The notes below the pieces were generated by a model. The model searched no databases. It was given only the letters and a program-made list of their open reading frames with translations, and was not told the origin of the DNA. The translations under genes were made by a program, and so were the position numbers. From Acorus gramineus (lineage: Eukaryota; Streptophyta; Magnoliopsida; Acorales; Acoraceae): a stretch of 64,000 bases of DNA. The stretch spans positions 234,581 through 298,580 of the forward strand of contig JAUJYN010000049.1 in the NCBI GenBank assembly GCA_030737835.1, written 5' to 3'. Shown here in pieces: positions 1-64,000 of this stretch (its first letter is position 1; each line of letters starts with the position of its first letter).

Positions 1-650
1 TTTTTGATAGGAATAGATTTTCATGAATTGTTAAGGGTAAACAAAAATGTGCATGTAATATAACATATATTACGTTTTTTATATAATTTAGATTGGAATA
101 ATTTGAAAAGGTAAATATGTCTAATCAAAAATAATTTTCGATAGGAATAGATTTTCATGAATTGTTAAGTGTAAACAACATGTAATTGAAAGGGTATATA
201 TTAATTTTTTGTTCAATTTTATCTCCCTTACATATTTGTATATTTTTTATTAATAATTACAAACATAGGACTTCTATTTTATATAAGGATTTTCTAAACG
301 TTACATTATAATATATGTAGATATATTATATAATTATATAAAATGAAATTGAATTTATCCCTTACATATTTGTATATTTTTTTATTAATAATTACAAACA
401 TAGGACTTCTATTTTATATAAGGATTTTCTAAACATTACAATATAATATATGTAGATATATTATATAATTATATAAAATGAAATTGAATTTATTAAAAAA
501 TTTATAATATCATGTAATTGATTGTGAAGAATGTAAATACGAATAATTTGAAAGGGTAAATATGTATGATGAAATATCATTTGGGATAGGAATGGTTTTT
601 CATGAATTGATAAGGGTAAATATGTCCAATGAATGTTTTTCATGGATTGG
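1..650. repeat. AT-rich tandem duplication
   Basis: Two near-identical units of about 134 bp lie at roughly 224-357 and 358-491, each starting with a CCCTTACATATTTG motif and running to AAATGAAATTGAATTTAT. A related motif (GGAATAGATTTTCATGAATT) occurs near 10, 141 and, diverged, 590. This looks like local tandem duplication of AT-rich DNA, perhaps a decayed element. No coding potential is seen. Confidence 0.75.
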
Positions 651-2340
651 TACTTTTATAGGTAGTATAGATACAATTTATTTTTATAAAAAATATACAG
701 TGTATTTTTTCTTTTAAAAAAATTAAATTTTTTTTTTTAAAATTTCATAGGTTGCTATAGTGCAATATGCACTGTGATATACATGTTTATATGCAGCTGG
801 GGATTATTTTAAGATTATAGACGAGAGAATAAAACAGATTGAATATATCAAGCACTATATAAAAGTATTTTGAAGCATTGATTTTTTTAAAATATTTCAA
901 TATAAAATTTATTGAAAAGTGCCCCCCCCCCCTTTTTATTGATATCCGAGGGATTCCCTCGTGGCTAACCTTATGACATAACGTCAAGATTCGAATTCAA
1001 GACCTACCATTAGCAGAGATAAGTCCTGAATCATTGTAGTGTGAGGGATATGAAAAGTGTCCTTGAGTCCATGAAAAATGAGACAAAACAAAAAAAAAGT
1101 GTCACTTTCACCATCAAGAGATCACAACCGTCCAATCAAGATTGAACCACTATTAAATCCCCTAAAAAATAGGAACGGTGTCTCAACATGCTAAAGTTAC
1201 CGGAAGTGTAACTTTCATCCACCCACGACGTAATAATCGTCGTACGGCACGAAAACTTCAGCGCGGACTCTGAATTGCGTCACCCGCGGTGAGCTTTATT
1301 ATATATAGTCACCTCCCGCAAACATGTGGTTTTATAGACGTGATTTTAGAATTCCAAATGGGGCAGCATTTGGGAAAGCGTGGTCCCCAAACGCGGATAA
1401 CGTTATTCCTTGGAAAATGTTATACTGGAATAGGTTATGACGGGTTCACAGTGACGGGAGAAACAACAAAATCACGGTTTCACGATTTAAGCGTGAACGC
1501 TGAGGCCATCGTAACCGTCGAATTCCTCACGCGGGACCCACATTGTGCGATCCGCAACCGTCCGATCTCGGTCAACCACGTGTCGCTGTATCGATCCGTA
1601 CTTGTTTGTCCTATAGAAGGGACCACTGGTTCACAAAATATTTTTAAATTTTCACTCACAGTCCCAATTTGCAAATAAACCCTCTTAAAAGCCATATGTT
1701 TGCATCTAAACCCTGCAAAATTTATAATCTTCCACAAGATATGTAATTACCCTCTTAAAGTAATTCACAATTGTGAGGAAGAGTAAGGGTCCGGATATCA
1801 AAATTTCAAATTAAATAGTTATCTCTAATCCAGGGTTTCATAGATGTCAAATAGCCGAAATCCTTTGATGAATTAGGTTAAGCGGGATATATACCTATAA
1901 GGATAAATTATAAATAAAAATTAAATAAGATATGAATAATGATTTGTAAAAAATAAAAAAAAGTGTTAATATGTGAATCTTATTTATTTATTTATAAGAG
2001 GTAAAAATATGATTTGACATGTGAACCTCTATCATACCAGTGACATAGATTAGTGGAATAATATAATCATATGGGAGACATGTATTATTAATATTACCTT
2101 CTTCCACCTAACTCGACATATCAAATTCAAACAGTTTTTTCTCCTTATTCCACTTTATCCACTACAATCCCCGCCCTGTCATATTTTGCTATCCAAACAA
2201 AGATTTTTTTTTTTGTTTACATGGATAAAATCTAATAGAGATACAGACTTGCATTTTATTCACTTCCCCCCCCCCTCGCCTTGCTCCTTTGGAGTAAGTC
2301 ATTTTTCAAATTTATGTTATATATAGTCTATCTCAGTTTC
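651..2340. other. intergenic DNA, no gene recognised
   Basis: A moderately GC-rich island lies near 1200-1620. It has one open frame at 1289-1678 that resembles no family I know and has an overlapping open frame on the other strand. A G-box/ABRE-like CACGTGTC occurs near 1577. The rest is AT-rich, with homopolymer runs of C near 921 and 2267. Nothing here supports a gene. Confidence 0.5.
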
Positions 2341-2349
2341 AAAAAAAAA

Positions 2350-2960
2350 AAAATCTAATAGAGATATGAATTAATTGTAAAAAATCTAGATCTAAGATAA
2401 AAAAATAAAAGATAATGTCGAGAAAGAAAAAAGATTACATAAGATCTATTTATAGACTAAATAAGAGTGAAACTCTTTATTCTTGATACCCTCGTGCAAT
2501 AGAAAAATTTGATTGTTACATATAATAAAAAATGTGATAATCATCTTCTATCTTTTGGAATCCATCCTTTTGCCCTCGATCTTCATGAGTCTGTCGCTCC
2601 CTCTTCATGAGTCTGTCTGAGAAACTATATGTCACGATCACTCTCAATAAACACATTACAGGGGCCTTAATAAAGAATTTTTTTTTTTTAAAAAAAGTAT
2701 CACATCAGATTAAGATCTGACATGGCTCTGATACTAGAAAATCTAGATCTAAGATAAATATAAAAGATGTAGATAAGAAGGGAGAGATCAGAAACAAATA
2801 TACTAAGGACTACATCTCTACTTTTTTCTTTTTTTATTGATACTGAAATAACTAATTTGGATAGATACAAATCTCAATAGAGTTTATTGACTAAATCTTT
2901 CTATTGAGATTTAATCTTATTAATTATAACTGAGTCAAATTCTTTATTTTTAATATTAAT
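2350..2960 (-). mobile_element. Copia- or TRIM-like LTR relic with primer-binding site
   Basis: On the minus strand, a motif close to the initiator-Met primer site (TATCAGAGCC) lies at about 2722-2740. The adjoining sequence AATCTAGATCTAAGATAAA occurs at about 2379 and again at 2740, as expected for two LTRs around a short interior. The two copies soon diverge and the outer ends and target duplications are not clear. An old TRIM or truncated Copia element is the best reading. Confidence 0.35.
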
Positions 2961-3553
2961 GAGTATACATTCTCATATTAAAAATCAGCGAGAGTTAAAC
3001 AGTCTATCTTTTTTACTGTACGCACCCCAATATAACGTCCAAGACAAAATGAAAAACCATAGAATATAAAATAAAATACAGGTAGTTTTGTAGGCCTATC
3101 CATCATCAAATCTCCCACTGATATTCTCCTGTTTATGATATCCAAAGTAATGAACGGTTGCGATCCAAATCCATGTGGGGCCCACAATTCCGATAAAAAT
3201 ACACGCAAAACTTGTCTTTAATCAGAGCCGTCGGAACGTGAATAAAGAGACCATGTCGGACTCGCGCAAAAACACGTGCATCAGTTTTTCTATCAGGCAA
3301 TGGTGGTCCCGATCTGGAACACATGAATCGGACGGTCCACAGTGAGGGAAAAACACAACGGTGGACCCTTCTTTCGATCATCACGAGAGAGGCCTTAATA
3401 ATAAAATTCCATGCAATGCAGTAACGTTGACCGGAGAGGTTTTTCACTTTTTACAAATAAAAACAAAATTTTTTTTATAAAAGAAAAGTTGTCAGTCATA
3501 CTTAGTCAAGCTTTGTATGCTCTTTAAAAGGTCCCTCTAAAGCCCCCCCACCC

Positions 3554-3592
<39 letters not shown>

Positions 3593-3681
3593 GGTTTTTG
3601 GGTTGTTCTCAAATAATCTCTCTATCTTTGTATTATAAATTTAGTTTATTTTTCTGTTTTGGTTTGGTTTGTGAAGAAAAA
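2961..3681 (+). promoter_or_regulatory. putative promoter and 5' UTR of the MYB gene
   Basis: This stretch lies directly upstream of the MYB start codon. TATAAAAG at about 3476 is a plausible TATA box and TTTAAAAGG near 3523 is an alternative. A G-box core CACGTG occurs near 3272. A (TC)16 microsatellite at about 3557-3589 lies between the TATA candidate and the ATG, so it probably sits in the 5' UTR, a common place for CT repeats in plants. The transcription start cannot be placed from sequence alone. Confidence 0.45.
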
Positions 3682-4232
3682 ATGGGGAGGGCACCATGTT
3701 GTGACAAGGCTAATGTGAAGAGAGGGCCATGGTCACCAGAGGAAGATTTAGCACTGAAGAACTACTTGGAGAGGCATGGAACTGGAGGGAACTGGATTGC
3801 TTTGCCACAGAAAGCAGGTCTGTTTTGATTTTGATTTTGATTTTTTTGGGGGGTTCTTACTTACCCATTTTTTTGTTTTACCATTTTTTTCTAAGGGTTT
3901 TTATGATGATTTTTGGGGCATGACTAAATTAGCAGGATCCACCATACATTGTTCTATTTTTTTTTTTACTAAAGCAAATCAAATAGAATTTGGTGTTTTG
4001 AGTTGTTTGGTGTGACTTAGCTTTCAATCAATTTCATATATGGTTCTACATCTCAATTTTTTTTTAGTTTGATGATTTTCATGTTTTATGAAACATTTGT
4101 TGAGTACCCATTAATTTCCAATTTGTACATTTTGTTTGTTGGAAGTTTTTTATTTTTATATTTATATATTTTTTATTTTTTCTGCCCATTTTTTATCCCA
4201 CAATGGTTGGTTCATATAATGACTTTATGGAG

Positions 4233-4264
<32 letters not shown>

Positions 4265-5787
4265 ACAGAAATTCTTTCATTTTCCAATACTCAGATTTCA
4301 AAGAAGATCAACTAGCAGAGTCAAGACTGCAACTCTGTTTACCTTTTCTCATAAACAATTGACCATTTCATGTCCTTTTATTTTTTTTTTAATTTTATTT
4401 TTTGCTTGGTTTTCCTTTTATTTTTAGTTCATTCATTTTCATTTTTTTTTTCCAATATTTAATATATTTCATCAACACCCATTAATAATTTCAACTTCCC
4501 AAATTAAGTCCTCAGCACCCATCAGTCCAATATGACTCAGATTCTAATCATATATATATCCTCTCTCTTCATTCCAATTCTCTGTGATCTTCTTTATAAT
4601 TTATACATTCTAATTTCATTTTTTTTAATTTGGACCTTAATTAAATTTCAGGCCTCAAGAGATGTGGCAAGAGCTGTCGTTTGCGGTGGCTGAATTACCT
4701 CCGGCCGGACATCAAACATGGTGGATTCACTGAAGAGGAAGACAACATTATATACACCCTCTACAAAAACATAGGGAGCAGGTATATGTTGATCACCAAC
4801 TTCAATATATTCCATGTAAAGGGAAAAAAAATACACACCCAATTCACTATTTAGACACTGTTTGTTTGGATATGCATCTGAGCAGTTTTGAAAGTAAGAT
4901 TTCTAAACAGGGATCCAAAGACCAAAAGAACATAAAGGTTGAAAAATTAATAAAAGAACGTTTTTCAAAAGCTGTGTTTTGAAAGGTTAGATTTTTATAA
5001 ATCTTAATATTTCAATTACACATTCAAACAATAGTTTTTTTTCATATTTTTTTAGTTTCTAAAATGATGTTTTAGATTCATTATCTTTAAAACATTAGAT
5101 TTTAAAAATATCAATATTTCAAACCACATATTCAACCATAGTTTTAGTTTTTTTTTTTTAAACTACAATCTAGATTTATTTAGATTCATTATCTCAGAAT
5201 TTTTATTTTAGTTTTAATGTAACACAGAAATTATAGAATTGACATTACAAACGTTCAGGTGGTCTGTCATAGCTTCCCAGCTCCCAGGGAGGACAGACAA
5301 CGACGTCAAGAACTACTGGAACACAAAGCTCAAGAAGAAGCTCTTAACATCATCAGCTGCACCAACGAACACAAACAAAGTCCCCACCATCCCCACCACA
5401 CCCATCAAGCAGGAGTACTACTCCCCTTCGGTCCCTCCACCGGCTGAACCGAGCTTCCCTTTCAACGCCATCGATCCGCTATCGGTTCCAATGATGCCAG
5501 AGTCCATCGAATCGTACATCGTCGTTCCGATGCCGGAGGCCTCATATCCTTCAGTGACTAGTACAGTTAATCAGAACAACAACAGCTGCATTGCATGGGC
5601 TGATCATGGTGGTGACATTGATGAGTATTTCATGAACTTGGACCTTGGTTACCCTTATGAGTTCTTCAATGGTGGTGGCTATGGAGGTCAAGAGAAAGTT
5701 GGGGAGGTCTCTCCTTCAAATATGGGGTCGTGGGTTAACAGTACTGACAGCAAAACACAAGGAATTTATCAAAGTGTCACTTATTAG
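3682..5787 (+). CDS. R2R3-MYB transcription factor, subgroup 14 (RAX/MYB36/MYB68)-like
   Basis: A nuclear DNA-binding transcription factor of 264 codons in three exons: 3682-3817, 4652-4781 and 5259-5787. Both introns have GT/AG ends, and exon 2 has the 130 nt usual in this family. The N-terminus [17 protein letters not shown] is typical. R2 carries W17, W38 and W58; R3 carries F71, W90 and W109, with [20 protein letters not shown] closing the domain. The double glycine in GTGGNW and the R3 segment [13 protein letters not shown] resemble the RAX/MYB36/MYB68 subgroup, which acts in axillary meristems and root endodermis. The bHLH-binding signature of R3 is not seen, as expected for that subgroup. 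The C-terminal half is rich in P, S and N with acidic stretches and looks like an activation region. No stop or frameshift is seen. The subgroup is inferred and the exact orthologue is unknown. AATAAA at 5827 may be a polyadenylation signal. Confidence 0.93.
4233..4255. repeat. (CT)n microsatellite in MYB intron 1
   Basis: About eleven CT dinucleotides inside the 834-bp first intron of the MYB gene. Like the (TC)16 array in the leader, it is likely to vary in length between individuals. Confidence 0.9.
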
Positions 5788-6344
5788 TGGATATATATAC
5801 AACAAGGTATATATAGAGGAAGTGCAAATAAAGAACAGTAATAGTTGTAGTTTTTTTTTTTTTGTTTGAGACTGGTTGATTATGTGTTGATAGATTCATG
5901 GACTCTCTTCACTGTAAATTAACAAATAGGGTTTTTTATTTTTATAAAAAATTTGGTTGGTTATCTATTTATGCTCAAAATATTAAAATTTATTTTTGTT
6001 TTATTTATTTATTTTTGATGATGAAGGTTTTCATGAGTGGTGGTTTATGAGATCAGAAAAAGAAAAGCTGTTCAGCTTCAGAAGTCATGAAATCCGCGTG
6101 GGAGTGCTGGTTCAATGATTTGATTTGTTTTTTTGAAAAGAAAGTTTAAAAAAACATGAAATCAAATATTTTAATTTAAATAAAAAATTCTCTCTCTTTT
6201 TTTAAACAAATGGAAATATAATTTTTTATTTTTATAAAATATGCTAAAATTGAAAGAGTTTTATTTTTACTTAAGTTGATTATATTTTTTTTCTATACAG
6301 AAGTTAGAATTTTATTTTTAATAATAAATTATTTTTTTTAGGAT
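5788..6344. other. MYB 3' flank, AT-rich
   Basis: This stretch holds the probable 3' UTR (AATAAA at 5827) and AT-rich DNA. The motif GCTGTTCAGCTTC with GTCATGAAATCCGC at about 6068-6098 recurs at 7152-7183, so this flank and the region beyond the fold-back share an older duplication. No gene is seen. Confidence 0.5.
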
Positions 6345-7065
6345 CAATTCTTTAAATACCTCTGCAGCCCAACCCCAATATTTCCTGTGCCCCTACCTTT
6401 TGAAATTATTTTTTACCTCTACATCAAACACTTAATTTTTTTTTCTACCCTCTTCTCTTTAATTCCTCCAGCACCACAAAATCGCAGTTTTTTTCCTGTA
6501 AGTACATGTATGTTTTCTGTAACTTATAGAACACAAAATATAATTTCTGTAAATATTATCTATAAATGCATTATTATGCATGTCATGTAAAAATGGTAAT
6601 TTGTAAAATACTAGAGAAACATACATTACTAGAGAAACAATTTAAACTATATTAGAGATGCAACAATTAGTCAAACACCCAAATAAATCAAATACCAATA
6701 AGCGTGTACTTCACGACAATATAAGAACCACATATATATTAATGTTATGCATTAATGTATGTTTCTCTAGTGTTTTACAGGTTACGATTTTTATATAACA
6801 TAATAATGTATTTACAGATAGTATTTACATAAATTACATTTTGTGTTTTCTAAGTTACAGAAAATATATATGCACTTACAAAGGAAAACTGTGATTTTGT
6901 AAGGCTAAAGAAATTAAAAGGATGAGGGTAAAAAAAAAATTAAATATTTACTTTAGGGGTAAAAAGAAAATTGGGCATTTGATGCAGGGGTACAAAAATA
7001 TTTTTTCAAAAAGTGGAGGCATATGAAATATTGGGGTTGAGCTATAGCGGTATTTGAGCAATTGA
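6345..7065. mobile_element. fold-back (long inverted repeat) MITE, about 720 bp
   Basis: The left arm begins near TTTAAATACCTCTGCAGCCC and the right arm is its reverse complement, ending near GGTATTTGA. Both arms share CAACCCCAATATTTC and ATCAAA-centred blocks, and homology runs most of the way to the centre near 6700. CAATT lies just outside both ends but a full target duplication is not clear. The structure is that of a non-autonomous DNA transposon with long terminal inverted repeats. It encodes nothing. Confidence 0.75.
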
Positions 7066-7899
7066 CACTTGTTTTTTTTATTGAGAGATGGATGGTTTTC
7101 ATGACTCATAAGTGGGGGTGTCTGAGATCGACGGAAAAAAAAATAAAAAAAGGCTGTTCAGCTTCGGAGGTCATGAAATCCGCCTGCTGGGAGTGTTGAT
7201 TCAATGCTTTAATTTTTTGAAATTAAAAAAACAAAGACATGAAATCTTAAGATTTTTAATCAAGATTCCTTTATGTATTTAAACAAATGGGAATATAAAA
7301 TTTTATTTTTATCTCAAATTATTTTAAATTTTTGTAACGAATCGTTTCATAAATCGTGTGTGCTGGTATATGGATAAACGTGTCAATCTCACATATACAT
7401 TAAAATTGATATAATTTTGAGAATTGCAATATTAATATTAAAACTTCAAGACTTCTCATATTTGTAAAAAGAATGCAGGATGATTTAAATTTTAAAGATT
7501 ATAATTATGATACTAAGGGGTGCGTTTGGTGCAATTGTAGAACTTATTCTGCTCTTCTCATCTCTCAATTTTTCAAAATCACAGCTTCTGAACATTATTT
7601 GTCTGCCTCCAGAAAGAAGAAGCCTTACACCATCGGAAGGAAGACCGCTTTCTACATAGAGATTCCAAGGCGCGAAACGTTATCGAATGATCATCTTTTT
7701 TTGGAATTAGAAGTTTCCCATAATTTGGTTTCCCACCGGTTTCAACATCAACAGGACATAAAGCGGAACGGAAAGGAGCGGGTTGAGGTGCGGCTGCAAG
7801 AAATTGTTACATTAAAACCGTTTAGTTAAGCGATCATAGAAACAACTTTATGCAATCAATGCATTCTAAATGATCAAGTTTAAACAATATTTAATTTTA
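7066..7899. other. intergenic DNA, no gene recognised
   Basis: AT-rich DNA with an open frame at 7473-7829 that resembles no family. The segment starting TAAGGGGTGCGTTTGG near 7515 looks like the left end of a Tourist-type element, but I could not find a matching right end. Confidence 0.4.
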
Positions 7900-8174
7900 G
7901 GGATTTTTAGTTTTAAGTCCCCACAAACCATCATATTTAGTGATCGATCCCTCCCTTCTTCGTATTTAGGTTTTAGTCCCCCGGTTTAAAGGATAATTCA
8001 TGGATAGGTCCCTCACAGGGACTAAAAAGTAAATTAAATAATTTATAGATAGATCCCTCTCAGGGACTAAAAAGGAACTATCATTTAAATCTGGGGACTA
8101 AAACCTAAATACGAAGAAGGGAAGGATCGATCACTAAATATGATGGTTTATGGGTACTTAAAACTAAAAATCCC
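7900..8174. mobile_element. Mutator-like MITE with 9-bp target duplication
   Basis: A 275-bp fold-back element. The left arm begins GGGATTTTTAGTTTTAAGT and the right arm is nearly its exact reverse complement over about 85 bp, including GTGATCGATCC and CTTCTTCGTATTTAGG blocks. The flanks are a perfect 9-bp direct repeat, TTAATTTTA, at 7891-7899 and 8175-8183. Nine-base duplications are the hallmark of Mutator-like transposons. The interior is short and non-coding, so it would need a transposase from elsewhere. Confidence 0.9.
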
Positions 8175-8183
8175 TTAATTTTA

Positions 8184-9720
8184 TTCCCGCGTGGGAGTGA
8201 CGATTCAATGCTTTTAATTTTTTTTTTCTTAAACAAAACTAAAAAATAAAATATGAAATCCAAGATTTTTTAAAACACAAAGATTCTCTCATTTATTTAT
8301 GATTTTGTCGGTGCTTTATTTAATAAGACGGATTGCTGTCAGTCTTCCCCTCCAATAACCTGCCACGTGGCAATTTGAATCTGTCCCCTTCAGTGACAAT
8401 TTCTCAGAACCTTCGCTTGTAAGAAAAAAAAACCTCAATCATCTCATCAATTTATCACGGGAAAATTAATACTGATTCATGATATCTTTTGTTAAATTAT
8501 TCGCATATAGATAGTTATTTTAATATAAATAATTACATGGGTTGAATGAATCATTTTATATCACGTTTAAAAAAATAATAATGAAACTGATATGAATCAT
8601 TTTATGGATAAATAATAAATAAATAAGGATAAGTGTTTATAAAAAGATAAAAATGCGATTTGATATGGGAACACTTTTAATTTTTAAGAGATGATAACAT
8701 ATAATTTGATATGTGAATCATTTATATTAGATAAATAGAACGGATAATATAACACAATTCTAAGGGATTTTAATTAATATCAATAACAACTTATTTTCAT
8801 ATATTATGATATAGATATACCTCCTTATTCATTGTAAATAAACATGTTTTTAATATTGTTCAACCTTATTACACCCTCTTCCACATTTATTTTTATACTC
8901 ATATATTGACTATTAATACAAACATAACCAGGACAGGTCTATCTTGGAAAGCTAAAATCTAGAACAGGCATTGAAAGAGCAACTGGGATGTTTTGGGAAT
9001 AAAAATCTGGATACTCTTGGAACTGTAGTGTTTACAATATTAATCAAGTTTGTCACATGTATTTGTGCACAAAGTAATATTTGTAAGGTTGTACTTAAAT
9101 TAAGAATTTAGAATTCATGCATGTTTAATAGTGCATCGACAGATAAATAAATAAACATATATCTTTGTATTGGACTTTCACTGCCAGCAAATGTTTTCCA
9201 AATAAATCGCATTTGTGACATGATACAAATTCACCCAAATCATAACAATATTTAATTATATTTGTTTGTAAAGACGCGAAGTGTTCAATCAATTTTATTG
9301 GGAGAAGTGAAGGTTCAAATGATATAACATTTTAACAGTCTTGTTTATTGTCCCATCAGCATTATAAGGAGATAACACCTTACTGAACGAGTATGTAATT
9401 ATTTGTGAACATGTGAAATCTTAAAAATGGTTACATATAGTTAGTTTAAAATATTTACCTCATTTAATATGATCTACTGTATGGCTCTCACTAAGATAAA
9501 AACCTAATTAAAATTAATTGTTGGGTATGATATATATAAATTAAATCTCGGAAATCATGTGATTTGAATACTAATACGACATTTATTGAACAAGATCTTC
9601 GTATACGAAAAACACGCTGTGTTATGACTTTCATATACATGCAAGAGAGTGGGCCCTTTGTACTCATATTCAAGGATGAGGGCACCAACAAAAAACAAAA
9701 AAAAAAGTCAGGGGGGGGGG
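8184..9720. other. AT-rich intergenic DNA
   Basis: No open frame of interest on either strand. One slightly GC-richer patch near 8330-8420 has a palindromic G-box CCACGTGG at about 8362. A run of eleven G lies at about 9711-9721. Otherwise nothing is recognised. Confidence 0.5.
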
Positions 9721-9862
9721 GTTCATTCAACCCGAAGTGAAGCGATATTGATTTTTTTATTAAGCATATATCTCATTAGATAATGTTTATTAATTTTTAA
9801 AAATGAAAATACGTGTGATCTGAGTTTTAGTTGTTAAAAATGACTAAGTCTAACATTTTCAA
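9721..9862. repeat. dispersed AT-rich repeat, copy 1
   Basis: The block around ATATCTCATTAGATAATG followed by GTGTGATCTGAGTTTTAG and AATGACTAAGTCTAACATTTTC recurs at about 25483-25618 and 27050-27199. Shorter matches lie at about 10935-11022 and 26612-26725. It is an interspersed repeat of about 140 bp with no coding potential. The class (SINE, MITE or relic) cannot be decided by eye. Confidence 0.6.
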
Positions 9863-11017
9863 AAAAAAAAAAAAACATATTAGAGTGTCGCACAAATTTC
9901 CATTCACAGGGATATTTTGGTGCATAAATGTTGTTAAAAGATAGGAAAATGGTATGTTTGGCCCCGTGCAGTCCGATCAGCAGTTCACACTGTTTTTCTT
10001 TTTTTTTTAAAGAAAAAAACCATACATCCTCCTATAGAAGTACATGCTGTTATATAAAATGAAGTATATAATGAGATACAATAATATATTCTTTTAGCAA
10101 TTTTTTTTATATATCATACACTACAATAGAACCCAATACACTATGATAGCACAAATATATACTACACTAATATAGTGTATGAGGTTATAGACGGGGATGT
10201 AAAATAGATTGAGTGTATTCAGTGCAAAGATATCCAAATCCACCAACTATTTTTTTTTGGATAAATCTCACTAAGGTTCCTAGTAGTCAAGTTCTTATCT
10301 TTCATGGAAAAATCTAGCTGTAACCCTAATTTCTTATAGCAACTAACATTAATATAAATTTTTTTTGCATCTTCGGAACAATTTATTTGCAAAATTTCAG
10401 TCTATATTCCTGACCTTCCTTGAACATCTTTGAAGAAGTGTTTATATGAAAAAGGACTAGAATCCATAGTGCAACTTCCTCTCAATGTTTGCCTTTTGTC
10501 ATGTCTTTCCTAACATGACCCTTTCCTCGAAGCTTCTCATTTTTCTGTGCTTTTCAACTTTACAAAAGAAAAAGGAAACCCTAACATCTAAAGAAGACTT
10601 ATTGAGCATTGACATATTACATCACCATCAATGGCTTTTGTTAATTGTAGTATAGTTATCAGTATATAATAGGAACACAAAACATGGAAGATTATTTATT
10701 ATAAAAATCTTTATTTTAAGCTCAAAAAATATGTTATACGTCGTATTTTCAATGAAAATTTTATTAATAAATATGCTAATTCAAATGATTTGAATATTAT
10801 TTTAATAAGAGTGTTACACAATTTTTTTCAGTCTCAATTCTAGTCATGTGTGCCTTGTTAGAAAAATAAAAAAACTTATACTCACATTAACGAGGTATAT
10901 GTATATGTTTCGATAGAAATTTTTTAAATTTTCAACAATTCATCAAAGTATATGATTCATTTTTTATAAAAACATGTATTTTATTAAATGATATATATTT
11001 TTAAAAAATTCAGAACA
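9863..11017. other. AT-rich intergenic DNA with dispersed repeat pieces
   Basis: The stretch near 10040-10215 (AAGTACATGCTGTTATATAAAATG through TATAGACGGGGATG) has a relative at about 16620-16745 and a weaker one at 735-845. A partial copy of the repeat described at 9721-9862 lies at 10935-11022. No gene is recognised. Confidence 0.45.
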
Positions 11018-11022
11018 CATGT

Positions 11023-11869
11023 TGTGGAGATAAAAATCTACACCATGTTAGAAAACGACACGTGTCACGCCAAGACAGATATGAGCCGAGTCACTTAGAG
11101 CCCACAGATCTGGATCCGAATCCAAGCTGTCATGATGACACTCCCGAGCACGCTGGCACGACTAGATCCAGGGTTTAGTCGAATAGTCAGACACCTCGTG
11201 GGCAAATATCACCCCGAGTAGTTAAGGCACAATCAAGTTAGAGGCCTGGTCAGACGACCTTACTCCTTACGAACGAGCAGGAGAGATGCGATCAAATAAG
11301 GGGTCTGGTTGGGCGATCTTTCACCTCGTAGACATACTTAAAGGGGGTAACAGACGAACGAGCAGGCCAAAGGGCCACGAGAGGCCGAAGGGGCATGAGC
11401 AGAACCGAAGAAACGGTCAAAGGATCATAAACGCCTATAATTGCCAGGTGGACAGTTAAAACCCATTAATTGCACAACGTGGACAATTAGTGGGCACGAT
11501 GTGCCTCATTAACACATGGGAGTTTCCACCAAAATCGCCCACTTAGTGATTAATAGAGAGACGGTTATAACAGCCAAAGGAGAGTGGAAGTGGTAATGTA
11601 GCCAAGGTGACCCCATAAAAAGGGAAGTAAGTCAAGAAGCTAAGGTATCGAATCAAATCTTATTTACTACTTTTAAGCCACCAAAATTTAAGTGAGTTTT
11701 GTATTGAATCCTCTACTGATACATCTCTTCGGGGGCTTTTTGACTGGCACCACACTGGTTTCTCCCTGATTTCTTTGTGAGTGCATGATCCATTTCCACT
11801 GAGATCCTAGTTCGTGAAGGAAGGTTCCAAAGACCGATAGTTTAACTGAATGGAAAAATATCCTCCTCA
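11023..11869. mobile_element. solo LTR with 5-bp target duplication
   Basis: An 847-bp segment, much richer in G and C than its surroundings, that begins TGTGGAG and ends TCCTCA, so it has TG and CA termini. It is flanked by the perfect direct repeat CATGT at 11018-11022 and 11870-11874. A TATA-like CATAAAAAGGG sits near 11614. There is no primer site or internal region on either side, so it is most simply a solo LTR left by recombination. The lineage is not determined. Confidence 0.8.
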
Positions 11870-11874
11870 CATGT

Positions 11875-13256
11875 AAATTAGAATTATGACAAGAAATGGG
11901 AGTGTACCTAATATTATTATTTTTTTAATACTACAATGCATTTAATTTTTCTTCTTCAATGCTTTCCATCATCAAAATATTTTTTATTGTTTTTTTTTTC
12001 CGTGTTGCAAAACCGCATGGCATGACACACAGATGATATTCTTAATTTCATGTTTGCTTCAAATGAAACTACCCACCAAACCTCATTAACATCTTTAAAT
12101 TGTGATTTACCCTAAAAAGACTTCTTCAAAAACTGTCATTATACGCTAGAGTCTCCATCGATCGCATTCGAAAACGAATCGCTCACAATTGTTAACACTG
12201 ATCTCCCAACTTGCAAATGCAAGTTTATGATGGGAGACCAGTTTGCAAATCGCGATCTGTTGGGTCTCCCATCGACATCATCTATGATCTATGTGAATCT
12301 TCTGTGATTAATTATCCCTAATTTATTATTGAATTCTCCCTAATCTTTAGCTTCATTTGCCTTGTATTTGGTTTTCCTGATGGGGAGCAAGAGATGCATG
12401 TTCAACTTTCCTGTCTTGCTTATCACATTTATTAATTAACAAAGACTTCTTGAGTCATTGAGGTTAGTCATCTATGTTTTTTTTTTATAATGCATGAAAG
12501 ACCAATCCATCACAAGCTCAAACTCACAAGGCAATTAGGATCTATTTGAGAGATTGATCATTTAGATTAATCATATAATCCACTTGTGAAATGTTAAATA
12601 AAGTCAATTGGGCAATGTTTGTTAATAATTAAGCACATCAAAATCATTAGTTCGATCTTATCAAGTGAGGATAAATTCAAAGTCAAATGGGGAATTGTCT
12701 TGTTAATTATGCTTATGGACAAAGCCTTCGATTCGAAGATTCGAATAACAAGTTGGTGGAGGAAGAAACAATTATCAGATTTATGAATCACACAACATGT
12801 TCTATATTAAAAATAGATTTCTTAATCTAGCTACTAGGTTTTACTTACTTCTAAAATTCGTTTTGCAAGAACTTTTAGAGATCACAAACATATACGACAA
12901 TGATTTCGCGTGCAATGGAATTCGTTCTGAGTCAAGTTTTTAATTGATTAGCCATTTATTGGTTAATAGGTTAGTATAGATTCTGCTGAAGGGTTATGAA
13001 TTCAGCGTTTACTCCTACTAACAGAAAATATTTAATCAAGAAAACCATTACAAAAAATGGTTAGTAATTTAAAAAGTGAAGGGGAAAATTCACTGTATCT
13101 GAAAATGCCACACATCTCATCAATCAGTGAGCTAAGGATTACGGATCGATTAGATTGTTCGAGGACCAAGCACATTCGAGGAGGAGCTACTGACTGTAGC
13201 ATTCAAGGGTAGTACATGTTTGAAGACAAGGAGACCGGATCCAGCCAGGACTGGAT
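11875..13256. other. intergenic DNA, no gene recognised
   Basis: This stretch holds short inverted repeats around 12140-12290, with GGGAGACC/GGTCTCCC-type palindromes, and AT-rich sequence. The open frame at 12594-12791 on the - strand resembles nothing I know. Confidence 0.4.
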
Positions 13257-13520
13257 CCGATCAGTTCGGTTAGTCTCAAACTGGACGACGTAAAAATCGA
13301 ACCACATTACCTATAAATTGAACTACACAATCAATTATTGAATATATATTTTACTCTCCCATTGAATACTGATGATGCTTAGGAATTCATATTTTCTCCA
13401 ATAGCTTATTGTATACAATAGGAGAGTGAAATATATACCTAACAATTGGTTGTGTAGTTCAATTTATAAGTGGTGCGGTTCGATTTTCACGTCGTTCAGT
13501 TCGGTACTGACCGAACTGAC
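13257..13520. mobile_element. fold-back MITE, about 260 bp
   Basis: The left arm (CAGTTCGGTTAGT, then AAAAATCGAACCAC, then AATTGAACTACACAA) is repeated in reverse complement by the right arm (TTGTGTAGTTCAATTTATAA, then GGTTCGATTTTCACGTCG, ending ACTGACCGAACTG). The arms are about 115 bp with a short central loop. No certain target duplication is seen. It abuts the LTR that starts at 13524. Confidence 0.75.
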
Positions 13521-13523
13521 GGG

Positions 13524-13703
13524 TGTTAAAGAGTCATTATTAGGAGAATATTATATTTTTATTGTCATTATTGTGATATTATTAGTTTTCTAGTTTTTCT
13601 AGTTTCATTTTCTGATATTTTAGGTTTTCCTCTATGTATATATAAATAGAGCATTTGGCTCATCTAATATAATAACAAGAATTTCCTTTCCTTTATTCTA
13701 ACA
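13524..13703 (+). mobile_element. short Copia-like 5' LTR with primer-binding site
   Basis: A 180-bp segment beginning TGTTAAAGAG and ending TTCTAACA. It contains TATATATAAATAGAGC (TATA-like) near 13638. It is followed at once by TGATATCAAAACC, a mutated version of the initiator-Met primer site TGGTATCAGAGCC. This is the 5' end of a Copia-like or TRIM element. Its interior runs to about 14178, where an Athila-like LTR takes over. No matching 3' LTR is seen in the window. Confidence 0.7.
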
Positions 13704-14178
13704 TGATATCAAAACCTCCACATCAAAAACCCTAGATAAAAAAAAAGTTTTTCTTTCCCTTTCCCGCTCCGATTGAGGTCTTCAATCGGAGAGGGGGAGG
13801 ACTTTTGCTCGCGAGATTTAAAAGCTCTACCTTGCACCATCACGCACATTCCCACGCCTTCGCGCTTCTCTACATACCATCATGCGCCTCACGGCGCCTT
13901 CGTGCGTCATCGTGCGCCTCCCCGAGCCACCGTGCTCCATCATCGCACCTGTCGTGCCTTGCCGACGTGCCCAGCTGTCGTGCCCTACCAGCCCAGCTAG
14001 CCCTTGCGCATTGCTGCCTACCAGCCCTGCCATTGTGCCCTGCTCGCCCCGCCATCGCGCCCTGCCAGCCCTGCCATTGTGCCCTGCTTACCCTGCCGTC
14101 GCTCCCTGCCAGCCCAGTCAGCCCTGCCGACGTGCCCTGCCAGCCCAGCCAGCCCTCGCGCATCGCTGCCTACCAGCC
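13704..14178. repeat. Copia leader plus GC-rich CCAGCCCTGCC-type minisatellite
   Basis: After the primer site there is leader-like sequence to about 13960. Then comes an irregular C-rich array of CAGCCCTGCC and CAGCCCAGC units, with CGCGCATYGCTGCCTACCAGCCCT repeated at both ends (near 14005 and 14158). Overlapping open frames on both strands are a by-product of the low-complexity sequence. A gag gene is not recognisable. Confidence 0.6.
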
Positions 14179-15737
14179 CTTTAAGCGTATTATTTGTACA
14201 TTTAAGCCCCTTAATTTAGTTTTTTATTTTCTAATTTTATGTGTAATAATGACTAATATTCAGAATTTATTTGTTATTGCGGGTAATTGAGATAAATGAT
14301 GATTATCAATGCAAAATATCATTTAAAGATATGAATGAGAATCAAGAGGATTCTTGAAGATTCAAAATTATGCTAGATAAAGATTTGGTGAAGGGAGAAT
14401 CAAAAATCAAAATCCAATAAAATATTCTTCAAATTAATGTTAAAACCGTCCCACTATTTTGACCATAACTTTTGCCTCAAGTATCGTATTGTGGCCCAAA
14501 ATATGGCGTTGAAAATATATTTTCAAGATCTACAAATCAATGTTTCATGAATATTTTGCAATTCCACCTTATTAGGGGTCACAAATTCATCCAAAGATTA
14601 TGCAGAAAATTAATGACGGGAATGAAAGATTTTACCTTCTAAACTTGTCAAATATTCATATGAGGAAAGTTGATGGCCAATCTTGATCATCCAATTCATT
14701 GCAAATCAATGGTCGAGATTCAAGGATGGAGGCTATAAAAGGAACACATATGAAGCCAAGAAAAAGCATCAAACAAGGAGGCACAAGGAACAACCAAAGG
14801 AGAAAGATTCAATAGTTTTTTTTCTTCATATTCTTGTATTCTATTAGATCTGAATTTTTATATTAGTTTTTGTGTTTTTATTTTCAGAATTTTTTTATAT
14901 AATATGGTTTCTTTTATTTTTCTTTTTTTTAGTTTGACCATGTCTAGCTAAATCTTCAACTAGGGTTGAAGATGAAACCATGCAATGCTAGTTTAAGATT
15001 TTGTATTTAGATCTGAATTCTTCATATTGTTTGCTTTATTGAGTATCAATCTCTCATTCAATTCGCTTTTGAAACCTTTTATGCGAATTTCTTATTACTT
15101 TCTTTAAAAATCTCTTGTATTTGATTTGATCAAATATGCTTTGATTGAGTTCTCTGATATTTTATGCTCTTCCTAACAAGTTGAATATTGAGTTAGTAGA
15201 TTTTATAAAGGGAAGGGAGATAGATCATTATATTGGGTTTTCATAAATCAAGGTTTTTAATGATAAAATCATCTTCAAGGATCTCGTGTTTAGGGTTTGA
15301 TAGGGTATACTTGATTAACTATTTTGATATCTTCTTCTTTTCCTAAAGTGTGAATATTGAGATGATTGTTTTGATTTTAAAACTGATTTTATGAAATAAT
15401 TAATATGATTTTAAATATTTATTTTTCGATTGGTATTTGATTAACGTCAATATTGATTGAGTTATATGATTGAGTTTCATATTTGAATATAAACCGTAAA
15501 TTGGTATTGCATGGTGGATTCTAAAACCCTAATTATCTTTTTATATTAATATTCGCTTTTAAAAAAATAATTAAAAAATAAACCTTCATCAATCTTCCTT
15601 TTTAGTTTGATTAGTTAAATCAATTAATAATTTAATTTGAACAATTCTCTGTGGATCGACCCGTATTTGCTAGATCTATACTTCTGTAACGATCCGTGCA
15701 CTTGCGGTAATTAATAATAACTTAAAAAATTCAATCA
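14179..15737 (+). mobile_element. Athila-like Gypsy LTR, degraded left end
   Basis: Over its whole length this segment is homologous to the LTR arms at 54668-56204 and 56288-57812. Shared landmarks are the TTTTGCCTCAAGTATC block, CTAAATCTTCAACTAGGG, and the terminal AACGATCCGTGCACTTGCGG followed by CAATCA. The expected first bases TGA are replaced, so the U3 end is slightly eroded. After the LTR comes AGTTTTTG, the start of the linker to the primer site, which then breaks off. See the next feature for an inverted remnant. Confidence 0.85.
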
Positions 15738-15758
15738 AGTTTTTGAGTGGTCATTATT

Positions 15759-15803
15759 AATAATAAAAATTCTGAATATTAATCATTATTACACATAAAT
15801 TAA
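15759..15803 (-). repeat. inverted U3 remnant of the Athila-like LTR
   Basis: About 37 bases around TTCTGAATATTAATCATTATT and ACACATAAATTA are the reverse complement of the U3 part of the same LTR at about 14236-14272, with only a couple of mismatches. It lies about 20 bp beyond the U5 end. This is what a palindromic LTR pair like the one at 54668-57812 would leave after losing most of its second arm. Confidence 0.6.
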
Positions 15804-17059
15804 CGACAATCAAGTCTTAACAGGAAGCACCTCACCTAGTTCATCGAGGAAAGAACAAGCCCGAATTCAATTGTCCGTGAGCTAAACAAGTCAGCAAACC
15901 AACTGTAACGGAGATGTCACAAAATGTTGTATTAGTTAATGGCCTCAACTTGTCTGGGAAGTCGTACAAGATGTCAAGAAACGTGTAATTTTTATTAAAG
16001 AAAAACTGTAATTGTTTTTTTTTATAAATCTATGATTGGTAATATTTGAAATATCTCTAATTACTTTATATGGTTTGCAATGTGATTTTTTTTATAAAAA
16101 AAATCTATTTTTCATAAACCCTAAATGAACAAGTTAAATAAATGAACAAACCATCATTTTCATCTAACTAAAGACTTATTGCATAATTTAAGGTTATATT
16201 TAAGATGCTCTATTTATTAACAAACAAAATATGGTAATTGTCTTCATGATAAGCTTGGGTAAGATCTAAGATGGCATGACATACTAAATCTTTTCTTGGT
16301 GTGATGATAGACGTACACCCTCTTTAGTGAGAGGATTTAAATTTGAGTTTTATCGCTTGCTAATAGAGGAAAATTTGATCAAGAAAAAAAACTTACAAAA
16401 AAGAAAAGAAAAGAAGATGGCAATATGAATGATGACTTTGATAATGCTACATTGAACATAAGAAGGGTGGAATAATTTTCCCTATTTTTTTTCCCTAATT
16501 AACACATCGGATATGGCACTGCAAAAAGTATAGTTTCCGTGGTAGCAGACACCCCTTTCATAAGAGAGGCCTATTCTCAAGACTTAGGAGTGAAAAAAAA
16601 AAATGATTTTTTTAAAATTATATATTATTTTATTGAAGTACATATTGTTATATGAAATGAAATATATATTAAGATATAATATAATATAATAACACAGCAT
16701 ATACTTATGCTATTATAATGTATGAGATTGAAAGACAAAAAAAATGCGAAACGGATCCGCTTTGGTTCTTATAGTATGTTTGTGGGCCAACAATGATCAG
16801 TCTCCATTGTACCCATAAGCGGATGGGATTTGTAGTCCATTAAATTTTATAATGGCTCTATGTCGGGTGGAATAAATCCGAAGCTCAACAAGATCCATGG
16901 ATAATGATCAGCCTCAAATTTAAATAGTTTATTTTTTATATTTTTTTTTACCATCCAAAATACAGTCCTACATATCTCATTACAAATCCAGTGAAACATA
17001 TATATCGTTAGTTTAGTTTTTTCTTACACTTATTAACAATTTATTCTATTTTGAAAACA
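15804..17059. other. AT-rich intergenic DNA
   Basis: No gene is recognised. A piece near 16300-16385 (GTGAGAGGATTTAAATTTGAG, GCTAATAGAGG) resembles, in reverse complement, the piece at 950-1025 and may be a dispersed SINE-like repeat. A dispersed AT-rich repeat piece lies at 16620-16745. Confidence 0.4.
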
Positions 17060-17423
17060 AAACCTTTGTTACAAAACCTAAAGAGCCGCCGGCTCTGCCT
17101 AAAAAGGCATCTCCAGTCGGCTCTTCCTCTGTGACTTCATGTAAGGCTCCTCCTCCTAGGGGAGGGACCCTTGAAAGCATATTCAATGCTTTTAACATGA
17201 AATCCATGGAAGTTAAGGTGAGCACTTCCTCAGCATCTACTGCTCCAGCTCTCTCTCTCCCCCCCCCCCCCATCCTCTCAACCATCTGCTCTGTCCCCCC
17301 CTCCCTCTCAACCTACAGGCCCCCAAAATACACCTAAACCTCCCCCCAACTCCAATTCAGCCCCACCCACTAAATCAGTGAAAACAGATCATCCCACACA
17401 ACCTTCCGGCCTAGCTCCCTACT

Positions 17424-18709
17424 TTGGCTTGCCCTGTTCCGCCACCCAAGGAGTCTTTCCCTGCTCTTCCTGTTCGAAAGAAGAGGAAACCAGTGGCTGT
17501 TCCACCACCATCGGCTTCCCAACTAGTTAAAAGCTGTGGCTCTCTCCTCCAAAGAGAATCATCTCAGTCGAAATCTGGTTCGCTGAAGTATATTGAACCA
17601 ACCATGGACGGAACACTCCCTGTGGCATCACTCAAACCTAAGGCTTTTGCGAAGAACATCAAGCAATGGGACCACGCGGTGGTAGGCTACGTCATTGGTA
17701 AGCTACCTGTTTATACCCCCTTCATGCAATTCTTATAGAAATTATGGAGGCTCAAAGGGAATTTCAACTTTTTCTTCACGGGAATGGGTTCTTCACTATA
17801 AAATTCGATCTTGCTGAAGATCTAAACCTGGTATTGGAGTGCGGTCCATGGACTATGGATCACCGTCCCTTTATCCTTCGAAAATGGTCATTGGAAGTGC
17901 GTATGGAACAAGAATGCCTGAGTAGCATCCCAATATGGATCCGATTACCTAACCTTCCCCTTCACTTGTGGGAGGAGGACTGCCTAAGCTGCATTGGCAG
18001 TACTATTGGGGTGCCTCTATATGCAGACTCAGCCACGCTACGATGTAGTAGAGCATCATATACTCGCATATGTGTGGAGGTTCAGGCTAATAAGGTCCTC
18101 CCAGATTCAGTATTAGTCGACCTCTCACTGGGCCTCAGAGAAACTTTCAAAGTTGATAATGATTGGAAGCCAACGGCATGCAAGTTTTGCCAAACCTTCA
18201 GTCATGATGATGCTCGTTGCATAATGAAGCCAGCCATGCCAACAACAAGTTTTGCTAAGTTAAGTAAAGCAGCCAGTGGTGATCCTCAACCAAAAGGAAA
18301 GGAGAAAATGTTAGGAGTTTGGCAAGAAGTTCACAAGGCACACTCTAATAGCAATTCTAAACTAATGTCAGATGCCATGAAAGCTACCACTCCCTCCTCT
18401 AATCAGGGGAGAAAAAATGTCACTCTTCAACCAAATCAATTTTGCCTCCTACAATGCCAAGACTCGGCTAAAGAATTGGTCCAAGCTAACTTGGAGCAGT
18501 GTACTACATCTGACCCAATTGTCATAGAAGAGGAGCAGAGGGAGCAAGGGCAGCAGGTCCTATGTGATTTGCAGGGCAAGATTCTACAAGGGCAGCAGGT
18601 AGAACAGGAGCAAGAGCAGCTCAATGATCTGGCCCAAGACTATGTCTCTTCTGCAGGCACTAGCAATGGCACGTCTTCTACTAAGGATAGATCTGGAGGT
18701 CCCCCTTAG
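17424..18709 (+). pseudogene. LINE ORF1 (RNA-binding, DUF4283-like with zinc knuckle)
   Basis: ORF1 proteins of plant L1 elements bind element RNA. Residues like WDHAVVGYVIGKLP and CGPWTMDHRPFILRKW match the usual N-terminal domain. An intact CX2CX4HX4C knuckle (CKFCQTFSHDDARC) lies near 18181-18222. The frame is broken by a stop at about 17736 and a shift just after it, so the two halves lie in different frames. The C-terminal part is rich in Q and E and degenerates past 18709. Confidence 0.8.
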
Positions 18710-19043
18710 GAACAAATCTTAGCAGACCTCACTCCCACAGTTACACCTGTCACCTTGTTGACCATTTCTAGTGGTAAAATTGCAGGGGATGATAGAACTC
18801 AATCATCAATTGCAAGAATTGGAAAACCTCTGTCGGCTACTAAATCCGTCAAGCAAAATAAGAAGGAAAAGAAGAAACTCTAGCAACTTCAAAACCTCTC
18901 CTCTATCAAAGAGTTCTTTTGAGAGCTTGAAGAAGTAAATCCCATAGATGAAAAGAGCACATCTATTCCTCCATCAACTAGTCCCTCCTATGGTGGGGTT
19001 GGGAGGAATTCAACATAACCCTCCCCCCTCCCTACTGTTTTAT

Positions 19044-19582
19044 ATGGAGAACATTTTTTTGAATGTTCGAGGTTTGATGGGAGGAGCAAAACAACTCGAA
19101 CTAAGCAATTTTTTGAAGACTCACAAGCCCTCTTTTGTGAGCCTACTAGAGACTAAGCTCAATGATACCAGGTTCATAAACCTCTCCAAGAAGTTAAAAG
19201 GTTTCAATAAGTCTTTCTTAGCACCAGATGACAGAATCTGTTTATTTTGGAACAGCGACTTGGTGGAAATTATCATTTTGGATCACTCTACACAACATGT
19301 ACATTGTCGCGTCTCTTGTAAACGTTCTAGGGTATCCTTCTTTGGAACTTCAATTTACGCCTCCAATCTATATGCTGAAAGGCATCATTTGTGGCATACA
19401 ATAGTTAGAATCTCTGAAACTGTGATCTCCTCCCCATGGATTGTTGGGGAGACTTCAATGAAGTCCGATACAGTAATGAAAAATCTGGTGGGCGGCCAGC
19501 TCATGTAAGGAGGTTGCGCAAATTCAATTCCTGTATACAAAGTTGTAGCCTGCAAGATTTAAAGGCAATCAGACACACCCTT
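19044..19582 (+). pseudogene. LINE ORF2 apurinic-type endonuclease, N-terminal part
   Basis: This domain nicks target DNA to start target-primed reverse transcription. Family motifs are visible: NVRGL near the start, LLETKL (catalytic E), IYASN, and PWIVG then DFNEV. A 2-base disturbance near 19445 shifts the frame between PWIVG and DFNEV. The domain ends abruptly at the Gypsy LTR junction at 19582/19583, before the reverse-transcriptase domain. Confidence 0.8.
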
Positions 19583-20352
19583 TGTCACGCCCCAGGGCGG
19601 CCAACCCCGGGACGCGGCAAATGTATATATATCATATCAGAAACCTACACAGGAGGTCAAATACATATACGCTAAACCACAGATAAAAATGACAACATAG
19701 ATCAAACAAGGCTGACATAATATATACACAATATAGCGGAAGCAAAACTGAGTCTGTAACCCAAAACATATTACAGACTCGATTCACAATCATACGTCCT
19801 GTGAGAGCCAATATACACAAATACAACTGAATATATACAACACGTGCTCAGCACGGAAATACAATACATACAGCCAAGAAAAGGGATGCTGATAGCCTCT
19901 GGCACTCGCGGACGTAGCGCTGCTCCGCTACTGAAGGAATCCCTCGGAAAGCTCCAACTGCTGCTCCGGCTCCAGCTCAGGCTCAGTGGCAACTGGGGAA
20001 AAACATATGCGAGGGGTGAGCCACACGCTCAGTGAACGGCACAACCCATGCATCACAGACAATATTGACCACAACATATTAATCCAGCTATTCGTCCCGC
20101 CTCTAAGGGGCAGGAACAACATAAACATTAATCCATTCTAATCCACAATTTCCATAACCCAGATCATACCCTCACCCTTACCCCTCAACAAGGGACTCAG
20201 GATATTGGGACTTACAATCATCCATAAACAAACCAGCGGGTCGCTCATCGCCAACCCACTACACCCTCACCCTCACCCTACCACGGGTGACATAGGATTT
20301 TGGGACTGACTAGGCTGTTGGTCACCCTTAGTCCACCGGTAGTCTCTCCTCC
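19583..20352 (-). mobile_element. Gypsy LTR fragment, 3' half, inverted
   Basis: This is the U5-side half of the large Gypsy LTR described at 42756-46151, in reverse orientation. It starts with TGTCACGCCCCAGGGCGGCC, the reverse complement of the LTR 3' end. Its first 680 bp form an inverted repeat with 21050-21730. Near 20352 the sequence switches to forward-oriented LTR. Confidence 0.85.
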
Positions 20353-21730
20353 TAGACCCCTCAAACCAAGAAACCTAAAGCACGGGAAGTGTAGATCGGA
20401 TCCCGATCTACGCTCCGGTGTCTTCAAATCCAAGTTCCGGCGATCCTAGCCTCCCCGACCTCCCCTCTTTGTCCTCTGATTTGGCCCGTTTCGAAGGCCA
20501 AGGTAGATCGGGGCGTGAGAAGGCCGTTGGGAAGGGTTTCGGTGCGCGGAGAGCAACCGGACTTCCTCCCCCTCGGTAAGCTTCTTTCCCTCCTTTTTCT
20601 TGTTTAGATGATTGCTAGGGGGGGTTTTTGTGTTTGGGGGTGGTCGGCGGCAGTGGGGGTCGTCGGAGGGTGGTCGGAGGTGGTCGGCGGTCGTGGGAGG
20701 GGCGGTGGAGGCGCTCGAGCAGTGGCGGGCCCTGTTCCGGGCAGCAGGCAGCAGCGGCAGCGGCCCAGGCAGCGCGCAGGCTGGGCGCGTGCGGGGATGC
20801 GCGTGCGCGCGCAGGCGTGCGTGCGCGCGGGCGTGCGCGGGTCTGGTGCGAGGTGCTGGTCGTGCTAGGCGCACGGGACGGGCTGGCAGTGCTGGCGTGC
20901 TCGGGCTGGGGGCCTCAGGCAGCACCGGCAGCGAGCGCAGGGGGCTGGCTGGGCGTGCGCGCGTGCGTGCGCGCGAGCGTGCGCGCGGGCGTGCGCGCGG
21001 GCGTGCGCTCGGGGGAGCTGGTCGTGCGGGTGCCGTGTGCGAGGGGCTGGTGAAGTGGGTTGGCGATGAGCGACCCGCTGGTTTTGTTTATGGATGATTG
21101 TAAGTCCCAATATCCTGAGTCCCTTGTTGAGGGTAAGGGTGAGGGTATGATCTGGGTTATGGAAATTGTGGATTAGAATGGATTAATGTTTATGTTGTTC
21201 CTGCCCCTTAGAGGCGGGACGAATAGCTGGATTAATATGTTGTGGTCAATATCGTCTGTGATGCACGGGTTGTGCCGTTCACTGAGCGTGTGGCTCACCC
21301 CTCGCATATGTTTTTCCCCAGTTGCCACTGAGCCTGAGCTGGAGCCGGAGCAGCAGTTGGAGCTTTCCGAGGGATTCCTTCAGTAGCGGAGCAGCGCTAC
21401 GTCCGCGAGTGCCAGAGGCTATCAGCATCCCTTTTCTTGGCTGTATGTATTGTATTTCCGTGCTGAGCACGTGTTGTATATATTCAGTTGTATTGGTGTA
21501 TATTGGCTCTCACAGGACGTATGATTGTGTATCGAGTCTGTAATATGTTTTGGGTTACAGACTCAGTTTTAGCTTCCGCTATATTGTGTATATATTATGT
21601 CAGCCTTGTTTGATCTATGTTGTCATTTTTATCTGTGGTTTAGAGTATATATATTTGACCTCCTGTGTAGGTTTCTGATATGATATATACACCTGCCGCG
21701 TCCCAGGGTTGGCCGCCCTGGGGCGTGACA
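20353..21730 (+). mobile_element. Gypsy LTR fragment, internally deleted
   Basis: Forward-oriented LTR sequence from the leader (GTAGATCGGATCCCGATCTAC), through the GTAAGC donor-like site at about 20576 and the GC-rich block (20620-21045), then directly to the 3' end GGGGCGTGACA at 21730. The acceptor region and mid-LTR are missing, so the join near 21046 is a deletion or a recombination. It forms a palindrome with 19583-20265 about a centre near 20657. Confidence 0.8.
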
Positions 21731-23161
21731 AGTTTGGGACGCGCTACATGCCTTTGAGCGTGTACCGTCCTCCCCTGGGGCACATAGTTGGTATTAACTG
21801 TTTTTATTATAATCCATGTAAGCATGATGTGTGTGTAGAATGCATGCCACCCTAGACTTGTATGTTAGGGACTTGCACCCTTAGGATTTGTGCATGAGCC
21901 GTGCATCCTGTCACCCCGCTATCATGCTAGGAAAGCCCTGACCTATGCATGCGTCCTATTAGTTTGATTTATTTAATTAAATGCAAGCTTTAACATTGTT
22001 AGCATGCTTTGGGGAATATGAGGGGGCCTTGCGAGGTTAACATTGAGACCCGGGTTAGGGTACTCCGTGTTCCTTGTTTGGTTGGCGGGATGTCCTACAT
22101 CGGGACCTCAGGTTGCCCTCCCAAGGTCTCTTTTCCTCATTTTATCTTATTTATTTCCCCGCATCTTGGTTATGCGCGCTGGAGGAATTCTGAAAGAATT
22201 CAAGACATTAGAGTTGTAGAGATGTGCTGTCAGCGGATCCGAGTGGATCATATGCGATGGATAGGCTGTTCTGTTCCCTCCGTTGGATACGTGTAGAGAC
22301 TACCCCGGCGTTGGAAAGGTTGTCCCGTGCAGGGGCTTCCATCAGTAGGCGCCTCCTGATTTGGTAGAAGGACTGCGCCGAACGTGGGAGTGGCCAAACG
22401 ACCTACGGAGTGGGGAGAGATTATCGGTGGACCGAGGGTGACCAATAGCCTAGTCAGTCCCAAGAGCCTATGTCACCTATTGAGGGGTGAGGGTGAGGGT
22501 ATGGTGGGCCGGCGATGCGGTGACCCACTGGATTGTGTAAGGATGATTATCAACCTATTAAGTCCCAACATCCTTGGTCACCTATTGAGGGTGAGGGTGA
22601 GGGTGAGGGTATGGCGGTTCGGCGATGTGACGAACCCCCGGATTTGTGATATTTATGCCACTTTGAGGCTAGTGATTTGATTAAATGTGGTTAATATGAA
22701 CTGTATGCATGGGTTGTGCTATTCACTGAGCGTGTGGCTCACCCCTCGCATAAAATCTTTTCAGTGATTACCGAGGAGGATTTGAAGGAGGAGCTTCCCG
22801 AGCGACTACACCAGTAGCGGAGTAGCGCCACGTCCCTCGAGTTTTGAGGCCATCAGCATCCTTCTCTTTGTTGTATGTATATATTTCTGTGCTTGGGCAC
22901 CTAGTTTGGATTACGTATGGATTGTATTTGTATGTGTATATGGACATGTTGGCTCTCACAGGACATATGATTATGTATCGAGTCTGTAGTATATTTTGAT
23001 TACAGATTCAGTCTTTTTTTTAGCTTCCGCATTTGGTGTATAGCCCTGCTTTATCTATGTTGTCATATTAGCTGTTGTGTGAGTATGTTATTGAACTCCT
23101 GTTTACTGATATCATATATACACTTGCCGCGTCCCGGGGACGGCCGCCCTGGGGCGTGACA
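21731..23161 (+). mobile_element. Gypsy LTR fragment, 3' half, direct
   Basis: This picks up the LTR just after the position equivalent to CCCAG/TTTGGG in the copy at 60829-63939 and runs to the LTR 3' end GGGGCGTGACA. It contains two GGGTGAGGGTGAGGG repeat units near 22490 and 22590. The LINE resumes at 23162. No target duplication links 19578-19582 with 23162-23166, which fits a rearranged rather than simple insertion. Confidence 0.8.
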
Positions 23162-24096
23162 AGATTAATCACCTTGTGGATATAGGATTTGTTGGAGAAT
23201 TTGTTAAGGGCCGATTGAATGTCTCCCATCTGGGGTTCGCTGATGACTTGTTAGTGTTCACAAACACATCCCCTTCCACTGCCTTGGCCCTTCAAGTACT
23301 TTTTGGTCAATTTGCGAGACTGTCAGGCTTATCTCTCAACACTACAAAGAGTCAGATTTTTGCATGTGGGGGTCCCTCTTCATTGCAGTTTTCCCAATTA
23401 ATGAATATTGGTCTTCATGCTCTCCCTGTGTGCTATCTTGGACTTCCCCTCTTTCATGGATCTCTCAACAGTAAACTTTGCCAACCCCTTATTGATAAAA
23501 TAAGGAAGAAAATCTCCTCATGGGTGGATCATTCTCTTTCCAAGGCTGGAAGAGCGGAATTAATCAGATCAGTGCTCTCCTCATATCAGATTTTTTGGTC
23601 TTCAGCATTCAAGCTTCCCCGTAGAACTCAGAAAGATATTGAAAAATTATTCAGAGAATTTTTCTGGCAAGGAAACTCGCATGAACGAAAGGCGCACCAA
23701 GTCAACTGGAACACAATTTGTAAACCCTTTCAGGAGGGAGGATTAAGCATCAAACACATTAGTGACTGGTCCAAGGGATCTACAGGGGTTCTTTTTTGGG
23801 AAATTGCAAGTCAAAATCATTCCATATGGGTGCAATGGATGACAAACAGGTATCTCAGAAAAGACAGCATATGGAAAGTGAAACCACACTCTGGTTGCTC
23901 TTCTTCGTGGGTCTCCATAATCCAGGCAAGAAACTGGATACAACCCAAGGTCCAATATCTCATTTTTGAAGGAGCATCGATTAGTTTGTGGTTTGATCCT
24001 TGGATAAATGCCAGAAGGCTTGAAGCGATTTTAGGGCGTGTAACCTATGATTGGGGCCCTCCTAAAGTAGCCAAGGTGGCTGCATTCATTCGATAG
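23162..24096 (+). pseudogene. LINE ORF2 reverse transcriptase, C-terminal part
   Basis: An open frame of about 300 codons carrying the FADDLLVF catalytic box (RT motif C). Next come LSLNTTKSQIF, YLGLPLFHGSL, LSKAGRAELIRSVLSSYQIFW and the W-rich thumb region FREFFWQG. These are typical of plant L1 RT after the catalytic box. RT motifs upstream of FADD are missing. The frame stops at 24096 but homology continues. Confidence 0.85.
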
Positions 24097-25487
24097 CAAA
24101 TGGCGTCGGCCAACCAAATGTCCCGCGGATTTCGAGCTTGCTTGGGAGGAAATCTAGCAACTCAAAGTGGGCGGAACAGAAGAAGATATATTAATTTGGC
24201 CCTCAAGCAAGACTGGCAGATTGAGTTCACTGAGGCCTGGCAAGCTGTGCGGACAAGATCTGAGGTTCCCCTTTGGGCAAGGTGGCTCTAGCACCCCCCC
24301 AAACTCCTAAGCATTGTCTTTGTGCTTGGCAAGCCTATCTAAACAAACTTCCAACACTAGTCCTGCTGCAAAAAAGAGGTCTCACTTCATCTGTCACATG
24401 TTGTTTGTGCTCTTCTACACCTGAGGACGTGGATCATTTTTTTATGGGCTGATCTTTCTCTCGGTTCATATGGAGCAAGCATTGTACCCCATCAGCTATC
24501 ACTTCTTCCTCAGTGGCTAAATGCTCATTACAGTGATCCTTTCAAGAAGGAATTAGCATACCTTATCTCCACCAACACTATCTGGTTCTTGTGGTTGGAG
24601 AGGAATAATAGAACTTTCTCGGGCAAGGTGCAGCACAAGCTTCTGATTCTGAAAAAGATAAAAGAAAGTATCAAACTATGGACCTCTTCCAAGATTTTTT
24701 GTGTCCCTTCTATGCGGACTATTGTGCAATTTCGTATGCTTTTGGTGTCCAAATCCTGGAGAAGGAAACTATTTGCACCATAGTGAAGTGGATTAGTCCT
24801 CAGGCAGGATGGCTTAAAATGAATACGGATGGCTCGCTTGCGAATGACCAAGGGGGATATGGAGCTCTAATTAAAAATCAAAACTCTCACTTTCTAATTG
24901 CTTAGCTGGTAGATTGGATCTCCCCTCCATAAATCTCTTGGAACTTTAGGCAATGGAACAGGGTGTTCTACTCCTCATGGATTACTTATCTATGACAGAA
25001 ATTCCAAGTGGTGGTAACAAGTTGTGGATTGAATCAGACTCCACTATTGCTCTGGCATGGATGCATGGTAGGGGATTGATCCCTTGGACTGCACTGAGAT
25101 CTCTCAGATCGATCCACCAAAGCCTAGCGCATCTTTTAAATTGGAAGCATCACACATTCATCGAGAAGGAAATTCCCTATAGATATGCTTTCAGCCTATC
25201 GTTCAGCTAGGGGAGAGTCCATTTTTCTCCCTATACAATTGTGGCTTGAAATTGTTGAAGCACTTGATCAAGACAGAAACTCAAGTGGAGTTATGCGAAT
25301 CGGATAGTTTTGTTGTGTTGTGTGTTTAATTGAAAAGTAGCAGCTGAATAGGGGATGCAATTGTGCAGGGGTGCTCTGCACTCTCTTGCCTACTAATCCT
25401 TTTGTTTGCCTGTAAAGATCTATGTTACTGTACAAAAGCTAACTTCATATTAATACAACTCCTTTGATTATCAATATAAAAAAATGG
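24097..25487 (+). pseudogene. LINE ORF2 zinc-ribbon, RNase H domain and 3' tail
   Basis: A zf-RVT-like segment lies near 24300-24470 (RGLTSSVTCCLCSS, EDVDHFF). An RNase H domain follows at about 24790-25190, with MNTDGSL, GGYGALI and IESDSTIALAWM supplying the usual acidic residues. Several stops lie in between. RNase H at the C-terminus is typical of a subset of plant L1 elements. The 3' UTR ends near 25480 in a short A-rich stretch. Confidence 0.75.
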
Positions 25488-25782
25488 AGCGATTTATATT
25501 ATTTTTTTTATCAAAATATATACCTCATTAAATGATGTTTAATATCTTTTTTTTTTAAATGAAAATATATGTGATCTGAGTTTTTTAATGTAAAAATGAT
25601 TGAGACTAACATTTACCTTTATAAAACGAGACAAAAAAATCCACTATGATAGCTCTAAAGATGGAATGACAATGTTACGTCTAGCACTTTTGCTGGCTCA
25701 TTTTTAGTTTGCCCATGTTTCAGTGTTTTCTAAAAGGGTGTTATTACATTTTAAGTCTTTCAATTTCTTGGTAAAGCACTAA
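25483..25782. repeat. dispersed AT-rich repeat, copy 2, and flank
   Basis: 25483-25618 is a copy of the repeat described at 9721-9862 (ATACCTCATTAAATGATG, GTGATCTGAGTTTT). The remainder to 25782 is unremarkable. Confidence 0.55.
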
Positions 25783-25968
25783 GGGTGCGTTTGGTTGTGC
25801 GATTGCAAAACTGTTTCTGCAGGAAGCTCACCACCCAAACTTTTAAAAATCACAGCTTTTAGACACGATTTTTCCAAAATCTGTTTGCAGGAAGTTGCTG
25901 TTTGATTAAATGATTGAAAAAACTTTCTGTAATCATAGAAGCTACACAATTGTGCAACCAAAAGCACC
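25783..25968. mobile_element. Tourist-like (PIF/Harbinger) MITE with TAA duplication
   Basis: A 186-bp element starting GGGTGCGTTTGGTTGTGC and ending GCAACCAAAAGCACC, imperfect terminal inverted repeats of about 24 bp. It is flanked by TAA at 25780-25782 and 25969-25971, the 3-bp target preferred by PIF/Harbinger elements. Non-coding. Confidence 0.8.
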
Positions 25969-25971
25969 TAA

Positions 25972-27336
25972 AGCTCAATCTAACTAGCATAAATTTTAAA
26001 AAGGATAATGTTGGGGATAATATAGTCATGTGCAATTTCATGTATTTTGATTTTTTTTTAAGTTGCATATCTCATATGTAACAAAATATGTTCACTAAAT
26101 ATATACTCCAATGAATTGTTTAGATCCACTTATAATTTTTTTCAAAAAAATTATATGTTCCATCGAATCAATTATATATCTCCTTGGGATAAAAAAAATA
26201 CGCGAATGATTGCAAATATGATTGATTGTAACAATCCCCTTAAGAAGGCCTCCTATTTTTTATTTTTATTTTTTAAAAAAATATTAAAGATATTTATTTC
26301 TATCTTTTATATTTAATTTTTTAAAATAATAATTTTCCAAGAAAATTTATATCCAGTGGCTTGAAAAAAGTAACAAGTACACAACTTTGATGCACAAAGT
26401 TTGTTGAACTTCGATACGCTCATACACCCAACCCCAAAACTCATCCCAAAAATAGTCTTTGGATAATGAGTATTGTTACGCCGAGATCAATTTCCAACCC
26501 CATTCTGGCCGTATGTGCGTCGATAGAAAATTAATGAAGCATATGCTCATGTTAACAAGGTATATGCTTCGAAAGAATTTTTTTTAATTTTCTATGAATG
26601 CATTCATGCAATTTATTGAGTATATGTTTTATTTTTAATAAAAGCATGTACCTCATTAGATGGAGTATATTATTTTTAAAAAATTTAAAACACATGTGGA
26701 CTGGATTTAGAGCTGAAAATGAGACTGTACGTAATATTATCCTTGAATAGTATACATTTATTTGGAGATTATACACACTTAAAAAATTATAGAAGCAAAA
26801 AAAAAAAAAATCAAAATGAATATGACCTCAGATAAAGAGAAATGACATTTGAGGGAGACATCAGTTTGTTAGGTGTAAATCAAGCATAAAAGGGAACCAC
26901 CCAACTATAGAGGTGGGAGCTGTTACACTTAATTTTTTTTACAATATAACATATAGTTTTATATATCTTGTTAAAAATCCAGTAAAATATATACCTTATT
27001 AAATGAGGTATATACCTTGTCAAATATTTTCTTATACTTACTAAAAATGAGTTCATTCAATTTGAAATGGTATAATATACACTTTTTTTTATCAAAACAT
27101 ATACCCCATTAGATCATATTTACTATTTAAAAAAAATAAAAACATGTGTGGTATGAGTTTTGGTTGGTAAAAATAACTGAGTCTTAACATTTTCTTTTGA
27201 GATAGAAAGTCTGGTGGACATCCAGCTTTTCAAATAGGAGTTTACATGTAGCAGTGTCAAACATGATCCGACTTTGGCCGGTTTAGACAGGGTGTTGGAG
27301 GATTCTTTTTGGAGGCATTTCTACTTTGCTCCCTTA
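25972..27336. other. AT-rich intergenic DNA with dispersed repeats
   Basis: No gene is recognised. Copies or partial copies of the repeat described at 9721-9862 lie near 26612-26725 and 27050-27199. The many short open frames are AT-rich and resemble nothing. Confidence 0.5.
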
Positions 27337-28204
27337 GCCCCCATTTGGTTTGAGAATAAAGCTCAAAATAAATGAGAATTAGTCGAATAGCTTCAAAATG
27401 AGTGTTTAAAAGGTTAGAATAAATTAGAATCTATATGCTAGAATTAACTGATATAAAATGGCATATGGATTCTAGTCAATTCGTGGAAATAAGTTATCCA
27501 AGTCATACAACCTAAGCCCCTGTTTGGAAACAGAATAAGACTTATTCTTAGGTCTATAATTATTCTAGCATAAGTGAGTATAAATAAGAATAAAATGATT
27601 TTATGTTTGGTTGTGTTTTGAATTATTCTTGTTGGGAAATGTAAGAATAAATTTTTTGTTGTTTTGGTAAAATGTGAATAAAGTGTGGATACTGATTTAT
27701 AAAAGGTGAACAAATAATGATAGTTGATTTGACATGTGATTTATTAGAGGTGGTGACAGTTGATTTGGCAGTGAGCCCACATATTCTTTGGTTAGAATAA
27801 TCTGGAATAACTTTAATTCCAGGGATTGGTTGGAATCCATATACCACTTTATACCAGTTTATTCTGCATAAGATATCCTAGGATATACCAGCTTTCCAAA
27901 CAGCTTAAAACCTTTATTCCAGTCAATACCACTTTATTCTTGGATTTATTCTCAAAACAAACGGGGGTAAAAGAATATGTGGGCCCACTATCAAATCAAC
28001 TATCATCATTTTTTCACATTTTATAAATTCTTAAGACCTTATCCACACTTTATTCATATTTTATCCAATAAATAAAATTTTATTATTACGTTTTTCAATG
28101 ACAATAATTCATAACATAATCAAACAAAAAAATCACTTTTATCCTTATTTATATTAGAATAGTCATAAACCTCATAATAACTTAATTGTCTATCCAAACG
28201 GGCC
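27337..28204. mobile_element. Tourist-like MITE, outer copy, split by a second copy
   Basis: The left end GCCCCCATTTGGTTTGAGAA follows TTA at 27334-27336. The right end ATCCAAACGGGCC lies near 28204. Between them sits a complete second copy of the same family (27516-27967). The sequence after the inner copy (AAGAATATGTGGGCCCACTA) continues the outer element, as shown by the uninterrupted relative at 48440-48890. The right target duplication is not clear. Confidence 0.75.
27516..27967. mobile_element. Tourist-like MITE, inner copy, TAA duplication
   Basis: A 452-bp element from GCCCCTGTTTGGAAACAG to CAAACGGGGG, flanked by TAA at 27513-27515 and 27968-27970. It lies in the opposite orientation to the outer element. 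It is non-coding and belongs to the family with members at 34266-34770, 35191-35600, 35609-36069 and 48440-48890. Confidence 0.82.
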
Positions 28205-30480
28205 CAGGGGTCTTCAACACATATCTTCAAACATTCTTCTTGTTGGGCGGAGGACCGGTGACGGGCATTTCAAGTTTGAAGTGTGGTGGCCTCGATGTAA
28301 GAGATTTGAGATTGTAGCATCTTCCTCGTGGCAGACGCCAAAACAGGGCATTTTAGGGAAAAGCAAGATTGAGCGTCTGAAAGCAAGATTGAAACTTTGA
28401 GGAAGGAAGAGAAAGGAAGAAGGGTGATGAGGAAGCATGGCCTCAAGAGAAGAAAGGATCAGTCGTTTCATGTGTGGAAGGAGGCAAGTCTTTTATTAGG
28501 GAAAAGATGTTTGGGAAACAAATACGTGGAAGTCGTCAATAAAATACGAGATCATATACAAGAATGGAACACAATCACATGAAGAACACAAAAATACGTG
28601 GTTTGGCCTAGGTCTACATCCATATGACAAAAAATACAAAAAAACCTTATAAACTCTCTATTTGAGTTACCCTCTTTTGAACCATCTGAACCTCTCTCAT
28701 ATGGATCTCTCTATATTTTATCTATATGTGTCAGCCAAGTTTTACCTTGAAACCCTAGAAGATATTTATAAAATAAATAAAATAATTTCCTAACAAATTG
28801 AGTTACCCCCTTTTAAACTCTCTCAACCTCTCTCATATGGATCTCTCTACATTTTATCTGTATATGCCAGCTAAGTTTTACCTTGAAATCATAGAAGATA
28901 TTTATAAAATAAATAACTTCATCTCTAAATAATCTCCTAACAAACAAATCTGTTTTCCTGATTTTAGGAGGTTCATTTTATATCTTAATTAAAATTAAAT
29001 CTTAATTAATGTACCAATTAGGTGCCCACCCTAATTTCATTTTATCATGACCATCCGATGTTGATACACCCCAGATCGAAACATAATTCTAACAAAAAAA
29101 TGGTTGAAAATCTCAAGGATGGAAGAGACGGAGTGGAGGTAGCGGCTTAAGGAGGGGGACAACAACACAAATTTTTTCCACGAGACGGCTAATCAAAGAA
29201 AACGAGTTAATGCTCCATGTTAGTCGCAGGGAGAAGGAGAATACTCGATGGATTGAAGAAATGTTGGAGCATTTTTTTTTTTACTATCAGAGGTATCTCA
29301 AACTTTTCGAAGCAAAAACTAATCCTCCGGGTATTTACACCGACCCGCTCAGAAGTTTCCCTACGCCCACCTAGGTAAGTCGAGAATGGAAATCAAACAC
29401 ACATCGATGGGGAACAAACTCATGGTGCTAGCTAACTCACTAAGACCCTGGTGGGGCATTTTGAATAGGCTGTTTCAAAAAGTCATGGATGGAGACCTAT
29501 GTGGTTCGATGAAGACTTGAAGTGCCTTCTTGATCATTGTTCTAGTATTTGGAAGTTCCTTTCTCAAAGGATGTTGAGGAGGCAATGTTCGGGGTTGATG
29601 GTGATAAAGCTTAATTTTGATATTCATTTCTATCAGGGGAGTTCTTCACAATATGAATGAAGATGTCATGGAGATGTTTGTGGAGTTTTTCAAAGGTTTG
29701 CACGGGATTAGGGGGCTTAACATGCCTTTCTTTGCCCTAATCCCAAAGCAAGGGCCAGTGGAGATTGGTGACTTTAGACTGATCAGCCTTGGTGAATGAC
29801 AAACTACAAGATTATTGCAAAAGTTTTGGCTAACAGATTGAAGGCTATCTATCATTGGGTATTTGGTGGAATACAACATTCATTGCAGGGAAGTGCTTGT
29901 AGGATTGTTTCATGGCGGTGCAAAAATGCATTTCTGTGGTGAATTGAGACAAAAAAGAGCAGTCTTCAAGTTGGATTTTGCCAAGGCCTATGACAATGTG
30001 AATTTGAGTTTTCTGTTTCACTTTCTGTAGTATCGTGATTTTGAGCCAAATAGGATTCAAATGATTCAAGGTTGTATAGCATTTGCTAAGGTATCGATGT
30101 TGGTGAATGGGAAACCAAGTGGTTTCTCTTGGGTGGTTTCTTCCACTTAAACAGGGGCTTATGCTATGGAGATCCTCTGTCTCCATTGCTGTTTTTGTTG
30201 GTTATTAATATTTTTAGCAGGATGATGAAGACTACAGAGGAAGATTGTTGGGTGCAGGGTCTTCATTTCTCAAGAGAGGATCTATCTCGTTCGCATGTGC
30301 AGTATGCCGTGAAACAATTATCTTTTGTGAGGTGGAGGAGGAGACAGTTCAAGGTGTGAAGCTGGTGTGCAAATGTTTTGAGCTCTTGTCATGTTTGGAG
30401 ATCAATTTCGACAAGAGCTCGTTGTTGAGTATAAACATGGCATCCGGGGAGCAGTTTGTCGAGATGTTCTGAGTGGAGAG
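28205..30480 (+). pseudogene. second decayed LINE ORF2 fragment
   Basis: Pieces of an L1-type ORF2 in order. A linker region lies at about 28210-28400 (GHFKFEVWW, then KIERLKARLK). A further linker follows at about 29120-29270 (TEWR, LKEGDNNTNFFHETANQRKR). RT follows from about 29640: FALIPKQGPVEIGDFRLISL, KLDFAKAYDNV near 29965-30000, LVNGKPSGF, and CYGDPLSPLLFLL near 30160. Frames change repeatedly and stops are common. A non-LINE insertion with a tandem duplication separates the linker pieces (about 28490-29100). No FADD box or RNase H was seen. Confidence 0.75.
28664..28935. repeat. 136-bp tandem duplication
   Basis: Two units begin GAGTTACCC at 28664 and 28800. Both carry ACCTCTCTCATATGGATCTC and GAAGATATTTATAAAATAAA. 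A nearby ACGTGGTTTGGCCTAGGTC near 28592 is a motif often seen in plant LTRs, so this may be a piece of an LTR inside the LINE relic. Confidence 0.7.
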
Positions 30481-30701
30481 AGTACTTTCCTACTAGGCAT
30501 ATGGGGTTTCCACTTCATTCAGTATGATTCTTAACCGTTTTATTAAAAAAAAAAAATCTGAATAAGGTCACATGCAGTCAAATTCATGGCATTGAACAAA
30601 CAGTAAATACTGAGAGGAAAGCTGACATGTTTGTACTATGCCCTTAATTATTTCCTAATCTATAATCAAACTTGATAATGAACTTTCTGATTCATGTACC
30701 T

Positions 30702-32341
30702 TCACATGGTGGACGGCGGAGTAAAGAAACTGCCTGAGCTTGACCCAGTATTATTATTCTGATTTCTTCTGTGTTTCTCAATGTCCAAGCACACACCAAG
30801 TTGTGATACAACAATGCTCATACTTGGCCTTGATGCAGGTTTCAATGATGTGCATTTCTTTGCAATTTTTATAGCTTTGTCCAGGGACATCATATGGTAT
30901 TTCCCCTCCAATATCAGATCAGCCACATCTTTTATGTTTGCCTGAGCACGCACCCAATTAGTCATGTGTAGGTGTGCCGGTGTCAATTCTTTGATAATAG
31001 CAGATTTGCCTGTAATTAGCTCATGGAGCACAACCCCATAGCTATAAACATCACTCTTCTCATTTAAAGCATGAGTACTATAATACCTGCAACCGAAATG
31101 CATCTCAATCAATATTTTTAAATTAGTGAAAACACTGAGGTATCTGAAATGGTTGACATGAATCTGCATAAATAAATAACATAATTATTTCATGCTCATG
31201 CTAATAGGAAGAATCATGAAGTTGAGGGGAGATCATACCCATGACTCTTGTCATGACACGAGTGACATCCTCTGGCAAAAATTTTGCATAACCCAAAATC
31301 AGCCACTTTAGCCACCAATTTTTCATCCAACAAGATGTTCTCGGACTTGATATCTCTGTGAACAATACGCGGCTCACATTCGCTGTGCAAATGCTCCAAC
31401 CCTGTAAATCACTATTCTAGTTAAAATGTTAACCTATTATGCATTCATAATATAATATCTAGGCAACTTTAGCATTCCCCATGTAACAAAGACATGGATG
31501 GGTTACATCGATTCAACGTCTTCCACGTGGTGAAAAAATTGTCATGGATTTTATATCTGACACAGATGCAGGGTCAATCTGCAAGGGTTCTCGAATGTTC
31601 CACAACCCCCCAACAATTCCATTGGAATATTGGACCACAAATAGAAATGATATACAAGATCAAAAAGAGAAGAAATTCAAGAAGGTGATTTCTACTGACA
31701 TGGCAATGGACCATATCTGGAGAGGATTTAAGATATAAAAAGCACCTAAATTATGACAACATATAGGTAGAAAAGTTTCGACAGGACAACAGCCTAGATC
31801 AATGTTCCTTGGGGAATTGCTTGGAAAGGGAATGTGATTTTGAGGACAAGTTATACTAGTTTTAGATAATGAAAATTCTTTTAATTTTGTCCTTATTCAT
31901 ATTTGTAAAAATTGCGATAAAACGAGGGGATAAATGTTATTCTAGCCTTTAGGTTGAACAAAATAACCTCATTTTCATTTCAAAATAGGAACAACTGTCC
32001 CAACTTTAGCTTAATTATTGCTTATAACAAACGAGACAAGTTGTCCTCCAATAGTTTATCCCCCCACTTATCGTTTTATCCCATCATTTATCCCAGCCCA
32101 ATGTTCTGCAATCCACTAGCTTTATGAAGTGTAAAAATAAAAGGCTCAGGCTAGAACATGTTCAACTGGACACTCTAATTGAGTTTCAGCTTCATCATGA
32201 AGGCTGTATAGGCTTATGAGTTTTGACAAAAATCAGATTATTTGGCAAGTGGAAGGGCAAGATAATTAGTTTTCCAACCTTTCGCAACATCAATTGCAAT
32301 CTGTAGTCGCTGCCTCCAATCCACTGATCCTGTATCATTAC
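30702..32341 (-). pseudogene. receptor-like kinase C-lobe, LRR/malectin-type, broken
   Basis: Minus-strand exons at about 32279-32341 (SVDWRQRLQIAIDVAK), 31239-31401 ([30 protein letters not shown]) and 30702-31086 (NEKSDVYSYGVVLHELITG to a stop) have AG/GT borders and the intron phases of plant LRR-I/malectin-like receptor kinases. The catalytic-loop HRD and the DFG are intact. After DFG the second exon is out of frame: another frame gives the expected [11 protein letters not shown]. The TPGY-x-DPE part of the P+1 loop is missing between exons. The ATP-binding N-lobe was not found upstream. It is most likely a pseudogene of a membrane kinase. Confidence 0.75.
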
Positions 32342-34265
32342 CTGCAGGAGAACAAATGAAGCAATTCATAACTTTCCATGACTAATTAAATTGTTAAACA
32401 GAATTTTGTTTTCATTAGTTTTGTATATCTTTTTAGACAAGAAATGAGCTAAGAACTTGCTAAATATCTGTGCAACTATGTACGACAAAGATGGTTTGAT
32501 TTCCTGTCTTCTGCGTGATGTGTTATATTAGAAATATCATGTTGAATGCATACAAAGAGGACACTGATAAAAACCGAAATGCCAGTCCATGCATTGTTGG
32601 CAAATTTTGTGAACAGGAACACAAGGTCAAGGTCAAAGAACTGATCCATATAACTTACTTTATTGCCATGTGTGCAAGGCCACATTAGTTTGTACCAGAT
32701 CCATCAACAAAATTATAGTAAAAATGTGGCAAGGCATCATCTGTTTTCAAAAGAGAAGAAATTTCATATCATTTGGTTTAGAAGGCATATATATTCCCAA
32801 GACCCTAAATGAGAGAATAATTGCAAAAGAAAGGATATGCGGACAAATATTAACTTTACTAGTAAACTAGGCCTAAAACTACTGGATCAAATGATGACTT
32901 TACTTGAGGAAGGGAAAAACTCAATGAATGTACTAGATTTCAAGCTGTTAAGAAAAAAAAATTGATGATAAATATTGATATAATAAATTTTAGATTTTGT
33001 AGATGTGAACATTAATGATAAAACACAGAAAAATTTGGTGGCCTCAAATGTTCTTAATATCTGTAGAGAGAAAACACCTAATTGCAAAAATAGAAGAATA
33101 TAATTGAGCACATATTGAAATGTCCTATTGCGTAAGATATTCTGAAATTCTACAACATATCTAGGTATTTTTTCAGGTTTCCACAAGACATATATACTCA
33201 TAAACTAGGGCCCTGTTCACACATCATCACAGTACCCAATGAAAGGGACCGGATTTTTATGTTGAACTTTCATTAATACCTCTATGTGCAGCACAAACAC
33301 ATGTATCCAAACTTCAGCTGAATATTAATGAAATAGAACTACGAAGAGATAAGGTATATGATTTACAAGAGTTGATTAGAGGCATGTTGCTAACTGAATT
33401 GTAAAGTGTTCAAAGTTTGAAATTAAGGAATCATAGGGACTAAAATTAATTACACCAACCAACGACATGACTTCTTCATGTAGTTATCTGTATTATTTTG
33501 GTGTAGAAGCGGGTTTGCTGAGTCGGGTGCTTAAAAAGTTCATTCTGGTTATTAAAATCGAATTTGCGGCCACACTTAAAACACTGCTTAATATATTAAT
33601 ATATATTAATAAACATTTAACTCTTATAGAAAATAATTGTATGCGAGTTAAATATCACAAATAATGTTTTATTGATCCTATACCACCAAGGTATAGGAGA
33701 AAACAAGGAGCATTGATTGAGAATATGAACAGGGGCTCTGAAAAAGTAGAAGGTAGTTTGGTGTTTGGAGGACAATATTTTGACACAAGGTATGATTCGA
33801 CAAGCTTCTTTCATCATGGATTGGCACAATGAACCCACCTCTATCTTGCTCTGGGAGAGATGCAACAGGATCACTGGAAGCAACATTTTGTGTTTCTTCA
33901 TAGTTCTCTAAGATAGGAAGTATTGTGAGTTTGTCATCAAGCTTGGTGTAGATAAGATCCAATACTTTAATATAACAGTGCATCCAAATATTTCAAAAAA
34001 TACCATAGGTTTCATAAAAAAAATGGTTTTATTTAGCATAGCCAGCTTGATAAATAAAATGAGGATGATGAAAGTTCTCTATGCTGCAAAATAGCATGAT
34101 CAGCTAGTCTTACATGACTAGAAGTTACTAGGAAACCTTAATCCTTTAGACCTCACTGTTTTTAAATCCTTAAACATTGCAAAGAACAACACACTGGACC
34201 AATAAGTTTTAATCATAAAAGTAGATGCATCTTAGAAATTAACCTCCCATATGGGGTGTGACTTA
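31402..34265. other. intronic/intergenic AT-rich DNA around the kinase relic
   Basis: Apart from the small exon at 32279-32341 I found no kinase exon here. I looked for glycine-loop and VAVK-type motifs on the minus strand without success. 31830-32100 has inverted-repeat-like ends (GAGGACAAGTTATACTAG and GAGACAAGTTGTCCTC) that may be a small MITE. No other gene is recognised. Confidence 0.4.
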
Positions 34266-34770
34266 GGTTATTCGCTCCCGATAGCTATACTGGGATAGAT
34301 AACAATCCAGGCTGAATAAACAACTTTTTGTTTGGTTGTTTTTTTTGTTATTCTCATTGGGAAACGTAAAAATGACTTTTTTGTTGTTTGGTTCACCTTG
34401 GATAAAGTAATGATAAATGGTTGATAAGGGATGAATAAGAGTTTATGATTTTTTAAATGACAATTATACCCCCTGGGAATAGTGTGAGAGATATATGATT
34501 GATTTGATAGATGTGACAGTTTTTGGAATCTGTGTGAGTCTGTTAGGTGAAATAAATTTTTTTAAATGACAAAGAAGAGTATTTTTATCCATTGGTATAG
34601 ATAAGCTTTGATAAACAATTCCAATATTTCCTTAGAATAGTAATCAGGCCTTATCCTAGCTTATCTAGACATAACTATCGGGGTTTATTATGTCAAAACA
34701 AACAGTTTTTTTTTACTATTCTCCTGTATTCTTTTTTATTCTAAATTTATTTATCTGGCCATACGGGGGG
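34266..34770. mobile_element. Tourist-like MITE, degraded
   Basis: The right end CCATACGGGGGG is followed by TAA. The interior (TTATTCTCATTGGGAAACG, TTTTTTGTTGTTTGG) matches the family at 27516-27967 and 35609-36069. The left end, after TTA near 34263, is diverged. Confidence 0.5.
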
Positions 34771-35190
34771 TAAAAGATTAAACAAGATTCTCCAACTTAA
34801 AGAATTTGCAAAGCATTATACAGATAAGGGTGCACGGGAGTGGAATTGAGAACATGGATGACAAGTAAACTCAACTGATCACGTCAAACTTACTATGCAA
34901 TCTTCAGTACATGGTTCACTAATAAAATTTCATATTGAATGGATGTGATGTTTATCAACATATCAAATTAGTATATTTTACATATGCGAATACGTCATAA
35001 GCTTCTTGGGAAATAATACTAGACCAACCAAATAAGGAATTAAGTAAAAATCTTTAGACATTAATAACCTCGATTCGAGCTACTTTGCAAGAACTCTTCA
35101 ATTCCCCAAAAACAAATGTGCTTCAATTTATTTGAGGGATCCACATATTGATGAGGTTCCTTACCAAGTTCACCGTGACCTAATACCTTA
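34771..35190. other. intergenic DNA, no gene recognised
   Basis: On the minus strand a short frame at about 35060-35180 reads through without stops but resembles no family. It might be a stray exon of the kinase relic, which I cannot support. Confidence 0.35.
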
Positions 35191-35600
35191 AGACTCCATT
35201 TGCATAACGATATAAACTATTATGAGATAAATAACTATTTCAGTATGGATAACAAATAAGTCATGTTTTGTTTAGTTGTGTTTTTAATTATCTCGGTTGA
35301 AAAATGCAGTAATGAAATTCCTGTTGTTTGGTTGAACATTGATAAGTTGTGAATAAAATATGAATAAAGATTTTAAAAAGTTGAAAAAATGATTTGACAT
35401 GTGAACCCCCTTATATCAATGCAATGGGTTGGGTTGAATCACACAATTCATGGGTCAATTTGTAATACCAATAGCATCTAATACCCACTTATTCTGGCAT
35501 ATTTAAATCAACCTATTCCTTTCATCTGAACAGGTTTTTGGGCTCACTCACCCCTATTCCAATCTATCCACCTTTCTTCTTCTGCCCAAACAATGGCTAA
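35191..35600. mobile_element. Tourist-like MITE, degraded
   Basis: Begins near AGACTCCATTTGC after TTA and ends near CCCAAACAATGGCT. The interior (TTAGTTGTGTTTTTAATTATC, GTTGTTTGGTTGAAC) matches the Tourist-like family listed above. The ends are eroded, so the limits are approximate. Confidence 0.5.
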
Positions 35601-35608
35601 ATCTTTAA

Positions 35609-36069
35609 GCCCCCGTCTAGGTAGCGAAATATACCATTCCAAGATAGATAACTATTCGAACATAGATAAGGAATAAATTATTTTCTATTTGATTGTGTTT
35701 TTAGTTATTCTCGTTTGGAAACGTAATAATGAAGTTTTTGTTGTTTGTTGACCATAAATACATTATAATAAAATGTGAATAAAATATGAATAAAGATAAA
35801 TAAAAAGATAAAAATTGATTTGACATGTAGGCCCCTGATTTATAAGTGGTGATGCCAGGTGATTTAACATGTGAATCCCTTTTATACACGTGAAATATAT
35901 TGGATGGAATATGACAATTCCATGGGAGACTTGAAATACTAATGCTAGCTTATCACTTATTGTGGCATAACTATATATACCCACCAATTCCTTACAAACA
36001 ATCAGCTTTTTGGGCTTATTCTCCCCTAGTCACCTCTATTCCTCCCCTATTATGCTACCCAGGTAGGGG
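35609..36069. mobile_element. Tourist-like MITE, TTAA flanks
   Basis: A 461-bp element from GCCCCCGTCTAGGTAGC to GCTACCCAGGTAGGGG, inverted ends of about 17 bp. TTAA lies on both sides (35605-35608 and 36070-36073), consistent with a TTA-type target plus a chance base. Non-coding. Confidence 0.78.
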
Positions 36070-36394
36070 TTAATTTTACATTCCGAATTCCATTCCAAGA
36101 AGAATCTAATGCTGGAAGGAGATTCCACGCCAAGGAGCACAATGACCCAAGAATTTAGAATAAAATGTTAGAGAGTCATTGAAGTAGTCCTTTTTTTAAC
36201 CCTTCAACATCATTTTTTTTTTCTAAGGTAAATACTTGTTATTCTAGTTTTAAATAAAAAGATGGTTAGGTACTTGCTGCTCAAACATTCGCTTAAAATT
36301 GGGGAATTTATTCAATGAATTCTACTCGAAGTTATCAATCATCAGTAATTTTTTTTTTTTTTTACATGGGTTATTTTTTTTCTTCTTTATCTTA
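36070..36394. other. intergenic DNA
   Basis: AT-rich with T runs near 36353-36363. Nothing recognised. Confidence 0.4.
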
Positions 36395-36753
36395 GGGTGC
36401 GTTTGGTATTACGATTAAGGGTGTGATTTCGATATCAATCTTCACGTGGGTTTAAATGTAAACCAAATAATATTTTTTTCTCGAGTTTTCAAAATTAACC
36501 ACCTGTGATTGTGTGTTAAATTTTCTTCAAAAACCCGGTTTTGAAAAGCTCCCCAGATGAGCTTCCACTAATCGCTGGATTGAAAACCCCAAAAAAACTT
36601 GAGGTGAAATGACTAGTATACCCATCTCCTTTCACCAAAATTTCAAACACATAAATATCAATCACCCCAAAATCTGTCCTCTCTCTCTCCTCAAAAACAG
36701 GCGCCGCAAGTCTCCCTCATATCTCCATCGCACAAATGAAACCCTAACTGCAA

Positions 36754-36784
<31 letters not shown>

Positions 36785-37267
36785 ACTTCTCCCTCTCTCT
36801 CTCGTCTCCCTCTCGCACATGCCTCTCTCTCGTCTCTCGTTCGCACAAATGAAAACCCCCAAATCGAGGTGAAGTTGGGTGTCGGCAAAGGCGGCGCGAG
36901 CAGCGCGTCTAGGCACCGTCAATCCACCTCTTCTTCACGGCAGCGGCGACGATCCTCATCGGACGGCCGGGATTGGGTGCTCTCATGTGTAGGATCGCCC
37001 TCGACCGTCCGATCGTTGTGTCAGATCTGATGGGAAGGGGAAGGGACAGTGGAGAGGGGTGATGGTGGAGGGATTTAGGGCATTTTAGGTTTTGAGTAGC
37101 TTCCTTTCCAAACTAAATATTGGGTTTGAAGGGCTGATTTTGCATTTTGAATTACTTCACCAAACATGATTCCTAAAAGCTTGCTACAGTACCTAGTGAT
37201 TGAAAACATATTCCAATCGCAGCTTTTGTCAAATCGCAGATTTACATACCCATTACTAAACGCTGCC
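36395..37267. mobile_element. 873-bp PIF/Harbinger-type element with GC-rich interior
   Basis: Terminal inverted repeats GGGTGCGTTTGGTATTACG and its imperfect counterpart ending TTACTAAACGCTGCC, flanked by TTA at 36392-36394 and 37268-37270. The middle (about 36840-37070) is GC-richer than the ends and contains GATCGCCCTCGACCGTCCG-like sequence. A (CT)n microsatellite lies at 36758-36784. It encodes no transposase that I can see. The GC-rich middle could be captured host DNA. Confidence 0.75.
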
Positions 37268-37318
37268 TTAGTCAAATCTTTCTCTATCAGCAGGATTTTG
37301 TTGACGGCTCAAAATTTA

Positions 37319-37862
37319 TGCCATCTCCAATCCTTACTCAAATTTATATCTAAATTTCACTTAAAATTTAAGTAAAAGCTTGATTTGTGTCTCCAATCAT
37401 CATTTTGTGTTTTACTCAAATCTTTTAAAAATTTTTATCTTCTCCTAATGATTTCCTATAAACATTTTTACCACTCAATTTTTCTTTGTTCCAATTAAAA
37501 AAAAAAAGTAAAAGTAAGAAGTTAAAAAACAAAGATGAAGATTGAAGAAATAAGAACATGGTTTTTTTCTTTTCTTTTCTTTGGGTCTCAAAAGATGAGG
37601 TAAATTTGGGGTTGGGAGAGATTTAATCTAATTCATTGAAAGTCGAAGGTAGAGTTGAAAAAAAAAAAAAAAAATATTGAAAGAAAATGTGGAGATAAGG
37701 AAAAAAAAAAGTGTTGATGGAGATCTGGGTAAAGATTTGAGTCTCTCTTAATTTGAGTAAAGATTTGATATACATGTGGTTAAATGGTTGTAGAGATTTT
37801 TGAATGATTTTTACTCAAATTTATATTTAAGTAAAGGTTTGAGTATGAGTTGAAGATGCTCT
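37319..37862. mobile_element. TIR element (MITE), about 540 bp
   Basis: The left end GCCATCTCCAATCCTTACTC and its block CAAATTTATATCTAAATTT are matched in reverse complement by the right end AAATTTATATTTAAGTAAAG and GAGTATGAGTTGAAGATGC. GCATCTCCAA-type termini are common in plant DNA-transposon MITEs. The target duplication is not certain. Non-coding, with A-rich interior. Confidence 0.65.
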
Positions 37863-37865
37863 CAA

Positions 37866-38135
37866 TCACACACAAAGTATATAACAAGAGTCGGATTTAA
37901 TTAGAGTTTCTCGACAAGTCGAGTCAGGAAATGCAAGGGATACACCTGGTTGTTCTGTTGTAAAAGAATCGTAGATTCCTCTTCTATGATTAAAAAATTT
38001 CCATAAAGCGAAAGAAACGAGAAAAGAACAGCAGAAGCCAAAGAAACAACCACGATGATCCATCCCTTCTCCTTCTTCTGCTTCCCACATGATTCCGATG
38101 CACACAGATTTGGGTTCCCTTCGTAACTGCCATCC
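37866..38135 (-). pseudogene. receptor-like kinase juxta-/transmembrane exon
   Basis: On the minus strand, after a pyrimidine-rich tract and AG, the sequence reads YEGNPNLCASESCGK, KKEKGWIIVVVSLASAVLF. This is the motif that follows the last leucine-rich repeat in LRR-I/malectin kinases, then the start of the membrane helix. A second frame continues as LVSFALWKFFNHRRG, the basic stop-transfer region, so a frameshift lies inside the helix. It fits the same lost gene as 30702-32341, about 5.5 kb upstream of it. Confidence 0.6.
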
Positions 38136-38303
38136 AAGAAAAGTTTGAACAGAAATCAAGTTACTATGAGATTCATTACTATTATACTATAAATAAGGAT
38201 AAAGTGTCCTCTAGTATCGTATCACTGTAACTTTTCATAATCAAGTTATAAATTATAAATGCATTATCTTTTCTTGAGAAAAAAATATGATAAAAATGAT
38301 AAT

Positions 38304-38622
38304 TGTTGTAAACTAAGTAAAATATAACTACATAAACAAAATACACAAGCAAATAGAGAAGTAGAGAGAGGTATTTATTCTTCTTTTGTTGGTTGATGGA
38401 ATACAAGAGAAAACCCCTCTATTTATAGGGTGCATAGAGGAATCCCAAAAGTGGAGAGTTACAAGTCTATAGAGGTGAGGGGGAGATAGTGGGGCAATAA
38501 TAGGAGTGTTATGGAATAGAAGAGTGGGGGAGGTTATGGAGATGAATGAGGGGGTTATGGAGTTGAAGAGTGGGGGAGGTTATGGGTTAGAGAAGTGGTG
38601 GTTATTCACCATATTCATAACA
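38304..38622 (-). repeat. Copia 3' LTR
   Basis: 319 bp, the direct repeat of 47852-48169. On the minus strand it begins TGTTATGAATA and ends TTACAACA. It contains AACTATATTTTAC-type AT-rich sequence and a TATAAATAG box. The adjoining CCAAGGGGGAG (minus strand, 38623-38633) is the polypurine tract that primes plus-strand synthesis. Confidence 0.92.
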
Positions 38623-38633
38623 CTCCCCCTTGG

Positions 38634-38873
38634 ATGACCACCACGCTAAGAAAATTGCCTCATTAAAACCTTGCTTGGAAAACCCAATGGGAAAAAACCA
38701 AAGCGAAGGAAAAAGAGTACAATGTAACTTAATCGTATAATAATGTATGCGTTTGACACTGCCTCATTAAAACCTTGCCAGGAAAACCCAATGGGACAAA
38801 ACCTAGGCAAAGGAAAAAGAGTACAGTTCGCAAAATGTCATAAAAAATTACTCTCCCTCATAAGTACAAGATT
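38634..38873 (-). repeat. Copia 3' untranslated region with tandem motif
   Basis: Two copies of a motif of about 65 bp, GCCTCATTAAAACCTTGC through AAGGAAAAAGAGTACA, lie at about 38659-38723 and 38761-38825 on the + strand. This repeated motif between pol and the PPT is familiar from plant Copia elements of this type. Its role is not established. Confidence 0.7.
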
Positions 38874-41800
38874 TCAAGAATTTTGGTCGCAAACTCGTCG
38901 CATCCCGATTTCATACACCAGCTTCTTGAATGTTGATGTCGACAAAGCTTTAGTAAACAAATCTGCAAGATTATCCTTTGACTGAATTTGTTGAACATCA
39001 ATTTCATGTCTCTGCTGGAGCTCATGAGTGTAAAAGAATTTTGAAGAAATATGCTTCGTTCTATCACCCTTGATATATCCTCCATTGATTTGAGCAATAC
39101 ATGCTGCATTGTCTTCATATATAGTTGTTGGAACATCTGTAATGAGAGATAGTCCGCATGCAGTACGAATATGATGAACCAAAGACCTTATCCACACGCA
39201 TTCCCGGCTTGCTTCGTGGAGTGCAAGAATCTCAGAGTGGTTAGAAGACGTGGTGACCAAAGTCTGTTTCGTAGATCGCCAAGAGATTGCTGTGCCACCG
39301 CAAGTGAATACATAGCCTGTTTGTGAGCGAGCCTTGTGAGGATCTGAAAGATATCCTGAATCTGCATAACTCTTTAGTTGTGCACCATTATTGGAATCCT
39401 TTGCATAGAATAGACCCATGTCTGACATTCCACGAAGATAACGAAAAATGTGCTTCACACCATTCCAATGCCTTCGAGTTGGTGCAGAGCTAAATCTGGC
39501 CAATAAATTAACTGAAAATGCAATGTCAGGTCTAGTGCATTGGGCCAAATATAATAAGGCACAAATTGCACATAGATATGGTACTTCAGGACGAAGAATA
39601 TTTTCAATATCTTCTTTTGGACGAAAAGGATCCTTCTTTGGGTCAAGTAACCTTACTACCATTGGAGTACTTAATGGATGACATTTGTCCATATTAAAAC
39701 ACTTAAGGATTTTTTCAACATATGTTGTTTGATGAACAAGTATCCCATTTGAACTTTGCTCAATCTGCAAGCCGAGACAGTATCTTGTTTTTCCAAGATC
39801 TTTCATTTCAAACTCCTTTTTCAGATATTCGGAAGCTTTTTCGAGCTCTTCAGGAGTTCCAATTAGATTAATATCATCAACATATACTGCAATAATGGTA
39901 AATCCGAGTTCCGTTTTCTTAATAAATACACAGGGGCATATTGGATCATTGACATATCCTTCTTTTATTAAGTACTCACTAAGACGGTTATACCACATTC
40001 GTCCAGATTGCTTTAATCCATATAAGGATCATCTTAGCTTGATTGAGTACATGTTTTGTGGTTTTGCTTTAGGCAATTTTAGTCCTTCAGGAACTTTCAT
40101 ATAAATGTCGGTATCTAATTTTCCATATAAATATGCAGTAACCACATCCATTAGCTGCATGTCAAGTCCTTCTGAGACTACAAGACTAATTAAATACCGA
40201 AATGTGATTGTGTCCATCACAGGAGAATATGTCTCTTCAAAATCTATCCCAGGTCTCTGCAGGAAACCCTGTGCCACAAGACGAGCTTTGTATCTAACAA
40301 TCTCGTTTCTTTCATTTCGTTTTCTCGCAAACACCCATTTACATCCTACTGGTTTAACACCTTCAGGGGTTAGGACTACTGGTCCAAATACTTGGTGTTT
40401 TGCAAGTGAATCCAATTCTGTTTGAATAGCAGCTTTCCATTGTGGCCAACAATTTTTTCGTCTGCATTCATCCACTGAACGTGGTTCTAAATCATTATCT
40501 GAAATGATTTCTGTAGCTACTGCAAATGAGAATATATCATCAACAAGCACTTGCTTTCGATCCCACAATATTTGTGAATTTGCATAATTTATGGAAATTT
40601 CTTCATTTCCATGTACTTGTTCTTCATGCACGGGCGTCACTTCAGGGACGTCAGTCTCTTCGGGGACTTGTGTCACTTCAAGGGCTTCTTCCTCTGTAGG
40701 AGTTATTATTGTGGGTCTTTCAAGTGTTTCATACTCTTCTAGAGAATTATTCTTCATTGTTTTTCTCCTTCGGGGAGCTGAATCTTTTGAGCCTATAGGT
40801 CTTCCACGCTTCAGGCGTGTTTTTGTTGATTCATTAGCCGGCATATTAACAGTTTTTCCTATTGGAACATTAATTCGAGCTGGAGTATTAGCAGCTGGAA
40901 TATGTGATTTCATCACTTTTGCTGCATCATTGAATGCATCTGGCAATTGATGCGCAATTCTTTGAAGATGGGTGATTCTTTGCACTTCAGTTTCACATTG
41001 ATTAGTGCGAGGATCAAGATGAGACAAAGATGGAGTTTGCCATGTAAGTTCACGTCGTTCTTCTGGCGACGGATTTTCTCCCCCTAATGACGGGAATATT
41101 GTCTCATCAAAATGACAATCCGCAAATCGAGCGGTAAAAACATCCCCTGTCAATGGTTCAAGATATCTTATAATAGAAGGAGAATCAAAGCCTACATAAA
41201 TTCCCAATCGACGTTGAGGGCCCATTTTAGTTCGTTGTGTAGGGGCAATAGGAACTTGTACAGCACAACCAAAAATTCGAAGATGTGAAATATTTGGTTG
41301 ATGACCCAGTACGAGCTGTAAAGGGGAATATTGATGATAAGCAGTTGGCCGAAGGCGAACTAATGCTGCTGCATGCAATATAGCGTGACCCCAAGCTGAA
41401 ACGGGTAATTTTGTCCTCAAAAGCATAGGACGTGCAATTAGCTGAAGATGCTTAATAAATGATTCAGCTAATCCATTTTGGGTGTGCACATGAGCAACAG
41501 GGTGTTCAACATCGATGCCATGCGACATACAATAGTCGTTAAAAGTTTTCGATGTGAATTCACCAGCTCCATCAAGGCGTATTGACTTTATAGGATAATC
41601 CGAAAAATGAGACTGTAATCGGATTATCTGAGCAAGTAGTCTTGCAAATGCAGCATTCCGAGTGGATAATAGACAAACATGCGACCATCTAGCAGATGCG
41701 TCTATCAATACCATGAAATACTTGAATGGTCCACATGGGGGGTGGATTGGGCCACATATATCCCCTTGGATTCTTTGCAAAAATGTTGGTGACTCAACAT

Positions 41801-42412
41801 TGACTTTTGTAGGGGATGGTCTAACTATCAATTTTCCTTGTGAGCACGAAGTGCATTGATAGTGATTAGGTAAAAGAATCTTCTGGTTCTTTAACGAATG
41901 CCCAAATGAATTATCAATTATTCGACGCATCATTGTAGACCCTGGATGCCCGAGACGATCATGCCAAAGTGTAAAAATATCTGAATCATAGAACTTCTGG
42001 TTCGTTACAGCATATGATTCGATTGTTTTTATGGTTGTATAATACAACCCAGATGAGAGAGCATGAAGTTTCTCTAATATATGCTTTTGGCCTGAAACAA
42101 TTGAAGTAATACATAAATACTCCATATTGTTTTCACTTATAGTCTCAATATGATATCCATTAATACGAATATCCTTAAAACTTAGCAGATTTCTTCTGGA
42201 TCTTGCTGAATATAATGCATCATTAATACAAAATTTTGTACCTCCTGGTAATATTATATTTGCTCTTCCAGAGCCTTCAATTAATTTTGTAGTACCAGAG
42301 ATGGTATTAACATTTGCATTAATTAATGTCAACGTTGAAAATATTTTCTATTTCGTAGGATCGTATGCGTTGTAGCGCTGTCTGCCAGACAGATGTCACC
42401 AACCATAGCCAT
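38874..42412 (-). pseudogene. Copia pol: protease, integrase, reverse transcriptase, RNase H
   Basis: Starts at the ATG at 42412, with protease motif DICLADSATTH (DSA catalytic triplet). A one-base loss in a T-run near 42340 then shifts the frame. The 767-codon stretch holds the HHCC zinc finger (HDRLGHPG, CTSCSQGK), integrase acidic residues (GDICGP, LDGAGEF, NGLAESF) and RT (CKWVFARKRN, ARLVAQGF, DVVTAYLYG). One TGA at 40029-40031, probably a mutated CGA arginine codon, precedes the last 374+ codons with YVDD, RNase H (YADSGYL) and the usual NLADLFTKAL end. Both pol parts are in the same frame. Confidence 0.9.
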
Positions 42413-43020
42413 TCTTGTAAAAAGAAAAACGAAATAAATAAGATAAATATAGAAAACATAAAATTGCATTTTATTGAAATAAAGCAAAGTACATAAAAAA
42501 GGGAGGAAAATTACATGAAATAAATGCTAAAAAGGGAAATATTAGTTGATGTGGACATTTCCATCATCAATCATATAACCGATGTTGCCATCAGAATTAG
42601 CAAAGAAATCAGATACATTCAAATGAGTAATATCTGATGGGCCAACATGGTTTACAGGGTCAACAAAATTTACTTCAACATTCTTTCCCTTGTCTGTGAT
42701 TGATGCCTGATAAAGGTCAACTAAATGTCTTGGCGTATGACAGGTACGTGACCAGTGTTATATATGTGTCACTTTTAACCTGCTGGTAACCGTTGGAGCG
42801 TTCTTGTAGTTTTTCGTTTTTTTTCGGTTTTCGATCGGAACCGCTAAAATTTTGGACTGTTAGCTATTGTCCTGAGTTAGAGGACTCCGATTGGAAATCT
42901 AACTGCATATTAGGTGTCCTGGTGCCATTTTAGGCCTCTCACGAAAATTTCATCGAATTCCGGTAACGTTTCTGAAATTTCACAGTTCCGGGGCGTATCC
43001 GGGTTTTAAGTGAGTTGACT

Positions 43021-43344
43021 TTATATAAGAGGGGTGAGAAAAGTCATGCACTATTCATCATCTTCTTCCCTTAGCTCTCTCTCTCCCCTTCTCCATTTTT
43101 CTTGGGTTTGAGCTCCTTGGAGTGCCCAAAGCTTAAAACCCAAAGCATAGAAAGGCTAGATCGGGTCCCGATCTACGCCCCGGTGTTCTCGGATTTGAAT
43201 TCCGAGAAGATTGGCCCCTCCATCCCCCCTCTTTTATTCCCTGATTTGGGCCATTTCGAAGGCCGAGAGAGATCCGGGCGTTGGAAGCCTTTTGGGAGAG
43301 GTTTCGGTGCGCGGAGAGCAACCGGACTTCCCTTCCTCCCCTTG
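43021..43344 (+). promoter_or_regulatory. Gypsy LTR promoter and leader
   Basis: TTATATAAG at 43021-43029 is followed about 50 bp later by a CT-rich start-site-like region (TTAGCTCTCTCTCTCCCC). The copies at 51102-54387 and 60829-63939 have TATAAATT and TATAAGTG at equivalent places. The leader contains a small palindrome, GATCGGGTCCCGATC, kept in all copies. Confidence 0.6.
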
Positions 43345-44458
43345 GTAAGCCTTTTTTCCTCTCTTTTCTTGTATAGATGTATGTTAGGAGGTTGGTTTGA
43401 GGTTGGGAGGCGGTCAGTGGCCGTGGGTGGCCGTCGGAGGGCTGTGGGTGGTGGTCGGAGGCCTTGGGGTGGCCGGTGGTAGAGGGTGGTTGCTCGGGCA
43501 GGGAGATAGGCAGTCCGGGCAGGTTGGGTGGCTGTCCCGGGAGGGTTGGCAGCGGGCGCAGCAGGCTGGGGCACCAGGTGGCCGGGCGCGCAAGTGCGTG
43601 CGCGCGGCGTGCGCTCGGGTGGTGCTGTAGGCGTGCTGGGCGCGCTGGGTAGGGCTAGCTCGGGTAGGATGGCTGCGGGCGGTGTGAGCAAGGCAGGCCG
43701 GCTGGGCAGGCCATGCTCGAGCAGCTAGCAGGGGGCGCTCGGGCATCAGGTGGCCAGTACCCGGGTGGGCAGGCGAGCAGTGCTCGGGCCACTCGGCGAT
43801 GCGCGCAGGCAGGCAGCGCGGGCAGGCTGGCAGGCGCGCTGGGCGCGTGCCGCCAGGCGCGCTGGGCGCGTGTTGCCCAGGCGTGCGCGTGGGCGCTGGG
43901 TGAGGGTCCCGGGTGCTGGGCGCTGAGCGTCGGGCGCTGGGTCGCGGATACCGGGTGCTGAGCGCTGGGCGTTGGGGCGCTGGGCACCGCAGAGGGCATG
44001 CGCGCGGGGCGCTAGGCAGAGGCACAGGCGTGCGCGCGGGTAGAGGCTGGTGGTGCGCGCGGAGTGCGCGCGGGACGGAGCTGGTGGTGCGCGCGGGGTG
44101 AGGCGCTGGGCGCGCGGGGCGTGCGGTGTGCTCGCGTGGTGCGCGCGGGGCGTGCGGGGTGCCCGCGGGCTGCTGCGGCGGGGCGCAATGGGCGCGTGGT
44201 GCACCCGGGTGGCTCGGCAGGCTGTCCGGGCGTGCGGGCTGAGTTCGGCAGGGCGCCTTGGCGCGCGGGCCAAGACTCGGCTGTGCGCCCGAGGCGGGTG
44301 GCCGTGCGTGCGGCTGCCCGGTGGGTTCGGGAGTGAGTCGGGATGCTCGGATACGCGTGCGTACGGGCCGTATGTACGTTTGTCCGAGTGTTGAGTATTT
44401 TAGAGTATTTTTGATGTATTTATGTATTTTACTCACCGTATAAATGCCTGTCTTGCAG
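43345..44458 (+). other. candidate leader intron in the Gypsy LTR
   Basis: A donor-like G/GTAAGC at 43345 and an acceptor CCTGTCTTGCAG ending at 44458 bound the GC-rich block (1114 bp). The same signals occur on the minus strand in the LTR at 51102-54387 (53798 to 52862, 937 bp) and the LTR at 60829-63939 (63177 to 62302, 876 bp), although the sequence between them differs greatly. Conserved ends around a variable interior are what an intron would show. Splicing is not demonstrated. Confidence 0.5.
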
Positions 44459-47400
44459 ATCTTGACGGACGGTCGCGCGACGACCCGGATTCCGGTGAGT
44501 GGGACAATCCAACCCAGTAGTGAGGCGTTATACGCATTTGGGCGTATACCGACCTCTCCTGGGGCACCATGGATTTATATTAACCTGTTGTAATGTGTAT
44601 TCTATGCGAGCATGATTTAAATGTAGAATGCATGCTACCCTAGACTTTGCATGTTAGGGACTTGCACCCTTAGGATATGTGTATGAGCCATGCATCATGT
44701 CCCCCAGTTCTCATGCTAGGAAGCCTTGGCCTATGCATGTGTCCTACTAGTTTATTTATTAAATTAAATGCTAGTATATGTTTAATTGCATGCCTTAGGT
44801 AGGGGCCTTGCGAGGTCAACACTGAGACCCGGGTTAGGGTACTCCGTGTTCCTTGTTTGGTTGTCGGGATGTCCTGTATCGGGACCTCATGCTGCCCTCC
44901 CAAGGTTCTTGTCCCAATAATATTATATCTCTAGTTGATAATTATTGATTTATCCCTTGTGTGATTATTAGCAGCTTAGTGAATATTATAGGGGAGGGGC
45001 CTTGCGAGGACAGCGGTGAGACCCGGGCTAGGGTACTCCGTGTTCCTTGTTTGGTTGTCGGGGTGTCCTATCGGGAACTCACGCTGCCCTCCCAAGTTTC
45101 TTTCCCCCAATGATATTCCACCCTTGCTAATTATTGTGTATGTTCCCCGCATCTTGGTTATGCGCCCTGGAGGAATTCTGAAGAATTCATGACATTAGAG
45201 TCGTTGAGATGTGTAGTCGGCGGATCCGAGTGGATCATATGCGTATGGATAGGCTGTTTTGTCCCCTTCGTTGGATCCGGTAGAGGCTGCCCCAACGTTA
45301 GAAATGCCATCCCTTCCAAGGGTTCCCATCAGTAGGCGCCTCCTGATTTTGGTTTCGGACTGTGCTGAAGTTGTGGGTGAAAGCCAAGCGGCCTACGGAG
45401 TGGAGGAGAGACTATCGGTGGACCAAGGGTGACCAACAGCCTAGTCAGTCCCAAAATCCTATGTCACCCGTTGTAGGGTGAGGGTGTAGTGGGTTGGCGA
45501 TGAGCGACCCACTGGAGTTGTGATTGGATGATTATCAGTCCCAAAATCCTATGTCACCCATTGAAGGGTGAGGGTGAGGGTGTAGTGGGTTGGCGATTGA
45601 GCGACCCACTGGTTTGACTATTTGTTACCATTTTGTGGTTGTTAATAAGAGATTGTGGGTTATAAAGATTGAATTGTGGTCAATATTGTCTGTGATGCAT
45701 GGGTTGTGCTGTTCACTGAGCGTGTGGCTCACCCCTCGCATATGTTTTCCCCAGTTGTCACTGAGCCGGAGCCGGAGGAGCAGTTGGAGCCGTCCGAGGG
45801 ATTCCTTCAGTAGCGGAGCAGCGCTACGTCCTGCGAGTGCCAGAGGCTATCAGCATCCCTTCTTGGCTGTATGTATTTTATTTCCGTGCTTGGCACGCGT
45901 TTGTATATATTCAGTTATATTTGTGTATATTGGCTCTCACAGGACAGATGATTGAGTATCGAGTCTGTAGTATGTTTATTTACAGATTCAGTCTTTTGCT
46001 TCCGCATTTGGTGTATATATCATGTCAGCCCTTTGTTGTCTGTGCGTCATTCTGGTTGCTTGTGTATGATATATTATTGACCTCCTGTGTAGTTTCTGAT
46101 ATTTTATATACACTTGCCGCGTCCCGGGGACGGCCGCCCTGGGGCGTGACAGACCAGTGTCCTTTACCACCGCATCGATAGCATGCAGTCTCATTCTTTT
46201 TTGAAGGTTTGTTCATCAAACCTTTTCCTTTGTTGTGCTGCCCTTCATTCCACTTCTGGTGGTTAAAGTTGCTATCTTTATGAACCTTGTAATTTCGATT
46301 GTCGTTTCGGCCACGCCCTCGTCCTCGGCCACGTCCACGTCCACGTCCACGCCCACGGGTAGACATCGTGGATACATTTGCTTCAGGCATTAATGCATTT
46401 GCTTCAGGCAGTGATGCAGAACCAGTTGGACGTGATGTATGATTTTTCAATAAAAGTTCGTTATTTTGCTCAGCAACAAGGAGGCATGATATTAATGCCG
46501 AGTATTTTTCAAATCTCCGCTCTCGATATTGCTGCTGCAGGAGCAAATTCGAGGCATGAAAAGTAGAATATGTTTTTTCTAACATATCCTCTTTTGTCAC
46601 CTTTTCACCACACAACTTAAGTTGTGAACTAATTTTAAAAAGGGCAGAATTATAATCAGCAACAGATTTGAAATCTTGCAATCGCAAGTGCATCCAATCA
46701 TACCGAGCTTTGGGAAGGATGACAGTCTTTTGGTGATCGTATCGATCTTTCAAGCTCTCTCAAAGGGTAAGAGGATCTTTCACCGTGAGGTACTCGCTTT
46801 TGAGATCCTCATGAATGTGGTGGTGAAGGAAAATCATTGCTTTTGCGCTGTCCTGCAGGGACTCTTGATTTCCTTGCTTTATTGTGTTGCCAAGGTTCAT
46901 GGCATCAAGGTGAATTTCAGCATCGAGTATCCACGAGAGATAGTTGTTGCCTGAAATATCAAGTGCGGTGAATTCGAGTTTTGTAAGATTCGACATGGTA
47001 AATATCTCTATAAGAAAAATGAAGTAATGTCACTACATGTATTGAGAATATAAATAAAAATATAAACAATAAAACTTGAAGGTTCAGCAACAAGTATTTT
47101 TAATACCGATATATTTGAATAAACCATAATAATTTTCAAAATCATGGATTTATTGAAAAACCCATACAAAAGGGACTACCTTTATTTTTTTAAAAAAATG
47201 TGCACTATTCACTAAAATATGTTTACTTTTAATAGAAAAAAAATGTATTCATAAAGACTATATATCTCAACTCATCAAAATCTAGAAAGTGATCTATCAA
47301 TAAGATTATTAAATAAAATTAAGTATACCCATCCGGTTAAGAATGCACTACAATGACATTGTGAGAACTATCTTTTCTAGTCTAGAATAAAAAAAAGGAA

Positions 47401-47532
47401 TTTGGGCATGTATGCTATTTTGGAAATCTGAAGCCAAACATTAAGAAAGGTTGTGTCAATTTGATAAGTAAGCAGAAAGTCATTCCAAGCATTTTCTAAA
47501 AACTAGCATGTGTACAAAACATGATACTTGTA

Positions 47533-47539
<7 letters not shown>

Positions 47540-47590
<51 letters not shown>
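47540..47590. repeat. (TA)n microsatellite
   Basis: About 25 TA dinucleotides inside the Copia leader region, preceded by a short GT run. Likely to vary in length. Confidence 0.95.
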
Positions 47591-47596
<6 letters not shown>

Positions 47597-47837
47597 CCAT
47601 AAGAAATGCATAAAGAAAATACCTTCTTAAAACAAATCTATAAAAGAATATAACGATGCATAAGTATATTTAATTATGTAGCATAGAGTAAGAAAATTCA
47701 TTTTTCTTTATCAGAAAGAAAAAATCATAAAATTGCCTATCATGTTGTATACAAAATATAAGATAAAATCATGATGATTTGAGCATCATGAACCAACCAA
47801 AATACAAACCTCTTTAGCGAATTAGACAAGAGCGTCG

Positions 47838-47851
47838 TCGTGCTGATAACG
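47838..47851 (-). other. Copia primer-binding site
   Basis: On the minus strand the bases directly after the 5' LTR end (TTACAACA) read CGTTATCAGCACGA, the primer-site sequence usual for this type of Copia element. It marks the 5' side of the element's interior. Confidence 0.75.
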
Positions 47852-48169
47852 TGTTGTAAACTAAGTAAAATATAACTACATAAACAACATACACAAGCAA
47901 ATAGAGAAGTAGAGAGAGATATTTATTCTTCTTTTGTTGGTTGATGGAATACAAGAGAAAACCCCTCTATTTATAGGGTGCATAGAGGAATCCCAAAGGT
48001 TGGGAGTTACAAGTCTATAGAGGTGAGGGGGAGATAGTGGGGCAATAATAGAAGTGTTATGGAATAGAAGAGTGGGGGAGGTTATGGAGATGAATGAGGG
48101 GGTTATGGAGTTGAAGAGTGGGGGAGGTTATGGGTTAGAGAAGTGGTGTTATCCACCGTATTCATAACA
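47852..48169 (-). repeat. Copia 5' LTR
   Basis: 318 bp, nearly identical to 38304-38622 apart from a few small differences near its start (minus strand). It carries a TATAAATAG box about 100 bp from its end. The small divergence between the LTRs points to a fairly recent insertion. Confidence 0.92.
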
Positions 48170-48439
48170 ATTATTTGTTTTTAGTAGTGTTTGAAGTATT
48201 CTCGGTTGAAAATAGAATAATAAAGTTAGATAATTATTTATTAAAAAAAAAATTATAACAGTCGATTTAACAGTGAGCCAACATTTTTTTTTTATTAAAC
48301 AATCCATATACTATTTTATACAGATTAATTTTAGCATACAAATTCTTATTTATTTCAATATTTTAAATACTCATTTTGAGACTATTATGACTAATTCTCA
48401 CTTATTCCAAGCTCTGTTCTTGAACAAAATGCGGGCTTA
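48170..48439. mobile_element. Tourist-like MITE fragment, right half
   Basis: The sequence GTAGTGTTTGAAGTATTCTC and the bases after it match the interior of the Tourist-like family (compare 35275-35310). The Copia element therefore landed in an older copy. The missing half should lie left of 38304, where a match is not obvious. Confidence 0.4.
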
Positions 48440-48890
48440 GCCCCCGTTTGTTTTGGGAATAAACCCAAGAATATCATAGTATTGACTGGATAAAGAAAAT
48501 AACCTATTTGGAAACAATGAATAACCTTGCATAAGATATTCTCAGATAAACTGGCATAACCCTGGAAAGCCATTCCAAGTTGAAAGTAGAATCAAATTAT
48601 TCCAGGTTATTCCACCCAAAGAATATGTGGGCCCACTATCAAATCAACTATCATCACCTCTAATAAATCACCTGTCAAATCAACAATCATTATTTTTTCA
48701 CCTTTTATAAATCTTTGTCCATACTCTATTCACATTTTACTCAAACATCCAAAAATTTATTATTACGTTTACCAATGAAAATGATTTAAAACACAATAAA
48801 ACATAAAATCAATTTATCTTTATTTATACTCACTTATACCGGAATAAATGTATACCCAAGAATAAATTTATTATGTATCCAAACGGGGGC
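48440..48890. mobile_element. Tourist-like MITE, TTA duplication
   Basis: A complete 451-bp member: ends GCCCCCGTTTG and CAAACGGGGGC, with TTA at 48437-48439 and 48891-48893. Its unbroken interior (AAGAATATGTGGGCCCACTA in the middle) is the reference used to interpret the nested pair at 27337-28204. Confidence 0.88.
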
Positions 48891-51101
48891 TTAGAGAATC
48901 ATTGAGGATGGAAGATGAAATGAAAAAAATTATTTAAATACTTTTTCTAGAAATGTTTTTTAGAAAATACCCAAAAAAATGTATTCTAAAGAAAAAAAAT
49001 ATATTCAAAATGGCTTCTTTTAAAAAGTATCTTTTAACAATTTTATAACCTAAAATAACACAATTGACATTCTCTCTTATAATTTTTAAATTTCTCTCAC
49101 CATATTTAAAACTTTTCACACCATCATCTAATTGAAAAATAATATCAATATAAGAAATGATTTTTATTGAGAGAGATTTTACATGTTTTTAAATTTTTTA
49201 AGTATACTATAAAAAAATGTTAACATTGTCAAAATTGCTATTCTTAAATTTACAAGATTTTTTTTAATTTTTCCCTAACTTTTTAAAGTTTTTATCAATA
49301 TTTTTGTTATTAAACATATGTAAGTTTCTCAAATTTTTTTATAAAGTTCAGAAATATCGAAAACTATATTTTATAACAAAAACAATTTAATTTTTTTACA
49401 ATTTAACTCCTAATGGTATATTTAGATATGCAAAAAATAATAATAAACTTCATGCATAAATAAATTTATTATTATTATTTATTAATGTTCTTTATTTGGG
49501 GTGTTAAACAATTAAATATGTGTGATGATGTTTAATTGGTAAATAACATAAGGGTAACCAAGTCATTTTATTTTCTAAAATCGTGAAAGAAGAGTTTTTT
49601 AGATAGAATTTTAAAAAATAACTGATTTGGGTGAATAATTAAATGATTTTTTTTTATATTTTCTCATAATGTTTTATGTTTTTATACTTTTTTTCGTAAC
49701 AACCCACTCCGGATTTTTTTCTTGATAAACAATCATTAATTAATTAACAATCTGACAGTCGTGTTTTTTAAGGGTAAATTGCTTGTATACCCCTAAAGTT
49801 TGTAAAACCTGCTCATAGTTTTCAAGATTTTTATTTTTTCATACATGATCATTGAATACCATATACTTTAATTTGTCACCATAAATTAGTTGGTTCACCA
49901 GCCAATTATTTTTCATAAATATTTTTTTTTGGAATAATATCTCTAGTAATTAATTATAATATAATCATGCAAAGGCTAATTAACATAAAAATAATAACAA
50001 AAATACCATGTGTTTCAATTATTTTTCATAAATATTTTTTTTTGGAATAATATCTCTAGTAATTAATTATAATATAATCATGCAAAGGCTAATTAACATA
50101 AAAATAATAACAAAAATACCATGTGTTTCAAGGACGTTCTTGTAAGTTTTTTTTTCCCGATAAGGAGTGCCCTTGGGCATATTATATATTGTTATCAAAA
50201 TTCACTACATTTTTTTTATTTTTTATTTATATATAAGGAGTGCTCTACAAATCTTGGTTGCAGAATATATTAGTACAATGCAGAATGAGAATAACTACCA
50301 TAGCAGAAGACTAGTGTGAAGACAAAGAGTATTAAGGGAAATCTGTTCAGCGTACTCTGTTTCTTTGTATAAGCTCATGGCAGAGCCATGATAATTTTGT
50401 ATGATTGTTTTGATTGTACAGATGATCATTTTTAAATAATAGAAAATATATATAACCTATTAAGGGCCTTTCACTAGTAAAAAATAAAAACAAGGGGAAT
50501 CTGTAGAATTATGTGGATCAAAGTTTTTTAGCCTTTAAAAACAGTCACCCAAAATTTATACTTTTCTATTCTTAATCATTAATTGCATATCAAATTCGGT
50601 TTCCCTGTTGATACACTCAGTGGCCAGACAACCGTGAGAAAAAATGTGGAATAGTAAATCATACCTCAAAGAAAGTACTTTGTTGTCCATTTTCTTGAGA
50701 AGAGCCAAGGGGATTGAACCCCTGAGCCAAGGGGATTGAACCCCTCAGCTGATTGTTAGATATATTCCTACAAAAATTCAAAAAGAGCATAAACAATTAA
50801 TTAAATATTCTAAAATATGAAATAAATCTTAAAAATCAAAGAGATCCTCAAAATCTGATATTCAACTCCACTAATCAATGATGATTATTGGCCGGGATCA
50901 ATATGTCCTACATTAGTCTCCCCTGCTTGCTTGACAAAAATTCTTGATCAAATTAAGATAAAAAGATTTGACTTATTAGGTTGTTGATCTTTGATATATA
51001 TTAATTCTTCGCGATTAGAAATGGACCACCGCCCTAGTGTCCTACTTGATGTACGTATTAGTAGAAAACATCTTCTTGCTTCAATAAACAATGACTGAAT
51101 C
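48891..51101. other. AT-rich intergenic DNA
   Basis: No gene is recognised. It contains a 113-bp exact tandem duplication (see 49904-50130) and, at 50700-50750, two copies of a 24-base motif, GCCAAGGGGATTGAACCCCT. That motif can form a hairpin like a tRNA T-arm, but no complete tRNA is present. Confidence 0.5.
49904..50130. repeat. 113-bp tandem duplication
   Basis: The unit starting AATTATTTTTCATAAATA and ending CCATGTGTTTC is present twice in direct succession (49904-50016 and 50017-50129) with almost no difference. It is therefore recent. The sequence is AT-rich and non-coding. Confidence 0.9.
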
Positions 51102-54100
51102 TGTCACGCCCCGGGCGTCCCCGAGACGCGGCAAGTGTATATATAATATCAGAATCTACACAGGAGGTCAATAATATATCATACACAAACAACCAGAATG
51201 ACACTCAGACAATAAAAGCAGGGCTGACATGATATATACACCAAATGCGGATAACAATTGACTGAATCTGTAATCAAAACACACTACAGACTCCATACAT
51301 AATCACATGTCCTGTGAGAGCCAATATACATACAAAGACATCCAAATACAACACAAACGCGTGCCCAAGCACGGAAAATAACACATACTGGCACAAGGGA
51401 TGCTGATAGCCTCTGCAACTCGCGGGGCGTGGCGCTACTCCGCTACTGATGAAGTCCCTCGGGGAGCTCCTCCTCCAGATCCGACTCAGACGACACTGTA
51501 GAAAAATATTATGCGAGGGGTGAGCCACACGCTCAGTGAACGGCACAACCCATGCATCACAGACAATATTTACCACAATTCCATTATTTATCCAGCCTCT
51601 AAGACATAACAACATGATCCAGTGATTCGTACTTCGCCGAACCACCACACCCTCACCCTCACCCATCAATGGGTGACATAGGTTATTGGGACTGATAATA
51701 ATCCATTCACAAATCCAGTAGGTCGCTCATCGCCAACCCACTACACCCTCACCCTCACCCTACCACGGGTGACATAGGATTTTGGGACTGACTACACATA
51801 ACCAGCGGGTCGCTTCCGCCAACCCGCTACACCCTCACCCTCACCCTTCAATGGGTGACACAGGATATTGGGACTAACTGCACCAAAAACCAACGGGTCG
51901 CTTCCGCCAACCCGCTACACCCTCACCCTCACCCTTCAATGGGTGACACAGGATTTTGGGATTTACAAGCATCCAATCACAACTCCAGTGGGTCGTTCAT
52001 CGCCAACCCACTACACCCTCACCCTCACCCTTCAATGGGTGACACAGGATTTTGGGACTGACTAGGCTGTTGGTCACCCTTGGTCCACCGATAGTCTCTC
52101 CTCCACTCCGTAGGCCGCCTGGTCTACTCCCACATTCAGCACAGTCCGTCCAAAATCAGGAGGTGCCTACTAATGGGAGCCCTCTGTCAGGGAGGCCCTG
52201 TCTAACGCTGGGGTAGTCTCTACCGGATCCAACGAAGGGAACAGAACAGCCTAACCATCGCATATGATCCACTTGGATCCGCAGACGGCACATTATAACA
52301 ACACTAATGTTCTGAATTCCTCAGAACCCACCAGGGCGCATAACTACGATGCGGGGAACATGCATAAGGTTATAACAAGGTGGAATATCGTTGGGGAAAG
52401 AAACTCGGGAGGGCAGCGTGAGTTCCCGTTATAGGACACCCCGACAACCAAACAAGGAACACGGTGTACCCTAACCCGGGTCTCACCGCTGTCCTCGCAA
52501 GGCTCCTCCCCTATAATATTCACTATAACATGCATTGTAAACAAATACTAGTATTTAATCAAATAAATAAACTAGTAGGGCACATGCATCGGCCGGGCTT
52601 CCTAACATGGAACCAGGGGACATGCTGCATGGCTCAAACACATATCCTAAGGGTGCAAGTCCCTAACATGCAAAGTCTAGGGTAACATGCATTCTACAGT
52701 TTAATCATGCTCGCATGATATACATATCATTGCAGGTTAATATTTATCCATGACGCCCCAGGAGAGGTCGGTATACGCCCAAATGCGTATGACCCCTCTC
52801 TACTGGGTTGGATTGTCCCACTCACCGGAACTCGGGTCGACGCGTGACCGTCCGTCGAGATCTGCAAGACAGGGTATTACTTGGTAAGTATAAATCCACA
52901 AATATTATTAAATACACAAATAAATACCCAAAACCCACAACAAACACCTAACACTCGGGCAAACGTGCACGCGACCCGCACGCACGTTAGCCCGAGCACT
53001 TCGGCAACCACCCGCACAGCCGGCAATCACCCGCACGGCCACCCGACCGCCCGGGCGCACCGCCGCGCCTCGGCCCGCGCGCCCCGCGCACCGCCGAGCT
53101 TCCCGGGGCACCCCGCACGCCCCCACGCGCAGCGCCCCGCCCCGCGCGCACCTCCGCCACCTTGCCGCACCTCGCGCGCACCTCGCACGCACCTAGCCTG
53201 CCCCGCTGCGCCTCGCGCACACCTCGCACGCCTTGCCGCACCTCGCGCGCACCTCGCACGCACCTCGCCTCACCTCGCGCGCACCTCGCACGCACCTTGC
53301 ATGCCCCGCTGCGCCTCGCGCACACCTCGCACGCCTTGCCGCACCTCGCGCACGCTCCTCCGCTGCATCAGCCACATGAACAGCCCCGCGCACAGCCGTC
53401 CGAACAGCCCCGCGCACAGACCCGCGCGCACCCAGCGCCCAGCACGCCCGCGCGCCTGCTGCCTGAGGCCCCCCAGCCCGAGCTCGCGCGCCCAGCACGA
53501 CCAGCAGCTCGCACCAGACCCGCGCACACTCGCGCGCACGCCGCGCGCACGCACGCCCGCGCGCGCACGCGCCTGCCCGCGCGCACCCGACCTGCGCGCC
53601 GCCTGGGCTGCTGCTGCTGCTGCGGTTTGGCCCGGACGACCTGCCGAGCGCCTCCAACCACCCCTCCCACTGCCCCGACCACCTCCAACCGCCTCCGACC
53701 ACCTTCCGACGACCCCCACCGCCTCCAACCACCTCCCAAACACATAACCTTCCCCTAGCAATCATCTAGACAAGAAATAAGAGGGAAAGGAGGCTTACCG
53801 AGGGGAGGAGGAGGTGTCCGGTGGATCTCCACGCGCCGAAACCCTTCCCACAAGCCTTCTCACGACCCGATCTATCACGGCCCTCGGAATGGGCCAAATC
53901 AGAGGACGAAAAGGGGAGGTCGGGGAGGCTAAAGTCGTCGGAATCGGGTTTTGAAGACACCGGAGTGTAGATCGGGACCCGATCTACACTTCCCGTGCTT
54001 TAAGTTTTCGATTTCGAGGGGTGTAAGGGGCTTGAACGGAAGAAAAACGGAGAGGGGAGAGAGAGATCTCGACGAGGAAGACGATGAACAGTGCTCCTCG

Positions 54101-54387
54101 AAATTAGCTCACCCCAATTTATAGTGCGCGACTTAAAAACCCGGATACGCCCCGGAACTGTGAAATTTTTACAAACGATGCCAGAATTCGATGAAATTTT
54201 CGTGGGAGGCCAGAAATGGCACCAGGACACCAAATATGCAGTTAGATTTTCAATCGGAGTCCTCTAACTCAGGACGATAGCTAACAGTCCAAAAATAAGC
54301 GGTTCCGATCGAAAACCCTAAAAATTTTTAAAACTGCCAGGGCGCTCTAACGGTTACCAACAGGTTAAAAGTGACACATATATAACA
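51102..54387 (-). mobile_element. solo Gypsy LTR (3286 bp) with 5-bp target duplication
   Basis: Reverse orientation: starts TGTCACGCCCC and ends CATATATAACA. The perfect direct repeat GAATC flanks it at 51097-51101 and 54388-54392, which settles that the family inserts as an LTR element. It has the same internal order as 42756-46151 but five G-rich repeat units (about 51643-52060). The GC-rich block at 52930-53740 has diverged strongly from the other copies. Confidence 0.92.
51643..52060. repeat. tandem array of G-quadruplex-type units in the LTR
   Basis: Five units of about 86-98 bp, each with ACCCTCACCCTCACCC on the + strand (GGGTGAGGGTGAGGGTG on the LTR sense strand). Each also carries a CAACCC(A/G)CTACAC block and GGGTGACAYAGG. 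The G-tracts are spaced to allow a four-stack quadruplex. The LTRs at 42756-46151, 60829-63939 and 21731-23161 have two units each. Confidence 0.75.
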
Positions 54388-54667
54388 GAATCTCCCTCAT
54401 TGAATCCATTTTTATTTTGCTTCTTTGCCTTTGACAAAAGTAGGAACATTCCCTTGAACAACACACCTCAAATCTCTTCTCGATCTAATTAATCTTGTAA
54501 AGAGTTGAGTGCATCTCTATTTTTTAGCTCGAGCTTCTTCATCAATTTGGTTGATATAATGTTTGCATTGTTACCATAGTCGATGATAAAATCAAAATCA
54601 CTTTTATTGATAACAATTTACTTCTTGAACATGTGCCTTTGTAAGTGTTCTTCCTTCATTGGGATCA
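54388..54667 (-). pseudogene. possible Gypsy protease fragment
   Basis: On the minus strand a short frame reads DFIIDYGNNANIISTKLMKKLEL, which resembles the (D-S-G)-x-x-N-x-I-S-x-x-x-x-x-KL pattern of retroelement aspartic proteases, with the DSG altered. Stops follow. The assignment is weak. The palindromic LTR insert at 54668 ends this piece. Confidence 0.3.
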
Positions 54668-57600
54668 TGATAAGCATATTAATTATACATTAAAACCCCT
54701 TAATCTAAGTTTCTATATCTTTATTTTATGTATAATAATAACTAATATTAAGAATTCATGTGTTATTGCAGGTAATTGACTTAAATGATGATTATCAATA
54801 CAAGATATGCTACAAATCAGTTAAAGATGTGAAGGAGAATCAAGAGTTTCTAGAAGATCCTTATGGAAAAGATTTGGTTAAGATTGAATAAAAATCAATC
54901 TAATCAAATATATTCTTCAAAATCCCGTCCCACTGTTTTGATCATAACTTTTGCCTCAAGTATCTGATTTATTCTCATGATATGGCGTTGGAAAGATAAT
55001 TTCAAGATCTACAAATCACTATTTCATGAAGATTTCGTAATTCCATCTTATTACGGGTCACAAAGCCATCTGAAGATTCTGCAGAAAATCAATGACGGGA
55101 ATTAAATCTAAACTTCATATGAGGAAGGTTGAGGCCAATCTTAACTACCAAATCTTAACCATCCATTATATTGTAAATAAATGGTTGAGATTCAAGAGCT
55201 GGAGACTATAAAAGGAGCACATGTGAATAGAAAAGGGGGGGGCACAAAGACAATCAAAAGGAGAAGAAGAATTCAAGAGTTTTGGTTTGTTTTTTTGTTT
55301 TTCTTTTCATCTCATATATTTTGATTCTTGTATTCTATTAGATCTGAATTTTAATATTAATTTTGTGTTTTTATTTTCAAGAATTTTTTAATAATATGAT
55401 GTCTTTTATTTTTCTTTTCTTTTATTTGATCATGTTTTCTAGTAGCTAAATCTTCAACTAGGGTTGAAGATGAAACCATGCAATGTTAGTTTAGGATTTT
55501 GTATTTAAATTTGAATTCTCCAAATCTCTCCTTCAATTCTCTTTTGAAACCTTTTGTGTGAATTTCTTATTACCTTCTTCAAAAATCTCTTGTATTTGAT
55601 TTGATAAAATATGCTTTGATTAAGTTCTATGATATTTTATGCTCTTCTTAACATGTTGAATATTGACTTGGTAGATTTTATAAAAGGAAGGGAGATAGAT
55701 CATTCTATTGTATTTTCATAAATCAAGGTTTTTAATTGTAGAATCATCTTCAAGGATCTCTTATTTAGGGTTTGATAGGGTATGCTTGGTTAACTCTTTG
55801 ATATCTTATTCTCTTCCTAATATGTGAATATTGAGATGATTGTTTTGATTTCAAATATGAAATAATTAATATGATTTTAAATATTTATTTTCCGATTGGT
55901 ATTTGATTAACGTCAATATTGATTGAGTTATATGGTGGAGTTTCATATTTGAATATAATCCCTAAATTGGTATTGCATGGTGGATTCTAAAACCCTAGTT
56001 ATCTTTTCATATTAATATTCTCTTTTTAATAATAATAATAAATAAAAAAACTTCATCAATCTTTCTTTCTAGTTCGATTAGTTAAATTGATTAATAATCT
56101 GATTTAAACAATTCTCTGTGGGTTCGACCCGTATTTGCTAGATCTATACTTCTGTAACGATCCGTGCACTTGCGGTAATTAATAACAACTTAAATATTCA
56201 ATCAAGTTTTTGGCGCCGTTGCCTCCGAAAGATAAATCAATATCAAATTTAATTTGAAACAATTCCCCGGCAACGGCGCCAAAAACTTGATTGAATATTT
56301 AAGTTGTTATTAATTACCGCAAGTGCACGGATCGTTACAGAAGTATAGATCTAGCAAATACGGGTCGAACCCACAGAGAATTGTTTAAATCAGATTATTA
56401 ATCAATTTAACTAATCGAACTAGAAAGAAAGATTGATGAAGTTTTTTATTTATTTATTATTATTATTAAAAAGAGAATATTAATATGAAAAGATAACTAG
56501 GGTTTTAGAATCCACCATGCAATACCAATTTAGGGATTATATTCAAATATGAAACTCCACCATATAACTCAATCAATATTGACGTTAATCAAATACCAAT
56601 CGGAAAATAAATATTTAAAATCATATTAATTATTTCATAAAATCAGATTTGAAATCAAAACAATCATCTCAATATTCACATATTAGGAAGAGAATAAGAT
56701 ATCAAATAGTTAACCAAGCATACCCTATCAAACCCTAAATAAGAGATCCTTGAAGATGATTCTACAATTAAAAACCTTGATTTATGAAAATCCAATAGAA
56801 TGATCTATCTCCCTTCCCTTTATAAAATCTACCAACTCAATATTCAACATGTTAAGAAGAGCATAAAATATCATAGAACTTAATCAAAGCATATTTTATC
56901 AAATCAAATACAAGAGATTTTTGAAGAAGGTAATAAGAAATTCACACAAAAGGTTTCAAAAGAGAATTGAAGGAGAGATTGATAAGCAATAAAGCAAACA
57001 ATATGGAGAATTCAAATCTAAATATAAAATCCTAAACTAACATTGCATGGTTTCATCTTCAACCCTAGTTGAAGATTTAGCTACTAGAAAACATGATCAA
57101 ATAAAAGAAAAGAAAAATAAAAGACATCATATTATTAAAAAATTCTTGAAAATAAAAACACAAAATTAATATTAAAATTCAGATCTAATAGAATACAAGA
57201 ATCAAAATATATGAGATGAAAAGAAAAACAAAGCAAAACTCTTGAATTCTTCTTCTCCTTTTGATTGTCTTTGTGCCTCCTCCTTTCTATTCACATGTGC
57301 TCCTTTTATAGTCTCCAGCTCTTGAATCTCAACCATTTATTTGCAATATAATGGATGGTTAAGATTTGGTAGTTAAGATTGGCCTCAACCTTCCTCATAT
57401 GAAGTTTAGATTTAATTCCCGTCATTGATTTTCTGTAGAATCTTCAGATGGCTTTTTGACCCGTAATAAGATGGAATTACGAAATCTTCATGAAATAGTG
57501 ATTTGTAGATCTTGAAATTATCTTTCCAACGCCATATCATGAGAATAAATCAGATACTTGAGGCAAAAGTTATGATCAAAACAGTGGGACGGGATTTTGA

Positions 57601-57812
57601 AGAATATATTTGATTAGATTGATTTTTATTCAATCTTAACCAAATCTTTTTCCATAAGGATCTTCTAGAAACTCTTGATTCTCCTTCACATCTTTAGTCA
57701 ATTACCTGCAATAACACACATGAATTCTTAATATTAGTTATTATTATACATAAAATAAGGATATAGAAACTTAGATTAAGGGGTTTTAATGTATAATTAA
57801 TATGCTTATCAG
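54668..57812. mobile_element. palindromic Athila-like LTR pair inserted as one unit
   Basis: Left arm 54668-56204 is a forward LTR (starts TGATAAGC, ends CAATCA). Right arm 56288-57812 is the same LTR in reverse. Between them lie two inward-facing primer sites, TGGCGCCGTTGCC on the left and the longer TGGCGCCGTTGCCGGGGA complement on the right, plus about 35 bp of leader. Both outer ends are therefore U3 termini. The direct repeat GATCA flanks the whole unit at 54663-54667 and 57813-57817. The arms are nearly identical, differing mainly by a few indels of up to about 40 bp. No gag or pol lies inside. Confidence 0.92.
56211..56281. other. two opposed tRNA-Asp-type primer-binding sites
   Basis: TGGCGCCGTTGCC at 56211-56223 and the reverse complement of TGGCGCCGTTGCCGGGGA ending at 56281 face each other. 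This primer site is typical of Athila-lineage Gypsy elements. The left copy stops after 13 bases and the right one continues into leader sequence, so the junction of the palindrome is within or next to the left primer site. Confidence 0.85.
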
Positions 57813-59590
57813 ATCATCACCAATAAATTGAAAAAAAAAAAAAATCTTTCATCTCCTCTGATCATCCCTTGTGATCATTGGAGAAAGTAACGTCATCTAT
57901 GTCTCATATTAGGGGAGTATCTGCATATTCTACTGGTGGAGGAGAACCTTGTGATTAGAGAGTGATTATGTGGGCGCAGTAGTGGTAGAAATCTTTTCTA
58001 CCATGTTCTTGCCCCTCGTCGCTATGTTCGCTATGTCCTCGCCTTTTTCTTCTCTTTTTTTTTTTTTTTTTTGTTGTGTATGCTCTATTTCCTACTCACC
58101 TCCCATTCTGACATTTTCAATTTTTATTCTATTATTTTTTATTTGAAATGAAGATACCTATAATTCTCTCAAAAACATCATAAAAAACACCAGTTTTTTT
58201 TATTTTTTATAAGGTGGCGATTATATCACATGACCTATGTTATAATTGAGTTACATTTTAAAATTTAAATTTTATCTCAATCTCTTGAAATATAACTTGA
58301 AATTTGAAATTTAATTTACTCTTATCTATTAAGATTTTTATGAATTTTAAAAATTTAAAATTTCAATCTTATATGTTGAGATTGACATAAAGTTCAAAAT
58401 AATCTTCTTCATTAATTTTGAGATATAATTAGATATTTAAATTATGTTTCAAACTTATTTAATTTTATTTTAATTTTAAATATAATCTAAACAGATGCAC
58501 ATGTGGATATAAGGTAATTAAAAAAAAAGAAGAGAAATCACGTTTCAAAAATAAGAGTGATTTATAAATCATATCTCCTATATATTGATATATAAAAAAA
58601 CATATAATTTTGGGCATGAGATCTTCTTGACAAATTCAGGTCCTTCGAAAAACTAAAAATAAAAAAATTAGTCCGCGCTGATTAGGTTAAATGTTATTTT
58701 TTATAAATATTCAAGGGGAATTATTTGTGTTAATATTAAAAAGAATTGAGGTTTCTTGTGCAATTTGCGCAAAAATTAACATTTAACTTCAACCTATCTA
58801 ATTAATTGGGGGCAATTTATTCTAGACACGTGAAATATTGACACAACCAAATGGGTCCGAGTTCGAATTCCTGTTTCCATTGGGAATAGGAACAAAGGTT
58901 TTTACCCAATCACCTTTGTTCACGTGGATTATTTAACGGAGGCGGACGAAGTCAATAAAGATCATTAACGAGGCTCTACAACAGCTATACTAAAATTGCA
59001 TCAAAGTCATGATAATAAAAAAAATCACAAATCAACCCCTTCGTAGACGAGACTTGTGCCGCCCCACTTAAAAATCACAAATTCCATACATAAAATCCAC
59101 ATAGATCACGTTAAAAAAGTAAACCTTCCATTATAGACCTCATGTAATAAAACAATTGCACCTTGGTCCCTTCAATTGAATTACTCTGAAGCCCTAATAT
59201 CAAATAACAGAAGGGGAAAAGGTGGGTTTTGATTTGACGAGAGGGGAAGAAAAGAGGATCATACAAGACGGTGGGCAAGGTTTTCATTGAAAATTTATTC
59301 AGCTATTTGGGACTTCAAAGATTCATATGAAGGTATCGATTGCTTGTAATCGGTTTAAGTTTTGATTATTATGTATGTTTGTTTTTATAATTTTTTTTTT
59401 ATAAACAAGTTTGTGTTTATTTTTGCATGAAGGACATAACCTAGATAATTTATATTGGGAACAAAAGTATTTTAAAGGAAAGATGAAATAGACAAATTTT
59501 TTTTTATAAAGTTGAGATCTACTATATATTTTGCAATAGTTGTATTTTTTCTAAGTGTTTACTAGATAACAATTGAATTTGACAGATTCG
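57813..59590. other. AT-rich intergenic DNA
   Basis: No gene is recognised. A T-run near 58055-58074 and several AT-rich blocks are present. 59160-59340 is purine-rich and could be the transcribed leader of the FAR1-like pseudogene that follows, with a possible intron to about 59585. Confidence 0.45.
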
Positions 59591-59604
59591 TCTAACAGGA
59601 GAAC

Positions 59605-60520
59605 ATGAGAATGGAGTTGGAGTTGAATGATTCTTTAAATGGTTAGAGTACTGAATTAGAATTAAACAGTCATGTGAATGATTATAGTGAAGAAATCCAG
59701 TTGAATCCTTCTATCAATATTTTGACGGAAGTTGTAGAATTAAATGTTTCTGATGAAAATGTTGAAGATGCAAGGGTGCCAAAAATTGATATGGAATTTG
59801 ATGATGAAGATATAGCATATTAGTTCTATAATAAGTATATATGCTAAAAAATCAGGTTTTAGTATTTGTAAATCAAGCGTTAAGTTCAACTCTGAAAATG
59901 TTGTTACAAGCATGATTTTCGTGAGAATAAGAAAGGAGAAAAAAATGGTGAAAAAACCAAGGCTAGAAACAAGAACTGGTTGTAATGCATTTATGTTCTC
60001 ATCAAAATTATGCATACAAAGAGGTATCATGTTAGCGGATTTGAAGATAATCATAACCATAATTTGACAATTCCAAGCAAAATTCACATGTTGAGGTCAC
60101 ATAGGAGGTTATATGAATCTCAAGCTACTCAGATAGATTTGTCGGATAGTTAAGGAATAACCCCAACATCTTCATATGAGCTAATTAGCAAACAGGTTGG
60201 CGGTCGACGAAATTTAAATGTTTCTTATGTTGATTACAAAAGTTTTAATGATGTGAACCAATTTAATAAGGTAACTTTTTTTGAACTACATCATTTATAT
60301 ATATTGTTTAATCATTATCATTTGAATTAATTTATTTTCAATGTCAAATTATTTTCTTTTGTGATTAACATTTATCATTTCAGATTGAAAAACAATTCAA
60401 ATCACATCCTACTACACATATCCAAAGATTTGATGTAAATAGTTCTCAGGAAAACCATCAAAGTAGTGATGGGAGACACACAGACAAATTTGAAGTCAAT
60501 GAGGAGCACTAATTGAAATA
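59605..60520 (+). pseudogene. FAR1/FHY3-like (FAR1 DNA-binding domain) relic
   Basis: FAR1-family proteins descend from Mutator-like transposases and act as transcription factors. The ATG at 59605 opens an acidic N-terminus ending MEFDDEDIAY, the usual entry to the FAR1 domain. Other frames then carry SGFSICKSS, ETRTGCNAF and HVSGFEDNHNHNLTI, matching the C-C-H-H type zinc-binding domain. Stops at 59644 and near 59820 and several shifts break it. After a probable intron (60270-60383) a tail reads IEKQFKSHPTTHIQRF. No MULE transposase or SWIM domain follows, so it is a truncated, dead copy. Confidence 0.72.
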
Positions 60521-60828
60521 TTCAAGTATAAGAAGACAACCAGTCAAATAAAAGAAGAAGCAAGAAGACAAAGATTTTTTATTTATTTAATGTTATTTTC
60601 TTGGACTTATTTATAAGACATTTTCTATTAGCAACAATATCAAATTGGTTTTACAGATAATATATGTAAGTGAATAATGCCATTTAACTTTTTATTGTCA
60701 TCTCATTTGTTTGTTATGAAATGATTGACTTGAATGCCTATTCTTAAATAAAATGAAAATCTTATACTCATTTTTTTAAAGTCTTCAACGTAGTCCGCTC
60801 ATTTTTATAAAAAAAATTAAAACAATTA
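60521..60828. other. intergenic DNA
   Basis: AT-rich, directly left of the Gypsy LTR that starts at 60829. No feature is recognised. Confidence 0.4.
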
Positions 60829-63800
60829 TGTCACGCCCCAGGGCGGCCGTCCCCGGGACGCGGCAAGTGTATATATGATATCAGTAAACAGGAGTTCAAT
60901 AACATACTCACACAACAGCTAAAATGACAACACAGATAAAAGCAGGGCTGACATGATATATACACCAAATGCGGAAGCTAAAAGACTGAATCTGTAATCA
61001 AAACATACTACAGACTCGATACATAATCATATGTCCTGTGAGAGCCAACATGTCCATATACACATACAAATACAATCCATACTAGGTGCCCAAGCACAGA
61101 AATATATACATACAATGAAAGAGAAGGATGCTGATGGCCTCAAAACTCGAGGGACGTGGCGCTACTCCGCTACTGGTGTAGTCGCTCGGGAAGCTCCTCC
61201 TTCAAGTCCTCCTCAGTGATCACTGAAAAAGATTTTATGCGAGGGGTGAGCCACACGCTCAGTGAATAGCACAACCCATGCATACAGTTTATATTAACCA
61301 CATTTAATCAAGTCACTAGCCTCAAAGTGGCGTAAACAACACAAGTCCGGGGGTTCGTTACAACGCCGAACCACCATACCCTCACCCTCACCCCTCAATA
61401 GGTGACAAAGGATGTTGGGACTTAATAGGTTGATAATCATCCTTACACAATCCAGTGGGTCGCCACATCGCCGGCCCACCATACCCTCACCCCTCAATAG
61501 GTGACATAGGCTCTTGGGACTGACTAGGCTGTTGGTCACCCTTGGTCCACCGATAGTCTCTCCCCACTCCGTAGGTCGTTTGGCCACTCCCACATTCAGC
61601 ACAGTCCATCTACCAAATCAGGAGGTGCCTACTGATGGGAGCCCCTGCACGGGACAACCTTTCTAACGCTGAGGTAGTCTCTACACGGATCCAACGAAGG
61701 GAACAGAACAGCCTATCCATCGCATATGATCCACTCGGATCCGCTGACAGCACATCTCTACTACTCTAATGTCTTGAATTCTTCAGAATTCCACCAGCGC
61801 GCATAACCAAGATGCGGGGAATACATAAGATAAAAATGAGGAAAAGAGACCTTGGGAGGGCAACCTGAGGTCCCGATATAGGACATCCGCCAACCAAACA
61901 AGGAACACGGAGTACCCTAGCCCGGGTCTCAATGTTTACCTCGCAAGGCCCCCTTATATTCCCCAAGGCATGCTAACAATATCACAAGCTTGCATTTAAG
62001 TAAATAAATCAAACTAATAGGACGCATGCATAGGTCAGGGCTTTCCTAGCATGATAACAAGGTGACAGGATGCACGGCTCATGCACATATCCTAAGGGTG
62101 CAAGTCCCTAACATACAAGTCTAGGGTGGCATGCATTCTACACATAAATCATGCTTGCATGGATTACAATAAAACAGTTAATATTAACTATGTGCCCCAG
62201 GGGAGGACGGTACACGCCCAAGTGCATGTAGCGCCTCCCAAACTGGGTTGGGTTGTCCCACTCACCGGAAGTCGGGTCGTCGCGCGACCGTCCGTCAAGA
62301 TCTGCAAGACAGGGTATCAACTTGGTGAGTAAAATCCACAAATACCACAAAATACACAAAAACATACAAATAAACACCCAACACTCGGGCAAACGTGCAT
62401 ACGGCCCGTACGCACGCTAGCCCGAGCACCCCAACTCACTCCCGCACCCCCGGCAACCACCCGCACGGCCACCCGCCCCCGGATGCACCGCCGCGCCTCA
62501 GCCCGCGCACCCAGGCGCACCGCCGGGCCCCTGCCCGCCGCCTGGACACGCCGCCGAGCCTCCCGGGTGCACCGCGCGCCCACTGCGCCCCATCGCAGCA
62601 GCCCGCGCGCACCCGCACGCCCCGCGCTGGTCCGCGAGCACACCGCACGTGCCGCGCACCCAGCGCCTCGCCCCGCGCGCACCTCCGCTGCCTCGCCGCG
62701 CTCCGCGCGCACCCCGCGTGCACCACCGGCTCGCCCAGCACTCCACAGACTCGCCGCGCGCGCACAGCGTGCCTGCGCCCCTGCGCAGCGCTCCGCGCGC
62801 ACCCCGCACGGCGCCCTGCACGCATGCCCACTCGACCAGCACCCCCAGCACACTCGCGCCCAGCGCCCAGCACGCGCGCCCTGCTGGCCTCCAGCTCCAC
62901 CCGAGCGCACGCCCGCGCGCACGCCCGCACGCACGCACGCGCGCGCCCTGCCAGCTGCTGCGCCTGTGCTGCCTGTGCTGCTGCCTGTGCTGCTGCCCTG
63001 CCCGAGATCACTAGCCACTCTGCCCGAGCACCTCTACCACCAACCGCCGGCCACCGACGGCCTCCGACCGCCCCCAACCACCTCCGACAGCCACCCACAG
63101 CCGCCGACCACCACCCAACCCCAAAACCCCCCTCCTAACAAGCATCTAAGCCAAAAAGAAGAGGAAAAAGAGCTTACCAAGGGGAGGAAGGGATGTCCGG
63201 TTGCTCTCCGCGCACCGAAACGCTTCCCCAAAGGTCTCTACCACCAAGACCTATTCCCACCTCCGAAATGGCTCGGATCTGAGGAGAAGAGAGGGCGGAT
63301 GAAAGGGCTAGGTAGGCCGGAATCCGGATTTGAAAACACCGGGGTGTAGATCGGGACCGGATCTACACTTTCTATGCTTTAGGTTTTTGGGTTTGAGGAC
63401 TCTAGGGGGCTCAAAAGCTTGAAAAAGAGAGAGGGGAGAGAGAAAATGTGCTCGGAGAAGAAGATGAATAGGGGGCTTTAGTCGTGGGATTTCTTTAAAA
63501 CCACCCCCATCCCACTTATACTCACACCCCTAATTAGTTTAGCCCTAATTAGGTTTAGGGGGCTTAAGGGGGGTTTTTAAGTGGGTTTGACTTAAGTCAA
63601 CTCAACCACACAAAAGGACAAAAGTGGTTGACCAAGTCATGGGCCCACTTTGACCGAGTCAACTCTCCCAATGACTTCTCGCTCGGTCAAAACCCGGATA
63701 CGCCCCGGAACTGTGAAATTCTGAAACGTACCGGAATTCGATGAAAATTTCATGAGTGGCTTAGAATGGCACCAGGACACATAATATGCAGTTAGATTTT

Positions 63801-63939
63801 CAATCGGAGTCCTCTAGCTCAGGACGATAGCTAACAGTCTAAAATTTTAGCGGTTCCGATCGAAAAACGAAAAAAACTCAAAAACTGCCAAAATGCTCCA
63901 ATGGTTACCAGCAGGCCAAAAAGTGACACATATATAACA
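60829..63939 (-). mobile_element. Gypsy 3' LTR (3111 bp) of an element running off the right edge
   Basis: Reverse orientation: starts TGTCACGCCCCAGGGCGG and ends ATATATAACA at 63939. It has the same parts as the other LTRs: G-rich units at about 61375-61500, an acceptor-like site at 62302-62304, a GC-rich block, a donor-like site at 63176-63177, a leader and a TATA-like region near 63515. Immediately outside is a polypurine tract and pol-end-like sequence, so the body of the element must lie to the right of the window. The matching target duplication cannot be checked. Confidence 0.88.
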
Positions 63940-64000
63940 TTCTCCCCCCCTTAGGAAATTTTGTCCTCAAAATAAATACAAGAACATCTAAGAAGGGAAA
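63940..64000 (-). mobile_element. Gypsy polypurine tract and possible end of pol
   Basis: On the minus strand CCTAAGGGGGGGAGAA directly precedes the LTR start and is the plus-strand primer. Just before it the sequence reads GAGGACAAAATTTCCTAA, giving EDKIS and a stop, the sort of terminus seen on Gypsy pol polyproteins. Only about 60 bp of the interior is inside the window. Confidence 0.75.

Follow-up and report, generated by a model that had tools for sequence, protein, structure and literature searches.

The window, a 64,000-nucleotide stretch of Acorus gramineus DNA, contains a 3.15-kb unit (54663-57816) composed of two ~1.53-kb LTRs in inverted orientation, with the primer-binding sites (PBSs) facing inward and the U3 ends facing outward. 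It is quite probable that this unit is an integrated inverted dimer of unfinished reverse-transcription products.

Structure of the Palindromic Unit

The features of the unit are collected in Table 1. A perfect 5-bp GATCA is present at both borders, confirming the proposal of the earlier note that the palindromic LTR pair was inserted as one unit, although the right border given there (57817) lies one base too far. The assignment of both borders as U3 ends, with inward primer sites, was likewise confirmed by comparison with family LTRs having known ends. The TATA-box-like motifs in the LTRs are predicted promoter elements.

Table 1. Features of the palindromic unit and of a related LTR copy in the window
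Feature	Position	Strand	Remark
Target-site duplication GATCA, left copy	54663..54667	.	5 bp, the usual size in the source family
Left LTR, TGATAAGC...ATTCAATCA	54668..56204	+	U3 end outward
TATA-box-like TATAAAAGG in left LTR	55207..55215	+	predicted; transcription would run inward
AGTTTT spacer, left LTR end to PBS	56205..56210	+	
Left PBS	56211..56223	+	first 13 nt of tRNA-Asp complement, then cut
Normal leader of the element, 40 nt	56224..56263	-	part of right arm
Right PBS, complete 18 nt	56264..56281	-	inverted
Right-arm spacer	56282..56287	-	
Right LTR, inverted	56288..57811	-	41-nt deletion; U3 end outward
TATA-box-like motif in right LTR	57302..57310	-	predicted; faces inward
Target-site duplication GATCA, right copy	57812..57816	.	
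Same LTR, older copy (ending at about 15739), followed by an inverted fragment of the copy's U3 (15759-15813)	14178..15813	+	

At the centre of the unit, a 13-nt PBS is joined to a PBS carrying 40 nt of normal leader, and microhomology is absent from the joint (56223|56224). A genome-wide search for this centre sequence, which the earlier note had proposed, gives an exact match in the window alone.

The inverted U3 scrap that follows the older LTR copy has a score of 67, compared to a best score of 36 in 300 shuffles and of 39 in 219 other segments of the window. The scrap stops short of a U3 end and of any duplication, and it is possible, but uncertain, that this copy represents a decayed unit of the same kind.

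Source Element

The LTRs of the source family have TGATAAGC...CA ends and a perfect 5-bp duplication in five of the seven LTR-only loci, this combination being absent at L019 and L026. The same combination is found in the elements on C4 (ATAAC) and C56 (GTTGT), where both LTRs could be read, while in the candidate pairs on C57, C1, and C43 the second LTR is truncated or runs into PBS-like sequence, making the duplication unreadable. Among the 18 loci with a single LTR (L004-L021), 9 have the LTR followed by the PBS and leader seen in the window, with 45 of 45 bases identical, which establishes the origin of the 40 nt at the centre.

The order of reverse transcriptase, RNase H, and integrase is a hallmark of Ty3/gypsy elements. 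The ORFs of one complete copy (L065) contain the Pfam domains RVT_1, RT_RNaseH, and rve in this order, and the family further has TG...CA LTRs, a PBS after the LTR, a polypurine tract before the 3' LTR, and the 5-bp duplication. Judged by its sequence, the source element is thus of the Ty3/gypsy type and primed by tRNA-Asp; the tRNA-Asp primer, the LTR length, and the reverse transcriptase sequence appear Athila-like. Long tRNA copies are also found outside the dimers, at L061 (nt 40-75), L062 (from nt 1), and L063 (from nt 6).

In another LTR family, tRNA-iMet copies longer than the PBS were observed at the U5 end at two loci. An inverted pair in the window (19583-21730) belongs to this family and has no matching duplication.

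Recurrence of U3-U3 Units

A first look at the same genome gave 469 LTR candidates, and 40 matches were scored. Eight of these 40, at five loci, are located in U3-U3 units that correspond to four independent events, namely the window unit, C11 (L002), C6 (L003), and C63:1517059-1528105. The first three are whole palindromes, while C63 is a composite unit. The duplications GATCA, TGAAC, and CGCAT are perfect, and that of the C11 unit (ATAGT/GTAGT) matches at four of five positions. Since the centres differ, the units must be separate events rather than copies of one palindrome. An amplifying, foldback-like palindromic family was also considered and rejected, as the three whole palindromes have three different centres.

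The only shared centre is that of L022 with L002, and here the flank is common to both as well. L022 was therefore not counted as a fifth event: 297 nt of its left flank agree with L002 at 97.6%, its right arm is cut after ~70 nt, and it is a truncated segmental duplicate of the L002 locus.

A search for facing U5 ends gave no places at gaps of 1-61, three at 62-122, and none at 124-184, with no hits for the reversed-pattern controls. These counts refer to unmutated motifs, so that mutated ends would escape. In the genome search, the window holds the sole case of facing exact tRNA-Asp PBSs 1-61 nt apart, while exact PBSs of the tRNA-iMet type were not found facing each other anywhere. With facing-PBS pairs found nowhere beyond the window, a genome-wide habit of forming such units in other families is no more than a possibility.

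The other three units have centres of different kinds. In C11, the U5 end is joined to 72-74 of the 75 nt of tRNA-Asp, identified by ARAGORN as tRNA-Asp(gtc), 75 nt, with the CCA end; 72 nt are certainly tRNA, two more (TC) are common to the tRNA and the LTR end, and the LTR has lost its final A. In C6, the tRNA complement carried by the right arm is 21 nt long and stops immediately ahead of U55 in the customary tRNA numbering. This copy adjoins a ~49-nt filler in which two 13-mers match exactly the final 310 nt of LTR and spacer plus PBS. A match of that length to the element end appeared in 3 of 2000 shuffles, and the filler was thus copied in part from the element's own end. In C63, the LTR ends at AGTTTT, where minus-strand synthesis starts, and this end is joined to nt 134 of the U3 of an inverted element, with a possible overlap of 2 nt. 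This inverted partner is cut in its 3' LTR; its 5' LTR-leader end could be read, and its 3' internal end (1811 nt) is 96% like C4.

Divergence of the Arms

The alignment of the window arms has 1522 columns, with 18 mismatches and 12 gaps in total, of which 5 and 4, respectively, fall in the centre. Outside the centre, the arms differ by 13 substitutions and by 8 indels, which together amount to 87 nt (the largest being 41 and 23 nt). The earlier claim that the arms differ mainly by indels therefore holds in bases (87 against 13) but not in events (8 against 13). The claim that the unit is recent stands in the sense that it is about as young as the other compared copies, the arms being 0.9% apart and the 22 compared LTRs 0.5-3.7%. 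For the same reason, the indels were not used as proof of youth.

For the variant and private-substitution tests, 33 of 41 LTRs (the 40 matches and the window right arm) were aligned, leaving out the truncated, split, or duplicate L009, L021, L022, L023, L024, L027, L035, and L036; the pair L032/L033 is in neither control group of the variant test. The four unit pairs have 4, 7, 9, and 8 segregating differences, compared to an average of 15.0 across the 521 other pairs, among which 0.6% have at most 4, 4.4% at most 7, and 12.7% at most 9. Two of the four unit pairs are thus below 5% of the other pairs, and two control pairs of 5' and 3' LTRs have 3 and 9 differences. The arms of a unit hence appear to share more family variants than other pairs do.

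The private substitutions are unevenly distributed in the window, nine of the ten being in the left arm (9 to 1, p 0.021), while the other three units have 3 to 5, 6 to 13, and 21 to 10 (p 0.73, 0.17, and 0.07). Arms of equal age that were identical at birth do not predict a ratio of 9 to 1, which counts against the dimer interpretation.

Proposed Mechanism and Alternatives

In the mechanism we propose, the outer end of each arm would be the normal U3 terminus, i.e., the 5' end of the plus strand as set by polypurine-tract priming, and the inner end would be the plus-strand 3' end, located in the PBS, in a tRNA copy, or in the first leader bases. Two such plus-strand strong-stop DNAs would be joined in inverted orientation through their 3' ends before integration, either by the reverse transcriptase switching or snapping back onto a plus strand and copying to the U3 5' end, or by a microhomology-type joining of the two ends. 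Integrase would then insert the dimer by its two U3 termini, giving the 5-bp duplication that is usual in the family. A plus strand on which the whole tRNA has been copied cannot complete the second strand transfer, and such strands are one likely source of the dimers.

The nearly full tRNA copy in one partner of C11 points to plus-strand strong-stop DNA, and it suggests that incomplete DNA copies had been assembled into dimers by the time of insertion. The idea of the earlier note that two cDNA ends bearing U5 and PBS copies were joined inverted before integration gains support from the two further palindromes and the composite unit, each with its own duplication and a different centre, and both integrated ends are indeed U3. 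The 40 nt of leader in the window right arm indicate that this partner had either undergone the second transfer or come from the breakage of a longer cDNA, rather than being a plain strong-stop product. Besides the unequal private substitutions in the window, the imperfect C11 duplication and the lack of microhomology at the window joint speak against the proposal.

We have also considered a later union, by chromosomal inversion, deletion, or ectopic recombination, of two normal insertions or of an element with a solo LTR. The family LTRs are numerous enough for this, as the first-look candidates show, and rearranged copies such as L022 exist. However, in three units the 5-bp duplications at the two U3 borders are the same and in the fourth they are almost so, the arms are more alike than most other pairs, and the tRNA copy with CCA between the C11 LTRs is foreign to any integrated normal element, so a later rearrangement is improbable. 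Even less credence can be given to integrase-mediated autointegration, in which an element's end attacks its own cDNA. This reaction gives inverted segments, and in C63 a U5 end does meet the interior of a U3, but an integrase joint is expected at the processed CA end, whereas C63 keeps the unprocessed AGTTTT, the C11 LTR is without its last A, and the joints of the window and C6 units are situated within PBS, leader, or filler. Palindromes are a known class of assembly artefact, yet the window arms differ outside the centre as described above, the flanks on the two outer sides are different and include the duplication, and three more units with different joints are located on other contigs. 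The recurrence with four different junctions makes misassembly unlikely, and an artefact, whether a chimeric palindromic read or a collapse at 56240, is in our view the least plausible of the explanations.

A sub-variant of the inverted-dimer mechanism, in which a single plus-strand DNA snaps back and provides both arms, is a tentative possibility. The arms are alike, and at C11 the centre is compatible with a tRNA tail that pairs, through its terminal bases, with the U5 end of its own LTR. On the other hand, the product would be a closed hairpin with one U3 end that needs an extra copying step before two-ended integration, C63 requires a second LTR template, and the differences between the arms are nonzero, although the single-element control pairs differ to a similar extent.

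Implications

Insertions of this kind, if formed as inverted dimers, preserve short-lived intermediates of reverse transcription, including the way their ends are joined, and plus-strand stops on the tRNA become readable at 13 nt, 21 nt, and nearly full length. The plus-strand step, for which most work has used HIV-1, yeast, and fly systems, could thereby be read from plant assemblies. Two U3 ends appear to be enough for concerted integration. The usual alternative for LTR insertions, a full element or a solo LTR, no longer holds, and LTR finders that demand direct repeats would probably miss inverted dimers.

If transcribed from their own promoters, the units are predicted to yield long hairpin RNAs. 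A more speculative reading, which we regard as doubtful, is that dead-end plus strands with the whole tRNA copied are regularly rescued by inverted joining, giving a class of integrase-inserted U3-U3 dimers free of internal sequence. With both LTR promoters directed inward, each insertion would then be a ready-made hairpin-RNA gene able to silence the family.

Comparison with Known Systems

In an open-access library of papers we found no equivalent units listed, either as inverted or palindromic LTR insertions or as tRNA-bearing joints. A normal LTR insertion has direct LTRs with one U3 and one U5 border, whereas here the LTRs are inverted and both borders are U3; a solo LTR does not apply either, with two inverted LTRs between the GATCA copies. 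DIRS-like elements use a tyrosine recombinase and lack target-site duplications, unlike the present units, which have 5-bp duplications and a source family encoding an rve integrase. In two-LTR circles and other aberrant cDNA joints, LTR ends of unintegrated cDNA are joined, sometimes with primer-site or tRNA bases. The window unit resembles the circles in this joining, but there U5 meets U3 in direct orientation within a circle, while in the units PBS or tRNA ends meet inverted in an integrated product with two U3 ends. The T-DNA inverted dimers of plants, in which incoming DNAs are joined inverted before integration, share this joining and the filler with the LTR units, but are formed without integrase and without a duplication of fixed size.

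In HIV-1, according to PMC13191261, plus-strand strong-stop DNA can over-extend past A58, either to U55, which is a minor stop, or as far as the 5' end of the tRNA, and the over-extended products stop or fail in vitro and in cells. These two end points match the tRNA lengths at C6 and C11, respectively; the over-extended ends are failed products in HIV-1, whereas in Acorus they are fixed in the genome within integrated dimers. HIV-1 proviruses with asymmetric LTRs (PMC9278108) have a 3' LTR cut in U3, which is explained by misaligned or switched reverse transcription. They are similar to C63 as integrated products with such a cut, but their LTRs are direct, and C63 adds an inverted LTR.

According to Yang et al. 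2023, as cited in PMC12786077, Alt-EJ acts when LTR retrotransposons undergo second-strand transfer. The similarity to our proposal is that host end joining operates on the PBS ends of plus and minus strands; the outcome described in PMC12786077 is normal transfer and one-LTR circles. By analogy, an inverted LTR dimer would arise where this Alt-EJ second-strand transfer is misdirected.

Structure of the Palindrome

The earlier note had read the window palindrome as two cDNA ends joined in inverted orientation and inserted as a single unit, and this interpretation proved essentially right. The palindrome is real.

Anatomy of the window palindrome
Feature	Position	Strand	Remark	Basis
GATCA duplication copies	bounding palindrome 54663-57816			read in sequence
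Complete left LTR	54668-56204			read in sequence
AGTTTT, then 13 nt of tRNA-Asp PBS	directly after left LTR			read in sequence
40 nt of leader	56224-56263		part of right arm	family comparison
Complete PBS, then spacer	between the 40 nt and right LTR		both inverted
Second LTR	56288-57811		inverted	read in sequence
TATA-like motif	55207-55215	+	faces inward	sequence motif
TATA-like motif	57302-57310	-	faces inward	sequence motif

Outside the centre, the arm alignment gives 13 substitutions and 8 indels. At the joint, the 13-nt PBS meets the 40 nt of leader without microhomology. The latter is the ordinary leader of the right arm, because in the first batch of loci, 9 of the 18 with a single LTR run on into PBS and leader, matching the palindrome's centre at 45 of 45 bases. 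Judging from the sequence, a transcript from either TATA-like motif would cross the centre into the opposite arm and be self-complementary.

Recurrence in the Genome

The host assembly (398.6 Mb, 137 contigs) was searched with a 738-nt LTR piece. From 469 first-look candidates 40 were scored, and about 4 kb was fetched for each of the other 39 scored matches, the C11 and C6 pairs as one stretch each. In this family, complete elements on C4 and C56 have duplications ATAAC and GTTGT, five of seven LTR-only loci have a perfect 5-bp duplication, and one copy carries reverse transcriptase, RNase H and integrase domains (Pfam). Seven fetched LTRs have the polypurine-rich GGTTTGGGGGTGTT before them, which marks them as 3' LTRs or as derivatives of such. 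Two loci (L025, L033) have the polypurine tract before the LTR, yet PBS-like or leader sequence after it, as in tandem or recombinant elements.

Two further whole palindromes were found, at C11:11372500-11376700 (L002, flanks ATAGT/GTAGT) and C6:291800-296000 (L003, flanks TGAAC/TGAAC). A genome-wide pattern for facing U5 ends, which sees unmutated motifs only, matched three places at gaps of 62-122 nt, namely the window palindrome, L002 and L003; there were none at gaps of 1-61 or 124-184 nt, and the reversed-pattern control gave 0 matches. Another locus, L022, is not a separate event but a truncated segmental duplicate of L002. In the fourth unit (C63:1517059-1528105), an LTR ending in AGTTTT abuts an element in inverted orientation, the 3' LTR of which is truncated at U3 nt 134. 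The unit, read at both ends up to about 1520800 and from about 1524400, has U3 at both outer borders, with a copy of CGCAT at each, and its length fits a whole element.

At window 14178-15813, an older copy of the palindrome's LTR (81-84% identical) precedes AGTTTTTG and a short inverted stretch of the copy's own U3, possibly the remains of a similar unit. The window also holds inverted arms of another LTR family (19583-21730 and 21731-23161; U5 end GGGGCGTGACA; 97.8% alike over 686 nt) within a LINE-like region, with no matching duplication at the borders read. An LTR of that family lies between two GAATC copies at 51102-54387, some 276 bp left of the palindrome, and another related copy begins at 60829. 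A third (42.75-46.15 kb), flanked by CTGGTC, sits inside a minus-strand element (38297-48169; LTRs of about 327 nt, 96.6% alike; long ORFs) that we take to be copia-like.

Origin of the Units

The C11 centre runs from the LTR, up to ...AATC, through a tRNA-Asp including CCA, called tRNA-Asp(gtc) by ARAGORN, into the other LTR, inverted. Because the tRNA genes of this genome (L051, L052) lack an encoded CCA, the reverse-transcribed primer is the sole possible source of this copy. The C6 centre has a PBS of 13-14 nt with one base changed, about 49 nt of filler containing two 13-mers from the element's own LTR end, and then 21 nt of tRNA complement, which stops just before U55. At the C63 joint, the exact minus-strand start meets U3, with a possible overlap of two bases.

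A later rearrangement would leave the paired duplications and the tRNA unexplained, autointegration would not account for the unprocessed or trimmed LTR ends, and a foldback-like family would leave the differing centres unexplained. We instead consider plus-strand strong-stop DNA. As outlined in PMC13191261, it starts at U3 and normally takes in 18 nt of tRNA before methylated A58 halts it; on unmodified tRNA it runs to the tRNA 5' end, and the full-length product is unfit for second transfer. For flies, PMC12786077 reports alternative end joining at PBS ends during second transfer.

The inner ends of the units lie one base short of the U5 end, at AGTTTT, or after 13 nt, 21 nt or almost the whole tRNA, as is expected of a set of plus-strand 3' ends, and the outer ends are the fixed plus-strand 5' end. 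Joining two such 3' ends, whether by copying (template switch, snap-back) or by end joining, would yield in one step a dimer bounded by U3 on both sides, which accounts for the fact that none of the units requires border trimming. The 40-nt leader in the right arm of the window palindrome identifies this partner as a later intermediate.

Private substitutions between arms number 9 to 1 in the window and 3 to 5, 6 to 13 and 21 to 10 in the other three units, being nominally unequal in the window only. Segregating differences (sites also varying in other copies) number 4, 7, 9 and 8, compared with a mean of 15.0 over 521 other pairs; the corresponding counts for two 5'/3' LTR pairs are 3 and 9. 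Two of the four arm pairs fall below the 5% level of the other pairs. The arms thus tend to have a parent in common, or parents that are close relatives, as products of a single particle or cell should.

tRNA Copies outside the Dimers

The tRNA-Asp 3' sequence with CCA has 12 matches at up to two mismatches, L002, L022 and the ordinary tRNA genes L051 and L052 among them. At L061, an LTR with tRNA-Asp nt 40-75 is joined to other DNA; L062 is an older LTR carrying the complete tRNA-Asp, with no duplication flanking the two; and L064 is a single case beside another sequence. At L063 (C7:666400-672500), a single LTR with tRNA-Asp from nt 6 lies between copies of an 11-13-bp repeat, AGGGAGGTCCATG, rather than 5 bp, as though a strong-stop DNA had entered the genome by a route other than concerted integration. 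A chimera present four times (L057-L060, on C8, C70, C84 and C90) has a 344-nt U5 end and tRNA-Asp pieces in both orientations inside another retrotransposon; its copies share about 97% identity across most of the compared stretch, and it apparently multiplied after forming.

A tRNA-iMet search gave 10 matches, six with CCA, of which five were examined. In the other LTR family seen in the window, the U5 end carries copies of 47-50 nt with CCA at L069 (C6:25750-26200) and L070 (C58:439800-440250); overrunning the usual stop is thus not confined to one family. Dimers are demonstrated for the palindrome's LTR family only.

Searches of open-access literature for such inverted LTR insertions found no equivalent. 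Their interest is that the intermediate is identifiable and recurrent: the units are aberrant reverse-transcription products, a known kind of event, in a new variant form.
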